A DNA stretch of 64,000 nucleotides from Rubripirellula obstinata (GTDB taxonomy: Bacteria; Planctomycetota; Planctomycetia; Pirellulales; Pirellulaceae): assembly GCF_001642955.1 (NCBI RefSeq), contig NZ_LWSK01000001.1, positions 1 to 64,000 of the forward strand. The letters are read 5' to 3'. Every line of letters begins with the position of its first letter. The stretch's first letter is position 1. Shown in pieces: positions 1 to 64,000 of the stretch. Under the pieces are notes generated by a model, which worked only from the letters and a program-made list of their open reading frames with translations, was not told the origin of the DNA and searched no databases. The position numbers were made by a program, and so were the translations under genes.

Positions 1-129
1 GGCTAAACGAACTAACACGTTTTTTCCGGGATCAAAACTCTTCACGGCGTTGAGCTCTACCCGACTGAACCCTGGCGGGCCCAGCTACGAGAGAGTTCGC
101 CAAATACGGAACTTGTTTCAGGACAGTTC

Positions 130-168
130 CTCAGCGAACTTTCTCAGCGAACTTTCTCAGCGAACTTT
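130..168. repeat. three tandem copies of a 13-bp unit
   Basis: Three perfect back-to-back copies of ctcagcgaacttt lie in the leader of the lipoprotein gene. The first 261 bases hold no other feature I can support. The repeat may be a slippage product. Confidence 0.8.
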
Positions 169-261
169 GGCATAGAGATTGCGACGGTTTGTAAGTCAGA
201 TCCGTCGTCCAAAGTGTTCTCGTAGCGGGCGACAAATGCATATCAAACTTTAGGAAGAATC

Positions 262-594
262 ATGAAGACCACATTGACCGCTTTGACTTTGGCACTTGGA
301 TTGACCTTCGTTGGCTGCGACGACTCGGTTTACGACGAGCGGGCTGAAGAGGTCCGCGACACGACTCAGCAGTACGCCGACGAAGTTCGTGATGACTACG
401 ACACGGTCGCCGACAACATCGAAGATCGTTACGAATCCGCCCGACCGGCACTCGAAGAGCAGGCCGATGAGACTTCCGAGAACCTGGAAGATCGTGGCGA
501 AACGATCGCGGACGAAATCGAAGACGCTGGCGAACGTCGTGCCGATAACCTCGAAGAAATGGACGACGAAGACGTTGTGTCCGAAGTCGATTGA
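262..594 (+). CDS. small acidic lipoprotein with helical repeats
   Basis: The 110-residue protein starts with a lipoprotein signal peptide ending in LTFVGC, so the cysteine at residue 19 is the probable lipidation site. The mature part is very acidic and falls into heptad-like stretches rich in D, E and R, with repeated patterns such as ADEVRDD, ADNIEDR and ADEIEDAGE, so it should form extended charged helices. An agga-like ribosome site (aggaag) precedes the ATG. It resembles envelope-anchored helical lipoproteins; no enzymatic function can be assigned. It lies 40 bases before the App1-like gene on the same strand and may be cotranscribed with it. Confidence 0.75.
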   Translation: MKTTLTALTLALGLTFVGCDDSVYDERAEEVRDTTQQYADEVRDDYDTVADNIEDRYESARPALEEQADETSENLEDRGETIADEIEDAGERRADNLEEMDDEDVVSEVD

Positions 595-633
595 AAGCCA
601 CTTGATGCCGCGCAAAGTCAATCATTCGATCGG

Positions 634-1857
634 ATGAATCCTTCGTTGGAAGAAACGAACCCTGCCATGAACGACCATGCGGAATCCAAGTGGCGAACAA
701 GCTTTCGCGACTGGCTAACACGAACCGCGTCGTCAGCCGACGACGCGGCAGACGCCGGCATTCGCAAGCTTCGCCGACGTTACGGTCGCGAAGGCGTGCC
801 AAAGATCCAGCCCTACATGGGATACGCGTCGGCCGATGCGATTCATCTGCACGGCCGCGTGCTCACCAACCCACCACTCGATCCCAATTATAAGAGCGAT
901 CGTTGGTGGCAAAATCTCAACAACACAGTCGGGCGTTTCGTCAGTGACGAAGTGCCAGGCGTGAAGGTCGAGGCAACGTTCGATGGGCTCGAAGCAACGG
1001 CAACCACCGATGCGGAAGGTTACTTCCACATCAAAATTCCGCGAACCGCTAAACCCGATGACGCATTTTGGGACATGGCACGATTACGGATTGTCGATCA
1101 CCCCAAAGCGAGACACGCGACCGATCGAGCGACCTGCGGCGTCCTGACGACTCCGCCGGATGCCAAGTTTGCGATCATTAGCGACGTTGATGATACAATC
1201 CTGCACACCGGCGCGACGGACATCGCAAAGATGGCTAAGTTGACCTTCTTTGGCAACGCACGCACCCGAGCACCGCTCGATGGTGTGGCCAAGTTGTACG
1301 AAGAACTACAACGCGGCATCGATGGCGAACCAGCCAATCCGATCTTCTACGTTTCCAGTTCGCCCTGGAATTTGTATGACTTGCTGGAAGACTTCTTGGA
1401 ACTCAACGCGATCCCGCGAGGACCGTTGTTGCTGCGTGACCTGGGATTCGACGACAACAAACTTTTGAAGTCCGGTCACGATCACAAGCTCGACAAATCT
1501 CGCCGATTGATCGAGACGTTCGATCAACTGCCGTTTTTGTTGTTCGGCGATTCGGGCCAAGAAGACGCGAGGCTGTACGCGGAGGCTGCAAAGGAATTCC
1601 CAAATCGCATCGCCGGAATTTTTATTCGCGATGTCGATCCAAGTTTGGAAAGTGAGCACGACGAGAAGGTCGATCAATATGTCCGCAAAGCCGCCGCGGT
1701 TGGTGTGCCGATGTACTTGGTCACCGACAGCGTCCAAGCAGCCGAGATTGCTATCGAACATGGTTGGCTATCGCCCAAAGTGCTCGATCAAATCATCGAA
1801 GCAACTAAGCGAGACCGAGAGCGAACGGAATCGAAATCAGAATCGGAGTCATCGTAG
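634..1857 (+). CDS. App1-like (DUF2183) phosphatase
   Basis: The 407-residue protein carries the haloacid-dehalogenase-like nucleophile motif AIISDVDDTIL near residue 180 (DxDxT) and later FYVSSSPWNLYD and LLFGDSGQEDARLY, the signature of the App1/DUF2183 family. The yeast member acts on phosphatidate; the bacterial substrate is not known. The N-terminal 150 residues hold a short beta-rich segment (RVLTNPPL, EGYFHIKI) usual in the family. A second ATG at 667 (MNDHAESKW) is an equally good start. The C-terminus is a low-complexity E/S/R tail that ends at the first unit of a 14-bp minisatellite. Confidence 0.85.
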   Translation: MNPSLEETNPAMNDHAESKWRTSFRDWLTRTASSADDAADAGIRKLRRRYGREGVPKIQPYMGYASADAIHLHGRVLTNPPLDPNYKSDRWWQNLNNTVGRFVSDEVPGVKVEATFDGLEATATTDAEGYFHIKIPRTAKPDDAFWDMARLRIVDHPKARHATDRATCGVLTTPPDAKFAIISDVDDTILHTGATDIAKMAKLTFFGNARTRAPLDGVAKLYEELQRGIDGEPANPIFYVSSSPWNLYDLLEDFLELNAIPRGPLLLRDLGFDDNKLLKSGHDHKLDKSRRLIETFDQLPFLLFGDSGQEDARLYAEAAKEFPNRIAGIFIRDVDPSLESEHDEKVDQYVRKAAAVGVPMYLVTDSVQAAEIAIEHGWLSPKVLDQIIEATKRDRERTESKSESESS

Positions 1858-2010
1858 AGCCATTGTCACAGAGCCATTGTCACAGAGCGATAGTCACAGA
1901 GCGATAGTCACAGAGCGATAGTCACAGAGCCATTGTCACAGAGCGATAGTCACAGAGCGATAGTCACAGAGCGATAGTCACAGAGCGATAGTCACAGCGC
2001 CATTGTCACA
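1857..2010. repeat. 14-bp minisatellite, 11 units of two types
   Basis: Eleven head-to-tail 14-bp units cover this stretch. Two unit types occur: A = gagccattgtcaca and B = gagcgatagtcaca. The order is A A B B B A B B B B A', with A' starting gcgcc. The array begins on the last base of the upstream stop codon and ends 7 bases before the stop of the convergent deaminase gene. Confidence 0.95.
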
Positions 2011-2016
2011 ATTGCT

Positions 2017-2496
2017 CTACTCTTTCGCATTGTCCATCAGTAATCTTCCGCACTGGTCGGCTTCGATGTCCCCAACGATTTTGGCTGACACATTGCAGGC
2101 CTGAAAAAACGCTTCGCACCCAAGCCCGAGCGTTTGAAACCCTGCGGATACAATCACGTGCCGGGACGCACCGAAAGCAATGTTGCGGATACCGGCGTTG
2201 GCCGCCGTGGCCGCGCACATCGGACAAGGCTCGCCGGTAGATACCAACCAAGCGTCATCGGGCAACGTCTTTCGCTTGAGTTTGCTGCATGCCATGTCAA
2301 TCGCCATCACCTCCGCGTGATGCGAAGGCTTACTGGTTTGTCGGACAATGTTGTGAGCAAGCGAGAGTTGATTTCCATCGCGATCATAAATCGCAGCCGC
2401 AAACGGACTTTGTCCACCTGTGATTCCTCGCTGACATTCATCAATCGCTGATTGCATCCAACGATTGAGTGTTCCAGAAGTAACGCGTTGATTCAT
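2017..2496 (-). CDS. nucleoside/guanine deaminase (CDA fold)
   Basis: The 159-residue protein shows the zinc site of the cytidine/deoxycytidylate deaminase superfamily: HAEVMAI, where His binds zinc and Glu is the proton shuttle, and PCPMC with the two zinc cysteines. Length and arrangement fit guanine deaminase (GuaD-like) or tRNA adenosine deaminase-like free-base enzymes. A cytosolic purine-salvage role is most likely, but the exact base is inferred only. Its ATG overlaps the stop of the upstream 62-residue gene by four bases (ATGA), so the two form an operon. Confidence 0.85.
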   Translation of the reverse strand: MNQRVTSGTLNRWMQSAIDECQRGITGGQSPFAAAIYDRDGNQLSLAHNIVRQTSKPSHHAEVMAIDMACSKLKRKTLPDDAWLVSTGEPCPMCAATAANAGIRNIAFGASRHVIVSAGFQTLGLGCEAFFQACNVSAKIVGDIEADQCGRLLMDNAKE

Positions 2497-2681
2497 GGCG
2501 ATTCCTTGATCACATTTGATTCTTCCTGCTGTTGAATTTTCTCCAGCCGCTCCGATACCGCTTCACGATAATGCTGCGGTTCGGGCGGTTCGTGATCCTC
2601 GGCTTCATCAGACTGGCCGGCTTGAACGACGAAGGGATGCGAGACGCCGTGAACCGTTTGAATTGAAAGATCTTTCGTCAT
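2493..2681 (-). CDS. small hypothetical protein upstream of deaminase
   Basis: This 62-residue acidic protein is not recognised. It is judged real because AGGAAAA lies 6 bases before the ATG and its stop codon overlaps the start of the deaminase gene (ATGA), a translational-coupling arrangement. The second half is predicted helical (HYREAVSERLEKIQQQEES). Confidence 0.6.
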   Translation of the reverse strand: MTKDLSIQTVHGVSHPFVVQAGQSDEAEDHEPPEPQHYREAVSERLEKIQQQEESNVIKESP

Positions 2682-2730
2682 TGTATTTTCCTGACATAGG
2701 TTCGAGATAGTTAATAACGAAGTAACGATG

Positions 2731-2763
2731 CAGCTTTCATGCCGAGCGTCGGCACGAAAGCTG
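2731..2763. other. strong inverted repeat upstream of the deaminase operon
   Basis: The arms cagctttc and gaaagctg, then tgccga and tcggca, pair with one A/C mismatch around a gcg loop, giving a 15-position stem. No T-run follows on either strand in the terminator position, so a regulatory or structured-RNA role is as likely as termination. The rest of 2682-3096 shows nothing else I can support. Confidence 0.6.
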
Positions 2764-3096
2764 CGGAAAAAACAAGCCTAAATAAATCGCCATCAATGCC
2801 CCTCTAGCCGTGCCGGACCACATTGAAAAAAGAACGACCAAGCATCCCGAACCGCCGACAGACGAGTTCGAGACTCATGAAAGAATGCAAAGGCTGCATG
2901 ATCGAATTCATAAAAGCGAACGGGGTTAAGTTTAGGTGAACCAGCCACCTATTCCCCCTGTCCCCTTTGGTTTGTCGTCCTATTTGGTTTGTTCGGCGGC
3001 ATAAGCTACGCCGTCGGTTTTATCACGGTGACCTCGATAGCCTCTAATGAAAGTGATTGGTACAATTCGAGACGCCAGTCCTTTGGAGCCTTGATA

Positions 3097-4236
3097 GTGT
3101 CGTTTGAATCCGTCGATAAACTTCAACAAACTCTCGTGAGCGAGGTTTTTCACTACGCTCGCGACCGCAAAAAAGCCGCCGGTCGGGCCCTGGGTACGCT
3201 CGTCGAGATTGTTACCTACTATCTGCTCAATTCTTGGGAACTGAGGAACGCCTTAACGATTGAGCGGAGCCTGCCTGAGTATCGCAATCCAGATATCACA
3301 CACAATGTAGAGTTTTCCTCGCACCCAATTTTGCATCAGGAAGAGTTTGAGATTGACTGCGAGAAATTGCCACTGAGTTTTGCTCGCTTGAGGAAGTCTT
3401 GCAGTCTTCTTGATTCGTTACCCAAGGCAGAACAAAGAAACAACCATTTGCTTGGTAGCGACCTTCGGCTTCGCAACGGATGTACGTTAGGTGAAACAGA
3501 AAATGCAATTATCTGTGGCCACATTGACAAAATCTGTGGCCAAAAATACGGCGTTTTAGTCACTAAGCTTCACGAACATCCGTACGCGATGTTTGAATGT
3601 AAGCGAGTTGGCGTCGAGGAAGGCCAAAAGAAGGGCCCGCAAACGATTGAGAAAGCAAAGCAGGGAGCTTACGTCGCTAGCTCTGTTTCGAGCCTGCAAA
3701 AGTACCGCATGCCAGATGGCGATCTTGGAGGCTTGTTGCACTCTTCAGACGGCACACCAGAGCATGGGCGATTCTTGGACATGCTTCGTCGAGTTCTCGA
3801 CTCGGATGATCATGACCTCTTGTCCGAGTTTACGATGACTGTTGGCGTGGTCAGTAATCACGGCAATTGGTTCACCTCCGATAATCCAAACAAGGAACTT
3901 CAAGTTCTTGCTCAGTCATACGACTGGCTTATTTTCTTTACCGATCAAGGACTTTCTGAGTTTATCAATCGGCTGTTGCTAAAACCGATCCCCAAGCTGC
4001 AGGCAGCGAGAGAAGCATTTTTGGAAAGCTACAAAGCAAATAAGAAAAACAACCGATTCACGAAGGTGAAAATCGACGTGAAAGCCGATCAGGCACTGAA
4101 AGACTTTTTTGTCGAATATGAGTCTGAAGTCGAAAGCTGGTTCAATGTCATTTCGCCCGCTGGCTTGCCACTGAGTGAGTTACGGCAAGAGCTAGAAAAG
4201 CTACGTGATAAACCTTGGAATGAGATTTTAAGATAA
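3097..4236 (+). CDS. probable type II restriction endonuclease
   Basis: A 379-residue protein if it starts at GTG 3097, which has ggag 8 bases upstream; the frame is open to a TTG at 2989 without a ribosome site. It contains a candidate PD-(D/E)xK core: GHIDK near residue 140 and YAMFECKRVG near 165, where E-x-K would be catalytic. It is followed by a conserved-looking amphipathic segment (QTIEKAKQGAYVASS). The stop overlaps the next gene, an adenine methyltransferase, by one base (TAATG). Small R genes coupled to an M gene are the standard type II layout, so it probably cleaves unmodified DNA at the site methylated by its partner. The recognition site cannot be read from sequence. Confidence 0.75.
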   Translation: MSFESVDKLQQTLVSEVFHYARDRKKAAGRALGTLVEIVTYYLLNSWELRNALTIERSLPEYRNPDITHNVEFSSHPILHQEEFEIDCEKLPLSFARLRKSCSLLDSLPKAEQRNNHLLGSDLRLRNGCTLGETENAIICGHIDKICGQKYGVLVTKLHEHPYAMFECKRVGVEEGQKKGPQTIEKAKQGAYVASSVSSLQKYRMPDGDLGGLLHSSDGTPEHGRFLDMLRRVLDSDDHDLLSEFTMTVGVVSNHGNWFTSDNPNKELQVLAQSYDWLIFFTDQGLSEFINRLLLKPIPKLQAAREAFLESYKANKKNNRFTKVKIDVKADQALKDFFVEYESEVESWFNVISPAGLPLSELRQELEKLRDKPWNEILR

Positions 4237-4823
4237 TGACTGCAGGACGAACAGTTAACTCAGCAAGCCTAGAATGGTGTACCCCACCGAAATACTCAAC
4301 TGCGATCGAAAAGTTTTTCGATGGCCCAGTTAGCCTCGACCCTTGCTCAAATCAATACTCCGTCATTTCAGCAAAAAAGCGATACCAGCTTCCGAAGCAT
4401 GACGGACTCTTAGAAACCTGGAACTTCGATTCAATTTTCGTGAATCCGCCATATGGTTCGGATCGAGAACGTGGTACCACGATCCGGGATTGGCTAGCTA
4501 GGTGTGCAGAGGCGAACTTGTCAAACGGAACCGAAGTCTTAGCACTGGTTCCAGTCGCAGCGAATACCAAGCATTGGAAGAAGTTTGTCTGGAGTGTCGC
4601 CACCGGAATTGCTTTTTTGTACGACACCCGACTGAAGTTTCTTGAAAATGGAAAGGATGACGGTAAGGGAGCACCGATGGCTTGCGCAATGATTTATTGG
4701 GGGGAAGACTTTGATAGGTTTTTCGATGTGTTTCTTCCATTTGGTGCCGTGGTCGATATCCGCAGTCTTAAAGGTCTTGAGGTTGGATGTGGATCTACGG
4801 TCCAATCAACGATCCACAGATAG
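4236..4823 (+). CDS. N6-adenine DNA methyltransferase (phage Dam type)
   Basis: The 195-residue protein matches the phage-type DNA N-6-adenine-methyltransferase family: EWCTPPKYS near residue 11 (target-base and cofactor region), SLDPCSNQ, and the catalytic FVNPPYG (NPPY) near residue 68. The size is normal for this compact family. It is coupled to the preceding nuclease gene by a one-base stop/start overlap and should protect host DNA from it. Codon use is more AT-rich than that of the flanking genes, consistent with lateral transfer of the pair. Confidence 0.85.
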   Translation: MTAGRTVNSASLEWCTPPKYSTAIEKFFDGPVSLDPCSNQYSVISAKKRYQLPKHDGLLETWNFDSIFVNPPYGSDRERGTTIRDWLARCAEANLSNGTEVLALVPVAANTKHWKKFVWSVATGIAFLYDTRLKFLENGKDDGKGAPMACAMIYWGEDFDRFFDVFLPFGAVVDIRSLKGLEVGCGSTVQSTIHR

Positions 4824-5389
4824 ATAGACCACACGCTACCGCTGAGAAATCAAATAGGTCAGACCAGATACTGTTCGGCCCAGCGGTTGCTCCAGAAGAA
4901 CAATCGGCTGATTTTTCCTGCGGCGGTTGGTCGTCAGGCATTGAACCGAGACCCGAGTCACACTCAGACACGTGCAGTGACTGACCTCGCAACATTCACA
5001 GCGAGTCGAGTTTGCTTGGATGACACCCCGATGGTTGGCTATTGATTTTTTTTGAGAGCTTCGTCGTGGGCCTTGAGTTTGTCCAAGTGGGCGACGAGTT
5101 CGTGCTCGCTGGCCAAGTCGGTGAAGTAATAGCCAAGTATTTAAAAGTAACCGTTCACCAAAAGAGAAACCATTCGCATCGGTTACATCTTTCGTTGGTT
5201 TGGCGTGTCCCAGTCATCGCTTCCAGTCATCGCTAGTCATGGACCAACCATCTAAACTCAGCGTTTCCTTGGCAACGTGCGTGATCGTGGAACGAAGTGG
5301 TCGCCGATTGATTGATGTCAGATGGTTCAGCTAGACTTGTTTCGGTGAATAGTCCATTCGCCCGAAAACTCGCTGTGAAGAGGATCACC
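4824..5389. other. gene-poor interval with a minus-strand gene fragment
   Basis: No intact gene is visible. Reading the minus strand from about 5133 to 5041 gives a stop-terminated, well-behaved tail containing DLASEHELVAHLDKLKAHDE, which looks like the C-terminus of a lost gene. The rest looks like decayed sequence between the RM pair and the next gene. Confidence 0.4.
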
Positions 5390-5758
5390 ATGTTCGATGC
5401 GTTTCGCTTGATACCGGCACTGCAAATCATTTTCACAAACGAAATCGAGTTTCAAGACACCAGTTTCGCCGAGTTAACGACGGAGCAGTATGCAGCATTG
5501 GAACGACGTGGTCCGCGTCCGCCCGGCAAGCTATACCGAATCGTTCCATTTGAGCCCGAAGCAATCGAACGAACGCCCGAGAAAATTACTTTGGAACTCA
5601 CCATCGCCGACGAATCAGAAAAACAACTCCTCTTGGATGCCGTCAAGTTCGTCCACCGCGCTTCCGAGCCGATGTCGAAAGAAAATCCGACTTTCGCAGA
5701 TCGTTTGGCTTACTTGCGCCCGCGATTGCCACCGATCGTTACGCAATCGTCGTCCTAA
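5390..5758 (+). CDS. hypothetical protein
   Basis: A 122-residue protein starting at ATG 5390, chosen because gaggat sits 5 bases upstream; the frame is open further 5' to 5312 without a ribosome site. It begins MFDAFRLIPALQIIF and has a C-terminal half rich in E, P and R. No family is recognised. A second frame rich in plausible protein sequence overlaps its 3' end, see 5701-5925. Confidence 0.5.
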   Translation: MFDAFRLIPALQIIFTNEIEFQDTSFAELTTEQYAALERRGPRPPGKLYRIVPFEPEAIERTPEKITLELTIADESEKQLLLDAVKFVHRASEPMSKENPTFADRLAYLRPRLPPIVTQSSS

Positions 5759-5925
5759 CCAACGCTGAACTCGAAGGCTATTTTGAAGAAGCGAGAGATG
5801 GATCAAAAGCGGCGATCATGCTCGTCATCGAACACTTCGGCGATCATAGCTCACTCAAAGCTAGCCAGGTCGTCAAAGAGGCGGATGATGAACCTGTCGA
5901 ATTCAACATCGTCTTGTTAAATTAG
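5701..5925 (+). pseudogene. open-frame fragment, possible remnant
   Basis: A frame without a good start overlaps the end of the preceding gene and runs to a TAG at 5923. It encodes RYAIVVLTNAELEGYFEEAR followed by an acidic helical segment ending in EFNIVLLN. The composition is that of a real protein, so this may be a gene whose 5' end was lost or the frameshifted tail of the upstream gene. No family is recognised. Confidence 0.35.
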
Positions 5926-6029
5926 ACGACGTGATACAGGTTGGTCACCACGTAACGAGGGTGCATATCAGCGATTGTAGTCGTTCAGTCAGCTAGCTGG
6001 TTTTTTTGTTGAGCGGCGAAGCGTTTTCT

Positions 6030-6173
6030 AAGCCGAAAAAGGCGAAGCAGAACCCGAAGCAGCACGCAGCGGAGCCGAGTGAACGCGACGAGCAGAAACG
6101 AAAATAGCCTCGTAATAACTGGGCTGCCTTGCAACTCGCCGCACCTGCGTGCCATTGCGTTCCAGATGAAGAC
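6030..6173 (+). pseudogene. remnant of an integrase 3' end
   Basis: This stretch is a decayed copy of the end of the integrase at 19924-21501. Thirty-three bases (6030-6062) are identical to 21101-21133, and weaker similarity continues through gcagcggagccg, cgagcagaaac and ccagatgaag up to the att-like piece. It marks the right end of a third, older element to the left. Confidence 0.75.
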
Positions 6174-6190
6174 AGTACACCCCAGAGGAT
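6174..6190. other. decayed attachment-site fragment
   Basis: Seventeen bases, agtacaccccagaggat, equal the first part of the 46-bp repeat found at 21279 and at the tRNA-Arg gene. The sequence diverges directly afterwards, so only the outermost part of the tRNA-derived core survives. Confidence 0.75.
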
Positions 6191-6369
6191 GTGAAACATC
6201 CGCGAAAACACGTGCGTTTACTGAGGTTTTCGGTGTACCCGAAGCAGAAGGCGAAGCACTCGGCTATGACGCAGCTTTACGCAGCGTCGTGCAGGCTTGG
6301 TCCACTCTGGACCAACCGATCCGCGAAGCGATCGCGTTGCTTGCCCGTCAGGGCAAGAGCGGCGACTGA
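6191..6369 (+). pseudogene. gene fragment after the att remnant
   Basis: The frame ending at 6369 gives ALRSVVQAWSTLDQPIREAI followed by a short tail, which looks like the C-terminus of a small helical protein. There is no believable start. I treat it as a remnant at the left edge of element 1. Confidence 0.35.
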
Positions 6370-8060
6370 CGCCCGGCGGCAGGATGCCGCCGCACACCGG
6401 GCACGATGCCCGCCACGCTGGACGACCGCCTGAACCCCGGCGGCGAAGCCGACGGCAGCGACGGCACGATGCCGTCGCCCACAATGGGCAGGATGCCCTC
6501 ACGTACCCCGGCGGGAGCGAAGCGACCGCCTGAGCCTCGTCGGCGAGCGAAAGCGAGAAGGCGAGGCGAACCCACGCGGGATTCGCCGAAGGCACGGCGA
6601 GCATGGACGATCGCCGTGGAATGGGCCGCCGGGGCATGGATGCCCCCGGAACGCAGGCCATGGAAGCGGACCAACGCAAACGACGCCCGAATCACCAACG
6701 CATTTGACCCAAGCGAACGGATGTTGAATCGCGAACGAATGAGCGGTGGCCGGAGTGGAGGGTGAGCGCAGCGAACCGGCGGCCCGTGCCCGAGGGAATC
6801 GGGATCGGCAGGGAAGCGACCAGCCGAAGCGTTGAAAGTTGAATTACTAACCAACTGTCCAACGGTAAAACGGTTTGCACCACGAAAGTCGGGAGCGATG
6901 CCGATACCGACGGCGGACCAACGGGGAAACGCTTGAACAACCAATGCACTTAATCGAAGCGAACGACGTTTGAATTGCGATTGATCGAGCCGCCGAGGGC
7001 ATAGGGCATGGATGCCCGTGGGATATTGGCGAAGCCACGGATGGCGCAGCCCCGCCCTGAAAGTCGTGCGCACGTTGAGCTACGCCGCCAGCCAACCGAA
7101 GCGTTTGACGTTTGAATCTCGCTTGCGGACAGCCTGGAGTCGGCGGCAAGGATGCCGCCGAAACATGGGCCTGGATGGCCCGAGCGCAGCGGATGGTGGT
7201 CATCGCGTAGCCGTAGCGGATGTCGTCGCCGGAGTGAGGAACGAACGCAGGCGGCGGCAGTAGCGAAGGCGAAGTGATGACGTCCATCCGCGATAGCGGG
7301 AAAAAACAAACGAAGGCGGAGACGTTCTGATGTTGTCGGCGCAGTGAGGAACGAACGGAGGCGGCGGCATCAGTACGTCGTAGCCGTAGTTCCGACTTGG
7401 TAGAGAACGGCTGATGCTCCGAAACGCTCTCCACCCGCGAAACCGTTTGACCACCGCTTGCGTCCGCTCTGGAACGGGCCGCAAGGCCCGGTGACGACCG
7501 GCACCGCCGGTCATGGTTCAACCGGGTAGTGCAGTTCGCAAACGTCGTAGATCGCGTCGATGTAGCGGATGTTCGCCCATTGGACCCAGAACGGCGGATC
7601 AACGTCGTAATCGACGAGCCACAGCCAAGCCGGATCAACCCAGCGGAGCCGCGTGTAACGGATGAAGCCGCCCGACGAAGCAACGCGGAGAGCGAAAGCG
7701 AACCACAGCACGGTAAGAAGCACGATCGAGTAAACGTGCGAAAGCACGAACACCAACAAGTCCCGAAGGGGACGACGACGTCGGATGAAGACGGGGATGT
7801 CGGAATCGTGAATGTGCATAGCGAAGAGAGGGAGTGAAGGTCGGGAGCGAAAGGTCGAACATCGGCCCCCCGCACTTGTGCGTTGGGGGGGCCGATGTTT
7901 GACCCGAGCGGACGACCGGAACGGACGAACGCAGCGGTGGCATCGCGTTCGACGTTGACCCTCGAAAGAAGTTGGCTAACCGCTTGCGGACAGCCTGAAC
8001 CGGGCTTCAAAGCCCGGCGGCACGAACGATGCTCCAAGGCATCGTTACGCGGGAATGCGG
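6360..8060. repeat. dense array of short hairpins with a shared loop
   Basis: Many short perfect or near-perfect inverted repeats occur in both orientations, most with a 4-8 bp GC stem around a loop of the form a(n)gat: gcggcaggatgccgc, gggcacgatgccc, gacggcacgatgccgtc, gggcaggatgccc, ggggcatggatgcccc, gggcatggatgccc and cggcggcaaggatgccgccg. Others have loops like gcaa or ttcaaa (gggccgcaaggccc, ccgggcttcaaagcccgg). A second motif, agtgaggaacgaacg, recurs near 7233, 7345 and 8086. Long open frames here are by-products of the GC-rich repeats; only 7511-7819 looks protein-like. Confidence 0.7.
7511..7819 (-). CDS. possible small membrane protein
   Basis: The 102-residue frame has one clear hydrophobic segment (DLLVFVLSHVYSIVLLTVLW, about residues 20-45) after a basic N-terminus, then a W/Y/D-rich tail (PAWLWLVDYDVD, YIDAIYDVCELHYP). 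The composition is protein-like, in contrast to the neighbouring repeat frames. No clear ribosome site is visible and no family is recognised. Confidence 0.4.
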   Translation of the reverse strand: MHIHDSDIPVFIRRRRPLRDLLVFVLSHVYSIVLLTVLWFAFALRVASSGGFIRYTRLRWVDPAWLWLVDYDVDPPFWVQWANIRYIDAIYDVCELHYPVEP

Positions 8061-8353
8061 AGCCGCCCGAGTGACGTGTCCGCAGTGAGGAACGAACGAA
8101 GGCCACGTGTCGCGGCGGCGGAGCAGGACCGAAGCGAATGAGCGCAGCGGCGTGAATCATCCGTAGGCGATTCAAGCGAGGAACGAGCCGCCGGAGGATG
8201 ATTGTCGCCGCAAGCGGAGTCACCATCGCCGGTAGCGTGCTCCAACACGGAAACGGCGGCACGCGCGTCTCCAACTCAAACAAGATCGCCGATTGGTCTA
8301 GAATGAGATGCCCAGACTTAACACAAGCCTCAAAAACACCAGCGACCAGTTCA

Positions 8354-8578
8354 ATGATTGACGATCAACTTCGTGCGGAAGTCTTGTTGCACGCGTCCGG
8401 AAGTTGCCAAATTTGCGAAGCAACGATCAATAGAGACCAGATCAAGCTGATTGTTTGCGCGAAGAAGAATCAGCTTTCAAGCAAACCGCTTGAAGCATCT
8501 GACCTTTGGGCGATTTGCCAAAGTTGCCAATCTCGCAGGGTGATCGCGAATCGAGAAGACTCTGTAGCAATGGATTAG
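8354..8578 (+). CDS. small zinc-finger / HNH-like protein
   Basis: A 74-residue frame from ATG 8354 with two cysteine pairs, GSCQICEAT and WAICQSCQSRR. Their spacing resembles the zinc scaffold of HNH nucleases, but the central histidines and asparagine are missing. Its stop region meets the end of the minus-strand gene 8575-8805, so the two are convergent. It may be a truncated relative of HNH proteins. Confidence 0.45.
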   Translation: MIDDQLRAEVLLHASGSCQICEATINRDQIKLIVCAKKNQLSSKPLEASDLWAICQSCQSRRVIANREDSVAMD

Positions 8579-8805
8579 AAGCTAAGATCGCCGTCTTCTT
8601 GTCCCGTCGCGATCGCCAACGCCGCAGCGTTACGAAGAAAAAACGCTCCGTAGTTTTTGACAACCATTGCAAGCTCACTCGCTCCCGCTTCGGTCCAATC
8701 GTGATCGGCAACCAACGCATCCGTGATGTCGTCATGCGATCTTGATTTGAGTTCGGATAGAAGCGTCTGGTATTCCGAAGTAAGCAGAGAAATGTCGGTG
8801 TTCAT
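8575..8805 (-). CDS. hypothetical protein downstream of HNH nuclease
   Basis: A 76-residue helical protein whose ATG overlaps the stop of the HNH gene by four bases, so it is translationally coupled to it. The middle part reads HDWTEAGASELAMVVKNYG. No family is recognised; a small accessory or immunity partner of the nuclease is possible but only inferred. Confidence 0.6.
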   Translation of the reverse strand: MNTDISLLTSEYQTLLSELKSRSHDDITDALVADHDWTEAGASELAMVVKNYGAFFLRNAAALAIATGQEDGDLSF

Positions 8806-9596
8806 TGCAAGTTTTCCAGTTCCGAAAAACGATCATTGTGATAAGACAAGTAAGCCTCTCGGGGCGTGAACTTGTCGGGCTCGACGATTTTACTTCCTGC
8901 GTGTCGGTCGATGTAATCGCGGATTTCGTGGCTCGCAAACTTCTCAAGCCGACTCGAAAACCGCATCGTGTAATCAGGTTCAACAGTCATCAAGAAGCGA
9001 TCGAAAAGTTTGTCGAAGGTGGCGGATAGGCAAAGCCCATTGGCTGGATCAAGTCTCGCGGATTCGTCTTCGTTCCAAGGTACAATGTGACTTGCGATGA
9101 GGCATTCGGGAACATCCAATCCAGTGACACAGCACTTGAAGTCATAGCTGGCAACAACGGCGGCACGGAAGAAGTCTTGCCCGATCCTTTGTTTGCGAAC
9201 GACCAAAGTTTCGGTCTGTCGCGGTGATGGCACACTTCCCGATGCGATTGTCGTATCTAAAATTGGGGCTTGGTCTTGCAATCGACGTTTGATTTCTTCA
9301 GCTTCGATAATCAACGATTCCCAGTCATCCTGAAACGCATGGAATACTTCGCGATCCAAGGAACTGGCGTGACTCAACCCCACAACTCCGCGTGCCTTTA
9401 ACTTTGGATCAAACGAACCGAAGTTGCCTAGCTTTCTCGCAACCGAACTAGGCGTGCGACCGATCAATTCCGCCAGTTGAACGACGGCAGGATTTGTTCG
9501 CTTCGTCGCTCGAAACGGAATCCTACAATAGAGATCAAATGCCAGGATCGTTTCCTCGCGTTCCCATTTCGATCCGTACTTGGTGCCGTCGGTCAT
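8802..9596 (-). CDS. HNH restriction-type endonuclease
   Basis: The 264-residue protein has an N-terminal helical region typical of predicted HNH restriction enzymes (KWEREETILAFDLYCRIPF, GRTPSSVARKLGNF) and a C-terminal HNH domain: CCVTGLDVPECLIASHIVPW, then DPANGLCLSATFDKLFD. Metal-dependent double-strand cleavage is expected. It is read with genes 9599-11522, which encode an antitoxin, a toxin, a truncated cytosine methylase and Vsr. This fits a former R-M-V system in which the HNH enzyme was the nuclease. Confidence 0.8.
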   Translation of the reverse strand: MTDGTKYGSKWEREETILAFDLYCRIPFRATKRTNPAVVQLAELIGRTPSSVARKLGNFGSFDPKLKARGVVGLSHASSLDREVFHAFQDDWESLIIEAEEIKRRLQDQAPILDTTIASGSVPSPRQTETLVVRKQRIGQDFFRAAVVASYDFKCCVTGLDVPECLIASHIVPWNEDESARLDPANGLCLSATFDKLFDRFLMTVEPDYTMRFSSRLEKFASHEIRDYIDRHAGSKIVEPDKFTPREAYLSYHNDRFSELENLQ

Positions 9597-9598
9597 CG

Positions 9599-9970
9599 TC
9601 AGCAGCTAGCCGTAACGTTTGCAAGTTCACGAATCCGTCGCGACCAACCTTCTAGGTCGTTCGTGATTTCTTCCATGATTCGGCAGACGGGGCCGATCGG
9701 CTCGTTGATGCCCTGCTCCCAGTCGCGAACGGCACCCACGGAAACGCCAAGAAAGTCAGCGAACACGGCCTGGCTTACTTGCAACGACTCTCGAACGGCT
9801 TTGACTTGCTCTCCGCTAAAGGTCGCTGGGCTTAAACTCAGCTTCACTTTGCGAACAGTTAAGAACGTCGATAACTCATCGACGCTATCGACCGTTTCGA
9901 GTTTCTTAGCGAATCGTTCGAGACGTCCCACCAGTTCGCTGCCGACTGTTTTTTCAGTTTTCTTGTTCAT
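9599..9970 (-). CDS. HigA-type antitoxin (HTH)
   Basis: The 123-residue protein carries a C-terminal helix-turn-helix of the XRE/HigA type: VKAVRESLQVSQAVFADFLG followed by VSVGAVRDWEQGINEPIGP. The W-E-x-G sequence in the recognition region is typical of antitoxins paired with RelE/HigB-like toxins. It starts 2 bases after the toxin gene. The N-terminal half probably binds the toxin. It should repress its own operon. Confidence 0.8.
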   Translation of the reverse strand: MNKKTEKTVGSELVGRLERFAKKLETVDSVDELSTFLTVRKVKLSLSPATFSGEQVKAVRESLQVSQAVFADFLGVSVGAVRDWEQGINEPIGPVCRIMEEITNDLEGWSRRIRELANVTASC

Positions 9971-9972
9971 GT

Positions 9973-10362
9973 TCAGCCTCTAGGTTTTCGCCGTGATTTT
10001 TGCTCCAGCCACTTTTCCGTGATCGCCAGATACTTCTTGATTCCGGCCTTGTCGTTCGCGGACAAATTGTCCTTTCGATTCTTCGGGTACGCCATCATCA
10101 TCAAAATGATGTGGTACTCGGCGAAGTATGCGTAACAGACGCGGACGCCGCCACTCTTGCCTTGGTCGCTTTCCGCGATGGCGAATCGAACCTTCCGCAA
10201 CCCACCCGTTCCCGCAACGATCGGCGGTCCCTCTGGATCGCTCATGATGAGCATTTCAAGTGCCCACAAACTCAACTCGTCGCTGTCATCCGAATAGATC
10301 GACTTCCAATCGTCTTGGAATTCGTCGAGGTAAACAAAGTAGAGAAGTTCGTCGCCATCCAT
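9973..10362 (-). CDS. HigB/RelE-family toxin
   Basis: Starting at ATG 10362 the protein has 129 residues; the frame is open to a GTG at 10404. The core GGLRKVRFA, GKSGGVRVCYAYF and AYPKNRKDNLSANDKAGIKK is the signature of HigB2/RelE-like mRNA interferases, with the conserved basic and aromatic positions. It probably cleaves mRNA on the ribosome when not bound by its partner. Toxin precedes antitoxin, as in higBA. Its upstream region coincides with the broken 3' end of the cytosine methylase gene. Confidence 0.8.
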   Translation of the reverse strand: MDGDELLYFVYLDEFQDDWKSIYSDDSDELSLWALEMLIMSDPEGPPIVAGTGGLRKVRFAIAESDQGKSGGVRVCYAYFAEYHIILMMMAYPKNRKDNLSANDKAGIKKYLAITEKWLEQKSRRKPRG

Positions 10363-10369
10363 AGCAACA

Positions 10370-11104
10370 CTATACGGCGTGGCCGTAGAAAACGCAAGTG
10401 GCACGATTCAAGGACCAACCGCCTGAACGGGGCAGCCGGTATCTCGCAAGTGATTTGTCAGTCGGATTTCTTGCGATGTGCAATTTCGGGGTCGTGAGCG
10501 GCGTTTCGGCCAATTCCTGATATGTCGGTCGTTTGGGGATTCCCTTGAACGCATCACGAACCGTCGAATGTTCGCCGTTGGGAGCGGGTAAGTTCAAGTA
10601 ATCTTTCCGCGATCCGATCAGAATTGCACGGCGACGGTTTTGGGGAACGCCAAAGTCGGCCGCGTTGAGGATGCCGCATGTTTCGCCGTCGATGTGATAT
10701 CCGAGCTTACGGGCGAACTTGACGATGTTCTCGCCTTCGTCGCTTCTTAACAGGTTTGGGACGTTTTCGATTGCGAACACCTCGCATTCAGACTTCTCAA
10801 CAACGTCCATGAAGTAACGCCACATTTCGCGGCGTGGATCGCACTTCTTGTTGCCGGTCAAGTTTGAGAAGCCCTGACAGGGCGGCCCGCCGATCACAAC
10901 ATCAACTTTTGGAATCTCCGCCGTTTTGCAAAACTCAACAATATCATCGGCGACGATGTGCTTCCCGAAGTTCTCCGCATACGTCGCCGCGAAGTCTGGT
11001 TCTTTCTCAACGGCCAAAACGGGCTTGAATCCTGCATCGACGAAGCCCCTGGTCATTCCGCCTGCACCTGCGAAAAGATCAATGACGGTTGGTTTCTTCG
11101 GCAT
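10370..11104 (-). pseudogene. C5-cytosine methyltransferase, 3' truncated
   Basis: The 244-residue frame has motif I (DLFAGAGGMTRGF), IV with the catalytic cysteine (GGPPCQGFS), VI (ENVPNL) and VIII (QNRRRAILIGS). It ends soon after the conserved LHIARNPTDKSLARY and lacks the target-recognition domain and motifs IX and X, which put complete enzymes above 300 residues. The last 25 residues are unrelated and run into the promoter region of the toxin gene. It overlaps the end of the Vsr gene by 26 bases. It is probably inactive, cut by arrival of the toxin-antitoxin pair. Confidence 0.8.
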
Positions 11105-11522
11105 GTTGTTCTTGCTCCGTCAAAAAACGTGACAGTTTTTCAGTCAATCGGTCGATACGTCGAGTCTCGCATTCCCAAATGACAAGGTAGGTCCAGCCTA
11201 GCGAAGTCAAACGCCGTTTGTTTTGTTTGTCGCGTTGTTTGTTCCGAAATAGCTTCTCGGTCCAAAACGAACGATTCATCGTCGGTAGTTTGCTTTTGCG
11301 GCATCCTCGGTGCTGATGCCAGAAACAACCATTGACGAAAATGACCAACCGCAAACGCTTGAAAACGAGGTCAGGCTTTCCGGGCAAGTCCGCGACATGC
11401 AGACGGTATCGGTAGCCTAGACGGTGTACGAGCTTACGGACGACAAGTTCGGGCTTGGTGTCTTTTGCCGTCACGCTCGCCATGTTTCGGCGGCGTTGCT
11501 CGGAATTGAGATTGTCCACCAC
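11079..11522 (-). CDS. vsr: very short patch repair endonuclease
   Basis: The reading from GTG 11522 gives a 147-residue protein of normal Vsr length that begins VVDNLNSEQRRRNM, as the family does; the frame is open further upstream but without Vsr similarity. Key parts are DTKPELVVRKLVHRLGYRYR, LPGKPDLVF (catalytic Asp), NGCFWHQHRGC (zinc/His site) and GWTYLVIWECE. Vsr nicks at T:G mismatches arising from deamination of 5-methylcytosine. It overlaps the start of the cytosine methylase gene, the usual vsr-dcm pairing. Confidence 0.88.
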   Translation of the reverse strand: MVDNLNSEQRRRNMASVTAKDTKPELVVRKLVHRLGYRYRLHVADLPGKPDLVFKRLRLVIFVNGCFWHQHRGCRKSKLPTMNRSFWTEKLFRNKQRDKQNKRRLTSLGWTYLVIWECETRRIDRLTEKLSRFLTEQEQHAEETNRH

Positions 11523-11874
11523 AGGCGATTGATTGGGCTTGGGAAACCGTATTCTAGCGGTTCCTGACCAACTTTGAAGCCGCGAGCCAGCCGACGGTTG
11601 CGGTATCGCAAGAATGCCGCAGAATCCAACGATTAGGCAGAGTTTCGCCGTTGGGTTGGTCTTCTTGGCCACGCGAAAAGTCGCCGCGACCGTTGCAAAT
11701 GTCCTACCGAAACCATTGAACGTTCGCTTTTCTGATCGAGGTAAACTCGACGCATTGCGCTTCTGTTGGGCGACGGCTAAGATATCGCTGATCCCAGACA
11801 GTTGACCGGACGTGTCAACGAGCTTCCTAGACTTTGGCAGCTACGACAATTCACTGGCTTGGCAAGGAGCTTAG

Positions 11875-12681
11875 ATGAGCAGCATTCGCGGTAAAATTCG
11901 TCCGCCTGTCAAATGGCACGGCGGTAAGCACTACTTGGCTGGGCCGATTGTTCGAGCGTTGCCGGAACACAACACCTACGTTGAACCGTTCGGCGGAGCA
12001 GCGTCGGTTCTGTTAAACAAACCAATTTCGCAGGTCGAAGTTTACAACGACCTGAACGAGAGCCTCACGCGTTTGTTCACGGTCATTCGGGACCACGGTG
12101 ACGAGCTTCATCGCCGGCTTTCGCTGAGTCCCTACAGCGAAGTTGAATTTGAACTCTGTCAAGAGCCGTCCGATGATGTGATCGAACAAGCAAGACGAGA
12201 TTTCGTTCGTCTGCGGCAATCCATCGGTGGGAGAGGCGACGCATTTTCAGCGACGCTTCATCGAGTACGACGCGGAATGGCTGATGTTGTAAGCGGCTAT
12301 CTATCTGCCATCGACGAGCAACTGCCCCTGATCGTTGAACGCTTGCGTCGAGTTCAGATTTTGTGCCAGCCAGCACTCAAAGTAATTACTCGATGGGACT
12401 CAGAAGATACGACGTTCTATTGTGACCCACCGTACGCCCCGGATACACGAACAGCACCGAAAGTCTACGACTGTGAAATGACGATTGCAGATCACGAGCA
12501 ACTTTTGCAGGCGTTAAACAAGGTGGCCGGGAATGTCGTTCTGAGTGGATACAAGAATGAACTTTACAGCGACCACTTGAAAGGCTGGAAAACTGTCGAA
12601 ATCGACATTGCCAACCATTCTGCTAGCGGCAAAAGCAAGGAACGCAGAGTGGAGGTGCTCTGGATCAAAGAACGTCAATAG
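11875..12681 (+). CDS. D12-class adenine-specific DNA methyltransferase
   Basis: The 268-residue protein has the Dam/D12 class layout: PVKWHGGKHYL (cofactor-binding motif X) at the N-terminus, YVEPFGGAASVLLN (motif I), VYNDLNESL and the catalytic DPPYAP (DPPY, motif IV) near residue 186. It methylates adenine N6 in a short, unknown site. A suitable ribosome site (aaggag) precedes the ATG at 11875. It converges on an uncharacterised two-gene operon (12697-14032) with 15 bases between stops, which may encode a cognate nuclease or effector. Confidence 0.88.
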   Translation: MSSIRGKIRPPVKWHGGKHYLAGPIVRALPEHNTYVEPFGGAASVLLNKPISQVEVYNDLNESLTRLFTVIRDHGDELHRRLSLSPYSEVEFELCQEPSDDVIEQARRDFVRLRQSIGGRGDAFSATLHRVRRGMADVVSGYLSAIDEQLPLIVERLRRVQILCQPALKVITRWDSEDTTFYCDPPYAPDTRTAPKVYDCEMTIADHEQLLQALNKVAGNVVLSGYKNELYSDHLKGWKTVEIDIANHSASGKSKERRVEVLWIKERQ

Positions 12682-12696
12682 AGTTGGTTCTTAGAA

Positions 12697-13653
12697 CTAG
12701 GCGGCTTTTGCAACATTGAACAGCGGCTGCTTTTCAATGACAAATTTCGCAGCCCAAGCCGATGTTTCAACATCATCCAGTTTATGCCCTGCGAAATACC
12801 GAAACTCTAGTTCTCCGTGGGGTACATCCCAAAGATCGCCAGTGATTACATCGAATGTTTCACGGCGCACGAAAACGTCACAAACGTCTTTTAAGCTTCG
12901 GTTCCATCCGGCATAAATTGAGTGCCGAGGAGCAGAAACCTCAAAGAAGCCTTCTTCGGTTGGCAGGTTGTCGCATAGTGAATCGCGAACCGGTTCGGAC
13001 GTTAAGCTTGTCGTTAGTCGCGACAACTTCAACGGCTCGATCGCTTCCTTCACCTGTTTTCGGACACCTTTCCGAAGATACAACGCACCTTGGATTGCGT
13101 GTTCCAACGAAAGTTTGGGTGCCAGCGTAGCAACAAAGGCAGCAAACTGATTGCGAAGATCGTCTCGAATAAAAATCTCGTCGATTGATTGACCGGTTGA
13201 ATACCTTATCCGAGCGACAGCGGATTCAATGACTGGCAGATAGTCCTTTGCAACTTGCGGCGTCGAAACCTGGTACGTCGCTTTCGACAACTTAAAAGTA
13301 GAGTTACTCGCCTTGCGAATACGAAAGATGATCTTTCGGCATTGCGCAGCGGTCAACTCAATCTGGGCCGTGACACATGCCTTCTCGAACAGATCACGAA
13401 GCTTGTCGTCAAAAAGCAGAGCATCAGTCGGCGCTCCGTCTCGCACATCCTCGAAAGCTTTGACAACTCTACGCTGAACGTCCTCCGAGGAAAGCAACTC
13501 ATTAGCGTATGGTCGATCAACGGAAATGCGTTGACCACGGGTATCCGCAACAATTGACTCCAACCCGAATCCGCCGAACTGCGTAGCACCCAATCGAGCT
13601 TCAACCCGCGCACCTAGAATTCGACTAATCTCAAAATGGTTTAACTTGGCCAT
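12697..13653 (-). CDS. uncharacterised protein next to D12 methylase
   Basis: A 318-residue protein with no family I recognise. The C-terminal third is acidic and aromatic (GDLWDVPHGELEFRYFAGHK, AWAAKFVIEKQPLF); the middle is helical and basic (RKGVRKQVKEAIEPLKLSRL). There is no clear PD-(D/E)xK, HNH or PLD motif. It starts 4 bases after the 124-residue gene and ends 15 bases from the stop of the adenine methylase. A restriction or defence role is inferred from context only. Confidence 0.6.
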   Translation of the reverse strand: MAKLNHFEISRILGARVEARLGATQFGGFGLESIVADTRGQRISVDRPYANELLSSEDVQRRVVKAFEDVRDGAPTDALLFDDKLRDLFEKACVTAQIELTAAQCRKIIFRIRKASNSTFKLSKATYQVSTPQVAKDYLPVIESAVARIRYSTGQSIDEIFIRDDLRNQFAAFVATLAPKLSLEHAIQGALYLRKGVRKQVKEAIEPLKLSRLTTSLTSEPVRDSLCDNLPTEEGFFEVSAPRHSIYAGWNRSLKDVCDVFVRRETFDVITGDLWDVPHGELEFRYFAGHKLDDVETSAWAAKFVIEKQPLFNVAKAA

Positions 13654-13657
13654 CGGA

Positions 13658-14032
13658 TCACTTCAGAAAGTAGGTGTAATTGTCGATCACTAGCATAACT
13701 TCTTCTTGGTCAAGTTTTGCTCTCATTTTGCTCGCGAAGTCGCGCAAAACCTCGAAGGCTGCATTACGCTGCTCGTCCGGCAAACTCACATAGGCTTCAA
13801 TCACGATCGGAAAGTCCCAAAGTACCTTCTCCTGTTCGCTCGACCAGAAACTTCCCTGGACTGCTTCAAACGCAGTTGAGCCGCCAAAAAGTTCAGCGAA
13901 TAAGATTTGGGCATCACGCCGCCACTTTTCACGTGCCTTCTCGGAAATTTCTTCCTCGTTCTTGCGGTGACTTGGAATAATCAAGATGACGAGGATCGCC
14001 TGCGGCTGCTCAACTTCGTTTTCGGCGGACAT
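13658..14032 (-). CDS. uncharacterised partner protein
   Basis: A 124-residue protein, first gene of the two-gene unit with 12697-13653. It starts with a beta-strand-like segment (ILVILIIPSHRKNEEE) and ends LVIDNYTYFLK. In between are charged helices and SEQEKVLWDFPIVIEAYVSL. No domain is recognised. The four-base spacing to the next gene implies a joint function. Confidence 0.6.
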   Translation of the reverse strand: MSAENEVEQPQAILVILIIPSHRKNEEEISEKAREKWRRDAQILFAELFGGSTAFEAVQGSFWSSEQEKVLWDFPIVIEAYVSLPDEQRNAAFEVLRDFASKMRAKLDQEEVMLVIDNYTYFLK

Positions 14033-14215
14033 GTGCCCCGATCTCCATTCATTGTAGTCAGTCGGGATTTAGGTGGTTTACCGGCAAAACCACTACTCCC
14101 GTAGCTACATAGCTTCTCGAATACGAAGAACGGCCGCAACCGGGAGAGGGGGAAAGGGTTTCAACGCGTGATTGCTCTAACTTTAGGTATCAATCTGACT
14201 GGACAAGGAACACGG

Positions 14216-15484
14216 TCAATGCGTTCGCTTGGTTCCCGAACTTTTACGAGCTCTCGTAGGCTTTCGCGGTCGTTTTGACGATTTTCGTCCCGGTCGCCGA
14301 CTGTTCGCTGGGCAACCGTCGCTGTCAGAACTACGCAGCTTGCATAACGCTCGATAGATAAAGAACAGCCACGGGAACAGCACTGCCGCTCCACCACCGG
14401 CAAAGCCGAGCCACTTGCCGATGAGCCACCACGCGAAGCGGTCTTTCGCTTCGTCGAGCCGGTCGCGGATCGGGCCTCGTTCCCATCGCCGCTTGTTCGT
14501 CCACGGATTGAAGTCGTCCGACGGCTCGGAGTCTTCGGGTTCAGTTTGATCGTCGCCGAATCCCCAGCGATTCAAGAACGCTCGCAATCGGTCGCCGCGA
14601 AGCAAACCCGATCGCTGTTCTTGTAGCTTGCGATCGACGAACACCAGAAACGTCGGCGTTGAATCGACTTGGTAGCCTTTCTCGTTGACGTACTCGATGT
14701 CGAACGTCTGGTAGCGAACGTCGTCGGGGATCGCTTGCTTTTGTAATTCGCACGGTCGGCAACCTTCGCTTGTAACGAGAACGAGCATCGTTGACGATTG
14801 CCAGAGTGGAATCGCGTCATCAGGCAACGCCGTTTCGACTTCCGCGACTTCGCCGCGAACGAATGAGCGAACGGCGGCGGCGTTCATCGCGAGTCCGTGA
14901 CCGTCGCCGGTTCGCCACGCGACGAGGCCGATAACTCGGGAGCCGTCGTCGTTGAACAACGGCGAACCACTGCGACCGGGCAACGCCTCGGGCTTGTAGT
15001 AGATCAAGGCTCGCGTTTGACGAACGATGTGACCGCGTTGCAGGCTGACGGCTGCGCCTCCTTGCGCTCCGCACGTCAGCACGGTTGGGGAATCATCCTT
15101 GAAGCCAACCTCTGCAAGCGGCACAACGGGCATCGGCCCAGGGAAAGCTGATCGCGGAAGTTCGACAATCGCCAAATCAATCGAAGTGTTGCGGGCGATA
15201 TGCGAACGAACGACGCGACCGGCAATCGGCCTGGACCGATAACCCGAATGCTCGAACTCAAGACTCACTCGGTTGCCGACGCCGCCGACGACGTGTGCGT
15301 TTGTCAGAACGTGGTAGTTGTCCTCGTCGGCATCGAAGATGACTCCACTGCCTCGGGCATTGCCGGCGAAAATGCGACACGACGCACGCAACACGCGATC
15401 GGTGGAAGTGGGATCGGAACTGTCGGCGATTGCGGCGGCAGCGGCAAAAACGACAACGAAAACAGCAGCTAGATTGCGACACAT
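14216..15484 (-). CDS. secreted trypsin-like protease fused to thioredoxin-like domain
   Basis: The 422-residue protein starts with a signal peptide (about residues 1-20, AAVFVVVFAAAAAIA). A trypsin/HtrA-like domain follows with the triad His (LTNAHVVGG), Asp (SIDLAIVEL) and Ser (LPGRSGSPLF). Residues around 230-310 form a thioredoxin-like domain with LVLVTSEGCRPCELQ (CxxC) and a cis-Pro-like DSTPTFLVF. A linker and one membrane segment (LGFAGGGAAVLFPWLFFIY) precede a very basic cytosolic tail. It is thus probably anchored with both catalytic domains outside the cytoplasm. No PDZ domain is seen. The fusion is unusual for a mobile element. Confidence 0.8.
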   Translation of the reverse strand: MCRNLAAVFVVVFAAAAAIADSSDPTSTDRVLRASCRIFAGNARGSGVIFDADEDNYHVLTNAHVVGGVGNRVSLEFEHSGYRSRPIAGRVVRSHIARNTSIDLAIVELPRSAFPGPMPVVPLAEVGFKDDSPTVLTCGAQGGAAVSLQRGHIVRQTRALIYYKPEALPGRSGSPLFNDDGSRVIGLVAWRTGDGHGLAMNAAAVRSFVRGEVAEVETALPDDAIPLWQSSTMLVLVTSEGCRPCELQKQAIPDDVRYQTFDIEYVNEKGYQVDSTPTFLVFVDRKLQEQRSGLLRGDRLRAFLNRWGFGDDQTEPEDSEPSDDFNPWTNKRRWERGPIRDRLDEAKDRFAWWLIGKWLGFAGGGAAVLFPWLFFIYRALCKLRSSDSDGCPANSRRPGRKSSKRPRKPTRARKSSGTKRTH

Positions 15485-16249
15485 TCAAAAACCTCCGTGT
15501 GAGAAACGATCCGTCTACACGAAGGATGGACGCCGGCGGCGGAAGTTCAAGAGCCGCGAAACACCGTAAAAACTGGACTCGATGAGCCACGCGGAGCGGC
15601 GAAGATTGCAGCGGCGGCGGGCAGCGAAAACTTTTTTGAGAAAAAATTTCTTCGTCCGTGACCTAACGTGTCACGACCATCGGCAACACTAACTCTTCGC
15701 CACCGGTCCGTCTTCGCCGACGCGACCGAACGCAACCAGTCAACCAAGTGTGCGAACGTGAACAACCAACGAGAACAAAAACCGAGAACTTTTTTCGGTT
15801 GCCCCGAGAAGCACGACGATGCACCGAGATGACTGGAGTGGCAAGCGGAACGGCAACAGTTCGACCGAACAGCTTTCCAATGCTGGACGAGAACGATTCT
15901 GTCGGTAGCATCCTGAATGTCGCGACCGAATGACGACTGCAAAGTTGTCAAACGGTTTCAGGATGATGGGCTGGGAAGCCACGCGATGATTTGCAGCCCC
16001 AACGGGTTCAAGACAAACCTGTATGCCGCAAAGAAAACAAGCCCGATGTGCTGTAACACATCGGGCTTGCTGTTTGGACGGTTCCGACTGAAAGGCGAAC
16101 CAGACAATCGAACTGCCGCCCTAAGCTAATGGTTAGTTTGACAAGTCTGGTCACAACGTCAATTGCAATAAGTGCGTTGACGCCCGCTCCTTCATGCCTG
16201 AACCGTCCGTTGGACCGTTCCGTTTTTCGCATGAGAGGGAGTTTTTCTC
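15485..16249. other. long non-coding interval
   Basis: No supportable gene. It holds T/A-rich palindromic pieces (aaccgagaacttttttcggtt near 15782) and the strong hairpin at 16039-16068. It separates the protease gene from the divergently read replication module, so promoters for both are expected here. Confidence 0.5.
16039..16068. terminator. 12-bp perfect stem hairpin
   Basis: The arms aagcccgatgtg and cacatcgggctt pair perfectly around ctgtaa and are followed on the plus strand by gctgttt. This looks like a factor-independent terminator, though the T-run is interrupted. Confidence 0.6.
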
Positions 16250-16486
16250 GTGGCTTTTACTGTTCCGTCGCCGGGAGGCGACAACGTCAAATGTCTCAGT
16301 CGTGATGACGCTGCCAAACAACTTGGCATCAGTTCTCGGACACTTTACGAACGGACCGCACCACGCGGTCCCATCTTCGCGGTTCGCTTTGGTCGTCGAG
16401 TGCTTTACCCGGTCGCCGAAATCGACCGCTACATCGCCGAGCAAATCGCTTCGCAATCCGACAAGAAGAACGGAGGTGCGAAATGA
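16250..16486 (+). CDS. AlpA/excisionase-type HTH protein
   Basis: A 78-residue protein starting at GTG with gaggga about 15 bases upstream. It has the helix-turn-helix of the MerR/AlpA (HTH_17) type: CLSRDDAAKQLGISSRTLYE, then a wing (FAVRFGRRVLYPVAEIDRYI). Such proteins control excision or replication of prophage-like and satellite elements. Its stop overlaps the primase start by four bases. Confidence 0.78.
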   Translation: MAFTVPSPGGDNVKCLSRDDAAKQLGISSRTLYERTAPRGPIFAVRFGRRVLYPVAEIDRYIAEQIASQSDKKNGGAK

Positions 16487-17574
16487 GCGAACAACGCTAC
16501 ACCGTTTCGTTGCCTTCGGTCGAAGAACTGAAAGCCCTCGCGTCTGGTCGCTGGTTCGACATTCTGATTGCCGCAGGCATCGACGCCGACAAGCTCAACG
16601 GCAAAGGCCATCCGTGCCCGAAGTGCGGCGGACGCGATCGCTTCGCGGCGTTCCCAAACATCAACGGACGCGGAGCGGTTCACTGTCGGCATTGCTTTAC
16701 TCGCGGTTGCGATCCGTCGCCCGGTGATGGCATCGCTTCGCTGCAATGGATTCTCGGGCTGGACTTTCGAGCCACGCTCGGATGGTTGGCCGATTGGCTG
16801 GGAGTGAAGAACGAGAACGATAGGCGGGCACCGCGACCGATCGCACGCCGAACCGTGTCGAGCAATCGCATCGTGAATTGCGAACCGCCCGAACCGAAGA
16901 TCGACTTCGACGATTTGGCAAAGCAGTTCTTTTGCGAAATGAGCCGCGAACGTCGTGAATCACTGGCAAAGCGGCTGCAAGTCGAACCGCGAACGCTCGT
17001 TCGTTTGCGAGTCGGCTACAGCGAAGCGGATCAGGCGACGACTTGGCCGATGGTTGATAGCGGTGGTCGCTGCATCGGTTTACGGCTTCGTGGTCACTGT
17101 AAGCCTGATGGAACGGGGGGCGACAAGTGGAGCTATCGCGGTGGACGCGGCGGGCTGTTCGTTCCTGACGGAATCGCAACCAGCATCAATCGACTGTTCA
17201 TCTGCGAAGGTCCAACCGACGCCGCCGCGTTGCTCTCGATCGGCCTACCCGCAATCGGTCGCCCGAGTTGCCAAGGTGCGATGCCCGCCACGGTGAACTT
17301 CGTTCGTCGGATCGGTTGTCACGACGTTGCCATCGTCGCCGACCACGACGAAGCAGGTCAGAACGGAGCAACGCGACTCGCTCGGTTGCTTGTGACCGTT
17401 GCGAACACCGTTCGCATCATCACGCCTGGCAATCCCGGCGACGACGCACGGAAGTTTGTCGCCGATGGCGGAACGCCGTTTGACTTCGACGCAATGTTGG
17501 CGGACGCCGACGCTTTGATGCTCGCGATCCGTCGCAGCGTTCCGAATCCGAAACGAAGCATGGAGGACAACTAG
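16483..17574 (+). CDS. satellite-type DNA primase (zinc ribbon + TOPRIM)
   Basis: The 363-residue protein has an N-terminal primase zinc ribbon, CPKCGGRDRFAAF then HCRHC, as in P4 alpha and T7-type primases. The TOPRIM domain follows with RLFICEGPTDAAALL (Glu) and VAIVADHDEAGQNGA (DxD-like). It should synthesise primers for element replication together with the following DUF3631 helicase-like protein, whose gene starts 5 bases downstream. Confidence 0.82.
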   Translation: MSEQRYTVSLPSVEELKALASGRWFDILIAAGIDADKLNGKGHPCPKCGGRDRFAAFPNINGRGAVHCRHCFTRGCDPSPGDGIASLQWILGLDFRATLGWLADWLGVKNENDRRAPRPIARRTVSSNRIVNCEPPEPKIDFDDLAKQFFCEMSRERRESLAKRLQVEPRTLVRLRVGYSEADQATTWPMVDSGGRCIGLRLRGHCKPDGTGGDKWSYRGGRGGLFVPDGIATSINRLFICEGPTDAAALLSIGLPAIGRPSCQGAMPATVNFVRRIGCHDVAIVADHDEAGQNGATRLARLLVTVANTVRIITPGNPGDDARKFVADGGTPFDFDAMLADADALMLAIRRSVPNPKRSMEDN

Positions 17575-17579
17575 GAATC

Positions 17580-19292
17580 ATGGATGAAGCAAAGGAAATG
17601 CAAACCCCGATCGAACCGCTCTCACTCGCAGTCGAGCGAAGCGGTCGCGGCGACACGGTAACTGTAATCGCACGGCTCGCCGACGATGAATTGCACCGAG
17701 ACAAACTTGATCTGAACCGAGCCGATGCACGCAGCAAGTTCGCCCGTGCGATCAACAAACTCGTTCCACGGTTCACGCCGGTTGAAGTTGATTCGCAGTT
17801 GTTGAAACTGCTTGCCGACCTCGAACGCACCCGAGAACGAGAAAACAGCGACGAGCCGAAAGCCGAACACGGCGAAGAACTCGACGCGATGGAAATGACG
17901 CGACCCGAGCTCATCATCCGCCGCGACTATTCCGCGATTGTCGTTCCGCGACTGATGAAAACGCGAAACGGTCCCGATGGCATTTGGACGCTGTACGCGA
18001 AATCCAATGCGAAGCGATCGGCCAGCGAACTGGAACCGTCGATCATTGTTGGCGAACAAGTTTTGCACGTTTCCCCGATGCCGTATCCGCCCACGGTTTC
18101 GGACGCATCGGAATTGTGCCGCTGGTCGCAAGCGTCACGCGAAGCGTGGACGAGCGGCAAGGTCGCTCCGACCACCGACGAAGCAATCACCGCCGTCATG
18201 GAACGGCTCGACCGCTTCATCGAATTGCCAACCGACCCGGCGGACGGCGAAGCGGGTTCGATCGGTCACGCCGCAACGCTCAGCCTTTGGGTGTTGTTGT
18301 CGTACTGCTATCCGGTTTTTCCCGCCGTTCCGTATTTGTATCTGGCCGGTCCCGCTGGTTCAGGCAAAACGCGAACGATGGATTTGATCGGTCGCATGGT
18401 CTTTCGACCGATGTTTTCGTCGAACACGACCGCCGCGAACGTCTTTCGGTCGCTGCACGCACGCGGCGGAACGCTGCTGCTCGATGAAGCCGAACGACTC
18501 AAGGATGACCGTTCACCCGATGTCGGGGAAATCACTTCGATCTTGCTGTCGGGTTATCGACGCGGTGGACGGGCAAATCGTCTGGAACCATCCGGCGATA
18601 CCTTTCGATCGGTTTCGTTCGATGTCTTTGCACCGAAGCTACTCGCCTGCATCCGTGGACTTCCCCCCGCGTTGTCATCGCGTTGCATCACGGTGCGACT
18701 GTCGCGAGCTTCCACCGGCAGCCCGCGAGCCGGTCGCTCACTCGATGAATCGCCAGCCGATGACCAAGCGGTTCGCGACTTGCTTCATTGCTGGATGCTC
18801 GAACACGCTGCCAAGCTGATCGACACGCCGCCGCCAGCATCAACGCTCGCCAACCGTGACGCCGAACGCTGGGAACCACTGTTTCGGATCGCTTCGCTTT
18901 CGTCTGATCCATCACTACTCGATTTTGTCATCGGCCACGCCGCACGGCAAATCGAAACGGATCACGAAGATTCAACGCCCGAAGCCGACCCGGCATTGTT
19001 GGCCGCGCTGCATCAACTGGTCGCGACCACGCCACGGATCACACCGGGCGACGTTCTGGAAACCGCCAAAGACATCGACCCGGATGCGTTCGAGGATGGT
19101 TGGAACGCTCGCCGCGTTTCGGTGGTTCTCCGCCGCTACGGTTTGCGGACTTCACGTTCGCACGGCAAACGCTTGTATCGCATGAACGCATCGGACGTTG
19201 CGGTGGTCGCAAAGCGATACGGCTACGAAATCGACGAAGCCGAAACCGGGGTGCCGCAAACGCCGGTGCCGCAAACCGAGGAGGCGTTCTAA
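17580..19292 (+). CDS. DUF3631-type helicase/ATPase
   Basis: The 570-residue protein has a P-loop (LAGPAGSGKTRTMDLI) near residue 260, a Walker-B-like GTLLLDEAERL near 300 and an arginine-bearing segment ALSSRCITVRLSR. The C-terminal region (WEPLFRIAS onward) fits the DUF3631 domain found after primase domains in mobile elements. It probably unwinds the origin for the adjacent primase. The last residues repeat VPQTPVPQTEE, encoded by a ggtgccgcaaa duplication. Confidence 0.8.
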   Translation: MDEAKEMQTPIEPLSLAVERSGRGDTVTVIARLADDELHRDKLDLNRADARSKFARAINKLVPRFTPVEVDSQLLKLLADLERTRERENSDEPKAEHGEELDAMEMTRPELIIRRDYSAIVVPRLMKTRNGPDGIWTLYAKSNAKRSASELEPSIIVGEQVLHVSPMPYPPTVSDASELCRWSQASREAWTSGKVAPTTDEAITAVMERLDRFIELPTDPADGEAGSIGHAATLSLWVLLSYCYPVFPAVPYLYLAGPAGSGKTRTMDLIGRMVFRPMFSSNTTAANVFRSLHARGGTLLLDEAERLKDDRSPDVGEITSILLSGYRRGGRANRLEPSGDTFRSVSFDVFAPKLLACIRGLPPALSSRCITVRLSRASTGSPRAGRSLDESPADDQAVRDLLHCWMLEHAAKLIDTPPPASTLANRDAERWEPLFRIASLSSDPSLLDFVIGHAARQIETDHEDSTPEADPALLAALHQLVATTPRITPGDVLETAKDIDPDAFEDGWNARRVSVVLRRYGLRTSRSHGKRLYRMNASDVAVVAKRYGYEIDEAETGVPQTPVPQTEEAF

Positions 19293-19874
19293 ATGGTTGC
19301 AAACAACACCACCGACACACCTAAAATTTGCGACCTTTGCGCCCATTGCGGCACCCGCACGGGTAACACTTCCGCTCCCTGCAACTGCACGCCATCGACG
19401 CAGAGTGATCGGGTGCCGGGGGTGCCGCAAAGGGCGCAAATCCAGGGTGTACCGGCACTGTTACACAGGTTCGCAAATCACGACTTCAACCAGGAGCCTT
19501 TATCGGCGGTCGAAGAAGAAGAACGTATCGACGATGAAGCCGACGATGGTCCGTGGATCATCGACGCCGAAGCATCGGCACTACTCGATGAACTGGAAGA
19601 AGTTGACTTCGACGACGTTCCCGTTTGTTCGTGCGGTCGCTACTGCGATGTGCAAACACTCGATGACGCTTGGCACTGTTCCGAATGCGACCCCGATGCA
19701 GAAGAACGACGCAAGCGAACACAACGACTCTTAGCCGCCGCAAATCGCATCCGACGAGAAAACGGCCTCTCAGAATCAAACGTCACGCACGCTGACCCGC
19801 TGGCCGTGACTCAATCATCACAACTTGAACCGAAAGCCACTCGCGACCACTCCGGCTGCCAGTGGAAAATTTGA
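19293..19874 (+). CDS. zinc-binding hypothetical protein
   Basis: The 193-residue protein starts directly after the helicase stop. It has two cysteine-rich zones: CDLCAHCG plus CNC at the N-terminus and CSCGRYCD...WHCSECD near residue 115-135, so two zinc ribbons are likely. The middle is acidic. No family is recognised; its place in the replication operon suggests an accessory role. Confidence 0.6.
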   Translation: MVANNTTDTPKICDLCAHCGTRTGNTSAPCNCTPSTQSDRVPGVPQRAQIQGVPALLHRFANHDFNQEPLSAVEEEERIDDEADDGPWIIDAEASALLDELEEVDFDDVPVCSCGRYCDVQTLDDAWHCSECDPDAEERRKRTQRLLAAANRIRRENGLSESNVTHADPLAVTQSSQLEPKATRDHSGCQWKI

Positions 19875-19923
19875 CTTCAAAAATCAATCTCTACAATCAG
19901 AACAACTCACGAAGGAATCAATC

Positions 19924-21501
<1,578 letters not shown>

Positions 21502-22153
21502 CGCAGAATGCGTCGTTGGTGGCTCGCCCGTTTTCGGATCAATGAGGCGTTCAATTGGACAGTTCATTTGTAGTTCTACAGAACCGCTTTGAGCTATAAA
21601 TCTATTGCTTGATTGGCATTCATTCTGCATGGACGGATTATTGCATCGGTCCTGAATGAATCTTGGACGGCTCAGGATCGTTCGATTGAATTGACTGTTC
21701 ACTGTCAAACAACAAACGAGACTGTCGAACGGGTCGCGGTTCGTTCGTTTACCGATCATGGAACTGCCACAGTCCCCTCTTTAGTTACTTTGAAAGCCAC
21801 TGAACGCGTCTTGCCCTGTTCGTGAATGGACTGCGAACGGGTCGCAGGTGATTCATGGCCGCCGATTGATTGATCGGTTGAGTGCTGAGTTCTGAATCGG
21901 GCACACACTCACTCCCCTACTCCAGTCTGGACGGCGATCGAATCGTTGATGATTGGATCAGCATTCGTTCATGGATCGCCTTTTGTTAGCGTTTGGATTG
22001 CGTTCACATTATTTGAACACCAATATTGACGGGTCGCAGTCGGGGCGTGATCGGGTGGTGGTGCCTCCTGGAACGCTTGGTTCAGTTGATCGTTCATTTG
22101 CTTGCTTTTCTTTTTGAGGTGCTGTAGCGTCAAGCTACTTTCCAATCTCCTCT
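21502..22153. other. non-coding leader of the replication operon
   Basis: No supportable gene. The motif acgggtcgc recurs at about 21731, 21836 and 22030 (twice as gaacgggtcgc), and gttcat-type hexamers are scattered. Because it precedes the repA operon it may hold operators or part of an origin, but the copies are too few and irregular to call iterons. Confidence 0.35.
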
Positions 22154-22699
22154 ATGTCTGAATTCATTTCTGCGGTCGAGGCGGGCAAACTGACACCCGT
22201 ATCCGCAAGCACGATCAAGCGGTTCATCCGCGATGTGGTCGACGACCCCAATCACGAATCACGCGACAAGATCCAACCGTCCGTGGAAGAACTCAAACGT
22301 GCTCAAGAAGCAGGGGAGCCATATCGTTGGAAAATTGAGCGAGACTTTGTCATCGAACAATTTGGAACTGCCGAGGATTCAGGGAAGGGGAGTGAGGGCG
22401 AAGCATCGAGCGAAGTTCTGAGCATCCTTCGACAACAGCTTGAAGCCAAGGATCAACAGATCCGCACGCTTGAAACGCAGCTTGATCGCAAAGACGATCA
22501 GATCGTTCGATTGGATGACCGTATGAAGGAGACTCATGTCCTCATGCAAGATTTGCAAAAGCGACTGGCGTTGACCGCTCCGACTCCGGAGACAATCACC
22601 GTCGAGGAATCAAAGACGCAAAGCAAAGAAGCACCAAAACCGAAGCGACCGCTGTTCGGCGGTTTGTTTCAGCGAAAGAAAGAGGGGAGTCGCGGCTAG
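22154..22699 (+). CDS. HTH / coiled-coil replication accessory protein
   Basis: The 181-residue protein has an N-terminal segment that reads like a small DNA-binding domain (ISAVEAGKLTPVSASTIKRF). A long coiled coil (about residues 95-140, ILRQQLEAKDQQIRTLETQL) and a basic tail follow. Similar proteins sit upstream of plasmid rep genes. It probably dimerises through the coil and regulates repA or assists replication. Confidence 0.65.
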   Translation: MSEFISAVEAGKLTPVSASTIKRFIRDVVDDPNHESRDKIQPSVEELKRAQEAGEPYRWKIERDFVIEQFGTAEDSGKGSEGEASSEVLSILRQQLEAKDQQIRTLETQLDRKDDQIVRLDDRMKETHVLMQDLQKRLALTAPTPETITVEESKTQSKEAPKPKRPLFGGLFQRKKEGSRG

Positions 22700-22726
22700 C
22701 GGATTTCCTCAATTCCCAACCCTGAA

Positions 22727-24154
22727 TTGAAAACCACTTCTCAAACGCGGCCAACGACCAGACGCCCGAAAACCTCGCGGCACTGCGGCCTTGCTCAGCA
22801 TTCGCTGGTCGAACACGCCCTGTGCCCGATCGACGCTCGCGTTTCGATCACGCCCGGCTTATTGCACGACACTTCGTACCAATACACCGACAGAAATCGC
22901 AATCGAAAGACGGCCAACGTCCAAGTGGCCTCCCCGTTTGGTCTGTCTCCCAACGACGAACTTTACCTGTTCGGTTTGCTCTCGTTGACGTTCGCACAAA
23001 ACGATCCGCAACAGGATTTCTACGCGACGCCGCACTGGTGTTTGCGTCAGCTTGGAATCGTGGATGCCAACAACCAGCAAGCTCAACGCTACCAAGGTTT
23101 TCGAGACGCCATTCGCCGGCTTGCGGGCGTCGTTTACACCAATGACGCTTTCTTTGATCCCATTCGCGGCGAACATCGCGATGTAGCATTTGGGTTCTTG
23201 AAGTACTCGCTACCGATCGACCCCAACAGTTCGCGTGCGTGGCACTTCGTCCACGACTCTCAATGGTTTGAAATGTGCCGTGCCGTTCAAGGCAGTTTCT
23301 CGTTCGATTTTGCTTCCTACCGGCAACTGGATTACGCATCGCGTCGGCTGTTTCTGTTGCTCCAGAAAGTTTTTTATCGACTCTACCGTTCACCGTCGTT
23401 CGAGATTCGGCAACTCGCTGTTGGCACACTCGGTTTCTCGGATCGCTTGGCGACCAAAGAGATCAAACAGAAACTGACTCGGTGCATCGAGAAGCTGGTC
23501 GATCAAAACGTGATCGCACTGCCGGACGACTGCAAATCCGTCAAGGATCTGTTCCGCAAGGAGAGCAAGGGACGGTTCACCGTGACGTTCGACAAGGGAA
23601 CGTTCTTTGATGGGGGAGTCTACAAGACGAAGTTCTCGGTCGAAGATTCGCCGCTTTACGATCCGTTGCGGAAGATCGGCTTCGATTCCGCAACCATTCA
23701 TCGCCTGAGCAAGAAGTACGCTACTTCGTTGTTGCAGCAATGGGCTGACATCACTCTTTCGGCGATCGAGCAGAAACGAATCAATCAATCACCGGAGGCA
23801 TTCTTTCAGTATCACGTCAAACTGGCGGCGGCACGTCGGACGACGCCGCCGGATTGGTGGCGTGAGCTTCGACGCGAAGAGTTTGAGCAACAGCGAGCGA
23901 ATCAACCGGAATCCGAGGGCGACGATCGCGGCTTCGAGGAATTTTTGGAATCCGAGGGACGCGAAGCGTTCGAGCGGGTGATGAATCGGTTGATGCGTGG
24001 CCTGCAAGATGCTGGTCAGTCTCCATCCGAAGCAAAAGCGAACGCGACCTATTCGGCCAAGATGAACCTGCGAAAGTTGTTCCGCCAAAAGGGCGATTCA
24101 ATCGAGAACGAACCGACTTCGATGGCCTCCATTCTGAACCAATACAAGCAGTGA
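22727..24154 (+). CDS. plasmid-type replication initiator (RepA family)
   Basis: The 475-residue protein begins at TTG 22727. The segments FGLSPNDELYLFGLLSLTFA, RLAGVVYTNDAFFDP and RRLFLLLQKVFYRLYRSPSF fit the replication initiator protein A family of winged-helix plasmid initiators. Three iteron-like repeats begin 16 bases after its stop. It should bind them to open the origin. Its presence means element 2 can probably replicate as a circle, like a plasmid. Confidence 0.78.
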   Translation: MKTTSQTRPTTRRPKTSRHCGLAQHSLVEHALCPIDARVSITPGLLHDTSYQYTDRNRNRKTANVQVASPFGLSPNDELYLFGLLSLTFAQNDPQQDFYATPHWCLRQLGIVDANNQQAQRYQGFRDAIRRLAGVVYTNDAFFDPIRGEHRDVAFGFLKYSLPIDPNSSRAWHFVHDSQWFEMCRAVQGSFSFDFASYRQLDYASRRLFLLLQKVFYRLYRSPSFEIRQLAVGTLGFSDRLATKEIKQKLTRCIEKLVDQNVIALPDDCKSVKDLFRKESKGRFTVTFDKGTFFDGGVYKTKFSVEDSPLYDPLRKIGFDSATIHRLSKKYATSLLQQWADITLSAIEQKRINQSPEAFFQYHVKLAAARRTTPPDWWRELRREEFEQQRANQPESEGDDRGFEEFLESEGREAFERVMNRLMRGLQDAGQSPSEAKANATYSAKMNLRKLFRQKGDSIENEPTSMASILNQYKQ

Positions 24155-24167
24155 ACCACCCGCAACT

Positions 24168-24252
24168 CGCGTCACCTTTTTTGATTCAATGGACCGCAAC
24201 AGCCGTCACCTTTTTGGGCAAGATGCCCGCAGATTGCGTCACCTTTTTGGTT
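24168..24252 (+). repeat. three iteron-like direct repeats
   Basis: The core gtcacctttttgg (first copy gtcaccttttttg) starts at 24171, 24205 and 24238, a spacing of 34 and 33 bases, i.e. about three helical turns. Each is preceded by gc or cc. Position directly after repA and regular phasing are what origin iterons show. Confidence 0.75.
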
Positions 24253-24589
24253 CCTATTCAGGCAACGAATCGCGTGTTGAAGCGGAAGACTGATCGACGG
24301 GACTAAACGCCAAAGAAACTGTTACAAAGAAGTTGATAAACAAAGGCGAGCAGATGCTCGCTATCGATTGAAAAAATGTTCCGAAATAGAATCTGGGATC
24401 GTCGATTGAAACGACAATTCACCACAAAAAGAAAACAGAGGCCCAGCCGATTGGCTGATGCGTGGCCTGCCCCACAAGCGTGCGAGCTTTCGTGTCAGGT
24501 TTCGCGGCAGGGGACTGCACGCTCATCTTGGCTTGGGAAAGCCGCTCTCGGTCACCACGATCAGGGCTCCGCGTCGACGTCCTTCGTCC

Positions 24590-24651
24590 GCGACCCCAGG
24601 CGGCTACTCGACTATCGCGGACGGAGCCACGGCGAACCCGCCTGGGGTCGC
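24590..24651. other. 14-bp perfect inverted repeat, 34-bp spacer
   Basis: The arms gcgaccccaggcgg and ccgcctggggtcgc are exact complements. A large cruciform or hairpin in a gene-free region of a plasmid-like element suggests oriT, a replication signal or a structured RNA; the sequence alone does not decide. Confidence 0.7.
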
Positions 24652-24891
24652 TGACACTCCCTACGGTCGGTCCTCGACGCGTCGCCGCACACCACTTCAC
24701 CAGCGGCAAAGCCGCCGCCAACCGCCGGACGAAGTCCGGCTACCGCCACGGCACCACTCTCCACTTACCGTAAAACAGGACGCTAATGCGTCTCTCCGCG
24801 TTGATCGCTATCGCGACGACGTTCACCATGCCGATAAGAAACGCGGAGCTTATACGCCCCTCAAACGCCACTTCACCGACGCCACAATCGG

Positions 24892-26088
24892 CTACGCCGA
24901 CAGCGTCTGACGAATCGTCGCCCATTGCTCGTCGGTCAAATCCTCGGGCTGACGCCCTCGCATCATTCCGCCGTGAGTGTTGCTGGTGAACCCGAGACGG
25001 GTTTGCACGCCCGCTTCCGAGAGACGCCACAACAATTCTTTGAACCCGGCTTCGCCTTCTTCGTCACAATCGGGCAAGAGCAACGCTCGGTTGCCGCCCG
25101 CCTTTTTGGCGAAGCGAACCAACTTGTCGACCTGATGGTCGGTCGCCTTGTTGCTTCCCAGGCCGACAGCGGCCACACCCAGACTCTCCATTCGCAGTAC
25201 TTCGTTCTGCCCTTCGGTGATGACAACGCCAAACTCATTCAACGATTCCTGAACGTAGGGTTCGTTCATTCGGCCAGCGTGCCCGCCGTACAATTCCAGC
25301 CCCCGCTTGTAGCCGGTGACGTAGCGGTGCTTGTTCGGTTTCTTGCCTTCCGGCTTGCCGTCGCGGAGCCACTTTGTCCATTTCGCTTCAAAGGAAAGAT
25401 CGCGGCCTGAATAGCTGACCACTTCGCCTCGCTCGTTGCGATGTGTGTAGACGAGATAGTTTTTTCGGAACAGGCTTCGTCCGTTGCCTGGAATCCAGCC
25501 GACGCCCCATGCCGTCATTTGGTCCGGCGTGAGCCATTCACGCTTCCGAACATACTGCCCTGCATCGGGACTCATTTCGGCAACGTCAACGATCAGATCA
25601 TCACACAGATTGGCAAGTTCCCGAGCGGCTTCTTTTTCGTGTCGAATCATCGGCACGTTGGCTTCTTTCACGACCGGCTTTGGATCAGATTTTGGTGCCG
25701 CTGCTGCCTGGGCTGACGGCTTTCTTGGTTGGTCATCCGCTAACCCATTGATCTCTCGAAGCTTCGCAACAGCATCCTTGAATTCTTGCCCACGCAGCCT
25801 ACCGCCAGTCGGCGGCTGGTGCTTTTCTAGGCCGTGCAACAATCCAAGTAGGTTGGAAGACGTTTCACACACGTGGCAAAAAAGTCGCTTCGCCGCATCC
25901 ATCTGCACCGACAAATTCCCATACTTGCTATCGCTGCAAGTTTCATTGAACACGCACTTCATTCGATGCTCACGTGCTCCCGATGCAGGCAACGGTAAAC
26001 CGTAGTGCGACAGAACAAGTTCAAGTGGCGTTTGAGCGATCAAGTCATCGATGTCGCTCATATACGAAGATGGTTTTCGGGAGTTCAT
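24892..26088 (-). CDS. CHC2/TOPRIM primase
   Basis: With the start at ATG 26088 the protein has 398 residues (26061 is an alternative). The N-terminal zinc-finger-like part ([20 protein letters not shown], then [16 protein letters not shown]) is that of CHC2 primases. The TOPRIM domain has [15 protein letters not shown] (catalytic Glu) and [16 protein letters not shown] (DxD-like). It likely primes element 2 replication. Its 5' end overlaps the divergent replication-relaxation gene, so the two share a control region. Confidence 0.8.
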
Positions 26089-26986
26089 GCAAGAAGAAAG
26101 GGGAGTGATTATTTGCAATTCATGGTACGCTTGCTCGCACTTGAAGGCAAAAGAAAACACGACGGCTTTGACCCATCGAGATTTGGACATTTTGACGAGT
26201 CTCGATCGCACGCCGATGACACCGCGTCAACTTCATGTCGCCAGTCAAGCGTACCGTCAACCGTTCACCGACGAGGCACTGGTTCGCCGCCGACTCGGTC
26301 GCCTGAAGGATGCCGGCTTCACACAGTCCTTTTCCTATTCTCTGGTCAGTGACGGACGTGCCCCCAAGTACTGGAAATTAACGCGTAGCGGATATCGGTT
26401 GATCTACGGAGCCGACGCGATTTTGCCGGGACGCAGGTATTTCTCAGAAGTCTCGGTCGGTCATCACGTCCACACGCACGCCATCGCGTCATTGGTTGCT
26501 CACTTGGCTTCGTCCGCGAAGCGTCATGGCATCGAGATGGATCAGTACGCCCGTGAAAATTCGGTAAAACTGCAGGCGGGGCAATCGCACGTCTTTCCTG
26601 ACGGTGCCTTTCGGCTGCGTCATCGCAGACAATCGGATCGTCCCTATTCATTCGTTCTGGAACTCGACAACGGAAGCGAACGCGTGCGTAGCAACAAAGA
26701 CATCGAATCGATTGAACGCAAAATTCGCACCTACGATTTGCACCAATCTCGCTACAAGCGGGAAGATCCCGCACGATACCTCGTGCTTTTCATCACCACT
26801 CGCAGCGAGCAACGGTTGCACAGAGTGCTCAGGGAATGTAGCCGGCTGATTCAAAATTCCGACAGAACGCTATTTCTGGGTGCAACTCTCGATCGAATTC
26901 TCCAGGCAGATCCTTTCGCTGAGCCGTTATTGACGAGCAACAATGGCCTGGAACGGACTATTATCCCAAAGAGCGCCCTTGGCTGA
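26087..26986 (+). CDS. replication-relaxation family protein
   Basis: About 300 residues; the frame is open to 26051 and the true start is uncertain. The winged-helix-like N-terminus ([48 protein letters not shown]) and a nuclease-like middle ([10 protein letters not shown]) fit the replication-relaxation family of plasmids and ICEs. A paralogue is at 58126-59052. It may act in plasmid replication or relaxosome function. It is divergent from the primase. Confidence 0.7.
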
Positions 26987-27029
26987 TATACTGGGTGACG
27001 CAAAGGCGGCCTACCAAGGGTGAATCACC

Positions 27030-28301
27030 GTGGACAGTTCAGAAAGCAACGACAACGCTCCCAGCGGCTTGGGCGAAACCCTCGATCAAACACCGGCTGA
27101 AACCATCCAATCGCCTGCCGCTCTGGATGCCACTCAGGATGCGACCGATCCCGCTGTCACCCAGGAATTGACTAGCAAGAGCACCCAAGGTGAGATCGAT
27201 TTTGACGATGACGAATCGGTCTACGTCAACGATGTCTTTTCCAGCCGAGAAGCTCTCGTCGCTCATCTCACCCGGCTCTACGGCCACCTTCCGTCGATGA
27301 AGCGACTGCTCGACGAATTGGCGATCCCCGTCGATGACGAATCGATCCAGGATGTGTTCGCCGAGTTCGTCGTGCGTGCCAGGGAACGGCTCGATGAACT
27401 TCCCTTTGCTCCCGATCTGGATTGCCTGCGGCTGAATCTGCTGCTGTCGGTCGAGTCCGGGCGACAAGCGGTCCTCAAGACGCTGCCTAGCAAACGCACA
27501 CCGACTCCGGCCTACTATCACCCCGTCCAGGTACTCGGAGCGGGAGCACAGGGCGTCGTCTACAAAGTCTACGCTTCCGATCAATGGCGAGTCGTCAAGG
27601 TTTCTAAGACTGACTTCAATCGAGCGATCACCGAAGAACAAAAGACCCGCGAGATCAATCGCAAGAAACGGTTCCTGCGAGAAGCCCGATCGCTGTCTCG
27701 CATCGACCACAAAAACATCATCCGCCAATTCGCATCTGGTGAACTAAGTGCCAACGAATCGTTCTGCGAGATCGAGTTCGTCGATGGCGGAACTCTCTCC
27801 GAATGCACTGAAAACCTCGATCGTCATTCACCCCTCTACGAACAACTGGGTTTGTTCCTATTCGCTCAAGTGGCCCAAGGATTGGCCCACGTTCACCCGC
27901 GATCCGAAAACAGCAGCATCGGCATCATCCACCGGGACATCAAAGCCGACAACATCCTGGTGTCTCGTGACGGACAGTGCAAAGTCGCTGACTTTGGCAT
28001 GGCCCAACTCGATTCCAGTAGCTCGATGACCCAGGGCGGCTTCCTCGGCACGCCCACGCATACACCGCCCGAGCAGCATCATGGCGAGGCGGTCGCCAAC
28101 AGCGACGTGTACGCCTTAGCATGCACGATTTACCGCTACTTCACCGGCAAGAATCTATTCACCGGCGGCACGGTGATGAAAATTCTGCACAACACACCAA
28201 GCCGGTCTCGCTTGATGATTTCCAGCCAACCTATCTACGTGAGCTTCTGGATCGAATGTTGGCCAAGGCACCGGCCGACCGACCCAGCATGCCGGAAGTG
28301 A
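27030..28301 (+). CDS. Ser/Thr protein kinase, N-terminal part (frameshifted)
   Basis: This frame encodes an acidic N-terminal region (residues 1-70) and a Hanks-type kinase domain: VLGAGAQGVVYKV (P-loop, residues 168-180), VVKVSK (Lys190), HRDIKADNIL (catalytic loop, 301-310) and ADFGMAQ (320-326). The normal last kinase helices continue not in this frame but in the -1 frame (KPVSLDDFQPTYLRELLDRM), so a one-base change near 28180-28200 separates the two halves. The 30-odd residues after LHNTPS here are out of frame. The start GTG has aaggg upstream. Confidence 0.8.
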   Translation: MDSSESNDNAPSGLGETLDQTPAETIQSPAALDATQDATDPAVTQELTSKSTQGEIDFDDDESVYVNDVFSSREALVAHLTRLYGHLPSMKRLLDELAIPVDDESIQDVFAEFVVRARERLDELPFAPDLDCLRLNLLLSVESGRQAVLKTLPSKRTPTPAYYHPVQVLGAGAQGVVYKVYASDQWRVVKVSKTDFNRAITEEQKTREINRKKRFLREARSLSRIDHKNIIRQFASGELSANESFCEIEFVDGGTLSECTENLDRHSPLYEQLGLFLFAQVAQGLAHVHPRSENSSIGIIHRDIKADNILVSRDGQCKVADFGMAQLDSSSSMTQGGFLGTPTHTPPEQHHGEAVANSDVYALACTIYRYFTGKNLFTGGTVMKILHNTPSRSRLMISSQPIYVSFWIECWPRHRPTDPACRK

Positions 28302-30241
28302 TGGAGGCCCTGTATCGCTGCTTCCTCACTCAATCTGGCCTGTCTCAAGAGCAGGTCGAGCATTACTCGTCGTACTGCGACATCGAGGAGTCAACCCAAG
28401 AAGACGTGTTGGCAATGGCATCCTACTGGGAACCGGATCCGCAGTTGATCGATTACCTTGAATCCAGTCTGACCAAGGTTCTGAATAGCCTCGAAATCGA
28501 CACGCTGAGCACCAAGCCATCCGAACTCGAACGCACGATGGCGGACGGCCCTAACTCATCGGCCACAGATTCCACCCTGCTCGAACCATCGCAGAGCATC
28601 AACGCCGCGTTCACGCAACTCGGCTCGGGGACGCTTACTGGCCGCACCGAGACACAGCGGGAATTCGCCAAACGCGAAGCCGACCCGGTTTACAAGCGAC
28701 AACGAATCCAGCAAGAACAACAAGAACGCGAACAGCGGGAACAAGACGATCTGGAACGCATACGGCTGAATCGACGCCGCACGATCAAACTGGTCGGAGG
28801 CGGATTGGCCGTCTTGGCGACCGGCGGCACGGTGGCCGGCGTCTATCTATCTCGCCAGCAATACGAGTCAGCAGTACAGGCGGCCAAGTCTAACGCCAGT
28901 GAACTGCTCGCTGAGCTCAACAAGCCAACACTGCCTAGTGAACAAAAGCTCCAAGCACTTCAAGCGTCAGTGAACGCTTCGCTGAAACCATTGGGGGAAG
29001 AAGACGCGACCGCGATCCTCGAAAACATCAAGACTCGTCATGATTCGACTGAGTACGTCATCGGGGTGAGCCGAAACAGGATCAGCCGCATTGAATCCAT
29101 CGCTCGACTGAACCGAGAAAAGCTCTTGGTTGCTTCCAAACGAGAGCTTGTCAAACTCGATGGGACGGCCCAGGCGATCAATACCGTCGAGCTGTCTTCG
29201 TTCAACGAAGCCTATGTTGCGTATGTCCAGTCTCGTTATGCCACAGTGCAGTCCGCACTTGAGACGCTTCAAAAAGCGTCTCCGAAACATCAGTTTTCAG
29301 CGGAGCGACCAGAGAACTGTCTGGAGAACGACAACTACAAGATCTCACCCGTGGTCGAAGACAGTCGAGACAATTTGGCGACCGCTCTGGCAATTACGCA
29401 CAACGAGGAAACCAGCCAGCTTCAATCGCTCTCAGTGTTGTTTTCGAGGCTAGACAATACGCTAGCGGAAGTAGATGGTGTGCATGACAGAAAAGCGCAA
29501 GAGATACTTGCTGCTATTAATAACGTCACTAAGGATTGGCATCATCGCCCAAACGCTTTATCGGATTTTATCGCTGGCCAGTTAATAGCCTTGCCGTCAT
29601 ACCTAGTATCTGATTTTTCAGGTAACACAGTAACGTTAACGCAACGAGTAATGGCTGACAAGAAGACTGGTAACAAGACAATTTACTGGCGTCTCGGGCA
29701 GGTTAAGTATGACCTAGATCACAATGTCAGATCATTCCAATCGCAAGACAACAATGTCATTGCACTCCATTTTTATGACACTTTAGATAATACTGAAGGT
29801 GAAGCTATGTGTCATTTTTCAGCGTTGTGGCAAAAGGAGATTAGGCAATATAAAAATGATTATTTTGACGATTCAAGATTGCTCGGAGGCGCAAGTTATT
29901 CGTTTTACAGCTTGCCTGCATCGAATGGGGAATTTACTTTTACTTTTGCAAATGCTCTAAGTGGTTTCCTAATTACTGATCATACGCGCAATTGTGTTCG
30001 AAGGATTCAAACACTAGATGACTTAGACTTAGATCTATTGAGAATCTTAAAAAGCACGTCTGAGTACCAGTATTCTGATTTTGATTTCTCAGATCCTAAG
30101 GTTCCCAAACGCAAAGTTATTGATGACATCGATAGGTTCTTTAAGTATGCGGGTTTTTATGCTCTTTACAGCGATGTTAACATTACGCCAGGCTATGAAT
30201 TCATTGATGAGCGTTTAGAAAAGCTTCAAGGCAACCAATGA
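28121..30241 (+). CDS. kinase C-terminal part: TM segment and unknown output domain
   Basis: From about 28198 this frame continues the kinase domain (LLDRMLAKAPADRPSMPEVM), then an E/Q/R-rich linker, a membrane segment (TIKLVGGGLAVLATGGTVAG, about 28781-28850), a helical stretch and a roughly 280-residue domain from about 29400. An ATG at 28256 could start a separate product. The 3' third is much more AT-rich than the rest, with TTA, ATA and AAT codons, so the outer domain looks like a recent acquisition. Outside the kinase fold no family is recognised. Confidence 0.7.
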   Translation: MHDLPLLHRQESIHRRHGDENSAQHTKPVSLDDFQPTYLRELLDRMLAKAPADRPSMPEVMEALYRCFLTQSGLSQEQVEHYSSYCDIEESTQEDVLAMASYWEPDPQLIDYLESSLTKVLNSLEIDTLSTKPSELERTMADGPNSSATDSTLLEPSQSINAAFTQLGSGTLTGRTETQREFAKREADPVYKRQRIQQEQQEREQREQDDLERIRLNRRRTIKLVGGGLAVLATGGTVAGVYLSRQQYESAVQAAKSNASELLAELNKPTLPSEQKLQALQASVNASLKPLGEEDATAILENIKTRHDSTEYVIGVSRNRISRIESIARLNREKLLVASKRELVKLDGTAQAINTVELSSFNEAYVAYVQSRYATVQSALETLQKASPKHQFSAERPENCLENDNYKISPVVEDSRDNLATALAITHNEETSQLQSLSVLFSRLDNTLAEVDGVHDRKAQEILAAINNVTKDWHHRPNALSDFIAGQLIALPSYLVSDFSGNTVTLTQRVMADKKTGNKTIYWRLGQVKYDLDHNVRSFQSQDNNVIALHFYDTLDNTEGEAMCHFSALWQKEIRQYKNDYFDDSRLLGGASYSFYSLPASNGEFTFTFANALSGFLITDHTRNCVRRIQTLDDLDLDLLRILKSTSEYQYSDFDFSDPKVPKRKVIDDIDRFFKYAGFYALYSDVNITPGYEFIDERLEKLQGNQ

Positions 30242-30710
30242 TATCAGCAGTCTCTTCCGCTTTATCACGGTTTGCGCCGTGTCGTGCACCGTCGTATCCT
30301 TGCAAGATGTTGTTTGGTGACAATTGTTGCATAAGCAAGACATCGCTGAGGGGGACCCCGTATTATTATTCCCAAAAGGCTTCGTTTCGTAGAACGTTTG
30401 CTAGCGAAGTTTCGTGACGCTGCCATGGGCGGCATGCTAGTCTTAGTTGCCGTTTGATTTGTCGCCTGGCTCATCTCCAAAGCACTGCTCCTATGCGTGC
30501 TGCCCCTTCCTCCGCAACTCAACCAGCGATCCTGGGTGAATGCAGGTTGCGTCTCTTCGCTCCGCATCGCTGGACCAGTGTCGAACACACTTGGATCGAG
30601 AAGGGAATGGGTACCGGAATCTATTGGTGACTGGTTGACATCGACCGGCCTCGTCTCGGCTTGGCCGTCACAAATGGCCTCGCCGAGCGAGTACACCTGC
30701 CCCTCCCTTC
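30242..30710. other. non-coding interval
   Basis: I see no supportable gene, strong hairpin or repeat here. The composition returns from AT-rich to GC-rich across it, so it may contain the edge of the insertion that brought the kinase 3' end. Confidence 0.4.
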
Positions 30711-32897
30711 ATGCTGCATCGATTGACTCTTCCCGCCGGCACTCAAAATGGCAAGGAAGCGATGGCCGCGGTTCTCCGCAGCGTCCACGCTGCAAATGCC
30801 GCTCGACATCCCGTTGAGCTAGTCGTCGCCGACCACGGTGGCGGCATTCAGTTTCTGATCGATTGTCCATTGGTGCTGCGATCGCTGCTTCTTGTTCATC
30901 TGCTGGATTCGTTTCCTGGAGCGAAGTTGGAGCGAGTGGATGACGACTTGCTTCGATCCGCCAACAACCGAAAGATGCAGTGCGTTTTGCTGCGACCGGA
31001 TCTTGATTTTGAGTACCTTCGACGGGACTCTGATCGATACGATCCAATGACCGCAGTCCTCAGTCTGCTAAAACAAAACCGTTCATCATCGAGCCACGCA
31101 CGGATCGCGATCCGTTTGCGGCCCGCTCATGATCGACGTTATCGCTGGGCGAAGCGTTCGCAGTACGTCTCCGACGGGCGATGCGTCAGCAAGATGCTGC
31201 AAGTGAAACTCGTTCGTGGCTTGGTTCATCACCAACGATCGTTCCGTTGGTTGTCAGCGATACTGGCTCGCTGCTTCGTTTTTGGCGGAAGTGCCACGCC
31301 ACAAAAAGAAAGCAAGGTCTACGATTGCCTATTTGAAACTCAGTTGACGATCCAGGTTGAAACCCAGGCACCGGGTTCAGCCGACGCCCAAGAAAGGGTG
31401 AGTGACATCGTGGGCGGTTTTTCGCTGTTCGGTTCCAATGACAATCGCTGGGCGGTGGCCGCCGTTGGCAATGAGAGGCCCGTCGGCCACGCCGGCTTGC
31501 TTTCCCCTGAAGAGATCGCCTTGATGTGGCATCCCGTTGATGATGCAGTGCAGGTTGCCAAGCTGCACCGGCTGGAGAGCGTTGAAGTCGAGCCGCCGAT
31601 TACACTGCCATCCGCTGGACGTCATAGCCGGCTGACGCCGCTTGGCCGAACCGCCTACCGCAAGGACAGCCGTTTGGTCGGTTTGCCGATTGAAACGTTG
31701 CGGCGACACGTTTACGTGACCGGTAAAACGGGCGTCGGGAAATCCTCGCTGATGCTATCGATGATGACAGCCAACATGCGTGACAACTACGGTGTCGCAT
31801 TGATCGATCCGCACGGGGATTTGTATCTCGATGCCGTCGCCCAAACACCGAAACGACGCACGAATGATCTGATCCTTTTTGATCCTGGAAGCAACCAACA
31901 ACTCGTTCCATTCAACCCGCTTGACGTTTCTGGTGGTATCGACCGTGGCAGAATTGCTGACGGCGTTCTGTCGGCGTTCGTAAAAGTGTTTGGTCTCGAT
32001 GCGGCATCGGCCCCGCGTTTGCTACACATCTTTCGCAATGCTCTTTACACGCTCGTCGAGCAACCCGAAGCGACGCTGATCGGCATCAATCGCTTGTTGA
32101 CCGATGCACAGTACCGGAAAACAGCCGTTGCACGGGTGACCAATCCAGCCGTTCGCGAGTTCTGGCATGGGGAGTTTGGGCGTTGGCATGAACGCGATCG
32201 GGCTCAGTTCTTGGCGTCTCTGCAAAACAAGCTAGGTGCGTTTCTTTCCAATCGCCAACTTCAGTTGGTGCTGGGACAACCCAAGAGTGGTTTCAATCTT
32301 CGGCACGTCATGGATGATGGCGGCATCCTTCTTTGTAACCTGTCGAAGGGTCGGCTCGGTGAAGACTCCGCTAACTTGCTTGGTGCGTTGCTACTCAGTT
32401 CGCTGCAATTGGCAGGGGAGTCGCGTGCGGACATTCCCGAGGCCGAGCGTCGAGACTTTATTTGCTACGTTGACGAGCTGCAAAATTATTCAACGACCGC
32501 GCTTGCCACATCGTTGTCGGAGGCCAGGAAGTATCGGGCACCGCTATTCGTTTTGGCGAACCAGTATCGTGAGCAATTAGCTCCCGAATTGCGTTCAGCG
32601 ATTGTCGGGAATTGTGGTTCGCTGGTGACATTCCAAGTCGGATCGGAAGACGCCCCGTTTTGGTCGAGACACTTTGGAGGTTCGGTCACGCCCGAGGGAC
32701 TGATGACGATGCCCAAATTTCACGCCGTCGCGAACATCCTGATTGACGGGATGCCGTCCGGTCCCATGACGATCAAGACGTTGCCGCCGCCGAAGGCGAT
32801 TGCAGAGAAAGTTAAAAAGCTGAAACGACAAGCACTTCGTCAGTTCGCTCGCCCGCGTGCCGAACTGGAGGAGAAGACCGATGCGTTGTTCCGATAA
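30711..32897 (+). CDS. VirD4/HerA-type ATPase (conjugative coupling-protein-like)
   Basis: The 728-residue protein has a long N-terminal region and a RecA-like motor: HVYVTGKTGVGKSSLML (Walker A), VALIDPHGDLY, FICYVDELQNY (Walker B) and FVLANQYREQL. This pattern is that of type IV secretion DNA-binding ATPases (TraD/TraG/HerA superfamily). It probably pumps element DNA during transfer. No VirB-type channel genes are visible, so element 2 would be mobilisable rather than self-transmissible, or uses unrecognised channel proteins. Confidence 0.78.
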   Translation: MLHRLTLPAGTQNGKEAMAAVLRSVHAANAARHPVELVVADHGGGIQFLIDCPLVLRSLLLVHLLDSFPGAKLERVDDDLLRSANNRKMQCVLLRPDLDFEYLRRDSDRYDPMTAVLSLLKQNRSSSSHARIAIRLRPAHDRRYRWAKRSQYVSDGRCVSKMLQVKLVRGLVHHQRSFRWLSAILARCFVFGGSATPQKESKVYDCLFETQLTIQVETQAPGSADAQERVSDIVGGFSLFGSNDNRWAVAAVGNERPVGHAGLLSPEEIALMWHPVDDAVQVAKLHRLESVEVEPPITLPSAGRHSRLTPLGRTAYRKDSRLVGLPIETLRRHVYVTGKTGVGKSSLMLSMMTANMRDNYGVALIDPHGDLYLDAVAQTPKRRTNDLILFDPGSNQQLVPFNPLDVSGGIDRGRIADGVLSAFVKVFGLDAASAPRLLHIFRNALYTLVEQPEATLIGINRLLTDAQYRKTAVARVTNPAVREFWHGEFGRWHERDRAQFLASLQNKLGAFLSNRQLQLVLGQPKSGFNLRHVMDDGGILLCNLSKGRLGEDSANLLGALLLSSLQLAGESRADIPEAERRDFICYVDELQNYSTTALATSLSEARKYRAPLFVLANQYREQLAPELRSAIVGNCGSLVTFQVGSEDAPFWSRHFGGSVTPEGLMTMPKFHAVANILIDGMPSGPMTIKTLPPPKAIAEKVKKLKRQALRQFARPRAELEEKTDALFR

Positions 32898-32949
32898 AGT
32901 ATGCGATTTAATAGGTGTTCGGACGATCTGATGGCAAGCTATCTTTCAG

Positions 32950-33924
32950 ATGAAACGACAACTTGAATTGTGGGGCGATCATCCGAACGAGGAGCCGAAC
33001 CGGCACGAAGCGGTAGAGGAACACTCTCAATCCACCATTGGCGAAAGCCAATCGGAGGTGCAAGCGGACGTTATAAAGCTCTTTGTAAACCCTGATAGGC
33101 AATTCGATTTTGGTGGAAAGCCGTTTGAGCAATGGCCAGCACCAGAAGTAAACCGCAATTCAATTTCAGTCGATCGGCCAAAGATCGACATTGATGGTCC
33201 CGCTCATCGGTTTGAGATTCACCGGCACGATTACGTCGAAGTATTTTTCGGCAAAGACGAACTGAGATACGGCCATGTTGTTGGGATCTCCCATAAGCGT
33301 CAGCAGGTCCGCATCGCGTTTGACCATACCGACGAAGAGACTTGGTTTGACACGGCCTGCGTCTATCCGACCGTTGAAGACGAACCAAAGAGAACACCCC
33401 GTCGAAAAATCGGTCAGCAAGTCAACGAATCGTTGCAGACGCCCAGCGTGCAAGAGCAAGTGGCTATCCGCCTAGAAAAACAATCCCAATACACTTCTTT
33501 GAAAATCGTTTCGCTGATTCGCATCGGTTCGATGAAAGGGCGAGCGAAATTGACCAGTACCGCCGAAGCATGCGCGTTTTTTCGTCAGTATTGGATGGAT
33601 AATCCTGCAGCAGACCAAGAGAAATTCGTGATTAGTTTGCTCGACACGAAACACGTCGTGCAGAGCGTGGTGGAGATAACGCAGGGAACGCTCGACGCGT
33701 CGTTGGTGCATCCACGCGAGGTATTCAAGCCAGCAATCCTGGAGGGAAGCAGTGCCATTTGTCTAAGTCATAACCATCCCTCTGGCGATCCAACGCCTAG
33801 CAGGGAAGACCACGCAGTCACCGAGCGGTTAACCGATGCAGGAAAGCTGCTCGGCATCACTGTGCTGGATCATATTGTCTTCGCTGACGGGACAAACGAA
33901 GTCGTATCATTGCGTGAGTGCTGA
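32950..33924 (+). CDS. radC: RadC-like JAB-domain protein with N-terminal extension
   Basis: The C-terminal third of this 324-residue protein is the RadC/MPN+ domain with the metal motif SHNHPSGDPTPSREDHAVT and the upstream TLDASLVHPREVFKPAI. The N-terminal 200 residues are unusual and include a beta-rich segment (YGHVVGISHKRQQVRIAF) like an SH3-type barrel. Plasmid and island RadC proteins are common; their exact role is unsettled. Confidence 0.85.
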   Translation: MKRQLELWGDHPNEEPNRHEAVEEHSQSTIGESQSEVQADVIKLFVNPDRQFDFGGKPFEQWPAPEVNRNSISVDRPKIDIDGPAHRFEIHRHDYVEVFFGKDELRYGHVVGISHKRQQVRIAFDHTDEETWFDTACVYPTVEDEPKRTPRRKIGQQVNESLQTPSVQEQVAIRLEKQSQYTSLKIVSLIRIGSMKGRAKLTSTAEACAFFRQYWMDNPAADQEKFVISLLDTKHVVQSVVEITQGTLDASLVHPREVFKPAILEGSSAICLSHNHPSGDPTPSREDHAVTERLTDAGKLLGITVLDHIVFADGTNEVVSLREC

Positions 33925-34111
33925 TTGAATCAGCGGGAGTGGAAGCAGATGAGCGAGTGCCAGTGACGCCAATCGGTGCCATTTTTGCATTGTCAAAATT
34001 TCGTTGAGTTCAAGGTAGTCTGCGAGCAGCTCCACCTTGACCCGAAATTCAGCAATGCAGCTTCATCACCGAAGCCTACAGGCCGCTCATCTTTTTCTTC
34101 CCTCTCTCGCT

Positions 34112-34396
34112 ATGTTCAATCTTTACCACCACGGGCAACAACGACTGGATCTCATCACTGGACGCTATACCGACAACGATCAGTTTTACGTCGCCCTCGA
34201 AGAACCGAATGGTGATCTGTACGCTGATCTTTCGGTTTGCCTGCCCGAAATTCCTTTGGCCGACGGCGAATTCATCTTCAAAACGTACAGCGGTAACGAA
34301 GGTCTGCTAGAGGCCATGATGCACACCCGACGAATCAAAGTCGTTCGCACAGTCAACACGCCGTTGGGGATGCTGCCCGTTTGTCGGCTTATCTAG
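34112..34396 (+). CDS. DUF4313-family protein
   Basis: The start at ATG 34112 (MFNLYHHG) gives 94 residues. The pattern LYADLSVCLPEIPLADGEF, then YSGNEGLLEAM and a C-terminal VCRL fits DUF4313, a small family common on conjugative plasmids and ICEs. Function unknown. Its stop overlaps the convergent gene 34393-34800. Confidence 0.72.
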   Translation: MFNLYHHGQQRLDLITGRYTDNDQFYVALEEPNGDLYADLSVCLPEIPLADGEFIFKTYSGNEGLLEAMMHTRRIKVVRTVNTPLGMLPVCRLI

Positions 34397-34800
34397 TTTG
34401 CTCCGTCGTTTTCTCCCAGCAGCAAGCTACGGACGTGGTCGACTTGTTCTTGGCTAATCATCCCAAAGCCAAAGAGTTGTGTCAGTCCAATCAGGATCTT
34501 GAGCCGTTCCCAACCATCGTTTTCTTCAACTGACGACTTTGCCTGGGCAACGACTAACGTCCAAAGCTCGTTTCGTTGCCGTTCATCAGATGGCTGCAAG
34601 TCCATGTGGTTTGCGTGCCGAGAGCGTTCCGAGAAAATTCGCCTTGCATACTCTGCTTGTTCTTCAGTGATCTCATCGATCATCGTCAGGGCGGTAATGC
34701 CACAAAGAAGCTTTGCCGTTTCCCAGAAATCACTCGGGTCGATGCAGCGGGCGTCCGCGACCGCAAGTTCCCAGTGACACGTCTCTGTTTGCTCGCTCAT
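34393..34800 (-). CDS. hypothetical protein with internal duplication
   Basis: A 135-residue protein of two similar helical halves: FWETAKLLCGITAL...EITEEQAEYARRIF and GWERLKILIGLTQL...MISQEQVDHVRSLL. No family is recognised. It is the first of two minus-strand frames in a block of small plasmid-type genes. Confidence 0.6.
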   Translation of the reverse strand: MSEQTETCHWELAVADARCIDPSDFWETAKLLCGITALTMIDEITEEQAEYARRIFSERSRHANHMDLQPSDERQRNELWTLVVAQAKSSVEENDGWERLKILIGLTQLFGFGMISQEQVDHVRSLLLGENDGAN

Positions 34801-34836
34801 GGTCGTTTTCTCGCCGGGCCGCGTGCGTCAAAGGTT

Positions 34837-35130
34837 TCATTGGAGATATTTGTTGAGTGCTGCCAATCCCTGCTTTGCATCCTTTTCCAACTGATTCTTG
34901 TCCAACGGTCCCGAGGCATGCCAACTGGAGAGTTGGACGCCCAGCATCTTCTCAACGATGGTGCGGAGCGAATCCCCGTATAGGACGCGTACCGAACCGC
35001 CGTTCGTGTACTCGAACGTCGTCTTTCCTGTTTGCTTCCAGTCTGATTTTTTCCGTAAGGCGTTGACCAAGTTTTCTCTCGCGTCCGCGTTCGGATCTTC
35101 AGCGACTGCCTCGTAGTACAAGATTTTCAT
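34837..35130 (-). CDS. hypothetical protein
   Basis: Starting at 35130 (MKILYYEAVAED) the protein has 97 residues; an upstream ATG at 35181 is possible. It contains SDWKQTGKTTFEYTNGGSVR and a helical C-terminus. No family is recognised. Confidence 0.5.
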   Translation of the reverse strand: MKILYYEAVAEDPNADARENLVNALRKKSDWKQTGKTTFEYTNGGSVRVLYGDSLRTIVEKMLGVQLSSWHASGPLDKNQLEKDAKQGLAALNKYLQ

Positions 35131-35340
35131 GCTCTTGCACAGCGAGCGAACCGTCAGTTTGAGAACGAGAGCTTTCAACATCAGGTCTCACGGTATGCCT
35201 GACCGTTTGCGATGTCAATGAAATCTGATACCGAGTTGACGTGGCGTATCACTCGAGGGGAGAAACGATTGCTGACGAGGCACGAGCAAAACAGCACAAT
35301 CCTTCGCTGACGTGTCAAAAGCTTCCTGCGGCTCTGCTTT

Positions 35341-35739
35341 GTGACACCGCTCGGATCATGCAAGAGAAAGCGTGCCATCGCGGCAATCTATTTCTTCCCC
35401 ACATTCACCGTGATACGTCCACGAACCAAATCACCGGCACACACACTTCTTCCCAAGGGCATCTTGGCAAAGCTACCGACACTCGGTGCGACATCTGAAA
35501 ATCCTGATCCCGTCGTTCAAGTCAAATGGTTCACTCCCGATGCCAACTGGACTTGGTGGGTCATCGAATACGATCCAGAATCCCGGATCGCCTACGGGTT
35601 CGTTCGGGGAATCGAAGACGAGTTCGGCACCTTCACTTTCGACGAGGTCGAACAGTTGCGAGGTTCACTCGGGCTGCCCGTTGAACGAGACTTGCACTTC
35701 GACCCACAACCCGTGTCGAAAGTGATGAATCGAGCGTAG
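35341..35739 (+). CDS. DUF2958-family protein
   Basis: From residue 36 on the sequence follows the DUF2958 pattern: LLPKGILAKLPTLGAT, DPVVQVKWFTPDANWTWWV, EYDPESRIAYGFV, then LGLPVERDLHF. The GTG at 35341 is a weak start and the first 35 residues may not be translated; a start close to 35440 would suit the family. DUF2958 proteins are small and plasmid- or ICE-associated, of unknown function. Confidence 0.75.
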   Translation: MTPLGSCKRKRAIAAIYFFPTFTVIRPRTKSPAHTLLPKGILAKLPTLGATSENPDPVVQVKWFTPDANWTWWVIEYDPESRIAYGFVRGIEDEFGTFTFDEVEQLRGSLGLPVERDLHFDPQPVSKVMNRA

Positions 35740-35835
35740 TTGGCAAGTCGATGAAAGGCTCTCGAACTCCGAGGGCCTTTTTCTCGTTTGGCGAACCGCC
35801 GTTCGCTATTCTGTTGGCAATTCCCATCCGTTCCT

Positions 35836-36126
35836 ATGTCGCTTCCCAAACTGAAGATTCAAGAGATTCCGTACGATCATCCCGACTCAAATTGTCAGTT
35901 CATCGCCGGTCCTGACAAACCGTTGTTGTCGACGCCCGCCGCGATCGAGATGCACTCGCATGAAACGGTGCTTGCGTGTTATCTGGTACTGCGGCAGGTT
36001 GCCAAGCAAATGGACGGCATCGACTACCTGCAGGTGTTCGAGGACGAATCGAAAGCGGAAGATCTCTGGTTCATCGAAGACGGCGAGGGGGGAGCGATCA
36101 CAGGCATGCTGCCCTCGGACTATTGA
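35836..36126 (+). CDS. hypothetical protein
   Basis: The start at ATG 35836 (MSLPKLKIQEIPYDHP) gives 96 residues; the frame is open upstream to 35788. The middle is HETVLACYLVLRQVAKQMDG and the end acidic (EDLWFIEDGEGGAITG). It resembles small plasmid hypotheticals but no family can be named. Confidence 0.55.
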   Translation: MSLPKLKIQEIPYDHPDSNCQFIAGPDKPLLSTPAAIEMHSHETVLACYLVLRQVAKQMDGIDYLQVFEDESKAEDLWFIEDGEGGAITGMLPSDY

Positions 36127-36201
36127 GCCGAAAACGCCTGGGAAACCAATCAGGCGACCATTTACTGGATTTTCAAGAAGGAGATTGGTAAACTAGTAAG
36201 T

Positions 36202-36468
36202 ATGAATCCAACCGCAGAATCCTCCGCGTTCGACCGTGCCGTCAGCCCCGTACTGAAGCAGGTCTTACCGCAGCCGAAAGCCGAAACCGTCATCAGTTTT
36301 GATGTCGATCCCGATCTTCGTGCCCGGATCGAAGAACTCGCGACCAAGTCGACCGAGGGCGAGCTGACCGATCAAGAGCGTCTGGAGTATCAGGGTTACG
36401 TTCGGGCCAACAAGTTCATCGCTACGCTACAACGACAAGCTCGTCGTCTTTTGAACCCTGCTTCCTAG
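36202..36468 (+). CDS. small partner of HNH nuclease
   Basis: An 88-residue helical protein with VDPDLRARIEELATKSTEGE and QGYVRANKFIATLQRQARRL. Its stop is immediately followed by the ATG of the HNH gene, so both are cotranslated. Its size and place suggest a binding partner or antitoxin-like regulator, by inference only. Confidence 0.65.
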   Translation: MNPTAESSAFDRAVSPVLKQVLPQPKAETVISFDVDPDLRARIEELATKSTEGELTDQERLEYQGYVRANKFIATLQRQARRLLNPAS

Positions 36469-36852
36469 ATGACGGTGAACGAATCCACCAAAACGATCGT
36501 TCGGGAACGGGCGGGCCATCGTTGTGAGTATTGCCAGCTTCATCAGGACGATTCGCCGCTCGCCACTCTGCACGTTGAACACATCATTCCACGCAAACAC
36601 GGCGGCAGCGACGAAGTTGAAAATTTGGCACTGGCATGCATCGACTGCAACTTGCACAAAGGCCCCAATTTAACGGGGGTTGATCCTGAAACGGAAGAAA
36701 TCACTGTCTTGTTTCATCCTCGCCAAGACGATTGGGACGACCACTTCGAGTGGCAGGGGATACAGATCGTCGGCAAAACCCCAACGGGCCGTACCACCGT
36801 TCGCGTGCTTGAAATGAATAGCGACGAGCAGCTTGGTCTCCGCTTGTCGTAA
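36469..36852 (+). CDS. HNH endonuclease
   Basis: The 127-residue protein is a compact HNH nuclease: CEYCQLHQDD, the catalytic stretch HVEHIIPRKHGGSDEVENLA, and CIDCNLHKG with the second zinc pair and the final His. All key residues are present. It is coupled to the 88-residue gene before it. Whether it serves defence, homing or toxin function is not visible. Confidence 0.82.
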   Translation: MTVNESTKTIVRERAGHRCEYCQLHQDDSPLATLHVEHIIPRKHGGSDEVENLALACIDCNLHKGPNLTGVDPETEEITVLFHPRQDDWDDHFEWQGIQIVGKTPTGRTTVRVLEMNSDEQLGLRLS

Positions 36853-37053
36853 CCCAGACACGATCAATTTTCTTTGTGGCGAAAATCCGCAGCGAGCTTC
36901 CAGCATCGCTGCTGCCGTTACGTTGCGACCAACTTTGGTTGCGCCGCGAAACAAACACAGGCAATCTAGTTCCGCGCCGCCCATGTTGGGCAAGCGACCA
37001 CGCCAGTCAGATGGCTGAACCGTGGTTTCGTTCTTTCTTTGCGGAGACACGTC

Positions 37054-37263
37054 ATGCTGATCGACCGATCCGATGGCAAATGTTACGAATGCGAAGGTCA
37101 ACTTGAAGTCACCGATGCCGACGACTGTTCCATGACAGTCGACTGCGTTGAGTGTGGTGAATGCTTTACCGTCGAACCCGACGCCTTTGGCGACGGATGC
37201 GTCGAGTACTACATTCCGTTCATGACCGAGCGATACCTTGCCGCTGAATTTGGACCTGAATGA
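37054..37263 (+). CDS. small zinc-ribbon protein
   Basis: Starting at ATG 37054 with ggagac 5 bases upstream, it has 69 residues with CYECEG and CVECGECF, which form a zinc-ribbon. It overlaps the next gene by four bases. Function unknown. Confidence 0.6.
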   Translation: MLIDRSDGKCYECEGQLEVTDADDCSMTVDCVECGECFTVEPDAFGDGCVEYYIPFMTERYLAAEFGPE

Positions 37264-37514
37264 TGGATCCAAACACGGCCTGGGATGCCATGTTGATGGC
37301 GTACGCGGCCAAGCAATGGTCCGACGCTTTGCACTTTGCCGAAGCCCTCAAAGCTTGGCTCGATCGCGGCGGATTCCCGCCCCATCCAACGATTGGTTCG
37401 TCAACCGGCTCACATACGATGCAGCCAGACGAACAACTATCGCGAGCAATCGTCGTCGCGGCTTGCGATCACATCTGTCGCCACTGTCTCCTTGAGACGA
37501 GCAAATTGGCATGA
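37260..37514 (+). CDS. small hypothetical protein
   Basis: An 84-residue protein translationally coupled to the zinc-ribbon gene (ATGA overlap). It has a helical N-terminal half (AYAAKQWSDALHFAEALKAW) and CDHICRHC near the C-terminus. No family is recognised. Confidence 0.55.
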   Translation: MMDPNTAWDAMLMAYAAKQWSDALHFAEALKAWLDRGGFPPHPTIGSSTGSHTMQPDEQLSRAIVVAACDHICRHCLLETSKLA

Positions 37515-37676
37515 GTCACCGCACTCCCGCCGAACCAAGGCATCCACTTCCCGAAGTGCGGTGCCTTTTCCCAATGGTTCGGTATTGGTCGCAAGTTGTA
37601 AGGAAGGAATCAAGACGGCCGCAGTTTCGCAAACGCCCTTTTTCAGCGTTCAAGGTGATTTCTGCGAACTCCACCT

Positions 37677-37979
37677 ATGACCGCTAAGGACGCTTGCCAC
37701 GCAGGCCGCACTTACTTCCTGCTCCTCAACAACATGGACCACGACCACCCACTCAACGTCTCAAAAAGCACTGCCCCGATCACACGCGATCAGTTCATGG
37801 CCTTCTTTCGGTCCGGCACATTCTACGAACACATGAGCGACGACGATTGCCGGGAAATTTTCGCGACCGTGCTCAAAGGCGGCAGCGATCTGACCGCCAA
37901 GTTTCTCAACGAACTTCTCGAAGACTACTCCGTCGAAGACGTCATTGTCGTCAACACAAAAACGCTCGACTGGCGATAA
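37677..37979 (+). CDS. hypothetical protein
   Basis: A 100-residue acidic protein; an internal ATG at 37734 (MDHDHPLNV) may be the true start. It contains ITRDQFMAFFRSGTFYEHMS and LNELLEDYSVEDVIVV. No family is recognised. Confidence 0.5.
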   Translation: MTAKDACHAGRTYFLLLNNMDHDHPLNVSKSTAPITRDQFMAFFRSGTFYEHMSDDDCREIFATVLKGGSDLTAKFLNELLEDYSVEDVIVVNTKTLDWR

Positions 37980-38012
37980 CCAGCGACACGACCGCGAAGG
38001 TCCTGGCTAAAA

Positions 38013-38186
38013 TTAACCTTGATCCTTCTGGGCCCTTTCAAGGTTTCGTTGATGCAGCATCCGCTCAGCGTCAATCTCCCTTGTGATTTGCTGAGACAAT
38101 TCGGAGTTCTCGCGGGAGGACTTTTCTATTTCAGCATCTGTTGGGACCACAATCAGATCGTCAATCGAGTCACTTGATTCGCTCAT
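38013..38186 (-). CDS. 57-residue hypothetical protein
   Basis: This short gene begins MSESSDSIDDLIVVPTDAEI and ends in a charged helix (ITREIDAERMLHQRNLERAQ). AGGAAAAAGC directly before the ATG is a good ribosome site. It follows the HNH-like gene 38288-39064 on the same strand, so the two probably form an operon. No family is recognised. Confidence 0.6.
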   Translation of the reverse strand: MSESSDSIDDLIVVPTDAEIEKSSRENSELSQQITREIDAERMLHQRNLERAQKDQG

Positions 38187-38287
38187 GCTTTTTCCTGTGA
38201 GTGAAATTAGATATTGCTGCTACAAAGCGTGAAGCACTTCCCCAACACGGATGGAGTAGGGCTAGAGCTAAAAGCCAGCGTTCAATA

Positions 38288-39064
38288 TCAACCAGAAGTG
38301 AATTCCGTATCAAGTCCCCACGTTCGAGAGGTGACTCGTTCGACAACTTCTCGTTGGTGTTTTACAAGGACATCAAAAAACGAATCCGTGATGTTCCCAT
38401 TCGGTCGCCATTCTTTCCAGGGCATTAAAGTCTCTCCTTTTGCAGAAACTAAGCTTTGGGACCAGATATCGAGATCGCCAATCGAGAGTTGTCGCCGACT
38501 AAGCAACGCTACAATAAACAGTGGGCCAACCTGAGATAGTATTAGGTTTTTCTCGTGGAAAACATGTCCGCCCATCGCCTTGTGCATCGACAGGTCTTTG
38601 TCGAATAGCAGGAAGCAGTGCATCGAAAATGGTAAAACGTCAGAGCGATTTCCGAGCAAATAGTCTCTCCAGTATTTGTGAGCGGACTTGACCTCACTTC
38701 GCTTGGGCAATGACTTTATTCCTCCACAGTATTCAAGCGTGCGAAGTGAAATCGATGTGCAGAAAGCGTGAAACCTTTCGTCGTACTCAGTGGGCGATGG
38801 GTTCTGTTCATCAATTTCAGCCAGCATTTCTTTTGCGTACTTTTCTCCCCGTGAAAAGACTTGTTCACAGTCGTTGCAGTACCAGTAGCGTTTAATCTGC
38901 TTGGGAAAAAAGCGATTGGTTTCTAGGTTTATAAATGCGCCTCCTGTTTCGCGATCGGAGACGAAGTCCCGGTACCCGAACGACGGCCAGATGTGGCTGT
39001 TACGAAGATTTCGATGCTGTTTGCACAGTCGGCAGACGCCAACCTGTTTTTTGACGGAACGCAT
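38288..39064 (-). CDS. HNH-like zinc protein
   Basis: The 258-residue protein begins with an HNH-like module: CRLCKQHRNLRNSHIWPSFG, then YWYCNDCEQVFSRGEKYAKE. Histidine (SHIWP) and both cysteine pairs are present, but the classical NxxxLC segment is modified. The rest is unrecognised. Such proteins often sit in defence regions; here it lies 99 bases from the CBASS operon end on the same strand and may be a separate defence nuclease. Confidence 0.65.
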   Translation of the reverse strand: MRSVKKQVGVCRLCKQHRNLRNSHIWPSFGYRDFVSDRETGGAFINLETNRFFPKQIKRYWYCNDCEQVFSRGEKYAKEMLAEIDEQNPSPTEYDERFHAFCTSISLRTLEYCGGIKSLPKRSEVKSAHKYWRDYLLGNRSDVLPFSMHCFLLFDKDLSMHKAMGGHVFHEKNLILSQVGPLFIVALLSRRQLSIGDLDIWSQSLVSAKGETLMPWKEWRPNGNITDSFFDVLVKHQREVVERVTSRTWGLDTEFTSG

Positions 39065-39162
39065 TCAAATTTGCTTGGAGCTAAGGTGATGTCGGCACTG
39101 TTTAAAATTGACACGCTAGAACCTTGAGGGTTCGGCGTTCGTTTTTCCTGCGTTCTCTGGAT

Positions 39163-40746
39163 TCACTGAATATTGACTACGAACTCACCACTTCGTGCAA
39201 CACAGGCGTTGTTCTTAACGACAAACGCTTCGACCCAGTGCATTCCGCGATACTCCGTTTTTTCCCGTCTGATTTTCCCCGACTGCCCACCATCATAAAA
39301 CTCACCTCGTAGGTTGCTGGCGTTTGCGGCTTCGTCGCCAGTGTTAACCACTTGCCAATAGACCGTGTAAGGCTTCGGTACGTCTGTTTCGATTTCAAAA
39401 ACTAAATCGGCGTACTTAGGAATCGCGGGTGAGTTGCTTCGGAAAGCAGTCGGGCGAAATCCGTTTCGGGTAAATCGAGCCTTGATGCGTGCTTGGCGTG
39501 TTGTCGGTTGCATGTGCCACCTTGGCGGTTCCCTGTGAGCGACATCGAAACGCAACAGCTGCTTGGCCACTCGACCAAACGCAGAAACCGGCATTCCTTG
39601 CCCTGCGGGAACCCGCCCTTCAAGCTCAGATGCCACTCTCTTTCCGATTGATTCGCCGAATGAAGTTTGCAAGGATCGTTCCAGCTCTTTTGGTGTTGCG
39701 GCATTCAACAATTCGTCGATGTCTTCTTGCAGCCAATTCACCCATTGGAAGAATGCATCCGGCCGTCCGCTGTCTGGTTCATTCCAACGATCCGCAAAAT
39801 TCTCGTTGGGGTTTACGGGGTTGGCGATAACCCACTCATCGTTCTCACATCGAATCAGTCCGGTTTCTTGATGCCGTGTGACTCGATCCAAGAAGTTCGC
39901 TAGTGCGGAATAGACATCGGGCTCCTGTTGATACGCTATCGCTGCCAGAGTCGTGATGATGACTGAAATTGGACGTTCGCCGCTATTAGGTTGTCCTGCA
40001 AAACGGATATCTCGATGTCGTTTCAAAATCTGGACCATTCGTTGAAGTGGCGTTCGTACCAACTGGTCAGGAACTTCATCGACACTGGCAAACACTTCGC
40101 TGTGTTCGCGAAAAATCTGACTTTTCCGCAACGAAGCCGTGCGGTTAAAGATTGGGCGTTGACATTCGGCGAACCAGTCCGCGTAGCCAGCGGGATTTGT
40201 AAATCCCCATTCATACGTGGTCACAGACTTGCTGCGATCGGTTAGAGCGACCGATTTCAAACTCATTGATGGTTCTACACCCGCAAACGTCAATGGATCG
40301 GGAACGCAGGGCAGCACGTCAAGATGGAAGCCCGCGCCGTCTTGTTCCGCGTACAGCAGTGTCCAGCACCGCCGCCCTTCGTCATCAAGTAGGCGGCTGT
40401 AAGTGCCATGTTCTTTAAGCCGGTTGCCGACATGGTGGCGAACTAGCTCGGGACTGGTCTGATGCTTTGGGATAATGATTTCACATGCCAAATCAATGTC
40501 GTAGTCTGATTCAACACCATCGTGAATCGGTCGCACGACGGTCCCTAGCCGGAATGATCCTTGTGGATAGATTGCTGGTGCGCCAGTTGAGCCAGGGTAG
40601 ACGCCTGATTCGAGCCAATTCCCCACGGACGTGTATCTCTCGACCGCTTGCTTGTATTTGCTTGGTGGAATGTCGAGTTCTTTCGCAATGTCTTGCAAGA
40701 TCGAATTGACGATCAGAATTCGGTTGTCGATCATGGTTGAATTCAT
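39163..40746 (-). CDS. cdn: CBASS CD-NTase with AGS-C sensor domain
   Basis: The 527-residue protein starts at ATG 40746, 8 bases after the Cap5 stop. The polymerase-beta-type nucleotidyltransferase core has PQGSFRLGTVVRP (GS motif, residues 63-64), SDYDIDLACE (metal-binding Asp 83 and 85) and FHLDVLPC (third Asp). The C-terminal about 110 residues (YADLVFEIETDVPKPYTVYW onward) match the AGS-C domain fused to SMODS nucleotidyltransferases. It is predicted to make a cyclic oligonucleotide after phage infection and so activate the adjacent HNH-SAVED nuclease. The product cannot be deduced here. Confidence 0.88.
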   Translation of the reverse strand: MNSTMIDNRILIVNSILQDIAKELDIPPSKYKQAVERYTSVGNWLESGVYPGSTGAPAIYPQGSFRLGTVVRPIHDGVESDYDIDLACEIIIPKHQTSPELVRHHVGNRLKEHGTYSRLLDDEGRRCWTLLYAEQDGAGFHLDVLPCVPDPLTFAGVEPSMSLKSVALTDRSKSVTTYEWGFTNPAGYADWFAECQRPIFNRTASLRKSQIFREHSEVFASVDEVPDQLVRTPLQRMVQILKRHRDIRFAGQPNSGERPISVIITTLAAIAYQQEPDVYSALANFLDRVTRHQETGLIRCENDEWVIANPVNPNENFADRWNEPDSGRPDAFFQWVNWLQEDIDELLNAATPKELERSLQTSFGESIGKRVASELEGRVPAGQGMPVSAFGRVAKQLLRFDVAHREPPRWHMQPTTRQARIKARFTRNGFRPTAFRSNSPAIPKYADLVFEIETDVPKPYTVYWQVVNTGDEAANASNLRGEFYDGGQSGKIRREKTEYRGMHWVEAFVVKNNACVARSGEFVVNIQ

Positions 40747-40754
40747 GATTTTTT

Positions 40755-41879
40755 CTAGGAAATAGTTAGGGCAGGCGAGAAGCCACCCGTCGATCGGTTT
40801 TGGTCGTATACGGATAACGGAAGGTCCGCTTTTGGCATCCAAACGCGGCCAACCTCGATCGCCGCTGAAACCGGAACCGCCGGGAATAGCGAAAGTCGTG
40901 CATTTTGCCCGTGTTGGAGCTTGATCGCGTCAAACGTTTTTCGCATCACTTCACGAAACCGCTGTAGGTGCAATTTGCTTTGCAGAAAATCGTTTCCCGG
41001 CTGAGGTGCAGAGATCTTCCAAATGCAGCAATCGTTGCCAATGACATCGTGAATTCGATCGTTCGCAACGTGAGCACTTAGCGATAAGTTGAGAGCTACA
41101 TCTTTGGCATCGGTTGGTCCAGTACAAGTTTGATTGAACTGGAAATCTGTTGGTGGGTCTTGCCATGCCCAACCTGCGGGCTCGCGGTGCAATTGATAGA
41201 CATCAACAGCGTGTATGTCGGAGATCAGTCGCCCCAATTCAATCAACAAAGGCATTGGAGCAAGGCCAAAGACCGAAAGATGCTGAATGTCCTCCGTTAG
41301 TCGCGGAGTCACACGCGAGGCGAATTGCCGTCGTAGGTGCTGGGATTCAATCGACCAATACTCAGACTCATGGTCTCCGAACGAACTGTCTTTCAACCCC
41401 AGCGAAATGGGTTCGTGGCTGGCTGGATACCGCTTTGGAATCATCGCTAACTTCGCATTCGCAAGAGTTAGTGGTGCGCCATGCTCGCCAATTCTGGCAC
41501 CGTAGAATAAAGCGTGCGACTGTCGGTCGGTGTCAATACTTGTCACGGTTCCGATTCGTCGTTCGTGATCGCTCTTCATCTGCTGAAGGCGAGCAACCGG
41601 ATGCCCATCGACATCGATCTTGTCAACGAGTCGGTGATGAACGTCACAGAGCAGCATTAAATTCGAGAGATCTGCTTTCAGCTTCTCTGAAAGAACGGAA
41701 TCGCCACGCGGACCTGCGGGCTTGTCCGCGATAATATGAGCGACATAGGCTTGGTTGAACTCCGCCTTAGTCACCTTGTCACGGTACAGAACTTCATTGC
41801 AGCCTTCGTATTGGCATCGCCCCGCCGCTCTGCCCCAGAGGCAGAGCTTGGTCCATTCAGGAATGTAAGACACTGACAT
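40755..41879 (-). CDS. cap5: Cap5-type HNH-SAVED effector nuclease
   Basis: The 374-residue protein begins at ATG 41879. An N-terminal HNH domain (CQYEGCNEVLYRD, AYVAHIIADKPAGPRGD, NLMLLCDVHHRLVDKID) is followed from about residue 115 by a SAVED domain (HALFYGARIGEHGAPLTLAN, YPASHEPISLGL, and further along LSLSAHVANDRIHDVIG). SAVED binds cyclic oligonucleotides made by the neighbouring CD-NTase; binding should trigger non-specific DNA cleavage and abortive infection. Gene order and spacing support one operon. Confidence 0.9.
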   Translation of the reverse strand: MSVSYIPEWTKLCLWGRAAGRCQYEGCNEVLYRDKVTKAEFNQAYVAHIIADKPAGPRGDSVLSEKLKADLSNLMLLCDVHHRLVDKIDVDGHPVARLQQMKSDHERRIGTVTSIDTDRQSHALFYGARIGEHGAPLTLANAKLAMIPKRYPASHEPISLGLKDSSFGDHESEYWSIESQHLRRQFASRVTPRLTEDIQHLSVFGLAPMPLLIELGRLISDIHAVDVYQLHREPAGWAWQDPPTDFQFNQTCTGPTDAKDVALNLSLSAHVANDRIHDVIGNDCCIWKISAPQPGNDFLQSKLHLQRFREVMRKTFDAIKLQHGQNARLSLFPAVPVSAAIEVGRVWMPKADLPLSVYDQNRSTGGFSPALTIS

Positions 41880-41883
41880 GGGT

Positions 41884-42117
41884 TTAGTGCTTAGTGTCTT
41901 TGGGAGGATGCGGATCGTTCCCATAGCTATCCGAGTCTCGGATCTGTCCGTTGGGTCGGTGAATCACGAGTTCCGTTTCGTTCTTCTGAGCTAGGTCGCG
42001 ACCAGCATCGATTGCCTCACGCTGGGTGCTATGGAGCGACGATGCCCGTTCGCCGCCCTCGCGTTTGACAGCCCATTCGTCTCCGTTGGGCACAACGTGA
42101 TAGTCTTTTTTCGTCAT
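41884..42117 (-). CDS. DUF2188-family protein, first gene of CBASS operon
   Basis: The start at ATG 42117 has AGGAAAT upstream and gives 77 residues; the frame is open to 42222, but that would run over the promoter. The sequence KDYHVVPNGDEWAVKREGGE and STQREAIDAGRDLAQKNETE is the DUF2188 fold. It ends 4 bases before the Cap5 start. DUF2188 proteins have no assigned role; here it may be a CBASS accessory factor. Confidence 0.75.
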   Translation of the reverse strand: MTKKDYHVVPNGDEWAVKREGGERASSLHSTQREAIDAGRDLAQKNETELVIHRPNGQIRDSDSYGNDPHPPKDTKH

Positions 42118-42185
42118 CTGATTTCCTGGGGTAAGGAAGTAAAAGTAGTCGCGGTTGTCAGGTTTCCCGACGCTTCGCCGTATAT

Positions 42186-42233
42186 CTATAACGAACATAC
42201 CCGTTCGCTCGCAGCGTGTCAACTATAACGAAC
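42186..42233 (-). promoter_or_regulatory. CBASS promoter with overlapping operator repeats
   Basis: On the minus strand TTGACA (42217-42222) and TATGTT (42194-42199) are separated by 17 bases, a near-consensus sigma70 promoter about 70 bases before the DUF2188 start. The palindrome CGAAC-N6-GTTCG (42192-42207) covers the -10, and two copies of ctataacgaac (42186-42196 and 42223-42233) flank the promoter 37 bases apart. These fit a repressor site for the divergent XRE protein. Confidence 0.65.
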
Positions 42234-42276
42234 GTCGTGTCTTGCTTTGACCCCATGAAGCTGATATGCTTTTGTC

Positions 42277-42726
42277 ATGGAAGAAGCCCCAAAGCCTGAC
42301 GAAACGCCAAAAATCCCGCTTGCGGAGAATCTCCGTAAGTTCCGTGAGGAAAAGGGGTTGTCGTTGGACCAGGTAGCCAAACAGGCGAAAATCTCCAAGG
42401 CTTATCTTTGGGAACTGGAGAGAGATACCGAGGGAACTAAAAAACCCTCTGCGGTGGTACTGATGCAGATTGCTGATGCACTCTCGCGAACGCTGGCTGA
42501 CCTTCTCAGCCTGCCGTCGGTTCAGACCACAGAGGGGCCGCGAGAAATCCCGGCATCACTCGTTGCGTTTCGGGATCGACTCAAGAGCCAGGGCACGGAG
42601 CTTTCAGAGTCCGACCTTCAAGACCTTGCGAAGACGCGTTTTCGAGGCGGTCAGCCTCAAACGCCCGACGAGTGGCACCAGCTTTACCTCTTGATGGCGA
42701 GTAATTCACGGAAGCCATCAAAATGA
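42277..42726 (+). CDS. XRE-family regulator (CapH-like)
   Basis: The 149-residue protein has an N-terminal helix-turn-helix: LAENLRKFREEKGLSLDQVA and KISKAYLWELERDTEGTKKP, with a C-terminal helical region. It overlaps the metallopeptidase gene by four bases and is divergent from CBASS. A HTH repressor paired with an ImmA/IrrE-like protease is the arrangement of CapH/CapP, in which cleavage of the repressor after DNA damage induces CBASS. No ribosome site is visible, but gatatgct lies 7 bases before the ATG, so the mRNA may be leaderless. Confidence 0.75.
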   Translation: MEEAPKPDETPKIPLAENLRKFREEKGLSLDQVAKQAKISKAYLWELERDTEGTKKPSAVVLMQIADALSRTLADLLSLPSVQTTEGPREIPASLVAFRDRLKSQGTELSESDLQDLAKTRFRGGQPQTPDEWHQLYLLMASNSRKPSK

Positions 42727-43736
42727 GTTCGGGGCATTCAACAACACAGTCTTTTATTGACGAATTGGTTCGCTCAACCGGGGCTAGTTCACCCGAAGAA
42801 GCCATACGCGCGAAAGCACGTCAATTGATTCAAACATGTGAATCCATGTTTGGCCGTCCAGAAATGCCAATTGACGTCGATGTTCTCACTAGCTTGCAGG
42901 GCATTCATGTAAGCGGGGCTCTACCGATCCAAAGTCCAGATGCCGAACTTGCTCCACGTAGCGAGGGTGGCGTCGAAATGCGAGTGCATCCCGATCGACC
43001 CGAGACGCGAAAACGGTTCAGCGTTGCACACGAGATCAGCCATACGTTCTTCCCTGAATACGAACAGAAATCATGGTGTCGAACGGATGCCCGCTATCGG
43101 GATCGAAATGATCCTGACCAATATCTTGAAATGCTCTGCGATATCGGTGCTGCTGAATTGCTGTTTCCGCAGCCATGGTTTTCAGATGACGCGAACCAGG
43201 TATCCAGTGCATCGGGGCTTGTCGCGTTAGCCGACACCTACCATGGATCGCGGGAGGCAACCTTACGTCGGTTTGCCGAGCTTTCAAACGACCCGATCGC
43301 TGCGGTTTTCTTTACTTGGAAACTGAAACCCGTTCAAAAAGGCGTCGTTGACAACGAAGACCAAACCAACCTGTTTGGCCTGAGTCACGATGAACAAATT
43401 CGTGACGCGTTGCAGCTGCGAATTGATTACTCGATAGCGAGTGAGAGCTTCTCGCATCTAGGTCACTACCTACCGCCCGAAAAATCAATCAAGAACGACG
43501 GCCCCATTTTCGAGGCATCATCTACAGCATCTTGTTTTGATGGTGAATGTCATCTTGATTTTGGGCCAGCATCTGGCACGTACAACGTGATGGCGATCCC
43601 GCTGCCTACCGATCGAAACCAACGAGGCCCGAAAGGGGAACACTCGGTTGCTGCAATCGTTCGCCCAGTTGCGGTTCAAAAGGCAAAAAAGAAACGCAGC
43701 GCGACGCCAGACAACTCGCCCACGCTGTTCGACTGA
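42723..43736 (+). CDS. ImmA/IrrE-type metallopeptidase (CapP-like)
   Basis: The 337-residue protein has the zinc protease motif HEISH (residues 103-107, in RFSVAHEISHTFF) and the third-ligand region EMLCDIGAAELLFP. The C-terminal half is uncharacterised and holds cysteines (ASCFDGECHLDFG) that could form a sensor or zinc site. It is coupled to the XRE gene. Predicted role: cleavage of the XRE repressor under stress or infection, derepressing the CBASS operon and possibly the downstream type I RM genes. Confidence 0.78.
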   Translation: MSSGHSTTQSFIDELVRSTGASSPEEAIRAKARQLIQTCESMFGRPEMPIDVDVLTSLQGIHVSGALPIQSPDAELAPRSEGGVEMRVHPDRPETRKRFSVAHEISHTFFPEYEQKSWCRTDARYRDRNDPDQYLEMLCDIGAAELLFPQPWFSDDANQVSSASGLVALADTYHGSREATLRRFAELSNDPIAAVFFTWKLKPVQKGVVDNEDQTNLFGLSHDEQIRDALQLRIDYSIASESFSHLGHYLPPEKSIKNDGPIFEASSTASCFDGECHLDFGPASGTYNVMAIPLPTDRNQRGPKGEHSVAAIVRPVAVQKAKKKRSATPDNSPTLFD

Positions 43737-43803
43737 TCGTCCACAAACAGAACTGTGTGACAAAACCATTCAAACCATGTAATCTTCAAAGCAACAATCA
43801 TCT

Positions 43804-45954
43804 ATGGGAAACCAACTTGCGAACATCAAACGGCTGGAAGCGGATCTGTGGGAAACAGCCGATAACCTGCGTGCGAACTCGAAACTAACCAGTACAGAGT
43901 ACTGCATGCCCGTACTGGGCATCATCTTTTTGCGTCACGCCGCCAACCGATTCGATACCGCAACCGAAGAAATCAAAGCTAGTGGACTAAAGCGTTCACC
44001 CGTAAAAGCGGACTACGTCAAACGTCGTGCTTTGTTTCTGCCGGAAGAGTCTCGCTACGGGTATTTGCTGGATCTCCCCAGCGACACCGACTTGGGCGAA
44101 GCAGTTAACACGGCGATGGACAAAATTGAGGAGTCCTTTGAGCCGCTCGCGGGTGTTCTGCCGCGTGAATACGGCATCTTTGAACGCGAAGTCCTTGAGG
44201 ATCTGTTGCGGGCCTTTGACTCCGAGGCCATGAAGTCGGCCACCGGGGACGTGTTCGGTCGCATCTACGAATACTTCTTGATGAAGTTTGCGATGCAAGG
44301 TGCACAAGACAACGGTGAGTTCTTCACTCCACCGTCATTGGTGCAAACGATCGTGAACATTATCGAACCGACACGAGGCGTCGTTCTCGATCCAGCAGTT
44401 GGATCGGCGGGAATGTTTGTGCAGTCGAGCCATTTCGTCGAGGCGATGGGACAAGACGCTGCTCACAACTTGACGTTCTACGGACAAGAAAAAACGGCGA
44501 CCACAATTCGCTTGGCCAAGATGAACCTGGCAGTCCACGGACTGGAGGGCGACATCGTCGAAGCGAACTCGTTCTACGAAGACGAACACGGCCTGCTCGG
44601 AAAAGCGGATTACGTGATGGCCAATCCACCGTTCAACGTCGATATGGTCGACGCGGAAAAAGTCAAAGGTGACGTGCGATTGCCGTTTGGTTTACCGAGT
44701 GTGAACAAGAAGAAGAAAGTCAGCAACGGAAACTATCTCTGGATTCAATATTTCTACTCGTATCTCAGCGACAAAGGCCGAAGCGGTTTCGTCATGGCGT
44801 CCAGTGCATCAGACGCTGGCGGTGACGACAAGTTGATTCGCCAGCAGTTGGTCGAAACCGGTCACGTCGACGTCATGGTCACAATCGGCACCAATTTTTT
44901 CTACACCCGAACATTGCCTTGCATGCTGTGGTTCTTTGACAAGGGCAAGCCGAAGGAACGACTCGATAAGGTGCTGATGATCGACGCGAGGTCGATTCAT
45001 CGTAAGGTCACCCGTGTGATTAATGATTTTTCGCCGGAACAATTACAAAACATCGCGTCAATCGTTTGGCTACATCGCGGTGAAACTGACCGCTACTTAG
45101 ATCTTGTTCGCGGGTATCTGCTTCAAGCAAATGATGCCGCTGTTGAGCTATCGCCGCTACTCAACGATTTCTCAGATGCAATGGGTGAATTCTACGAGCA
45201 TCTTGATGCTTGGAACGACATCCTTTCAGAAGTCCCGACAAATCCCGACGACTCTGAAGAGGAAGCCAATACTTCTGATCGTGACGCTTACCGTGATGCC
45301 TTTGCCGAATTTGCTGGTCACTGGCACGAATTCACTGAAGCGCTTCCGAACACCCAAAAGGCTATCGACAAGCACGCCAAATGGATTGCAAAAGCCAAGC
45401 TGAAAACGAACAAGCAACAAATCGCGGCTCATGAACAAACCGAAGTGGTGGTCACGGACATTAAATCACTTCGCAAAATCGTGGAGCAGACAACCAAGCT
45501 GGCATCGACCTGTCATGACCTCGCAACCAAAAAGTTGGACGCGAACAAAGCTGAAGGCTGGAATTCGACCGAGACTCGTGATCTGCACAAGCACTTGATC
45601 CGTACGCTGAAAGTTGGTGACGAGAACAATCTCCGAGTGACCCTGGCTGCCGCAATCAAGCAACCTAGCTATTTCCACCGTCAGGTTCATTGGCTTCAAA
45701 GTAAGTTCCCAGACGGGAGCTACAAAGACGTGGAGGGTATATGTAAGTCAACGCCACGCGCAGAAATCGAAGAGAACGACTGGTCTTTGACTCCAGGCCG
45801 GTACGTCGGAGTATTGCCACTGCTTGACGAAGATCCCGATTTCGATTTTGACGATCGCATGATCCAGATTCATTCTCAACTACAGTCGCTCAGTGCTGAT
45901 GCCAGTGAGATTATGAAGTCAATTAGCGGAAATTTCGACGAGTTATTGAGATGA
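43804..45954 (+). CDS. hsdM: type I restriction-modification methylase subunit
   Basis: The 716-residue protein contains the HsdM core: GEFFTPPSLVQTIVNIIEPT, LDPAVGSAGMFVQSSHFV (AdoMet motif I) and DYVMANPPFNVD (catalytic NPPF). It is longer than the usual 500 residues because of a C-terminal helical region of about 250 residues. The stop overlaps hsdS by four bases (ATGA). With HsdS it methylates adenine in a bipartite site. Confidence 0.9.
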   Translation: MGNQLANIKRLEADLWETADNLRANSKLTSTEYCMPVLGIIFLRHAANRFDTATEEIKASGLKRSPVKADYVKRRALFLPEESRYGYLLDLPSDTDLGEAVNTAMDKIEESFEPLAGVLPREYGIFEREVLEDLLRAFDSEAMKSATGDVFGRIYEYFLMKFAMQGAQDNGEFFTPPSLVQTIVNIIEPTRGVVLDPAVGSAGMFVQSSHFVEAMGQDAAHNLTFYGQEKTATTIRLAKMNLAVHGLEGDIVEANSFYEDEHGLLGKADYVMANPPFNVDMVDAEKVKGDVRLPFGLPSVNKKKKVSNGNYLWIQYFYSYLSDKGRSGFVMASSASDAGGDDKLIRQQLVETGHVDVMVTIGTNFFYTRTLPCMLWFFDKGKPKERLDKVLMIDARSIHRKVTRVINDFSPEQLQNIASIVWLHRGETDRYLDLVRGYLLQANDAAVELSPLLNDFSDAMGEFYEHLDAWNDILSEVPTNPDDSEEEANTSDRDAYRDAFAEFAGHWHEFTEALPNTQKAIDKHAKWIAKAKLKTNKQQIAAHEQTEVVVTDIKSLRKIVEQTTKLASTCHDLATKKLDANKAEGWNSTETRDLHKHLIRTLKVGDENNLRVTLAAAIKQPSYFHRQVHWLQSKFPDGSYKDVEGICKSTPRAEIEENDWSLTPGRYVGVLPLLDEDPDFDFDDRMIQIHSQLQSLSADASEIMKSISGNFDELLR

Positions 45955-47147
45955 AATTTTCCGAATTTACTCTGGCAGAATTGGGGCATGTGTCCCGTGG
46001 TCGTTCACGGCATCGGCCACGTCATGCTGACTTCCTCTATGGTGGCAATCATCCATTCTTTCAAACTGGGGACGTTCGCAACGCCAATTTATACCTCACC
46101 GAGTTTTCCCAAACTTATTCGGACGCTGGCCTCGCCCAAAGTAAAAAGTGGCCTGCCGGAACGCTCTGCATTACAATTGCAGCCAACATTGCTGAAGTAG
46201 CGATACTCGGTGTTGATGCGTGTTTTCCTGATAGCATTATCGGTTTTGTAGCTGAGGAACAACGCTGCGATGTACGGTACGTGAAGTATTGGTTTGATGT
46301 TTTTCAAAAGCGATTTCAGCAAGTCTCGCAAGGTGCTGCACAGGACAACCTGAGCCTAGAAAAACTCCTGCGTTTTAGGATCCCTGTTCCTGAGTTATCA
46401 GTTCAGAATCGCATTGCTGACATTCTTTATGCATATGACAAAGCGATTGAGATCAACCAAACTCGCATCGCCTTGCTCGAAGAGGCGGCTGAGCAACTCT
46501 TCACTGAGTGGTTTGTTCGACTTCAATTTCCAGGTAACGAACATGGGGAAATGGTAAAGGGCACACCTAATGGATGGGCAAAAGGAAAAGTAAACGACTT
46601 GGTGGATGTAAAATCTGGATATGCATTTAAGAGCAAATCGTTCTCTGAGTCTGGATTATTCCAGGTCATCACAATTAAACATGTGAAGGACGGTAGATTT
46701 GACCCAGGTAGTGAAAGTTGCATCGATTCACTTCCGCGTGAAATGCCACGTCATTGCATTTTGCAGACAGGCGATATCCTGCTTTCGCTAACAGGAAACA
46801 TTGGGCGTACGTGCCTGGTCACCAGTGATAACTGCCTCTTGAATCAACGTGTCGCGAAACTCGTTCCGAAGTTCGGACTGGGATTTGCTTACTGTTTCTT
46901 TAGGAATGAGATGACAAAAATGAGATTGGAGACAATCTCGACTGGTGTTGCCCAACAGAATCTAAGTCCTATCAAGATGTGCCAACTTGATTTCGATATT
47001 CCGCCTTTAGAACTTTTGAAGCGGTTTGAGGAATTTGCCGACCCAATTTGCAAACTGATAATTTCTTTGCACCAACAAAACCGAAGCCTTGGCGAAGCAC
47101 GAGATTTGTTTCTCCCACGCCTGATGAGCGGAGAAATCGAAGTTTAA
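45951..47147 (+). CDS. hsdS: type I restriction-modification specificity subunit
   Basis: The 398-residue protein has two target-recognition domains (about residues 1-150 and 205-350) separated and ended by conserved helices: QNRIADILYAYDKAIEINQT and IALLEEAAEQLFTEWFVRLQ, and the terminal SLHQQNRSLGEARDLFLPRL. It sets the recognition site for HsdM and HsdR. The coding sequence is distinctly more AT-rich than its neighbours, as expected for a domain-swapping subunit. Confidence 0.88.
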   Translation: MKFSEFTLAELGHVSRGRSRHRPRHADFLYGGNHPFFQTGDVRNANLYLTEFSQTYSDAGLAQSKKWPAGTLCITIAANIAEVAILGVDACFPDSIIGFVAEEQRCDVRYVKYWFDVFQKRFQQVSQGAAQDNLSLEKLLRFRIPVPELSVQNRIADILYAYDKAIEINQTRIALLEEAAEQLFTEWFVRLQFPGNEHGEMVKGTPNGWAKGKVNDLVDVKSGYAFKSKSFSESGLFQVITIKHVKDGRFDPGSESCIDSLPREMPRHCILQTGDILLSLTGNIGRTCLVTSDNCLLNQRVAKLVPKFGLGFAYCFFRNEMTKMRLETISTGVAQQNLSPIKMCQLDFDIPPLELLKRFEEFADPICKLIISLHQQNRSLGEARDLFLPRLMSGEIEV

Positions 47148-47158
47148 CCAGCCCATTT

Positions 47159-50100
47159 ATGCCAATGATTACCGACATCAACAGCGAAGACCGAGCAGTA
47201 CAGCAAACGTTCGCCGAGTTCCTTGAAAGCGAACTCGGATGGGACAGTGAATACGCTTGGAATCAAGAGGGCCTTGGCACGGATTCGCTGTTGGGCCGAG
47301 AGTCGATGCGTGAAGTGGTGTTGACTCGTGATCTACGTGACGCGATCAATAAGCTAAACGATGACTTGCCGGACAGTGCCGTCGAAGATGCAGTTCGCAA
47401 GATGACGGGATACGACTTTTCGCGTTCCACGTTTCGTCACAACTCAGAGTTCTACGAATGGATTCGTGATGGTGTGCCGGTGGTATACAAGGACAAAAAT
47501 CGCCGAACCGTTAAACGCAAGGTCAAGGTAATCGACTTTCGTAGCGCGGCAAACAATCGCTTTCTTGTCGTACGCGAACTGAAGATCCAAGGACTTCGCA
47601 GCCCGCACTACAATCGACGTGCCGACCTGGTTTGCTTCGTCAACGGCTTACCCGTAGTGTTCGTTGAACTAAAAAGTGTTTGGACGAATATCCGCAACGG
47701 TTTTGATCAAAACATCGCGGATTACAAGGACACGATTCCGCATGCGTTCTATCACAACGCCTTTCTCGTCGTCAGCAACGGTGACGAAGCCAAATACGGT
47801 TCGATCACCAGCCCATGGGATCACTTCTATCAATGGAAACGCAACGACGAAGACGACGATAAACTCGAAGCTCGTGCCATGCTCAACGGGATGTTTGCTA
47901 AAGACAAATTGTTGGACATCATCGAGAACTTCATTTTGTTTGATGAGAGCAAGGCTGGCCAGGCACGCAAAGTCGTCGCCCGCAATCATCAAGTATTAGG
48001 CGTGAATCGAGCGGTCGATTCCGTGATCCGCCAAGAGGTACTGAAGGAACAAATTCCTATCGATAAGCGACTTGTTCATCGCGTGGGGACGGTGAACGTC
48101 GCCGATCCGCCGATCCTCGAAGACTCACCACAAGAAGAAGCGATCGATGCAAACGTCGTGGCGGAGAAAGCTGAGCGGTACCGAAAGACTCGTGAACTAC
48201 CTTTGATTGAGCGTGCCCATCCTGATCTTGGGCGGCTTGGTGTGTTCTGGCACACGCAGGGAAGCGGCAAATCGTATTCGATGGTTTTCTTTGCGGAGAA
48301 GGTTCGCCGGGTTGTGCCCGGCAATTTCACGTTCTTGGTCATGACCGACCGAGAGGACCTGGACGATCAAATCTATAAGACGTTTGTTGGGTCAGGTGTC
48401 TGTAGCGAAAAAACACCGCGAGCAAGTTCGGCCAAAGCACTCGAAAAGCTGCTAGGTGAGAACCATCGGTTTATGTTCACCATGATCCACAAGTTTAGAC
48501 GGGACGAGATCCCCAAGAAGCCGTACAGCGAGCGTGACGACATCATCGTCATGTCCGACGAAGCCCACCGCACCCAAGCCGGCAAGCTGGCTCGTAATAT
48601 GCGGATAGCGTTGCCGAACGCTTCGTTCATCGGATTTACCGGAACGCCATTGCTGCATGACACCGACTTCTTAACGCAGCGAATCTTTGGTTCGTACGTT
48701 TCGACGTACAATTTCAAGCGTGCCGAGGAAGATGGAGCAACGGTCAAACTCGTCTACGAAAACCGGGGCGAGAAACTCGGGCTTCGTCGAATTGACTTGA
48801 ACGATGCCATTGCTGAAAAGGTCGAGGAGGCGAACCTCGATGTCGACGAAATGGCGAAGTTGGAGAAACTGCTGGGTAAGTCTTACGAAGTCATCACGGC
48901 GGATGAACGACTAGATCGAATCGCTGAAGACTTCGTCCAGCATTGTTCTGCACGCTGGGAAACCGGCAAGATGATGTTGGTGTGCATCGACAAGGTTACT
49001 TGTGCCCGAATGTACGAGCGAATTATCCCGCGATGGAAGGCCAAGGCCAAGCAGATACGAGACGACGCGGACGGTTTTAAGCAAGCAGAAGCGACAGCGA
49101 CCGACCCGATCGCAAAGGAAGCTTTGGCTGAGCAGCGAGACAAGCTGTATGCGCGTGCCGACTGGATGGATGAGACTCTGATTCAGATCATTATCTCTGA
49201 ACAACAGGGTGAAGTTGCCGAGTTCAAGAAATGGAATTTCGACATCAAGCCACACCGTGCGATCATCAAAGAGGGTTTCGCGACTGGGAACAAAGAACGG
49301 ATCGACGTCGAAACGGCGTTCAAGAAGGAAGAACATCCGTTCCGCGTGGCCATCGTATGCGCCATGTGGTTGACGGGATTCGACGTAGAAACTCTTTCAA
49401 CGCTCTACATCGATAAGCCAATGCGTGCCCACACGCTGATGCAAGCGATCGCTCGGGCGAACCGAGTTTCACCAGGCAAGGATTGCGGCGTCATTGTCGA
49501 CTACAACGGAATGCTTGGCAGCTTGCGAAAAGCACTTGCCGACTACGCGGCAACCGTTGCTGGACAAGATATTGGCGACCCCATCGAGCCGATCGAAGTT
49601 CGCATCGCCGCCTTGATCGAAGCCATTGAAGCTGCGGAAAGCCATTTGTCGGGTGCAGGCTTTGATTTAACACGCTTCAACGGAGCGACCGGCTTTGATC
49701 GGATTGAGGCGATCAAGGATGGGGCCGAGGCAGTTAGAGCAACCGAACAAATCAAACGCACTTTTGAGATTTTGGCGACGGAAGTTATCAAACGCTTCCG
49801 AGCCTTGAACATGGAACCAAGCGTTTACCAGTTCGCGGAACGACGCGACAACCTGGAAGCGATCTATAAGAAGGTGTTGCAGAAGCGAACCGTCGCAGAT
49901 GTGACGGCCATCTTAAAGGAGTTGCAAAAGATCGTCAGCGAATCGATTGCCACCGCTGGCCCCGGCTCCGATCACGCTGAGGGATTGACGCTCGACCTAA
50001 GCAAAATCGACTTCGAGAAACTCGCAGACGAATTCGAGAAGAAGGGCACCCGCAAGCGATCCACCGTTCAAGACATTGCCGACCTACTTGAACAGCGTTT

Positions 50101-50590
50101 GGCCGCGATGGTGGCGACCAACCCGCTGCAGATGGATTACTACAAGAAATACCAAGAGATCATCGCCGACTACAACCGAGAGAAAGACCGAACGACGATC
50201 GAAGAAACGTTCCGCCGCTTGATGGAGTTGAACGCAGAACTGGACGACGAGGAAAAGAAGCTTGTATCGGAAGGCCTTAAAGACGAAGAACAGTTCCTGT
50301 TCCAGCTACTTCAACGCGACGACTTAACCAAAGCCGATCGTGAACGACTCAAGCAAGGCAGCCGCCAGCTACTCGAATCGCTCAAGACTCTGATCGGCCC
50401 CATGCACGAGTGGTGGGAAAAAGAGCAAACCCGTGCCGAGATCGAAGTCGAAATCCTCGACCAAATCTTCAACGTCATTCCCATGCCACCGTACAACGAA
50501 ACCGACGCAAAAACCTACGCGGAACAAATCTACCAATACATCTGGCAACGAAGCGAGTCGGGAGCGTTTCCGGTTGTTTCTGCAGCGTAG
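47159..50590 (+). CDS. hsdR: type I restriction endonuclease subunit
   Basis: With the start at ATG 47159, 11 bases after hsdS, the protein has 1143 residues. The N-terminal nuclease has LVCFVNGLPVVFVELKSVW (ExK). The motor has FWHTQGSGKSYSMVFF (Walker A), VMSDEAHRTQAG (DEAH) and GFTGTPLLHD, and a coiled C-terminal part (about 300 residues) should bind the HsdMS complex. It translocates and cuts DNA lacking methylation. A reverse transcriptase gene follows 58 bases later. Confidence 0.92.
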   Translation: MPMITDINSEDRAVQQTFAEFLESELGWDSEYAWNQEGLGTDSLLGRESMREVVLTRDLRDAINKLNDDLPDSAVEDAVRKMTGYDFSRSTFRHNSEFYEWIRDGVPVVYKDKNRRTVKRKVKVIDFRSAANNRFLVVRELKIQGLRSPHYNRRADLVCFVNGLPVVFVELKSVWTNIRNGFDQNIADYKDTIPHAFYHNAFLVVSNGDEAKYGSITSPWDHFYQWKRNDEDDDKLEARAMLNGMFAKDKLLDIIENFILFDESKAGQARKVVARNHQVLGVNRAVDSVIRQEVLKEQIPIDKRLVHRVGTVNVADPPILEDSPQEEAIDANVVAEKAERYRKTRELPLIERAHPDLGRLGVFWHTQGSGKSYSMVFFAEKVRRVVPGNFTFLVMTDREDLDDQIYKTFVGSGVCSEKTPRASSAKALEKLLGENHRFMFTMIHKFRRDEIPKKPYSERDDIIVMSDEAHRTQAGKLARNMRIALPNASFIGFTGTPLLHDTDFLTQRIFGSYVSTYNFKRAEEDGATVKLVYENRGEKLGLRRIDLNDAIAEKVEEANLDVDEMAKLEKLLGKSYEVITADERLDRIAEDFVQHCSARWETGKMMLVCIDKVTCARMYERIIPRWKAKAKQIRDDADGFKQAEATATDPIAKEALAEQRDKLYARADWMDETLIQIIISEQQGEVAEFKKWNFDIKPHRAIIKEGFATGNKERIDVETAFKKEEHPFRVAIVCAMWLTGFDVETLSTLYIDKPMRAHTLMQAIARANRVSPGKDCGVIVDYNGMLGSLRKALADYAATVAGQDIGDPIEPIEVRIAALIEAIEAAESHLSGAGFDLTRFNGATGFDRIEAIKDGAEAVRATEQIKRTFEILATEVIKRFRALNMEPSVYQFAERRDNLEAIYKKVLQKRTVADVTAILKELQKIVSESIATAGPGSDHAEGLTLDLSKIDFEKLADEFEKKGTRKRSTVQDIADLLEQRLAAMVATNPLQMDYYKKYQEIIADYNREKDRTTIEETFRRLMELNAELDDEEKKLVSEGLKDEEQFLFQLLQRDDLTKADRERLKQGSRQLLESLKTLIGPMHEWWEKEQTRAEIEVEILDQIFNVIPMPPYNETDAKTYAEQIYQYIWQRSESGAFPVVSAA

Positions 50591-50648
50591 AAGGTTTCAA
50601 CACGAATCAGCACGCAATTAGATTCATGGTCCAAAAGCGAGAATTCCA

Positions 50649-52244
50649 TTGTCAGAGCAACTTGCAGCAAATCTTGATTTAGAGCTGGCATGGCGGAGAG
50701 TACAACGAGACCTGTCAGAACGTCGGGTTTTTGTGCGTCACCCTTATCTTGAACAGCTATTGTCTCAAGATTTAGCTGGATGGCTTCATGGCATCCGTGA
50801 ACGAATTGCATCAGGCGAATATCAACCAAGTCCATCGCAAATTGTGTGGGCCCCTAAGCCTGGACATTTGGTGCGACCGGGCTCTGACCTTACATTGGAA
50901 GACCAAGTCGTTTTTACGGCTCTTGTCGGTTCAATGATCGAGCAAATCCGTAGTGCATTTGATTGGGAGGGAGAACATCCGGACTATGGCTATCGTCTCA
51001 GGACTGGTGAGGCGACGGATGAAATTTTCGGTCCATGGTTTCACAACCTGCGAACTTTCAACGCGAGTAGCACGGAGTTGATCGATAATGGGCACAGCCA
51101 TGTCGTACTGGCTGACATCGCAGGTTATTACGAGTGCGTCGATCTCTTTACCCTTCGGAGCGATCTTAACGGACTAGGTGTAAATAGCGAGGAGTTGAAC
51201 TTTTTGACTTCAATGCTTCCTCGCTGGTCGCGTGTTCAACGGCGTGGCCTCCCACAGGGTTTCTCAGCGTCTAATCTTCTTGGGAAACTATATCTCAATG
51301 CCGTCGATCTTCAGCTTCGCAACCATGGTTTCATGCATCTGCGTTGGGTTGATGACTTCCGTATTTTCTGTCGATCCGAGTCTGAGGCGATCAATGCTCT
51401 GTCCGTGCTCACCCGAGTTCTTGGCGAGCGAGGACTTGTGATGCAGTCGGCCAAAACTCGCATCTTAGGAGGGAATGACGCTCGGTCCTCTTTCAACGAA
51501 ATCAGAGACATTATCGAACCACTAAACTCGCAGTTTCTAGACCACTTACGAGAGCTGGGGGTGTTGGACGATCCGTCGATCATGGCAGGTGACCTGGATT
51601 CGTTGCTTGAAAGTCTGCATGACGATGCGCCCGTCGACGTTTTGCGAGAAGCGTACCAACAGAATTTCGGCGATAACTCAACTGGCTTCAACAAAACCGT
51701 ATTTCGCTATCTCCTTCGACGTTTAGGGCACGCAGGTGTTGCAAGCATTCTTGATAGTGTCATATCACACTTGCGAGTGCACCCTGAAGAATTTGAAGCA
51801 ATCGCAAATTTTGCCAGTTGCGTACAAGGAAACGAAAGATTGGAAACTGCCTTCGTTGAGTTGAGGCGACAGCACTTGCTTCCACACGACTATCAGGATT
51901 ACCAGTTTTTTCGGTGGATCCTACGGCAAGCAGAGGCTCCGTGCGAACTTGCGATGAATTTGGCTCGAGAACAAGGTATCTCTCATCCGAGAAGCTGGTA
52001 CACGCGTAGTATCGCGAGGGCTGTAGTTGGACGTTGGGGAAATCAAGCTGATCTTGAAAGCATCTTAAACGCGTACCCAAATGCAAATAGCGAGATGGAG
52101 AGAATTGAGATCATTTGCAGCCTACAACGAATGGAGCCATCACGTCGGAACGCTTTTCTCGGCCATGCTGCTGGCGACGGTCGTTTGCCTTCCGAGGCTG
52201 CTCGTTTTGTTCGGCAGAATCGTGTTCAGTGGAACCTTTGCTGA
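50649..52244 (+). CDS. reverse transcriptase, defence-type, helical C-terminus
   Basis: The 531-residue protein starts at TTG 50649. The palm motifs are HVVLADIAGYYECVD (Asp 156), RRGLPQGFSASNLLGKLYLN, and LRWVDDFRIFCRSE (WVDD, Asp 235-236), after WAPKPGHLVRPGSDLTLEDQ. There is no maturase, endonuclease or retron signature. The C-terminal half is helical and resembles the alpha-repeats of Abi-type RTs. It lies in the same direction as hsdR with a 58-base gap. It is probably one of the unknown-group/Abi defence RTs; the exact class cannot be assigned. Confidence 0.82.
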   Translation: MSEQLAANLDLELAWRRVQRDLSERRVFVRHPYLEQLLSQDLAGWLHGIRERIASGEYQPSPSQIVWAPKPGHLVRPGSDLTLEDQVVFTALVGSMIEQIRSAFDWEGEHPDYGYRLRTGEATDEIFGPWFHNLRTFNASSTELIDNGHSHVVLADIAGYYECVDLFTLRSDLNGLGVNSEELNFLTSMLPRWSRVQRRGLPQGFSASNLLGKLYLNAVDLQLRNHGFMHLRWVDDFRIFCRSESEAINALSVLTRVLGERGLVMQSAKTRILGGNDARSSFNEIRDIIEPLNSQFLDHLRELGVLDDPSIMAGDLDSLLESLHDDAPVDVLREAYQQNFGDNSTGFNKTVFRYLLRRLGHAGVASILDSVISHLRVHPEEFEAIANFASCVQGNERLETAFVELRRQHLLPHDYQDYQFFRWILRQAEAPCELAMNLAREQGISHPRSWYTRSIARAVVGRWGNQADLESILNAYPNANSEMERIEIICSLQRMEPSRRNAFLGHAAGDGRLPSEAARFVRQNRVQWNLC

Positions 52245-52246
52245 TA

Positions 52247-53242
52247 CTAGATTAGAATTCGTTCAACCTCATCCAATGTAACAGCATCACTCGTCCGGTT
52301 GTAAAGATTCGTCGTCTTGGACGAGGCGTGGGCGGCCATTTGTTGTGCTTTTTCCAGCGTGCCACCGGCCATCATGTAGGCGGTGATTCCCGAAGCGCGC
52401 ATCGTGTGGTTGTTGAACAGGCCACCAAGACCTGCTTTACGCGAACGACGTTTCACCATCCACCGCGAGTATTCCGCTGCCATCCGATTCTCGGAAAGGT
52501 TGCGTTTCCGATCAAGTGAACGGAACAATGGCGTGCCGTTCTGCCCCCAAAGGTTGGCACCGTCCAAATAGGCGATCATGGCTTCTTCAGCGTGATGCTG
52601 AAGTGGCATTTCATGTTGACGTCCTCCTTTTTCTTTGAGGCGAACCCAGTAACGGCGACCGTTCTGATAAACGTCTTCGACGTTCATCGAGACCGCAGCT
52701 CCGATGCGAGCGAACGTAAAAAGCATCAGCGAAATTAGAGCCTTATCACGCAGGCCACCGACCGTGTCGGTAGAGATCGAGTCAAGGAGAAGCCGTGCAT
52801 CGCCTGGCTGAAGAACGGGCGTCTTCCCTTTGACGATGGTAAGTTTCGGTCCTTTAACCGAGAGCGATGGATTGTGTCGCATCAATCCGCCGGTCACGAA
52901 GTAATCAAACATCATGCGGATCGCGGCAAGGTTCTGCTTGACCGACGCCTTGCTGTAACCGTCCTGCATTTCCTCGATATAGAAAGCGATCATGGTCGGT
53001 TCAATATCGGCAAGCCGTGTCAGGCCACGCCCTTCCATCCAACTGCAAAACCGATCGATAGCACGAAGGTATGCCCGCCGCGTATTTTTGTTGCGAATCG
53101 AGGCGGTGAAAAACTCGACAAACCGCCGTTTTGTGTCGTGACCAGCATTCTCAATTAGTGCTGGAACGGTCGCCCCATCCGTAATCGACGGCGTCACTTG
53201 ACGGGAAGAGAATCCGATGGCTTGATCGCGGTTGGTGAAGTC
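52247..53242 (-). CDS. tyrosine recombinase inside element 2
   Basis: With start ATG 53242 (MDFTNRDQAIG) it has 331 residues and the XerC/D layout: SAM-like domain, LMLFTFARIGAAVSMN (Arg), NNHTMRASGITAY (HxxR), AAHASSKTTNLYNRTSD (His and nucleophile Tyr). It is convergent with the RT gene. No att repeats are obvious around it. It could be a cassette or plasmid-type recombinase left by an insertion, or a dimer-resolution enzyme of element 2. Confidence 0.85.
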   Translation of the reverse strand, partial: DFTNRDQAIGFSSRQVTPSITDGATVPALIENAGHDTKRRFVEFFTASIRNKNTRRAYLRAIDRFCSWMEGRGLTRLADIEPTMIAFYIEEMQDGYSKASVKQNLAAIRMMFDYFVTGGLMRHNPSLSVKGPKLTIVKGKTPVLQPGDARLLLDSISTDTVGGLRDKALISLMLFTFARIGAAVSMNVEDVYQNGRRYWVRLKEKGGRQHEMPLQHHAEEAMIAYLDGANLWGQNGTPLFRSLDRKRNLSENRMAAEYSRWMVKRRSRKAGLGGLFNNHTMRASGITAYMMAGGTLEKAQQMAAHASSKTTNLYNRTSDAVTLDEVERILI

Positions 53243-53451
53243 CATTTCGTTGAGGGGAAGAATACAGTGGATAACGTCCTTTATCGGATGCCTTGATAAT
53301 CCCACGAATCTGCGTTTCAAACAATTGACGAACGCTCTATCTGTGGCCAGACGCCATTACACCGCGCAAGCGTCGGTTGGCTACAATGTGTCGCAGCAAT
53401 ACTCACAAAAAGCAGAGCCATTTTTGGCAGCGAATGATTCGAGCGAGGAAA

Positions 53452-53673
53452 ATGAAAGCTATCTATCGTGGCGGAGGTTATTTGGCAATCGGTGCCGTAC
53501 TGCTCGTTGCCTGTTTGTACGCATATCGCTTCCTGGCAGCGACTCCAGAGATACCAATGGACTGGACGTTCCCAAGTTTGAACCGAATCCAGGTTGCCAT
53601 GCTGATTCCAGTGGCTTGGTTCGTGGGTTTCGCAAGCTGCAACCCGAAACACATTCTTCAAAACGGGTGGTAG
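53452..53673 (+). CDS. small membrane protein 1
   Basis: The start at ATG 53452 (gagga upstream) gives 73 residues with two membrane segments (GGYLAIGAVLLVACLYAYRF and IQVAMLIPVAWFVGFASC). It begins MKAIYRGGGYL, similar to the next protein (MKRIYRWTGYL), so the two look like an ancient duplication. First gene of a four-gene operon ending with a VirD4-like ATPase. Confidence 0.65.
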   Translation: MKAIYRGGGYLAIGAVLLVACLYAYRFLAATPEIPMDWTFPSLNRIQVAMLIPVAWFVGFASCNPKHILQNGW

Positions 53674-53680
53674 TCAGCCC

Positions 53681-53899
53681 ATGAAAAGGATCTATCGATG
53701 GACGGGATACTTAACGCTCGCAGCAATTCCGGTCGCCATTTGGGTAGCAATTTGGTTTGTTGGCGAGGTTTCTCAGGAAGGTCACAGGATCAATACCAGA
53801 GAGTTCTGGCGAATCGTCGTGACCTATCCTGTGTGGCTTGCGATCGTCTGGCTTTGCTGCAATTTCAGTTGGGACTGGTGCAAGAAAAACTGGTGGTGA
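53681..53899 (+). CDS. small membrane protein 2
   Basis: The 72-residue protein has two membrane segments (TLAAIPVAIWVAIWFVGEV and VTYPVWLAIVWLCCNF) and ends in an aromatic/basic tail (WDWCKKNWW). It starts 7 bases after the previous gene and ends 6 bases before the coiled-coil gene. Confidence 0.65.
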   Translation: MKRIYRWTGYLTLAAIPVAIWVAIWFVGEVSQEGHRINTREFWRIVVTYPVWLAIVWLCCNFSWDWCKKNWW

Positions 53900-53905
53900 T
53901 CAAAA

Positions 53906-54502
53906 ATGAAGGATGACAACATTCCGTTTGTAGAGAAGCTCGGTCGGCTTGTACTTTTTCCGCTTTCTTTTGGTGAGCGAGCTGCAGCGAAGGCCAAAGC
54001 CATTGCGGAGGAACGGCAGGCGGCACACGACTCGGCTCGAAGGCAAGAACGCGAGGAAGAGATGCGGATTGAGCGAGAGGACCGCGAACGCCGCGACAAG
54101 GAAGAAGCTTTGAAGGCTCAAGAAGATGAGCGTGCGGCGAAATTGGTCCGTGACGACATCTTGTTCCAGGTTCGCCTCCTTTATGACCGTCATGCAGCAG
54201 ATATTTCCCAGATGCTTCCGCAGGAAAAGTTCGAGAGGTATTTCAAGGATTACTTTCCACCAGACTGTTCTGTTGAAACACTGACACACCGATCTGAAGA
54301 GCTCAAGAAAATGATTTTGAGCTTCTTCGCCGAGGAAGAATCAGAAGCGAGTTTGAACACGATTGAGGACGTATTGGCGGAGGCTGAAAGAAGAAAAAAC
54401 TCAATCAGTTCCTATCCGATGGATGGCGATGAACTCGAATCGGTGTTGTCACTCGTAGAGAAATGGAAAACCCGTCAGATTCGCAAGTTGGTGGAGAAGT
54501 AA
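53906..54502 (+). CDS. coiled-coil protein
   Basis: The 198-residue protein has a central highly charged coiled coil (about residues 25-80: RQAAHDSARRQEREEEMRIE and following) between a hydrophobic N-terminal patch (LGRLVLFPLSF) and a helical C-terminus. The stop overlaps the ATPase start by one base (TAATG). Possible bridge between the small membrane proteins and the ATPase. Confidence 0.68.
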   Translation: MKDDNIPFVEKLGRLVLFPLSFGERAAAKAKAIAEERQAAHDSARRQEREEEMRIEREDRERRDKEEALKAQEDERAAKLVRDDILFQVRLLYDRHAADISQMLPQEKFERYFKDYFPPDCSVETLTHRSEELKKMILSFFAEEESEASLNTIEDVLAEAERRKNSISSYPMDGDELESVLSLVEKWKTRQIRKLVEK

Positions 54503-56259
54503 TGACTATCTTACTGGGGCAAGATATCGAGACCGGCGAGACCATCCATCTGGATCCCGACGTTCTTGCGAAACACATGCACCTGATTGGGGCAACCGGA
54601 TCAGGTAAAACGACGGCTATCCATACGATGCTGCAGTCGTTGATGCTAGACACTGGCGAAGACAAATGCTGCCTTTTTGTAATCGACCCGATGGGTGGCT
54701 TGTCACGTGATCTTCTTCGGTTCATCTCGGATGAGCGTCTTTGTCCCGGCCATGTGCGACGCCGGCTCGCCTATTTTGAACCGTCGAATCCTGATTTCGT
54801 TTGTCCGTTTAATCCTCTAAAGCACTCGGATGAGTCGAACCGTTATTACAACGTGATGCGGGCAGTGGAGATTGTGCTTCGTGCGTGGGATGCACAGAGC
54901 ATGAGTGAGCAACCTCGTCTGCTGAATTGGACGTTCAAAGCTTTCTGCGCCGCTGCGTACATGGGCTTTCCAATCTCGACTTGTCGGTATTTGCTGCATC
55001 CCGGAAGTGACATTCACGATCGTATGCTCGAATTCATGCCGGAAGATCTGAAGCATCAATGGTCAGAAATCTTGAATGCAAGAGGTGGTGAAGCAACACG
55101 GATCCTGGAGTCGACTAGAAACCGACTCGATCCGTTCTTCAACAGCCCAAGTCTTCGCTACATGTTCGGTGTAAGCGAGAATCGCTTTGATTGCGAGCGA
55201 TTCATTCGAGAGCGTCGAATTGTGATCATGAACCTTGCGAAGCTTCAGAGGCTTCCTGGTTTTGCGGCTGATACGATTGGGTCACTGGTTTTGAACGAGG
55301 TTTTCGAGACGGCTGGAGGAATGTCAACGCGGTACGGAAAGAAGTCGGTTGATCCGACCTACGTGCTGTTGGACGAGTTCCAAAAATACGTTAGCCCCGA
55401 TATCGAGGACGCGATTCCCACCGTTAGGCAAAACGGTCTCCGCTTGATGCTTGCTCACCAATCATTTGCACAACTGGAGCAGGAATCGGTCGATTTGCAA
55501 CAGATGATATGGCAAGCACAGACGCGTTTAATGTTTACTTCCAACGCAAAAGATGCTGATTTGCTGGCTGATGAAATTGGCAAAATGACCTTCGACAAAA
55601 TGAAGGTAAAACACATGCAACGGAGCCGTCGGCAACTGATTGCGGGGCATCATCGCGAATGGATGCGGTCGGTCGGCCAGACATCAACACGCTCTCATTC
55701 CGATATGTCCAACACTTCTCAAGGCGATAATGAGTCGTCCAGTTACGGAACTACCCCCGGCAAGACGGGTTCCGATCGGCAGACTCGCGGCAGTGGTGAA
55801 ACGAAGACGCGAGGCAATGCTGAAACGGATGCGTACAGTGACGCTACCACGGAGAGCAAAAGTGAACAGTTAGTTCCGATATACGACAATTTTGTGGAGG
55901 AAAGTCCAACGTTTCTTTCCTTCGATGAGCATGCGATAGAATGGGGCAAGCTGATTCGACTGCAAAACACCGGCGAAGCGATTTTCAAACAGCCAAACGA
56001 CAGTCGTTTGCGTCGTGTGAAAATCGACTACTTTGAATTGGATGAGACACCGCGAACAGACGCGAGGATTGAAGAGCTGAAGCAAAGGAACTTTGACTCG
56101 GACCTGTTTATCTCGACAGCGGAAGCAGAGCAGCTTCACGAAAAGGGTTTGCAGCGATTGCTATCTGGTCAGATCCATAGGATCGAAACTTGGAACGAGG
56201 AAACGCCGAAGATCGAAGGAGCGAACGACGCCGATGAGAATAACGCCTTTCCGCTCTAG
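54502..56259 (+). CDS. VirD4/HerA-type ATPase 2
   Basis: From ATG 54502 the protein has 585 residues. LIGATGSGKTTAIHTML is Walker A (residues 30-37), FVIDPMGGLS and YVLLDEFQKYVSP hold Walker B, and RLMLAHQSFAQL is the sensor-type segment. This is the conjugative coupling protein / TraG-like family. A Ser/Thr/Gly-rich linker (about 390-450) leads to a C-terminal domain. No N-terminal membrane anchor is present, so the two small membrane proteins encoded upstream may supply it. It differs clearly from the ATPase at 30711. Confidence 0.8.
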   Translation: MTILLGQDIETGETIHLDPDVLAKHMHLIGATGSGKTTAIHTMLQSLMLDTGEDKCCLFVIDPMGGLSRDLLRFISDERLCPGHVRRRLAYFEPSNPDFVCPFNPLKHSDESNRYYNVMRAVEIVLRAWDAQSMSEQPRLLNWTFKAFCAAAYMGFPISTCRYLLHPGSDIHDRMLEFMPEDLKHQWSEILNARGGEATRILESTRNRLDPFFNSPSLRYMFGVSENRFDCERFIRERRIVIMNLAKLQRLPGFAADTIGSLVLNEVFETAGGMSTRYGKKSVDPTYVLLDEFQKYVSPDIEDAIPTVRQNGLRLMLAHQSFAQLEQESVDLQQMIWQAQTRLMFTSNAKDADLLADEIGKMTFDKMKVKHMQRSRRQLIAGHHREWMRSVGQTSTRSHSDMSNTSQGDNESSSYGTTPGKTGSDRQTRGSGETKTRGNAETDAYSDATTESKSEQLVPIYDNFVEESPTFLSFDEHAIEWGKLIRLQNTGEAIFKQPNDSRLRRVKIDYFELDETPRTDARIEELKQRNFDSDLFISTAEAEQLHEKGLQRLLSGQIHRIETWNEETPKIEGANDADENNAFPL

Positions 56260-56618
56260 GAGGAGCTTTCAAATCGTCGCTCAGCTTCGGCTGCTGCTTC
56301 GCGTAAAGTTAAATGACCACGCTGCGTCACTTCTTCGAGCACCGCTCGATATTCAGCCCGCATGATCGGATCGATTCCAATCGTGCAGATGTAGTCGAGT
56401 TCAAGCGTACAATTTTCTTTGAACGCTTCCGATGCCGTCGCCCCAAGGGAGTTCAACTCTTTACGGATGGCGAAGATTCGGTCCGCAGAATCCATCGCTT
56501 GCAGAAGAGCATGGGCGTCAAGCTGACGTTTCTGCTTCCCTTCTGGGGACTCGGCTGGAAACGCGTTCGCTTCTGCCTTGGTCATACGGCCGGTGACTGC
56601 AGGTTCCATCCCTAGCAC
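56256..56618 (-). CDS. hypothetical protein
   Basis: A 120-residue helical protein, convergent with the ATPase gene (stops overlap by four bases). It contains ADRIFAIRKELNSLGATASE and a C-terminal REAAAEAERRFESS. No family is recognised. Confidence 0.5.
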   Translation of the reverse strand: MLGMEPAVTGRMTKAEANAFPAESPEGKQKRQLDAHALLQAMDSADRIFAIRKELNSLGATASEAFKENCTLELDYICTIGIDPIMRAEYRAVLEEVTQRGHLTLREAAAEAERRFESSS

Positions 56619-56753
56619 GTCAACATGATACGCCTGTTAGCTCGCTTGCGCAATCCTTTTTTTGTGTTGTTGCTACAGTCTCGTTGGTAGGTGCCTCGGT
56701 TGCCTCCAGCGTTGAACCGATTCCAGGTGCCAAATACTCTTAGTGTACGATCA

Positions 56754-57140
56754 TCACTTGAAAGCTTGAACGAACTCTGTGATCGACATTTCATTGCACG
56801 GTCGCAAGGCTTTGGACAAACGATACAGATCACGGCATACGATCATCATGATTGCCAAGCAGTACACGGTCGCCAAAGTAACAGCGACGCTAAGCCAAGC
56901 CGGTAGTCCCTGCGTCAATTCGTTGCTCAATGAATGAACCCAGAGCAGGGTGAAGGCACCCAGAAGGAGTGGTGAGACAGCGGCAAACTGAAAGAATCGT
57001 CTAGCCAAAGATCTCTTCACATCGAAAAATTCCGCCTCTCGATGCCCGAGCGTTCCGTCCTTACTTTCTGAAGCGGCAAATTGAAGACCCAGCGATACGA
57101 GTGCCGCCAGCAATGCAGCGAGAGAAATTAAAAGCGACAT
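56754..57140 (-). CDS. membrane protein with three hydrophobic segments
   Basis: The 128-residue protein has an N-terminal membrane segment (LLISLAALLAALVSLGLQFA), a charged loop, and two more (FFQFAAVSPLLLGAFTLLWV and LSVAVTLATVYCLAIMMIVC). AGGAAA precedes its ATG. No family is recognised. Confidence 0.65.
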   Translation of the reverse strand: MSLLISLAALLAALVSLGLQFAASESKDGTLGHREAEFFDVKRSLARRFFQFAAVSPLLLGAFTLLWVHSLSNELTQGLPAWLSVAVTLATVYCLAIMMIVCRDLYRLSKALRPCNEMSITEFVQAFK

Positions 57141-57679
57141 CTTGGTTTCCTTTATGAACGAGCTCCTAACATCCGGAGTACAAAGTTTCCCGCATTTCTG
57201 TCAATCCAAAGCTGTCCGTGTCGTGTCCGCATCGGTGACCATCACGTGTCCAACTGCGGTCAATTAGCGGTTTGACGTAAGTCCCATTCAGCAGCAGGGT
57301 TAGGGTGCAGCGGGCTTGCTTCGCAACCCCTTGCCCCAAGGCATTCCGGGCGGCTCACCGCTCACCAGTTCGCGGACGCCCGACGCTACGCTAATCCCTT
57401 GGGGCAAGGGCTTGGCTTCCCGGTCACGATTCGATTGCCGTTCGACATATCGTTCCCGTTCGCTTCGCCCCTGCACCCTTCAAAACCGCCGGCCATCGAG
57501 GCCGACCGTTTCGAGCCGTCCCCTACTCCGGCCCTGCTGCTGTTGAAAACCGATTTCACACAGGTTCTAATGGCGTCAGTCGCAAATGACCTTCCGTTAA
57601 CCCAACACGGTGGATTTTTGGCGGGCGTTTGTCTGCGGCTTCGACCTTCGGGTTAGATATTTTTTTACCACGCTTTGAC
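57141..57679. other. non-coding interval with inverted repeat
   Basis: No supportable gene. The main feature is the 14-bp inverted repeat at 57328-57410; the rest is unremarkable. Confidence 0.5.
57328..57410. other. 14-bp perfect inverted repeat, 55-bp spacer
   Basis: The arms cccttgccccaagg and ccttggggcaaggg are exact complements and an inner pair (gggcg/cgccc) shortens the loop. Like 24590-24651 it lies in a gene-free stretch near a replication-relaxation gene. Candidate oriT, single-strand origin or structured RNA. Confidence 0.7.
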
Positions 57680-57895
57680 ATGGATACAATTTTTTCATGG
57701 ATGACTCGCTTTGCTCATTTGAGCTTTGCGTTGGCTCGGTTCAGCGTTCACGTTGTACTTGGTTTTGTTAACTGGCTAGGAGGACCACACCAAACGAAGA
57801 AGGGGGCCGGCTTGCCCGGCCCTGCTTTGGTGCGTATACTTTTTGTAAGTTACGTCTTTATCGGTATCGGCAACTTTGCGTTGACGTTCCGATAG
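57680..57895 (+). CDS. possible small membrane protein
   Basis: A 71-residue frame with two hydrophobic segments (LSFALARFSVHVVLGFVNWL and LVRILFVSYVFIGIGNFALT). No clear ribosome site is present, and a gggccggcttgcccggccc hairpin lies inside. Doubtful gene. Confidence 0.35.
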   Translation: MDTIFSWMTRFAHLSFALARFSVHVVLGFVNWLGGPHQTKKGAGLPGPALVRILFVSYVFIGIGNFALTFR

Positions 57896-58035
57896 TGAGG
57901 TAAGAATGCCACTCGGATGCTTGCCGTGTCAAGTAAATCGTTTGGCGGCTAGGCGAACTGGCTATGCGACGCCGTTTACGGTGTTCCCAGCTTTTTCACT
58001 GGCTGAACTGAGTCTCTTTGGAGACTGACTCACTG

Positions 58036-58060
58036 GAAGAGCAACGCTCCGTTGCTCTTC
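58036..58060 (+). terminator. terminator/attenuator hairpin before the replication-relaxation gene
   Basis: The arms gaagagcaacg and cgttgctcttc form a perfect 11-bp stem with a 3-base loop, followed by tatcttt. A weaker agtctc/gagact stem precedes it. It lies 65 bases before the start of the next gene and could attenuate it. Confidence 0.65.
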
Positions 58061-58125
58061 TATCTTTATACTGGTCGTTTCAGCGACCGAGTCAGTTTTT
58101 GCAATCCCTTAGAGACCGCTGCAAG

Positions 58126-59052
58126 ATGCAACTTCAACCCCGAGATATCGACGCTCTTTCCGTCTTGGCGCGGTACTTCCTGCTGACTTCACGTCAACTG
58201 CGTTCGCTTTGCTTTGCGGATGATTCAACTGGACGCGTCACCCGTCGTCGCTTAACGAAAATGGGACACGAAGGTTTGGTCCGCAAGCGTCGAATGCTGG
58301 TCGTGAATGCCCGTGATGGTGCTGCGAGTCCCGTGTACCACCTCACTCGTTCCGGACGGGAATTCTTGGCGGCCCACTACGACGACGACTCGTTTTTGCG
58401 GAAGCCAATCGAGCCATCGCAGCCGCAACACTTGTTTCACTACATTGGCGTCAGTGACGTTCATATCATGCTGGACCAAGCACTCGCACAGAATGAAGAC
58501 ATCTCGCTGACACGCTGGATCAACGAAGACGACTACGTCAACGACGATGAAAACGATCCCAAGAAGCGATTCAAGCTACTGACCCAGCTTGGCAATCCAG
58601 GGAAACTCGTTTGCGCCCCTGACTCCGCATTTCAAATCGAAACTCTGGGACACCGTGCTGCTTTCTACGTCGAATTGGATCGCGACACGTACTTTCACGA
58701 TCGGGTAGCTGCACGTAAAACGCCTGGGTACCAACGTTTCTTCGCCAACAAGGGGCATCGCAAGCACTTCCCCGACACCACTCTTGATTATTTTTTCGTG
58801 CTGTTTGTCGCGCCGACGGAGAAACGGGCTCGCCAGCTTCGCGATGCGTTTGCCAAAAAGAACAAAGGCGACGCCGCATTAGAAGCGTATCGCTTTGGAT
58901 CGTTTGAAACGTTGACCGCCGAAAACTTACTTACCGCTCCCCTGTTTCGCTGTTGTCACCACGATGACCTTGTTCCGTTGGTGAAAGCGAAGGCAGCAAC
59001 CGAACACGCTGACAATTCCAGTAGCTCGTTGCAGAGTTCAGGGACGATGTGA
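58126..59052 (+). CDS. replication-relaxation family protein 2
   Basis: The start at ATG 58126 (MQLQPRDIDALSVLARYF) gives 308 residues; the longer frame to 58018 would translate the hairpin. The domain layout matches 26087-26986: winged-helix part (LTSRQLRSLCFADDSTGRVT, VYHLTRSGREFLAAHY) and a middle with FYVELDRDTYF. Two members in one element suggest that two plasmid modules have merged. Confidence 0.72.
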   Translation: MQLQPRDIDALSVLARYFLLTSRQLRSLCFADDSTGRVTRRRLTKMGHEGLVRKRRMLVVNARDGAASPVYHLTRSGREFLAAHYDDDSFLRKPIEPSQPQHLFHYIGVSDVHIMLDQALAQNEDISLTRWINEDDYVNDDENDPKKRFKLLTQLGNPGKLVCAPDSAFQIETLGHRAAFYVELDRDTYFHDRVAARKTPGYQRFFANKGHRKHFPDTTLDYFFVLFVAPTEKRARQLRDAFAKKNKGDAALEAYRFGSFETLTAENLLTAPLFRCCHHDDLVPLVKAKAATEHADNSSSSLQSSGTM

Positions 59053-59099
59053 CGCCATTGGAGTGTCAGCGTGAATTCTTTTTCTTTCCCCCATTACCT

Positions 59100-59360
59100 A
59101 TGACCAAAGAGTCCAACGAAAACAATCAACCCGTAAAAAAGTTTCGGCTTCGCGGGATCTCGGCAAGTGTGTTCGAGAACAAAACCGAAAAAGGACAAAC
59201 CTTCTTCAAGGTGACCGTCAGCCGTTCGTACAAGGATGGCAAAGGGTTCAAGTCAACCAACACGTTTTCGCGTGACGACTTGCCGATGCTATCGGAAGTT
59301 ACCACCGCAGCGTGGAGAGAGATTTTGAAGCGGGAGTCCGAACAGCCTGCCAGCGAGTAG
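59100..59360 (+). CDS. small hypothetical protein
   Basis: The start at ATG 59100 gives 86 residues containing RGISASVFENKTEKGQTFFK and VSRSYKDGKGFKSTNTFSRD, a beta-rich pattern seen in small proteins of planctomycete islands. Function unknown. It follows the replication-relaxation gene by 47 bases. Confidence 0.65.
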   Translation: MTKESNENNQPVKKFRLRGISASVFENKTEKGQTFFKVTVSRSYKDGKGFKSTNTFSRDDLPMLSEVTTAAWREILKRESEQPASE

Positions 59361-59373
59361 GCACTTAGAAATC

Positions 59374-59399
59374 ATGAGGGCTACCCTGATGGCCCTCAT
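59374..59399. terminator. hairpin after 59100-59360
   Basis: The arms atgagggc and gccctcat pair around a 10-base loop just after the gene end. The T-run is poor. The following 59400-59686 holds nothing else I can support. Confidence 0.45.
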
Positions 59400-59686
59400 C
59401 ATCAACGCGAAGCGTTGACGCACTGGGCGAATTCGACATGCGGCATTCTGCTGAATGCACCTTGCGATGCCACCAGTGAAATGACTGGCTTTGTGCCAGA
59501 CTTTCTGCAAATCGTTTCTTCCGCGACTTTGCTTACTGAATCACCCAACGCTCATTGAGCGAATATCGATACACCACCTCAGGTTTTTCTACGTCACGGT
59601 TACGGACGTGGGCGAAGCAGACTGAGGTTGGTCGGGCAGCGTCGCTTGGATCTCGCTGCATTACTATTTCTTAACACTATTCGATT

Positions 59687-60175
59687 ATGGGACAATATTT
59701 CAAACCCGTGAACACAGACAAAAAGGAATTCGTTTGCCCTTGGTGCATCGGTGGCGGTGCCAAACTTTGGGAATGGGCAGCCAATAGGCAAGGTGCTGTT
59801 TTTACGCTGCTGCTTCGGCAAAGCGGATGCACTGGTGGTGGCGACTATGGTGGCCAAGAACCGCAGGTTGTCGAACTGAAAGATGGCGACAACATCGCGG
59901 ATATCATTGCCAAAGGCGTCGTCCGAGAAGGTATGTCGATGCCGATTCCTAACGAATCGATTGTTGGCCGTTGGGCTGGCGATCGGGTCGCTCTGATCGG
60001 CGACTATGACGATTCCGGAATTTATTCCATCGCTTCTGAGCAATATCGCAATATAAGCGAACCATTGGTCGAAGCATGGAATCAGTTCTTAGGTGACGAC
60101 CAATTCAGTCTTCAGTACCAACGCTGCGGCACTTGTGCTGAACGGCATCATCAAGAAATTGAAGAAAGGCGTTAG
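59687..60175 (+). CDS. hypothetical protein, GGGAKLWEW family
   Basis: The 162-residue protein starts MGQYFKPVNTDKKEFVCPW and continues GGGAKLWEWAANRQG, a pattern I recall from scattered single-domain bacterial proteins of unknown function. Cysteine pairs at CPWC and RCGTC could bind zinc. The acidic middle has DGDNIADIIAKG. Confidence 0.62.
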   Translation: MGQYFKPVNTDKKEFVCPWCIGGGAKLWEWAANRQGAVFTLLLRQSGCTGGGDYGGQEPQVVELKDGDNIADIIAKGVVREGMSMPIPNESIVGRWAGDRVALIGDYDDSGIYSIASEQYRNISEPLVEAWNQFLGDDQFSLQYQRCGTCAERHHQEIEERR

Positions 60176-60432
60176 CTTGGCTTCTACTGACTTTGGCAGG
60201 CAGCCGTAACTGCTTGCCAATGCTTGTCGGCTTGCTCGACGGGCGAAACTGGGACGAATGATCCTGCGACGCGAATTCGCGTTCCTTGATCCTTCACCGG
60301 TTCATTTCATTGGCGTATCGCCAACTCTCCCGAACGTCTCTTTTCCCAGACGTTCACTCTTTTTTCCAACGTCGTTGGCGGACATTCCGCTGCCGACTGT
60401 TGTTTCCCCCTACTGCAATGGAGAGTTGCAAG

Positions 60433-60639
60433 ATGAAAGTTGTATTGAGTGGCCACGAAGAAAAGGCCAACTGTATCTGGTGCCAGCGTGATCGCGAATG
60501 TGTGAAAGCCACCTTTAGCGACGGACTGTTTCAGAATGCGATGATTTGCTTCAAGTGCATGGCGACAGCGATTCGCGTGCGGTCCAAGGCGACGGAAGCT
60601 CAGCCGAAAACGCTGGCTGAGGCGGACAAACCCGCCTAG
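60433..60639 (+). CDS. small zinc-finger protein
   Basis: The start at ATG 60433 (ggagag 8 bases upstream) gives 68 residues with CIWCQRDRECVKATF and MICFKCMATAIRV, four cysteines of a ClpX-type or ribbon zinc finger. Possible DNA- or protein-binding regulator. Confidence 0.6.
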   Translation: MKVVLSGHEEKANCIWCQRDRECVKATFSDGLFQNAMICFKCMATAIRVRSKATEAQPKTLAEADKPA

Positions 60640-60734
60640 CCAAGTCCCCCGTCCCCTTCTTTGTGCAGCGTTCACGGGAGCCGGTTGCTGGTTTCCGTGG
60701 ACTCTGCCGTTTTTGAACTACAAGGATCAAATCC

Positions 60735-60956
60735 ATGCCACAAATCGACGTCGGCGTCATCAACGTCAATGAAGCGTACAGCAAACAAATGCTTCTCAAA
60801 AAGCTTTGCGTGTCACAGAAGTATTGGGATAAGCTTCTTTCTGAAGGCTGCCCCTATTCGGTAGTCGGTCACTCGCGTTGGGTGACCGGGCAAGCCCTCA
60901 TCGAGCATCTCACACGAAACGCGGAAACCAAAGGAGAGCCCAAGGCAGATCTTTAA
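60735..60956 (+). CDS. excisionase-like small HTH protein
   Basis: The 73-residue protein has NEAYSKQMLLKKLCVSQKYW and LSEGCPYSVVGHSRWVTGQA, the layout of small winged-helix excisionase-type proteins that end with a membrane-free helical tail. It lies 22 bases before the integrase gene and probably directs excision of element 2. Confidence 0.65.
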   Translation: MPQIDVGVINVNEAYSKQMLLKKLCVSQKYWDKLLSEGCPYSVVGHSRWVTGQALIEHLTRNAETKGEPKADL

Positions 60957-60978
60957 CAAATAGCGAAAGGAGGTTGTC

Positions 60979-62631
60979 ATGCCGCGCAAACCGGAACTTG
61001 GCAACGTGCAGGTGTATCCGAATCGTCCGCTTACCAAAGCGGACAAGACGGGCTACGTCTTGCAGTTTTATTGTCCGATCCGTGGCAAACGGATTCGTCG
61101 TAGCTGCGGTACTCGTGACCGCAGGGAGGCTCGCAAATTGATGCGTGAATGCCGCGAGCGATTGCTCGATGGTAGCTACGTTCAATCTGGTGGAGCCGTC
61201 TCGGCCAACGATGAACGAACGCGGCCCGCCGTGGTAGGCGTCGCGATTTCGTCGGAGGCAGAAGTTGAAACGGATGACAAGACGTGGGAGTGGTGTTACC
61301 AAAAGTACCGCCACTTCCGCACCGCTCGAACCAAGAAAGACTCGTTCAAACATTCTCGGTCTCGGTTGGGAATCGCCGAACGGATCTTTCGAGGCTACTT
61401 CGATGATCGAGGTCGGGACGGCGAGTTGCTCGTCAAACATGTGATGACGTTGGATATGATTGAGTACCTGCAAGAACGACTGTTGGCCGGGGATGAGTGT
61501 CGCTATGACTCTCGTTCTCCCAATACCGTCAACAGCACAACCGCTAGCGTGATGGCGTTCGTTCGCTTTTGCGCCAAGCGGGAATGGATCGAACGGGTGC
61601 CCGATATTGAACGACTAAGCGTCAACGATGTGATGAAAGGACGCCCCATCACCGGGGAGGAATTTGATCGCATGCTTGCCGTGACTCACAAGTTGGTTGG
61701 CAAGGATGAAGCGGCAGCTTGGCAGTTCGCGTTGCGAGTTGTCTGGTTCAGTGGATTCCGCGTCGGTGACCTGATGGATTTCCACTGGGAAGACGAACGG
61801 CATATTCGTCCGGTTTGGTCGAATCAGCCGGGAGTCTTTCCGACCATCACTGTCCCCTCTTCCCAAAAGAACGGCAAGGTTCAAGAGATCCCCATGCTCC
61901 CCGAGCTGGACGAATTCTTGAGCAGTGTTCCTGTTGAAGAGAGAAGTGGCTGGATCGTCGATCCCCCACCCCTGCATTGTCAGGTGAAGGGCGAATCGGT
62001 CTGGTTCCAGCCATGCCGTAGCGATCTGATCGCTTGGGCCAAGCGGTACAGCAATCTTGAGATCGCCGCCGTGTGCGGTGTGACCGAGACGACCGTCCGC
62101 AATTGGCTCAAACGAATGAAATTCCGGCGGAGCCGTGAATTCAAAGTTTCGACCGGTTCAATTCCTGCTAAGGCGATTGCCAAAGCTAAGGAACGATCCG
62201 AGCGAGGCACGGGAAGCGTTGTGACACCACGATCACAGCGACTAACCAAGGACCGTGTGGGCTGCATTATCGCCATGATTGGCGAAGAGGCAGGCGTGAT
62301 TGTTCGCACGGAAGATGAGCGAACAAAATCGCGGGTGAAGTACGCCAGTGCTCACGACATTCGTCGCGGCTGTGCCCAGCGTTTAATCAACGCAGGGGTG
62401 ACGGCTGAGACGCTGAAGGTCGTGATGCGGCACGCAGACTTTGCCACCACCGAGAAGTACTACGGCGCGACGCGGTCGGCCCAGGCTGCTGCCAGCGAAG
62501 TACGTCAAAAGATGACCACTGAAGCACCTACGGATGCATTAGTGGGTCGATTAGTGGGTCGAAAAGAAAAAGCTCCCCAGCTTAACGCTGAGGAGCTTTT
62601 GAAGCTAAAGGCTTTGCTTGAAAGGCTTTAG
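60979..62631 (+). CDS. tyrosine integrase of element 2, with inserted HTH
   Basis: A strong ribosome site (aaaggaggt) precedes the ATG. The 550-residue protein has the catalytic set WFSGFRVGDLMDF (Arg 261), HDIRRG (His 459, Arg 462), RHADFATTEKYYG (His 485, Tyr 494/495). Between the first and second boxes lies an extra stretch with a helix-turn-helix (WAKRYSNLEIAAVCGVTETT, residues 353-372, then VRNWLKRM). The last 35 residues are encoded across a 26-bp repeat also found at the left end. The gene ends 3 bases before the att core; the tRNA-Arg is its target. Confidence 0.9.
   Translation: MPRKPELGNVQVYPNRPLTKADKTGYVLQFYCPIRGKRIRRSCGTRDRREARKLMRECRERLLDGSYVQSGGAVSANDERTRPAVVGVAISSEAEVETDDKTWEWCYQKYRHFRTARTKKDSFKHSRSRLGIAERIFRGYFDDRGRDGELLVKHVMTLDMIEYLQERLLAGDECRYDSRSPNTVNSTTASVMAFVRFCAKREWIERVPDIERLSVNDVMKGRPITGEEFDRMLAVTHKLVGKDEAAAWQFALRVVWFSGFRVGDLMDFHWEDERHIRPVWSNQPGVFPTITVPSSQKNGKVQEIPMLPELDEFLSSVPVEERSGWIVDPPPLHCQVKGESVWFQPCRSDLIAWAKRYSNLEIAAVCGVTETTVRNWLKRMKFRRSREFKVSTGSIPAKAIAKAKERSERGTGSVVTPRSQRLTKDRVGCIIAMIGEEAGVIVRTEDERTKSRVKYASAHDIRRGCAQRLINAGVTAETLKVVMRHADFATTEKYYGATRSAQAAASEVRQKMTTEAPTDALVGRLVGRKEKAPQLNAEELLKLKALLERL
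62536..62561. repeat. right subterminal repeat of element 2
   Basis: Identical over 26 bp to 21433-21458, with two direct copies of attagtgggtcg. It lies inside the integrase 3' end, 73 bases from the att core, and encodes LVGRLVGR. Candidate arm-type integrase site. Confidence 0.8.
62568..62600 (+). terminator. hairpin in the integrase 3' end
   Basis: The arms aaaagctcc and ggagctttt plus an inner cagc/gctg pair form a strong stem. It overlaps the last codons of the integrase and could terminate its transcript before the tRNA gene. Confidence 0.55.
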
Positions 62632-62634
62632 GAA

Positions 62635-62710
<76 letters not shown>

Positions 62711-62828
62711 GGGCGGGGATTGCTCGCTTGTGTGGGAATTTAGCAAACCGTTGGGGTGGACGCCAGGGCTGAGGGGCGGGTTCGTTGATTGTGGGTGGGA
62801 TTTATTGGTTTCGAAGCTTGGTTCTGTG

Positions 62829-63515
62829 TTATGCGGCTTTGGGATATGGGTGGTTTGATTGTCGGTGCGTGGCGAAGGATGCGATGGTGATTGGCGATTT
62901 TGTGCGTTTTTTGTGGGACGAATTGCTGGCTAGATGTGAACGTATCAGTGGGATGAGGTCTCTGAGACGGCCGCCGGATTGGGTGGCGAAGTTGTTGATG
63001 GTTTTGTTGGAAAATCGTACCAAACGGCCTGCGGTTGTGAAGTTTTGCATTTCAATGAAACGTCGAATCTGTTCTTGGCTGAGTGGTGGCAGTTGCAATG
63101 GTTTGCTTGAATGAGTCGATGTGGCGAACCGCGAAGGTGCGTTCGCTTGAATCCATTGGATTCGATCGGTTTGTAAGGCGAGTGTGCGGGTTTCTTCGGG
63201 CGGGGTCGCTCGGTCGAGCAGGAAGACGATTCGGTGAGTTAGTCGATCGAGTGCGCATGGCAATGACGACTGGGCGGAACGTTGGGTTCGGACCGTTCGG
63301 TAAATGAATTCGATCGGGTGATCGCCAAATCCTTGGTACTGCACGAGTGCTTGGAAGAGTGTCGTTGTTCCGCAACCGCGCGGTGAAAGGAGGACTGTTG
63401 AGGGCTTGCCGCTGCGGACGAAGTCTTCAATCAATGCGATTGCGTTTTGCTGAGTCGGTGCGAGGAGGGGGGGCGTCGGGGGCATGCTTGGTTTTGAAGG
63501 TGTTGGGGGGGACAT
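62829..63515 (-). CDS. P-loop-like protein with degenerate Walker A
   Basis: The 228-residue protein has LLSPRGCGTTTLFQALVQYQ, which looks like a Walker A loop whose lysine is replaced by threonine, and THRIVFLLDRATPPEETRTL, a Walker-B-like strand. A C-terminal basic helical part follows. ATP binding is doubtful. The proline-rich first 20 residues may not be translated. It belongs to the chromosomal side of the tRNA. Confidence 0.55.
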   Translation of the reverse strand: MSPPTPSKPSMPPTPPLLAPTQQNAIALIEDFVRSGKPSTVLLSPRGCGTTTLFQALVQYQGFGDHPIEFIYRTVRTQRSAQSSLPCALDRLTHRIVFLLDRATPPEETRTLALQTDRIQWIQANAPSRFATSTHSSKPLQLPPLSQEQIRRFIEMQNFTTAGRLVRFSNKTINNFATQSGGRLRDLIPLIRSHLASNSSHKKRTKSPITIASFATHRQSNHPYPKAA

Positions 63516-63525
63516 GCTGGGGGGG

Positions 63526-63597
63526 ACACGGCCCGGGGGGCCATGCTACTTGTTGGGGTGGGTGGTACACGGCCCGGGGGGCCATGCTACTTGTTGG
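63526..63597. repeat. 31-bp direct repeat, 41-bp period, with palindromic core
   Basis: Two exact copies start at 63526 and 63567. Each contains the palindrome ggcccggggggcc followed by atgctacttgttgg. They lie in the G-rich intergenic region before rsmE. Confidence 0.85.
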
Positions 63598-63696
63598 TTG
63601 TTAGTGGCGGCTGTTGGATGTTAAGATCGGCGAGATGGGGTGGGCAACTTGAAAGTGCTGTAGCAGGCCCCTCTATCTTCTCGTGAAACTGATTCG

Positions 63697-64000
63697 ATGA
63701 CTCGACGCTATTTCTGTAACGAGCTTGCGGCGGCAGGTGGACTGGTTTCGCTTTCCAGTGAGGAGGCCGGCCATGCCAGTCGAGTGATGCGAGCGAATGT
63801 CGGTGATTCGATCACTTTGTTTGACGGCGTGGGGAACGAGGCTGAGGCGACGATCGAGTCGCTGGGGCGTTCGGAGTGCGTTTGTGTGTCGGGTGCTACA
63901 CGCGGAATCACTCGTATGCCATCGGTGGATTTGCATCTGGGCGTGGCACTGCCGAAACCGGATCGCGCGAAGGAGTTGATTGAGCGGTTGACGGAACTGG
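63697..64000 (+). CDS. rsmE: 16S rRNA m3U1498 methyltransferase, 5' part
   Basis: From ATG 63697 the frame stays open to the window end. The N-terminal PUA-like domain reads MTRRYFCNELAAAGGLVSLS and HASRVMRANVGDSITLFDGV; at the edge LGVALPKPDRAKELIERLTE begins the SPOUT domain. RsmE methylates U1498 of 16S rRNA. This housekeeping gene shows that the chromosome backbone resumes here. Confidence 0.85.
   Translation, partial: MTRRYFCNELAAAGGLVSLSSEEAGHASRVMRANVGDSITLFDGVGNEAEATIESLGRSECVCVSGATRGITRMPSVDLHLGVALPKPDRAKELIERLTEL

Follow-up and report, generated by a model that had tools for sequence, protein, structure and literature searches.

Abi reverse transcriptases (RTs) make untemplated DNA in a protein-primed reaction (PMC9508834), and the class 1 RTs studied to date likewise produce DNA without a nucleic-acid template, sometimes with protein as the primer (PMC13174585, PMC9508834). 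AlphaRep domains are described as typical of class 1 DRTs, and the structure of one RT of this kind, DRT3b, has a conserved tyrosine, Tyr666, joined to the DNA product (PMC13174585). Reports of untemplated, protein-primed synthesis extend to class 3 DRTs (PMC13275509); a reading of an RT as untemplated is therefore independent of its class. Abortive infection, strictly defined, may not be how AbiA and AbiK act (PMC11077055), and both had been noted near restriction-modification (RM) genes (PMC8934634). In the literature searched, UG21 is mentioned as an RT group in one paper, which names it a class with few representatives (PMC8934634), and no functional study of it was found.

A second line of work concerns the control of defence operons. 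Single-stranded DNA (ssDNA) activates the peptidase CapP, which cleaves the repressor CapH, and CapK/CapS pairs located between RM operons and CBASS or other immune operons have been proposed as coordinators (PMC13373217). The locus described here brings these two subjects together. Its RT is a further member of UG21, and its interest lies in its apparent role as exchangeable cargo beside an ssDNA-sensing controller.

An intact UG21 reverse transcriptase

The RT gene is the last of six plus strand genes, in the order capH-capP-hsdM-hsdS-hsdR-RT, in the window, by which we mean the whole 64,000-nucleotide stretch of DNA that was analysed (Table 1). Its reading frame is open at full length and begins 58 bases beyond the hsdR stop codon (50590) on the same strand, which agrees with the spacing and direction given in the preliminary description of this DNA. 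The RRGLPQG and RWVDD motifs reported there are both present in the protein, and the catalytic residues D156, D235 and D236 are intact and invariant in seven of seven aligned RTs. Three catalytic aspartates are common to RTs in general and are no mark of class 1 DRTs alone. RVT_1 was the sole Pfam match at E 0.01 (E 3.7e-14). The best PADLOC model was RT_UG21 (E 3.7e-177, 588 bits), with residues 6-524 aligned to profile positions 2-502 of 503, and the runner-up, UG19, scored 178 bits. The RVT_1 match and the full-length UG21 match therefore identify the frame as an RT and not a chance open reading frame (ORF).

The group II maturase model TIGR04416 scored 76 bits, far below its cut-off of 300, and retron models were absent among the best 25 of 65 PADLOC families. 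These results bear out the earlier statements that the protein lacks maturase features and resembles defence RTs of the Abi and unknown groups, and within those 25 families they agree with the stated lack of retron features. Judged by its sequence, it is an intact defence-type reverse transcriptase of group UG21 and not a group II maturase. Its identity to three other UG21 proteins is 22-26%, and two of these are ~635 aa in length, ~100 aa longer than the window RT. As to the phylogenetic placement that had been proposed as a check, UG21 is the best profile, but a tree of nine RTs did not support a single UG21 clade: the forks around the window RT were open, and L008 and L014 formed a separate starred pair. 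Another RT is encoded in the same genome (G000, contig C242; L002 1387-2586); its best PADLOC match is the general RT model (263 bits), and we take it to be a group II intron RT.

Table 1 Features of the defence module and the surrounding island (window coordinates)
Feature	Position	Strand	Remarks
Left attachment-like repeat	21279-21324		46 bp
CBASS oligonucleotide cyclase	39163-40842	-	
CBASS effector	40755-41924	-	SAVED + HNH-type endonuclease model
DUF2188 ORF	41884-42222	-	Between CBASS effector and capH; Pfam match from residue 41
Operator-like exact repeat pair CTATAACGAAC	42186-42196 and 42223-42233		11 bases; between divergent operons
capH-like HTH repressor gene	42277-42726	+	PADLOC capH, 62 bits
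capP-like M78 peptidase gene	42723-43736	+	PADLOC capP, 70 bits
hsdM	43804-45954	+	N6 adenine methylase subunit
hsdS	45951-47147	+	Specificity subunit; N-terminal part unlike that of G145
hsdR	47159-50590	+	ORF opens at 47048; start Met of the G145 ORF corresponds to 47159
hsdR-RT gap	50591-50648	+	58 bases; no promoter- or terminator-like site, no unusual RNA fold
RT, group UG21	50649-52244	+	531 aa; TTG start; catalytic D156/D235/D236
XerD-like tyrosine recombinase gene	52247-53320	-	Convergent with RT; right limit of the module common to window and G145
Integrase gene	60979-62631	+	Phage_integrase family; abuts tRNA
Right attachment-like repeat	62635-62680		46 bp; over 3' part of tRNA-Arg
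tRNA-Arg (ACG)	62636-62710	-	Presumed integration site

In a profile of four UG21 proteins, residues 446-491 matched designed alphaRep chains (E 1e-5 for matches that had a passing stretch and lower for those that had none), but the window protein alone had no alphaRep match. The helical C-terminal half that had been described is thus weakly supported, by the family profile and not by the single sequence. An AF2 model built from the single sequence was too poor for use (pLDDT 38). With profiles of the four UG21 proteins and of seven RTs, the RT core matched the AbiK chains 7r06 and 7z0z as well as chain 7r08, which we take to be Abi-P2, these being a few of many RTs that it matched; in both cases it fitted the RT-Cas1 and group II RTs in the PDB better than AbiK. 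We infer that UG21 belongs to class 1, the class of this group being unnamed in the literature searched. Tyrosines 58, 113, 160, 215 and 476 are invariant in four of four UG21 proteins. Tyr58, Tyr113, Tyr160 and Tyr215 presumably fall in general RT motifs and were for this reason given no weight as priming residues. Tyr476, which lies in the C-terminal half and outside those motifs, is a candidate priming residue, in loose parallel to DRT3b and its Tyr666.

The operon and its control region

The gene pair that the preliminary description called an XRE/peptidase pair corresponds to CapH and CapP. It lies between the divergent CBASS operon and hsdMSR-RT, and its two ORFs overlap by 4 bases, forming an adjacent HTH and M78 peptidase pair beside a defence operon. 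The Pfam match of the DUF2188 ORF begins at residue 41, so its true start is probably later than the ORF start. An ORF behind the CBASS cyclase (38288-39064, minus strand, 258 aa) had no Pfam or PADLOC match.

Between the divergent operons is an exact 11-base repeat pair, CTATAACGAAC, with copies 37 bases apart, and one such repeat within 241 bases would arise by chance with a probability of ~0.006 by simple arithmetic. The pair is a possible CapH operator. Its conservation was rejected as a sign of operator function, since the whole stretch before capH is conserved in the nearest relative, G145 (22/22 bases in the repeats and 71/75 in the rest).

No promoter-like or terminator-like site was found by the scan in the hsdR-RT gap. 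Promoter-like sites on the plus strand are present inside hsdS (47035) and hsdR (49239), and terminator-like sites on this strand lie within capP, hsdM, hsdS and hsdR. The scan totals, 7 promoter-like and 16 terminator-like sites, were within one standard deviation of those in shuffled sequence (9.0 and 13.6, respectively), and the scan therefore speaks neither for nor against a single transcript. Weak coupling of the RT to hsdR would fit both the TTG start and the 58-base gap. The position of the RT as last of six genes on one strand, with no terminator-like site in the gap before it, makes joint control with the RM genes plausible. The control half of the earlier proposal, that the RT shares action or control with the RM system and the CapH/CapP pair, is thus tenable; joint action with the RM enzyme is not supported, other genes taking the place of the RT in G145.

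An exchangeable slot, its island and the wider UG21 group

HsdR relatives were present in 15 genomes of 241 in the family, the window's own included (E <= 1e-150), and the neighbourhoods from seven of the 14 other genomes were compared as eight stretches. In these eight stretches tblastn with nine RT proteins (E <= 0.01) found no RT. The nearest relative, G145, is of another genus and has the order cyclase-SAVED-capH-capP-hsdM-hsdS-hsdR-other genes-recombinase; its locus lies on two contigs broken inside hsdR, and the gene order across the break is inferred. Amino acid identity to the window proteins is 73% for the cyclase, 77% for SAVED, 100% for CapH, 98.5% for CapP and 81% for HsdM. At the nucleotide level capHP are 97-99% and most of hsdR 91-97% identical, while the blocks of hsdS are at 36-71% and CBASS at 65-79%. 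Homology extends to the stop codon of hsdR (window 50589) and then restarts in the recombinase (52257); the G145 counterpart of this gene is 79% identical in nucleotides, and its longest open frame, of 197 codons, falls short of full length. In the place of the RT are two overlapping ORFs (L032 923-1816 and 1813-2550) that had neither a Pfam match at E 0.01 nor a PADLOC match at E 0.001 and are a candidate unknown defence pair.

The comparison with G145 therefore indicates that specificity and cargo were swapped while controller and motor stayed nearly unchanged. Because a near-identical capHP-hsdR module carries other genes at this site, the RT is, as far as sequence comparison goes, exchangeable cargo and not integral to the RM system. 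The modules of the window and G145, in which capHP and hsdR are near-identical and the cargo 3' of hsdR differs, constitute a natural experiment, which suggests that an RM operon can have an exchangeable accessory slot for defence genes, DRTs included. Two related RM operons each have an HTH gene directly 3' of hsdR (L036 13403-13759 and L037 6940-7296), the former with a weak PADLOC capH match (30 bits); in these relatives the controller may lie at the opposite end of the operon.

The module is enclosed by two identical 46-bp repeats that are 41.4 kb apart and surround CBASS-capHP-hsdMSR-RT, together with genes for a coupling-protein-like ATPase, a replication-relaxation protein and a RadC-like protein. 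In our view the RT module is carried as cargo by a tRNA-Arg island that is putatively mobile. A protein-kinase gene (27030-28301; Pkinase E 2.4e-33) is also found between the repeats. The tRNA-Arg end recurs as a 17-base copy at 6174-6190, and a second integrase-like ORF (19825-21501) overlaps the 46-bp copy at 21279; these two features suggest two tandem islands at the same tRNA.

Homologues of the RT were sought in genomes of one phylum and in plasmids, with plasmids and phages as the sources beyond that phylum. The genome samples of the UG21 profile searches overlap, all are of the one phylum, and an RT was counted as UG21 where its best PADLOC model was UG21. At E 1e-60 the window's own genome was the only one of the 241 in the family with a UG21 RT. 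At E 1e-50 it was again the only one of 392, was joined by G823 in a sample of 397, and UG21 was found in G823 of 102 genomes, in G957 of 75 and in none of 20. Samples of 170, 23 and 168 genomes gave none at E 1e-70, in searches that recovered no control genome either, so that absence is not implied. Three further RTs were tried and not accepted as UG21: that of G392 fits no group well (UG21, 214 bits; UG9, 193 bits), that of G475 fits UG20 (742 bits) and that of G947 fits UG9 (588 bits). The fourth UG21 RT (545 bits) comes from an archaeon, Halomontanus rarus, where a plasmid encodes it.

Searches of plasmids by tblastn with the window RT gave 462 records, two of which had at least 80% of the query covered, the Halomontanus UG21 RT and a UG20 RT from a Manganitrophus plasmid. 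The Halomontanus RT as query gave 1684 records and one with at least 80% covered, itself, and the L014 RT gave 107 records and none with at least 80% covered. Phage records yielded seven matches (42-51% of the query covered, <=26.5% identity). Peptide-pattern searches of genome and viral contigs found no close relatives of the RT.

The other three UG21 RTs lie in or near defence genes. Neither outcome that the preliminary description had named as contrary to its reading, placement within group II intron or retron RTs or homologues never near defence genes, was thus observed. In G957 (L014) the genes run HsdR-Fic-HsdM-HsdS-RT in one direction, with the RT 260 bases 3' of hsdS; the HsdR and HsdM proteins there fit PADLOC models other than those of the window. 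The RT of G823 adjoins a PDC-S11 defence-candidate gene, with an ArdC-like gene and an integrase also nearby and an orphan-type DNA methyltransferase ~3.3 kb off on the other strand; none of 10 ORFs tested with PADLOC was recognised as a type I subunit. The Halomontanus RT is part of no RM operon; its neighbours on the plasmid are a helicase and an ArdC-like gene, and BREX genes lie ~5 kb away. That one of the three other UG21 RTs directly follows a type I RM operon hints at a preference of UG21 for such operons.

Groups related to UG21 appear to share a similar habit. The G392 RT (L010) is flanked by a DrmD-like helicase and by type III RM genes, and the G475 UG20 RT (L011 670-2319) lies between pglZ and brxD, with brxC further upstream. 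Counting against such a habit is the Manganitrophus UG20 RT (744 bits), for which the annotation of the 25 kb shown includes neither RM nor BREX genes. The L010 cluster (6827-18866) groups the RT with the DrmD-like helicase, type III Mod and Res, and an AlbA_2 protein.

Interpretation and comparison with known systems

The locus admits several explanations. The RT could be an independent passenger, a stand-alone defence RT brought in by island shuffling and served by its own promoter, in which case its position would be uninformative about control by CapHP or the RM genes. The other genes in the G145 slot and the lack of an RT in the eight stretches around related HsdR genes fit this view, as do the two of three other UG21 loci (L005 and L008) that are not behind an RM operon and the promoter-like site within hsdR. 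The shared strand, the 58-base gap with neither a promoter- nor a terminator-like site, and the one UG21 locus directly behind a type I RM operon argue against it, and we regard the passenger as an unlikely explanation that still deserves serious attention. The RT might instead be a working partner of the type I enzyme, acting for example on its cleavage products. RT and RM genes are adjacent in both the window and L014, the related RTs of G392 and G475 cluster with type III RM genes and between pglZ and brxD, respectively, and AbiK and AbiA, as cited above, lie near RM genes. However, the G145 module keeps near-identical capHP and hsdR with other genes in the slot, and neither the gene order nor the best subunit models are the same in the two type I systems with a UG21 RT. 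On the G145 evidence we set an obligate partnership aside, and a working partnership of any kind seems to us highly improbable.

A template supplied by a neighbouring RNA, as in DRT2, DRT9 and DRT10, would give the RT a different mode of action, and several DRT groups are described as working with an ncRNA template (PMC12632851). Yet only 58 non-coding bases upstream and 2 bases before the convergent recombinase gene downstream flank the RT. The preliminary description had pointed to conserved RNA structure in the flanks as something to look for, and none was detected: eight flank stretches of up to 150 bases from the four UG21 loci gave no fold signal (z-scores +0.66 to -1.83), and Rfam, the sole means by which msr/msd RNA was looked for, found tRNA only over 38000-64000. 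A template RNA beside the RT is unlikely and one overlapping the genes is conceivable, but overall we give little credence to an RNA-templated enzyme. The lone UG21 match among the 241 family genomes could be taken as the mark of a remnant without function. Full-length open frame, catalytic residues and full-length profile match speak against decay, and of all the explanations this one strikes us as the most far-fetched.

We consider it fairly probable that the RT is a UG21 defence enzyme carried as exchangeable cargo by a defence module of a tRNA-Arg island, controlled by CapHP and acting in the manner of AbiK. The module has CBASS on one side and, on the other, capH-capP, the type I RM genes and one cargo slot. 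Family membership, catalytic residues, gene order, the repeat pair, the island-end repeats and the replacement of the RT in a relative are observed. According to this model, CapH would repress the divergent control region, and CapP would cut CapH when phage attack or restriction generates ssDNA. Cleavage of CapH would then raise the hsdMSR-RT transcript and derepress CBASS. The RT would act in an AbiK-like manner, with a hydroxyl residue of its own, most likely a tyrosine, priming DNA synthesis without a nucleic-acid template and the growing strand held by helical repeats of the C-terminal half. The resulting non-genomic DNA could block phage growth or stop the cell. Defence would thereby have two tiers, with restriction acting first and untemplated DNA from the RT as a later, further block. 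Co-transcription, CapH binding, untemplated synthesis, the priming residue and the antiphage effect are predictions of the model. The observations of the preliminary description are therefore confirmed, and its interpretation is supported in part.

The locus pairs an RT that may make ssDNA with a regulator that senses it, a link that is directly testable. In a bolder version of the model, ssDNA made by the RT would itself bind CapP, CapH would be destroyed, and expression of CBASS and the RM-RT operon would increase jointly. On this view the RT would link restriction to CBASS suicide by amplifying the signal and would not be a direct effector. We put forward this feed-forward loop as a long shot.

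Among known systems, the UG21 RTs of PADLOC are the closest by profile, which the window RT matches at full length, but its identity to the other members is low and it falls ~100 aa short of two of them. As in other CapH/CapP-controlled defence operons, capH-capP stand at the head of an operon divergent from CBASS; the difference is in the setting of the pair, which has CBASS to one side and, to the other, a type I RM operon carrying an RT as cargo. The likeness to DRT3b (UG8), the class 1 partner of DRT3, would consist in the invariant C-terminal-half Tyr476, whereas neither a partner RT nor an ncRNA is seen at the window RT. AbiK and Abi-P2 resemble the UG21 RT in the core at the profile level and, presumably, in a C-terminal half of helical repeats. 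The match is confined to that core, however, where it is weaker than those to RT-Cas1 and group II RTs, and the priming residue of AbiK, Tyr44, is not placeable in the UG21 RT.
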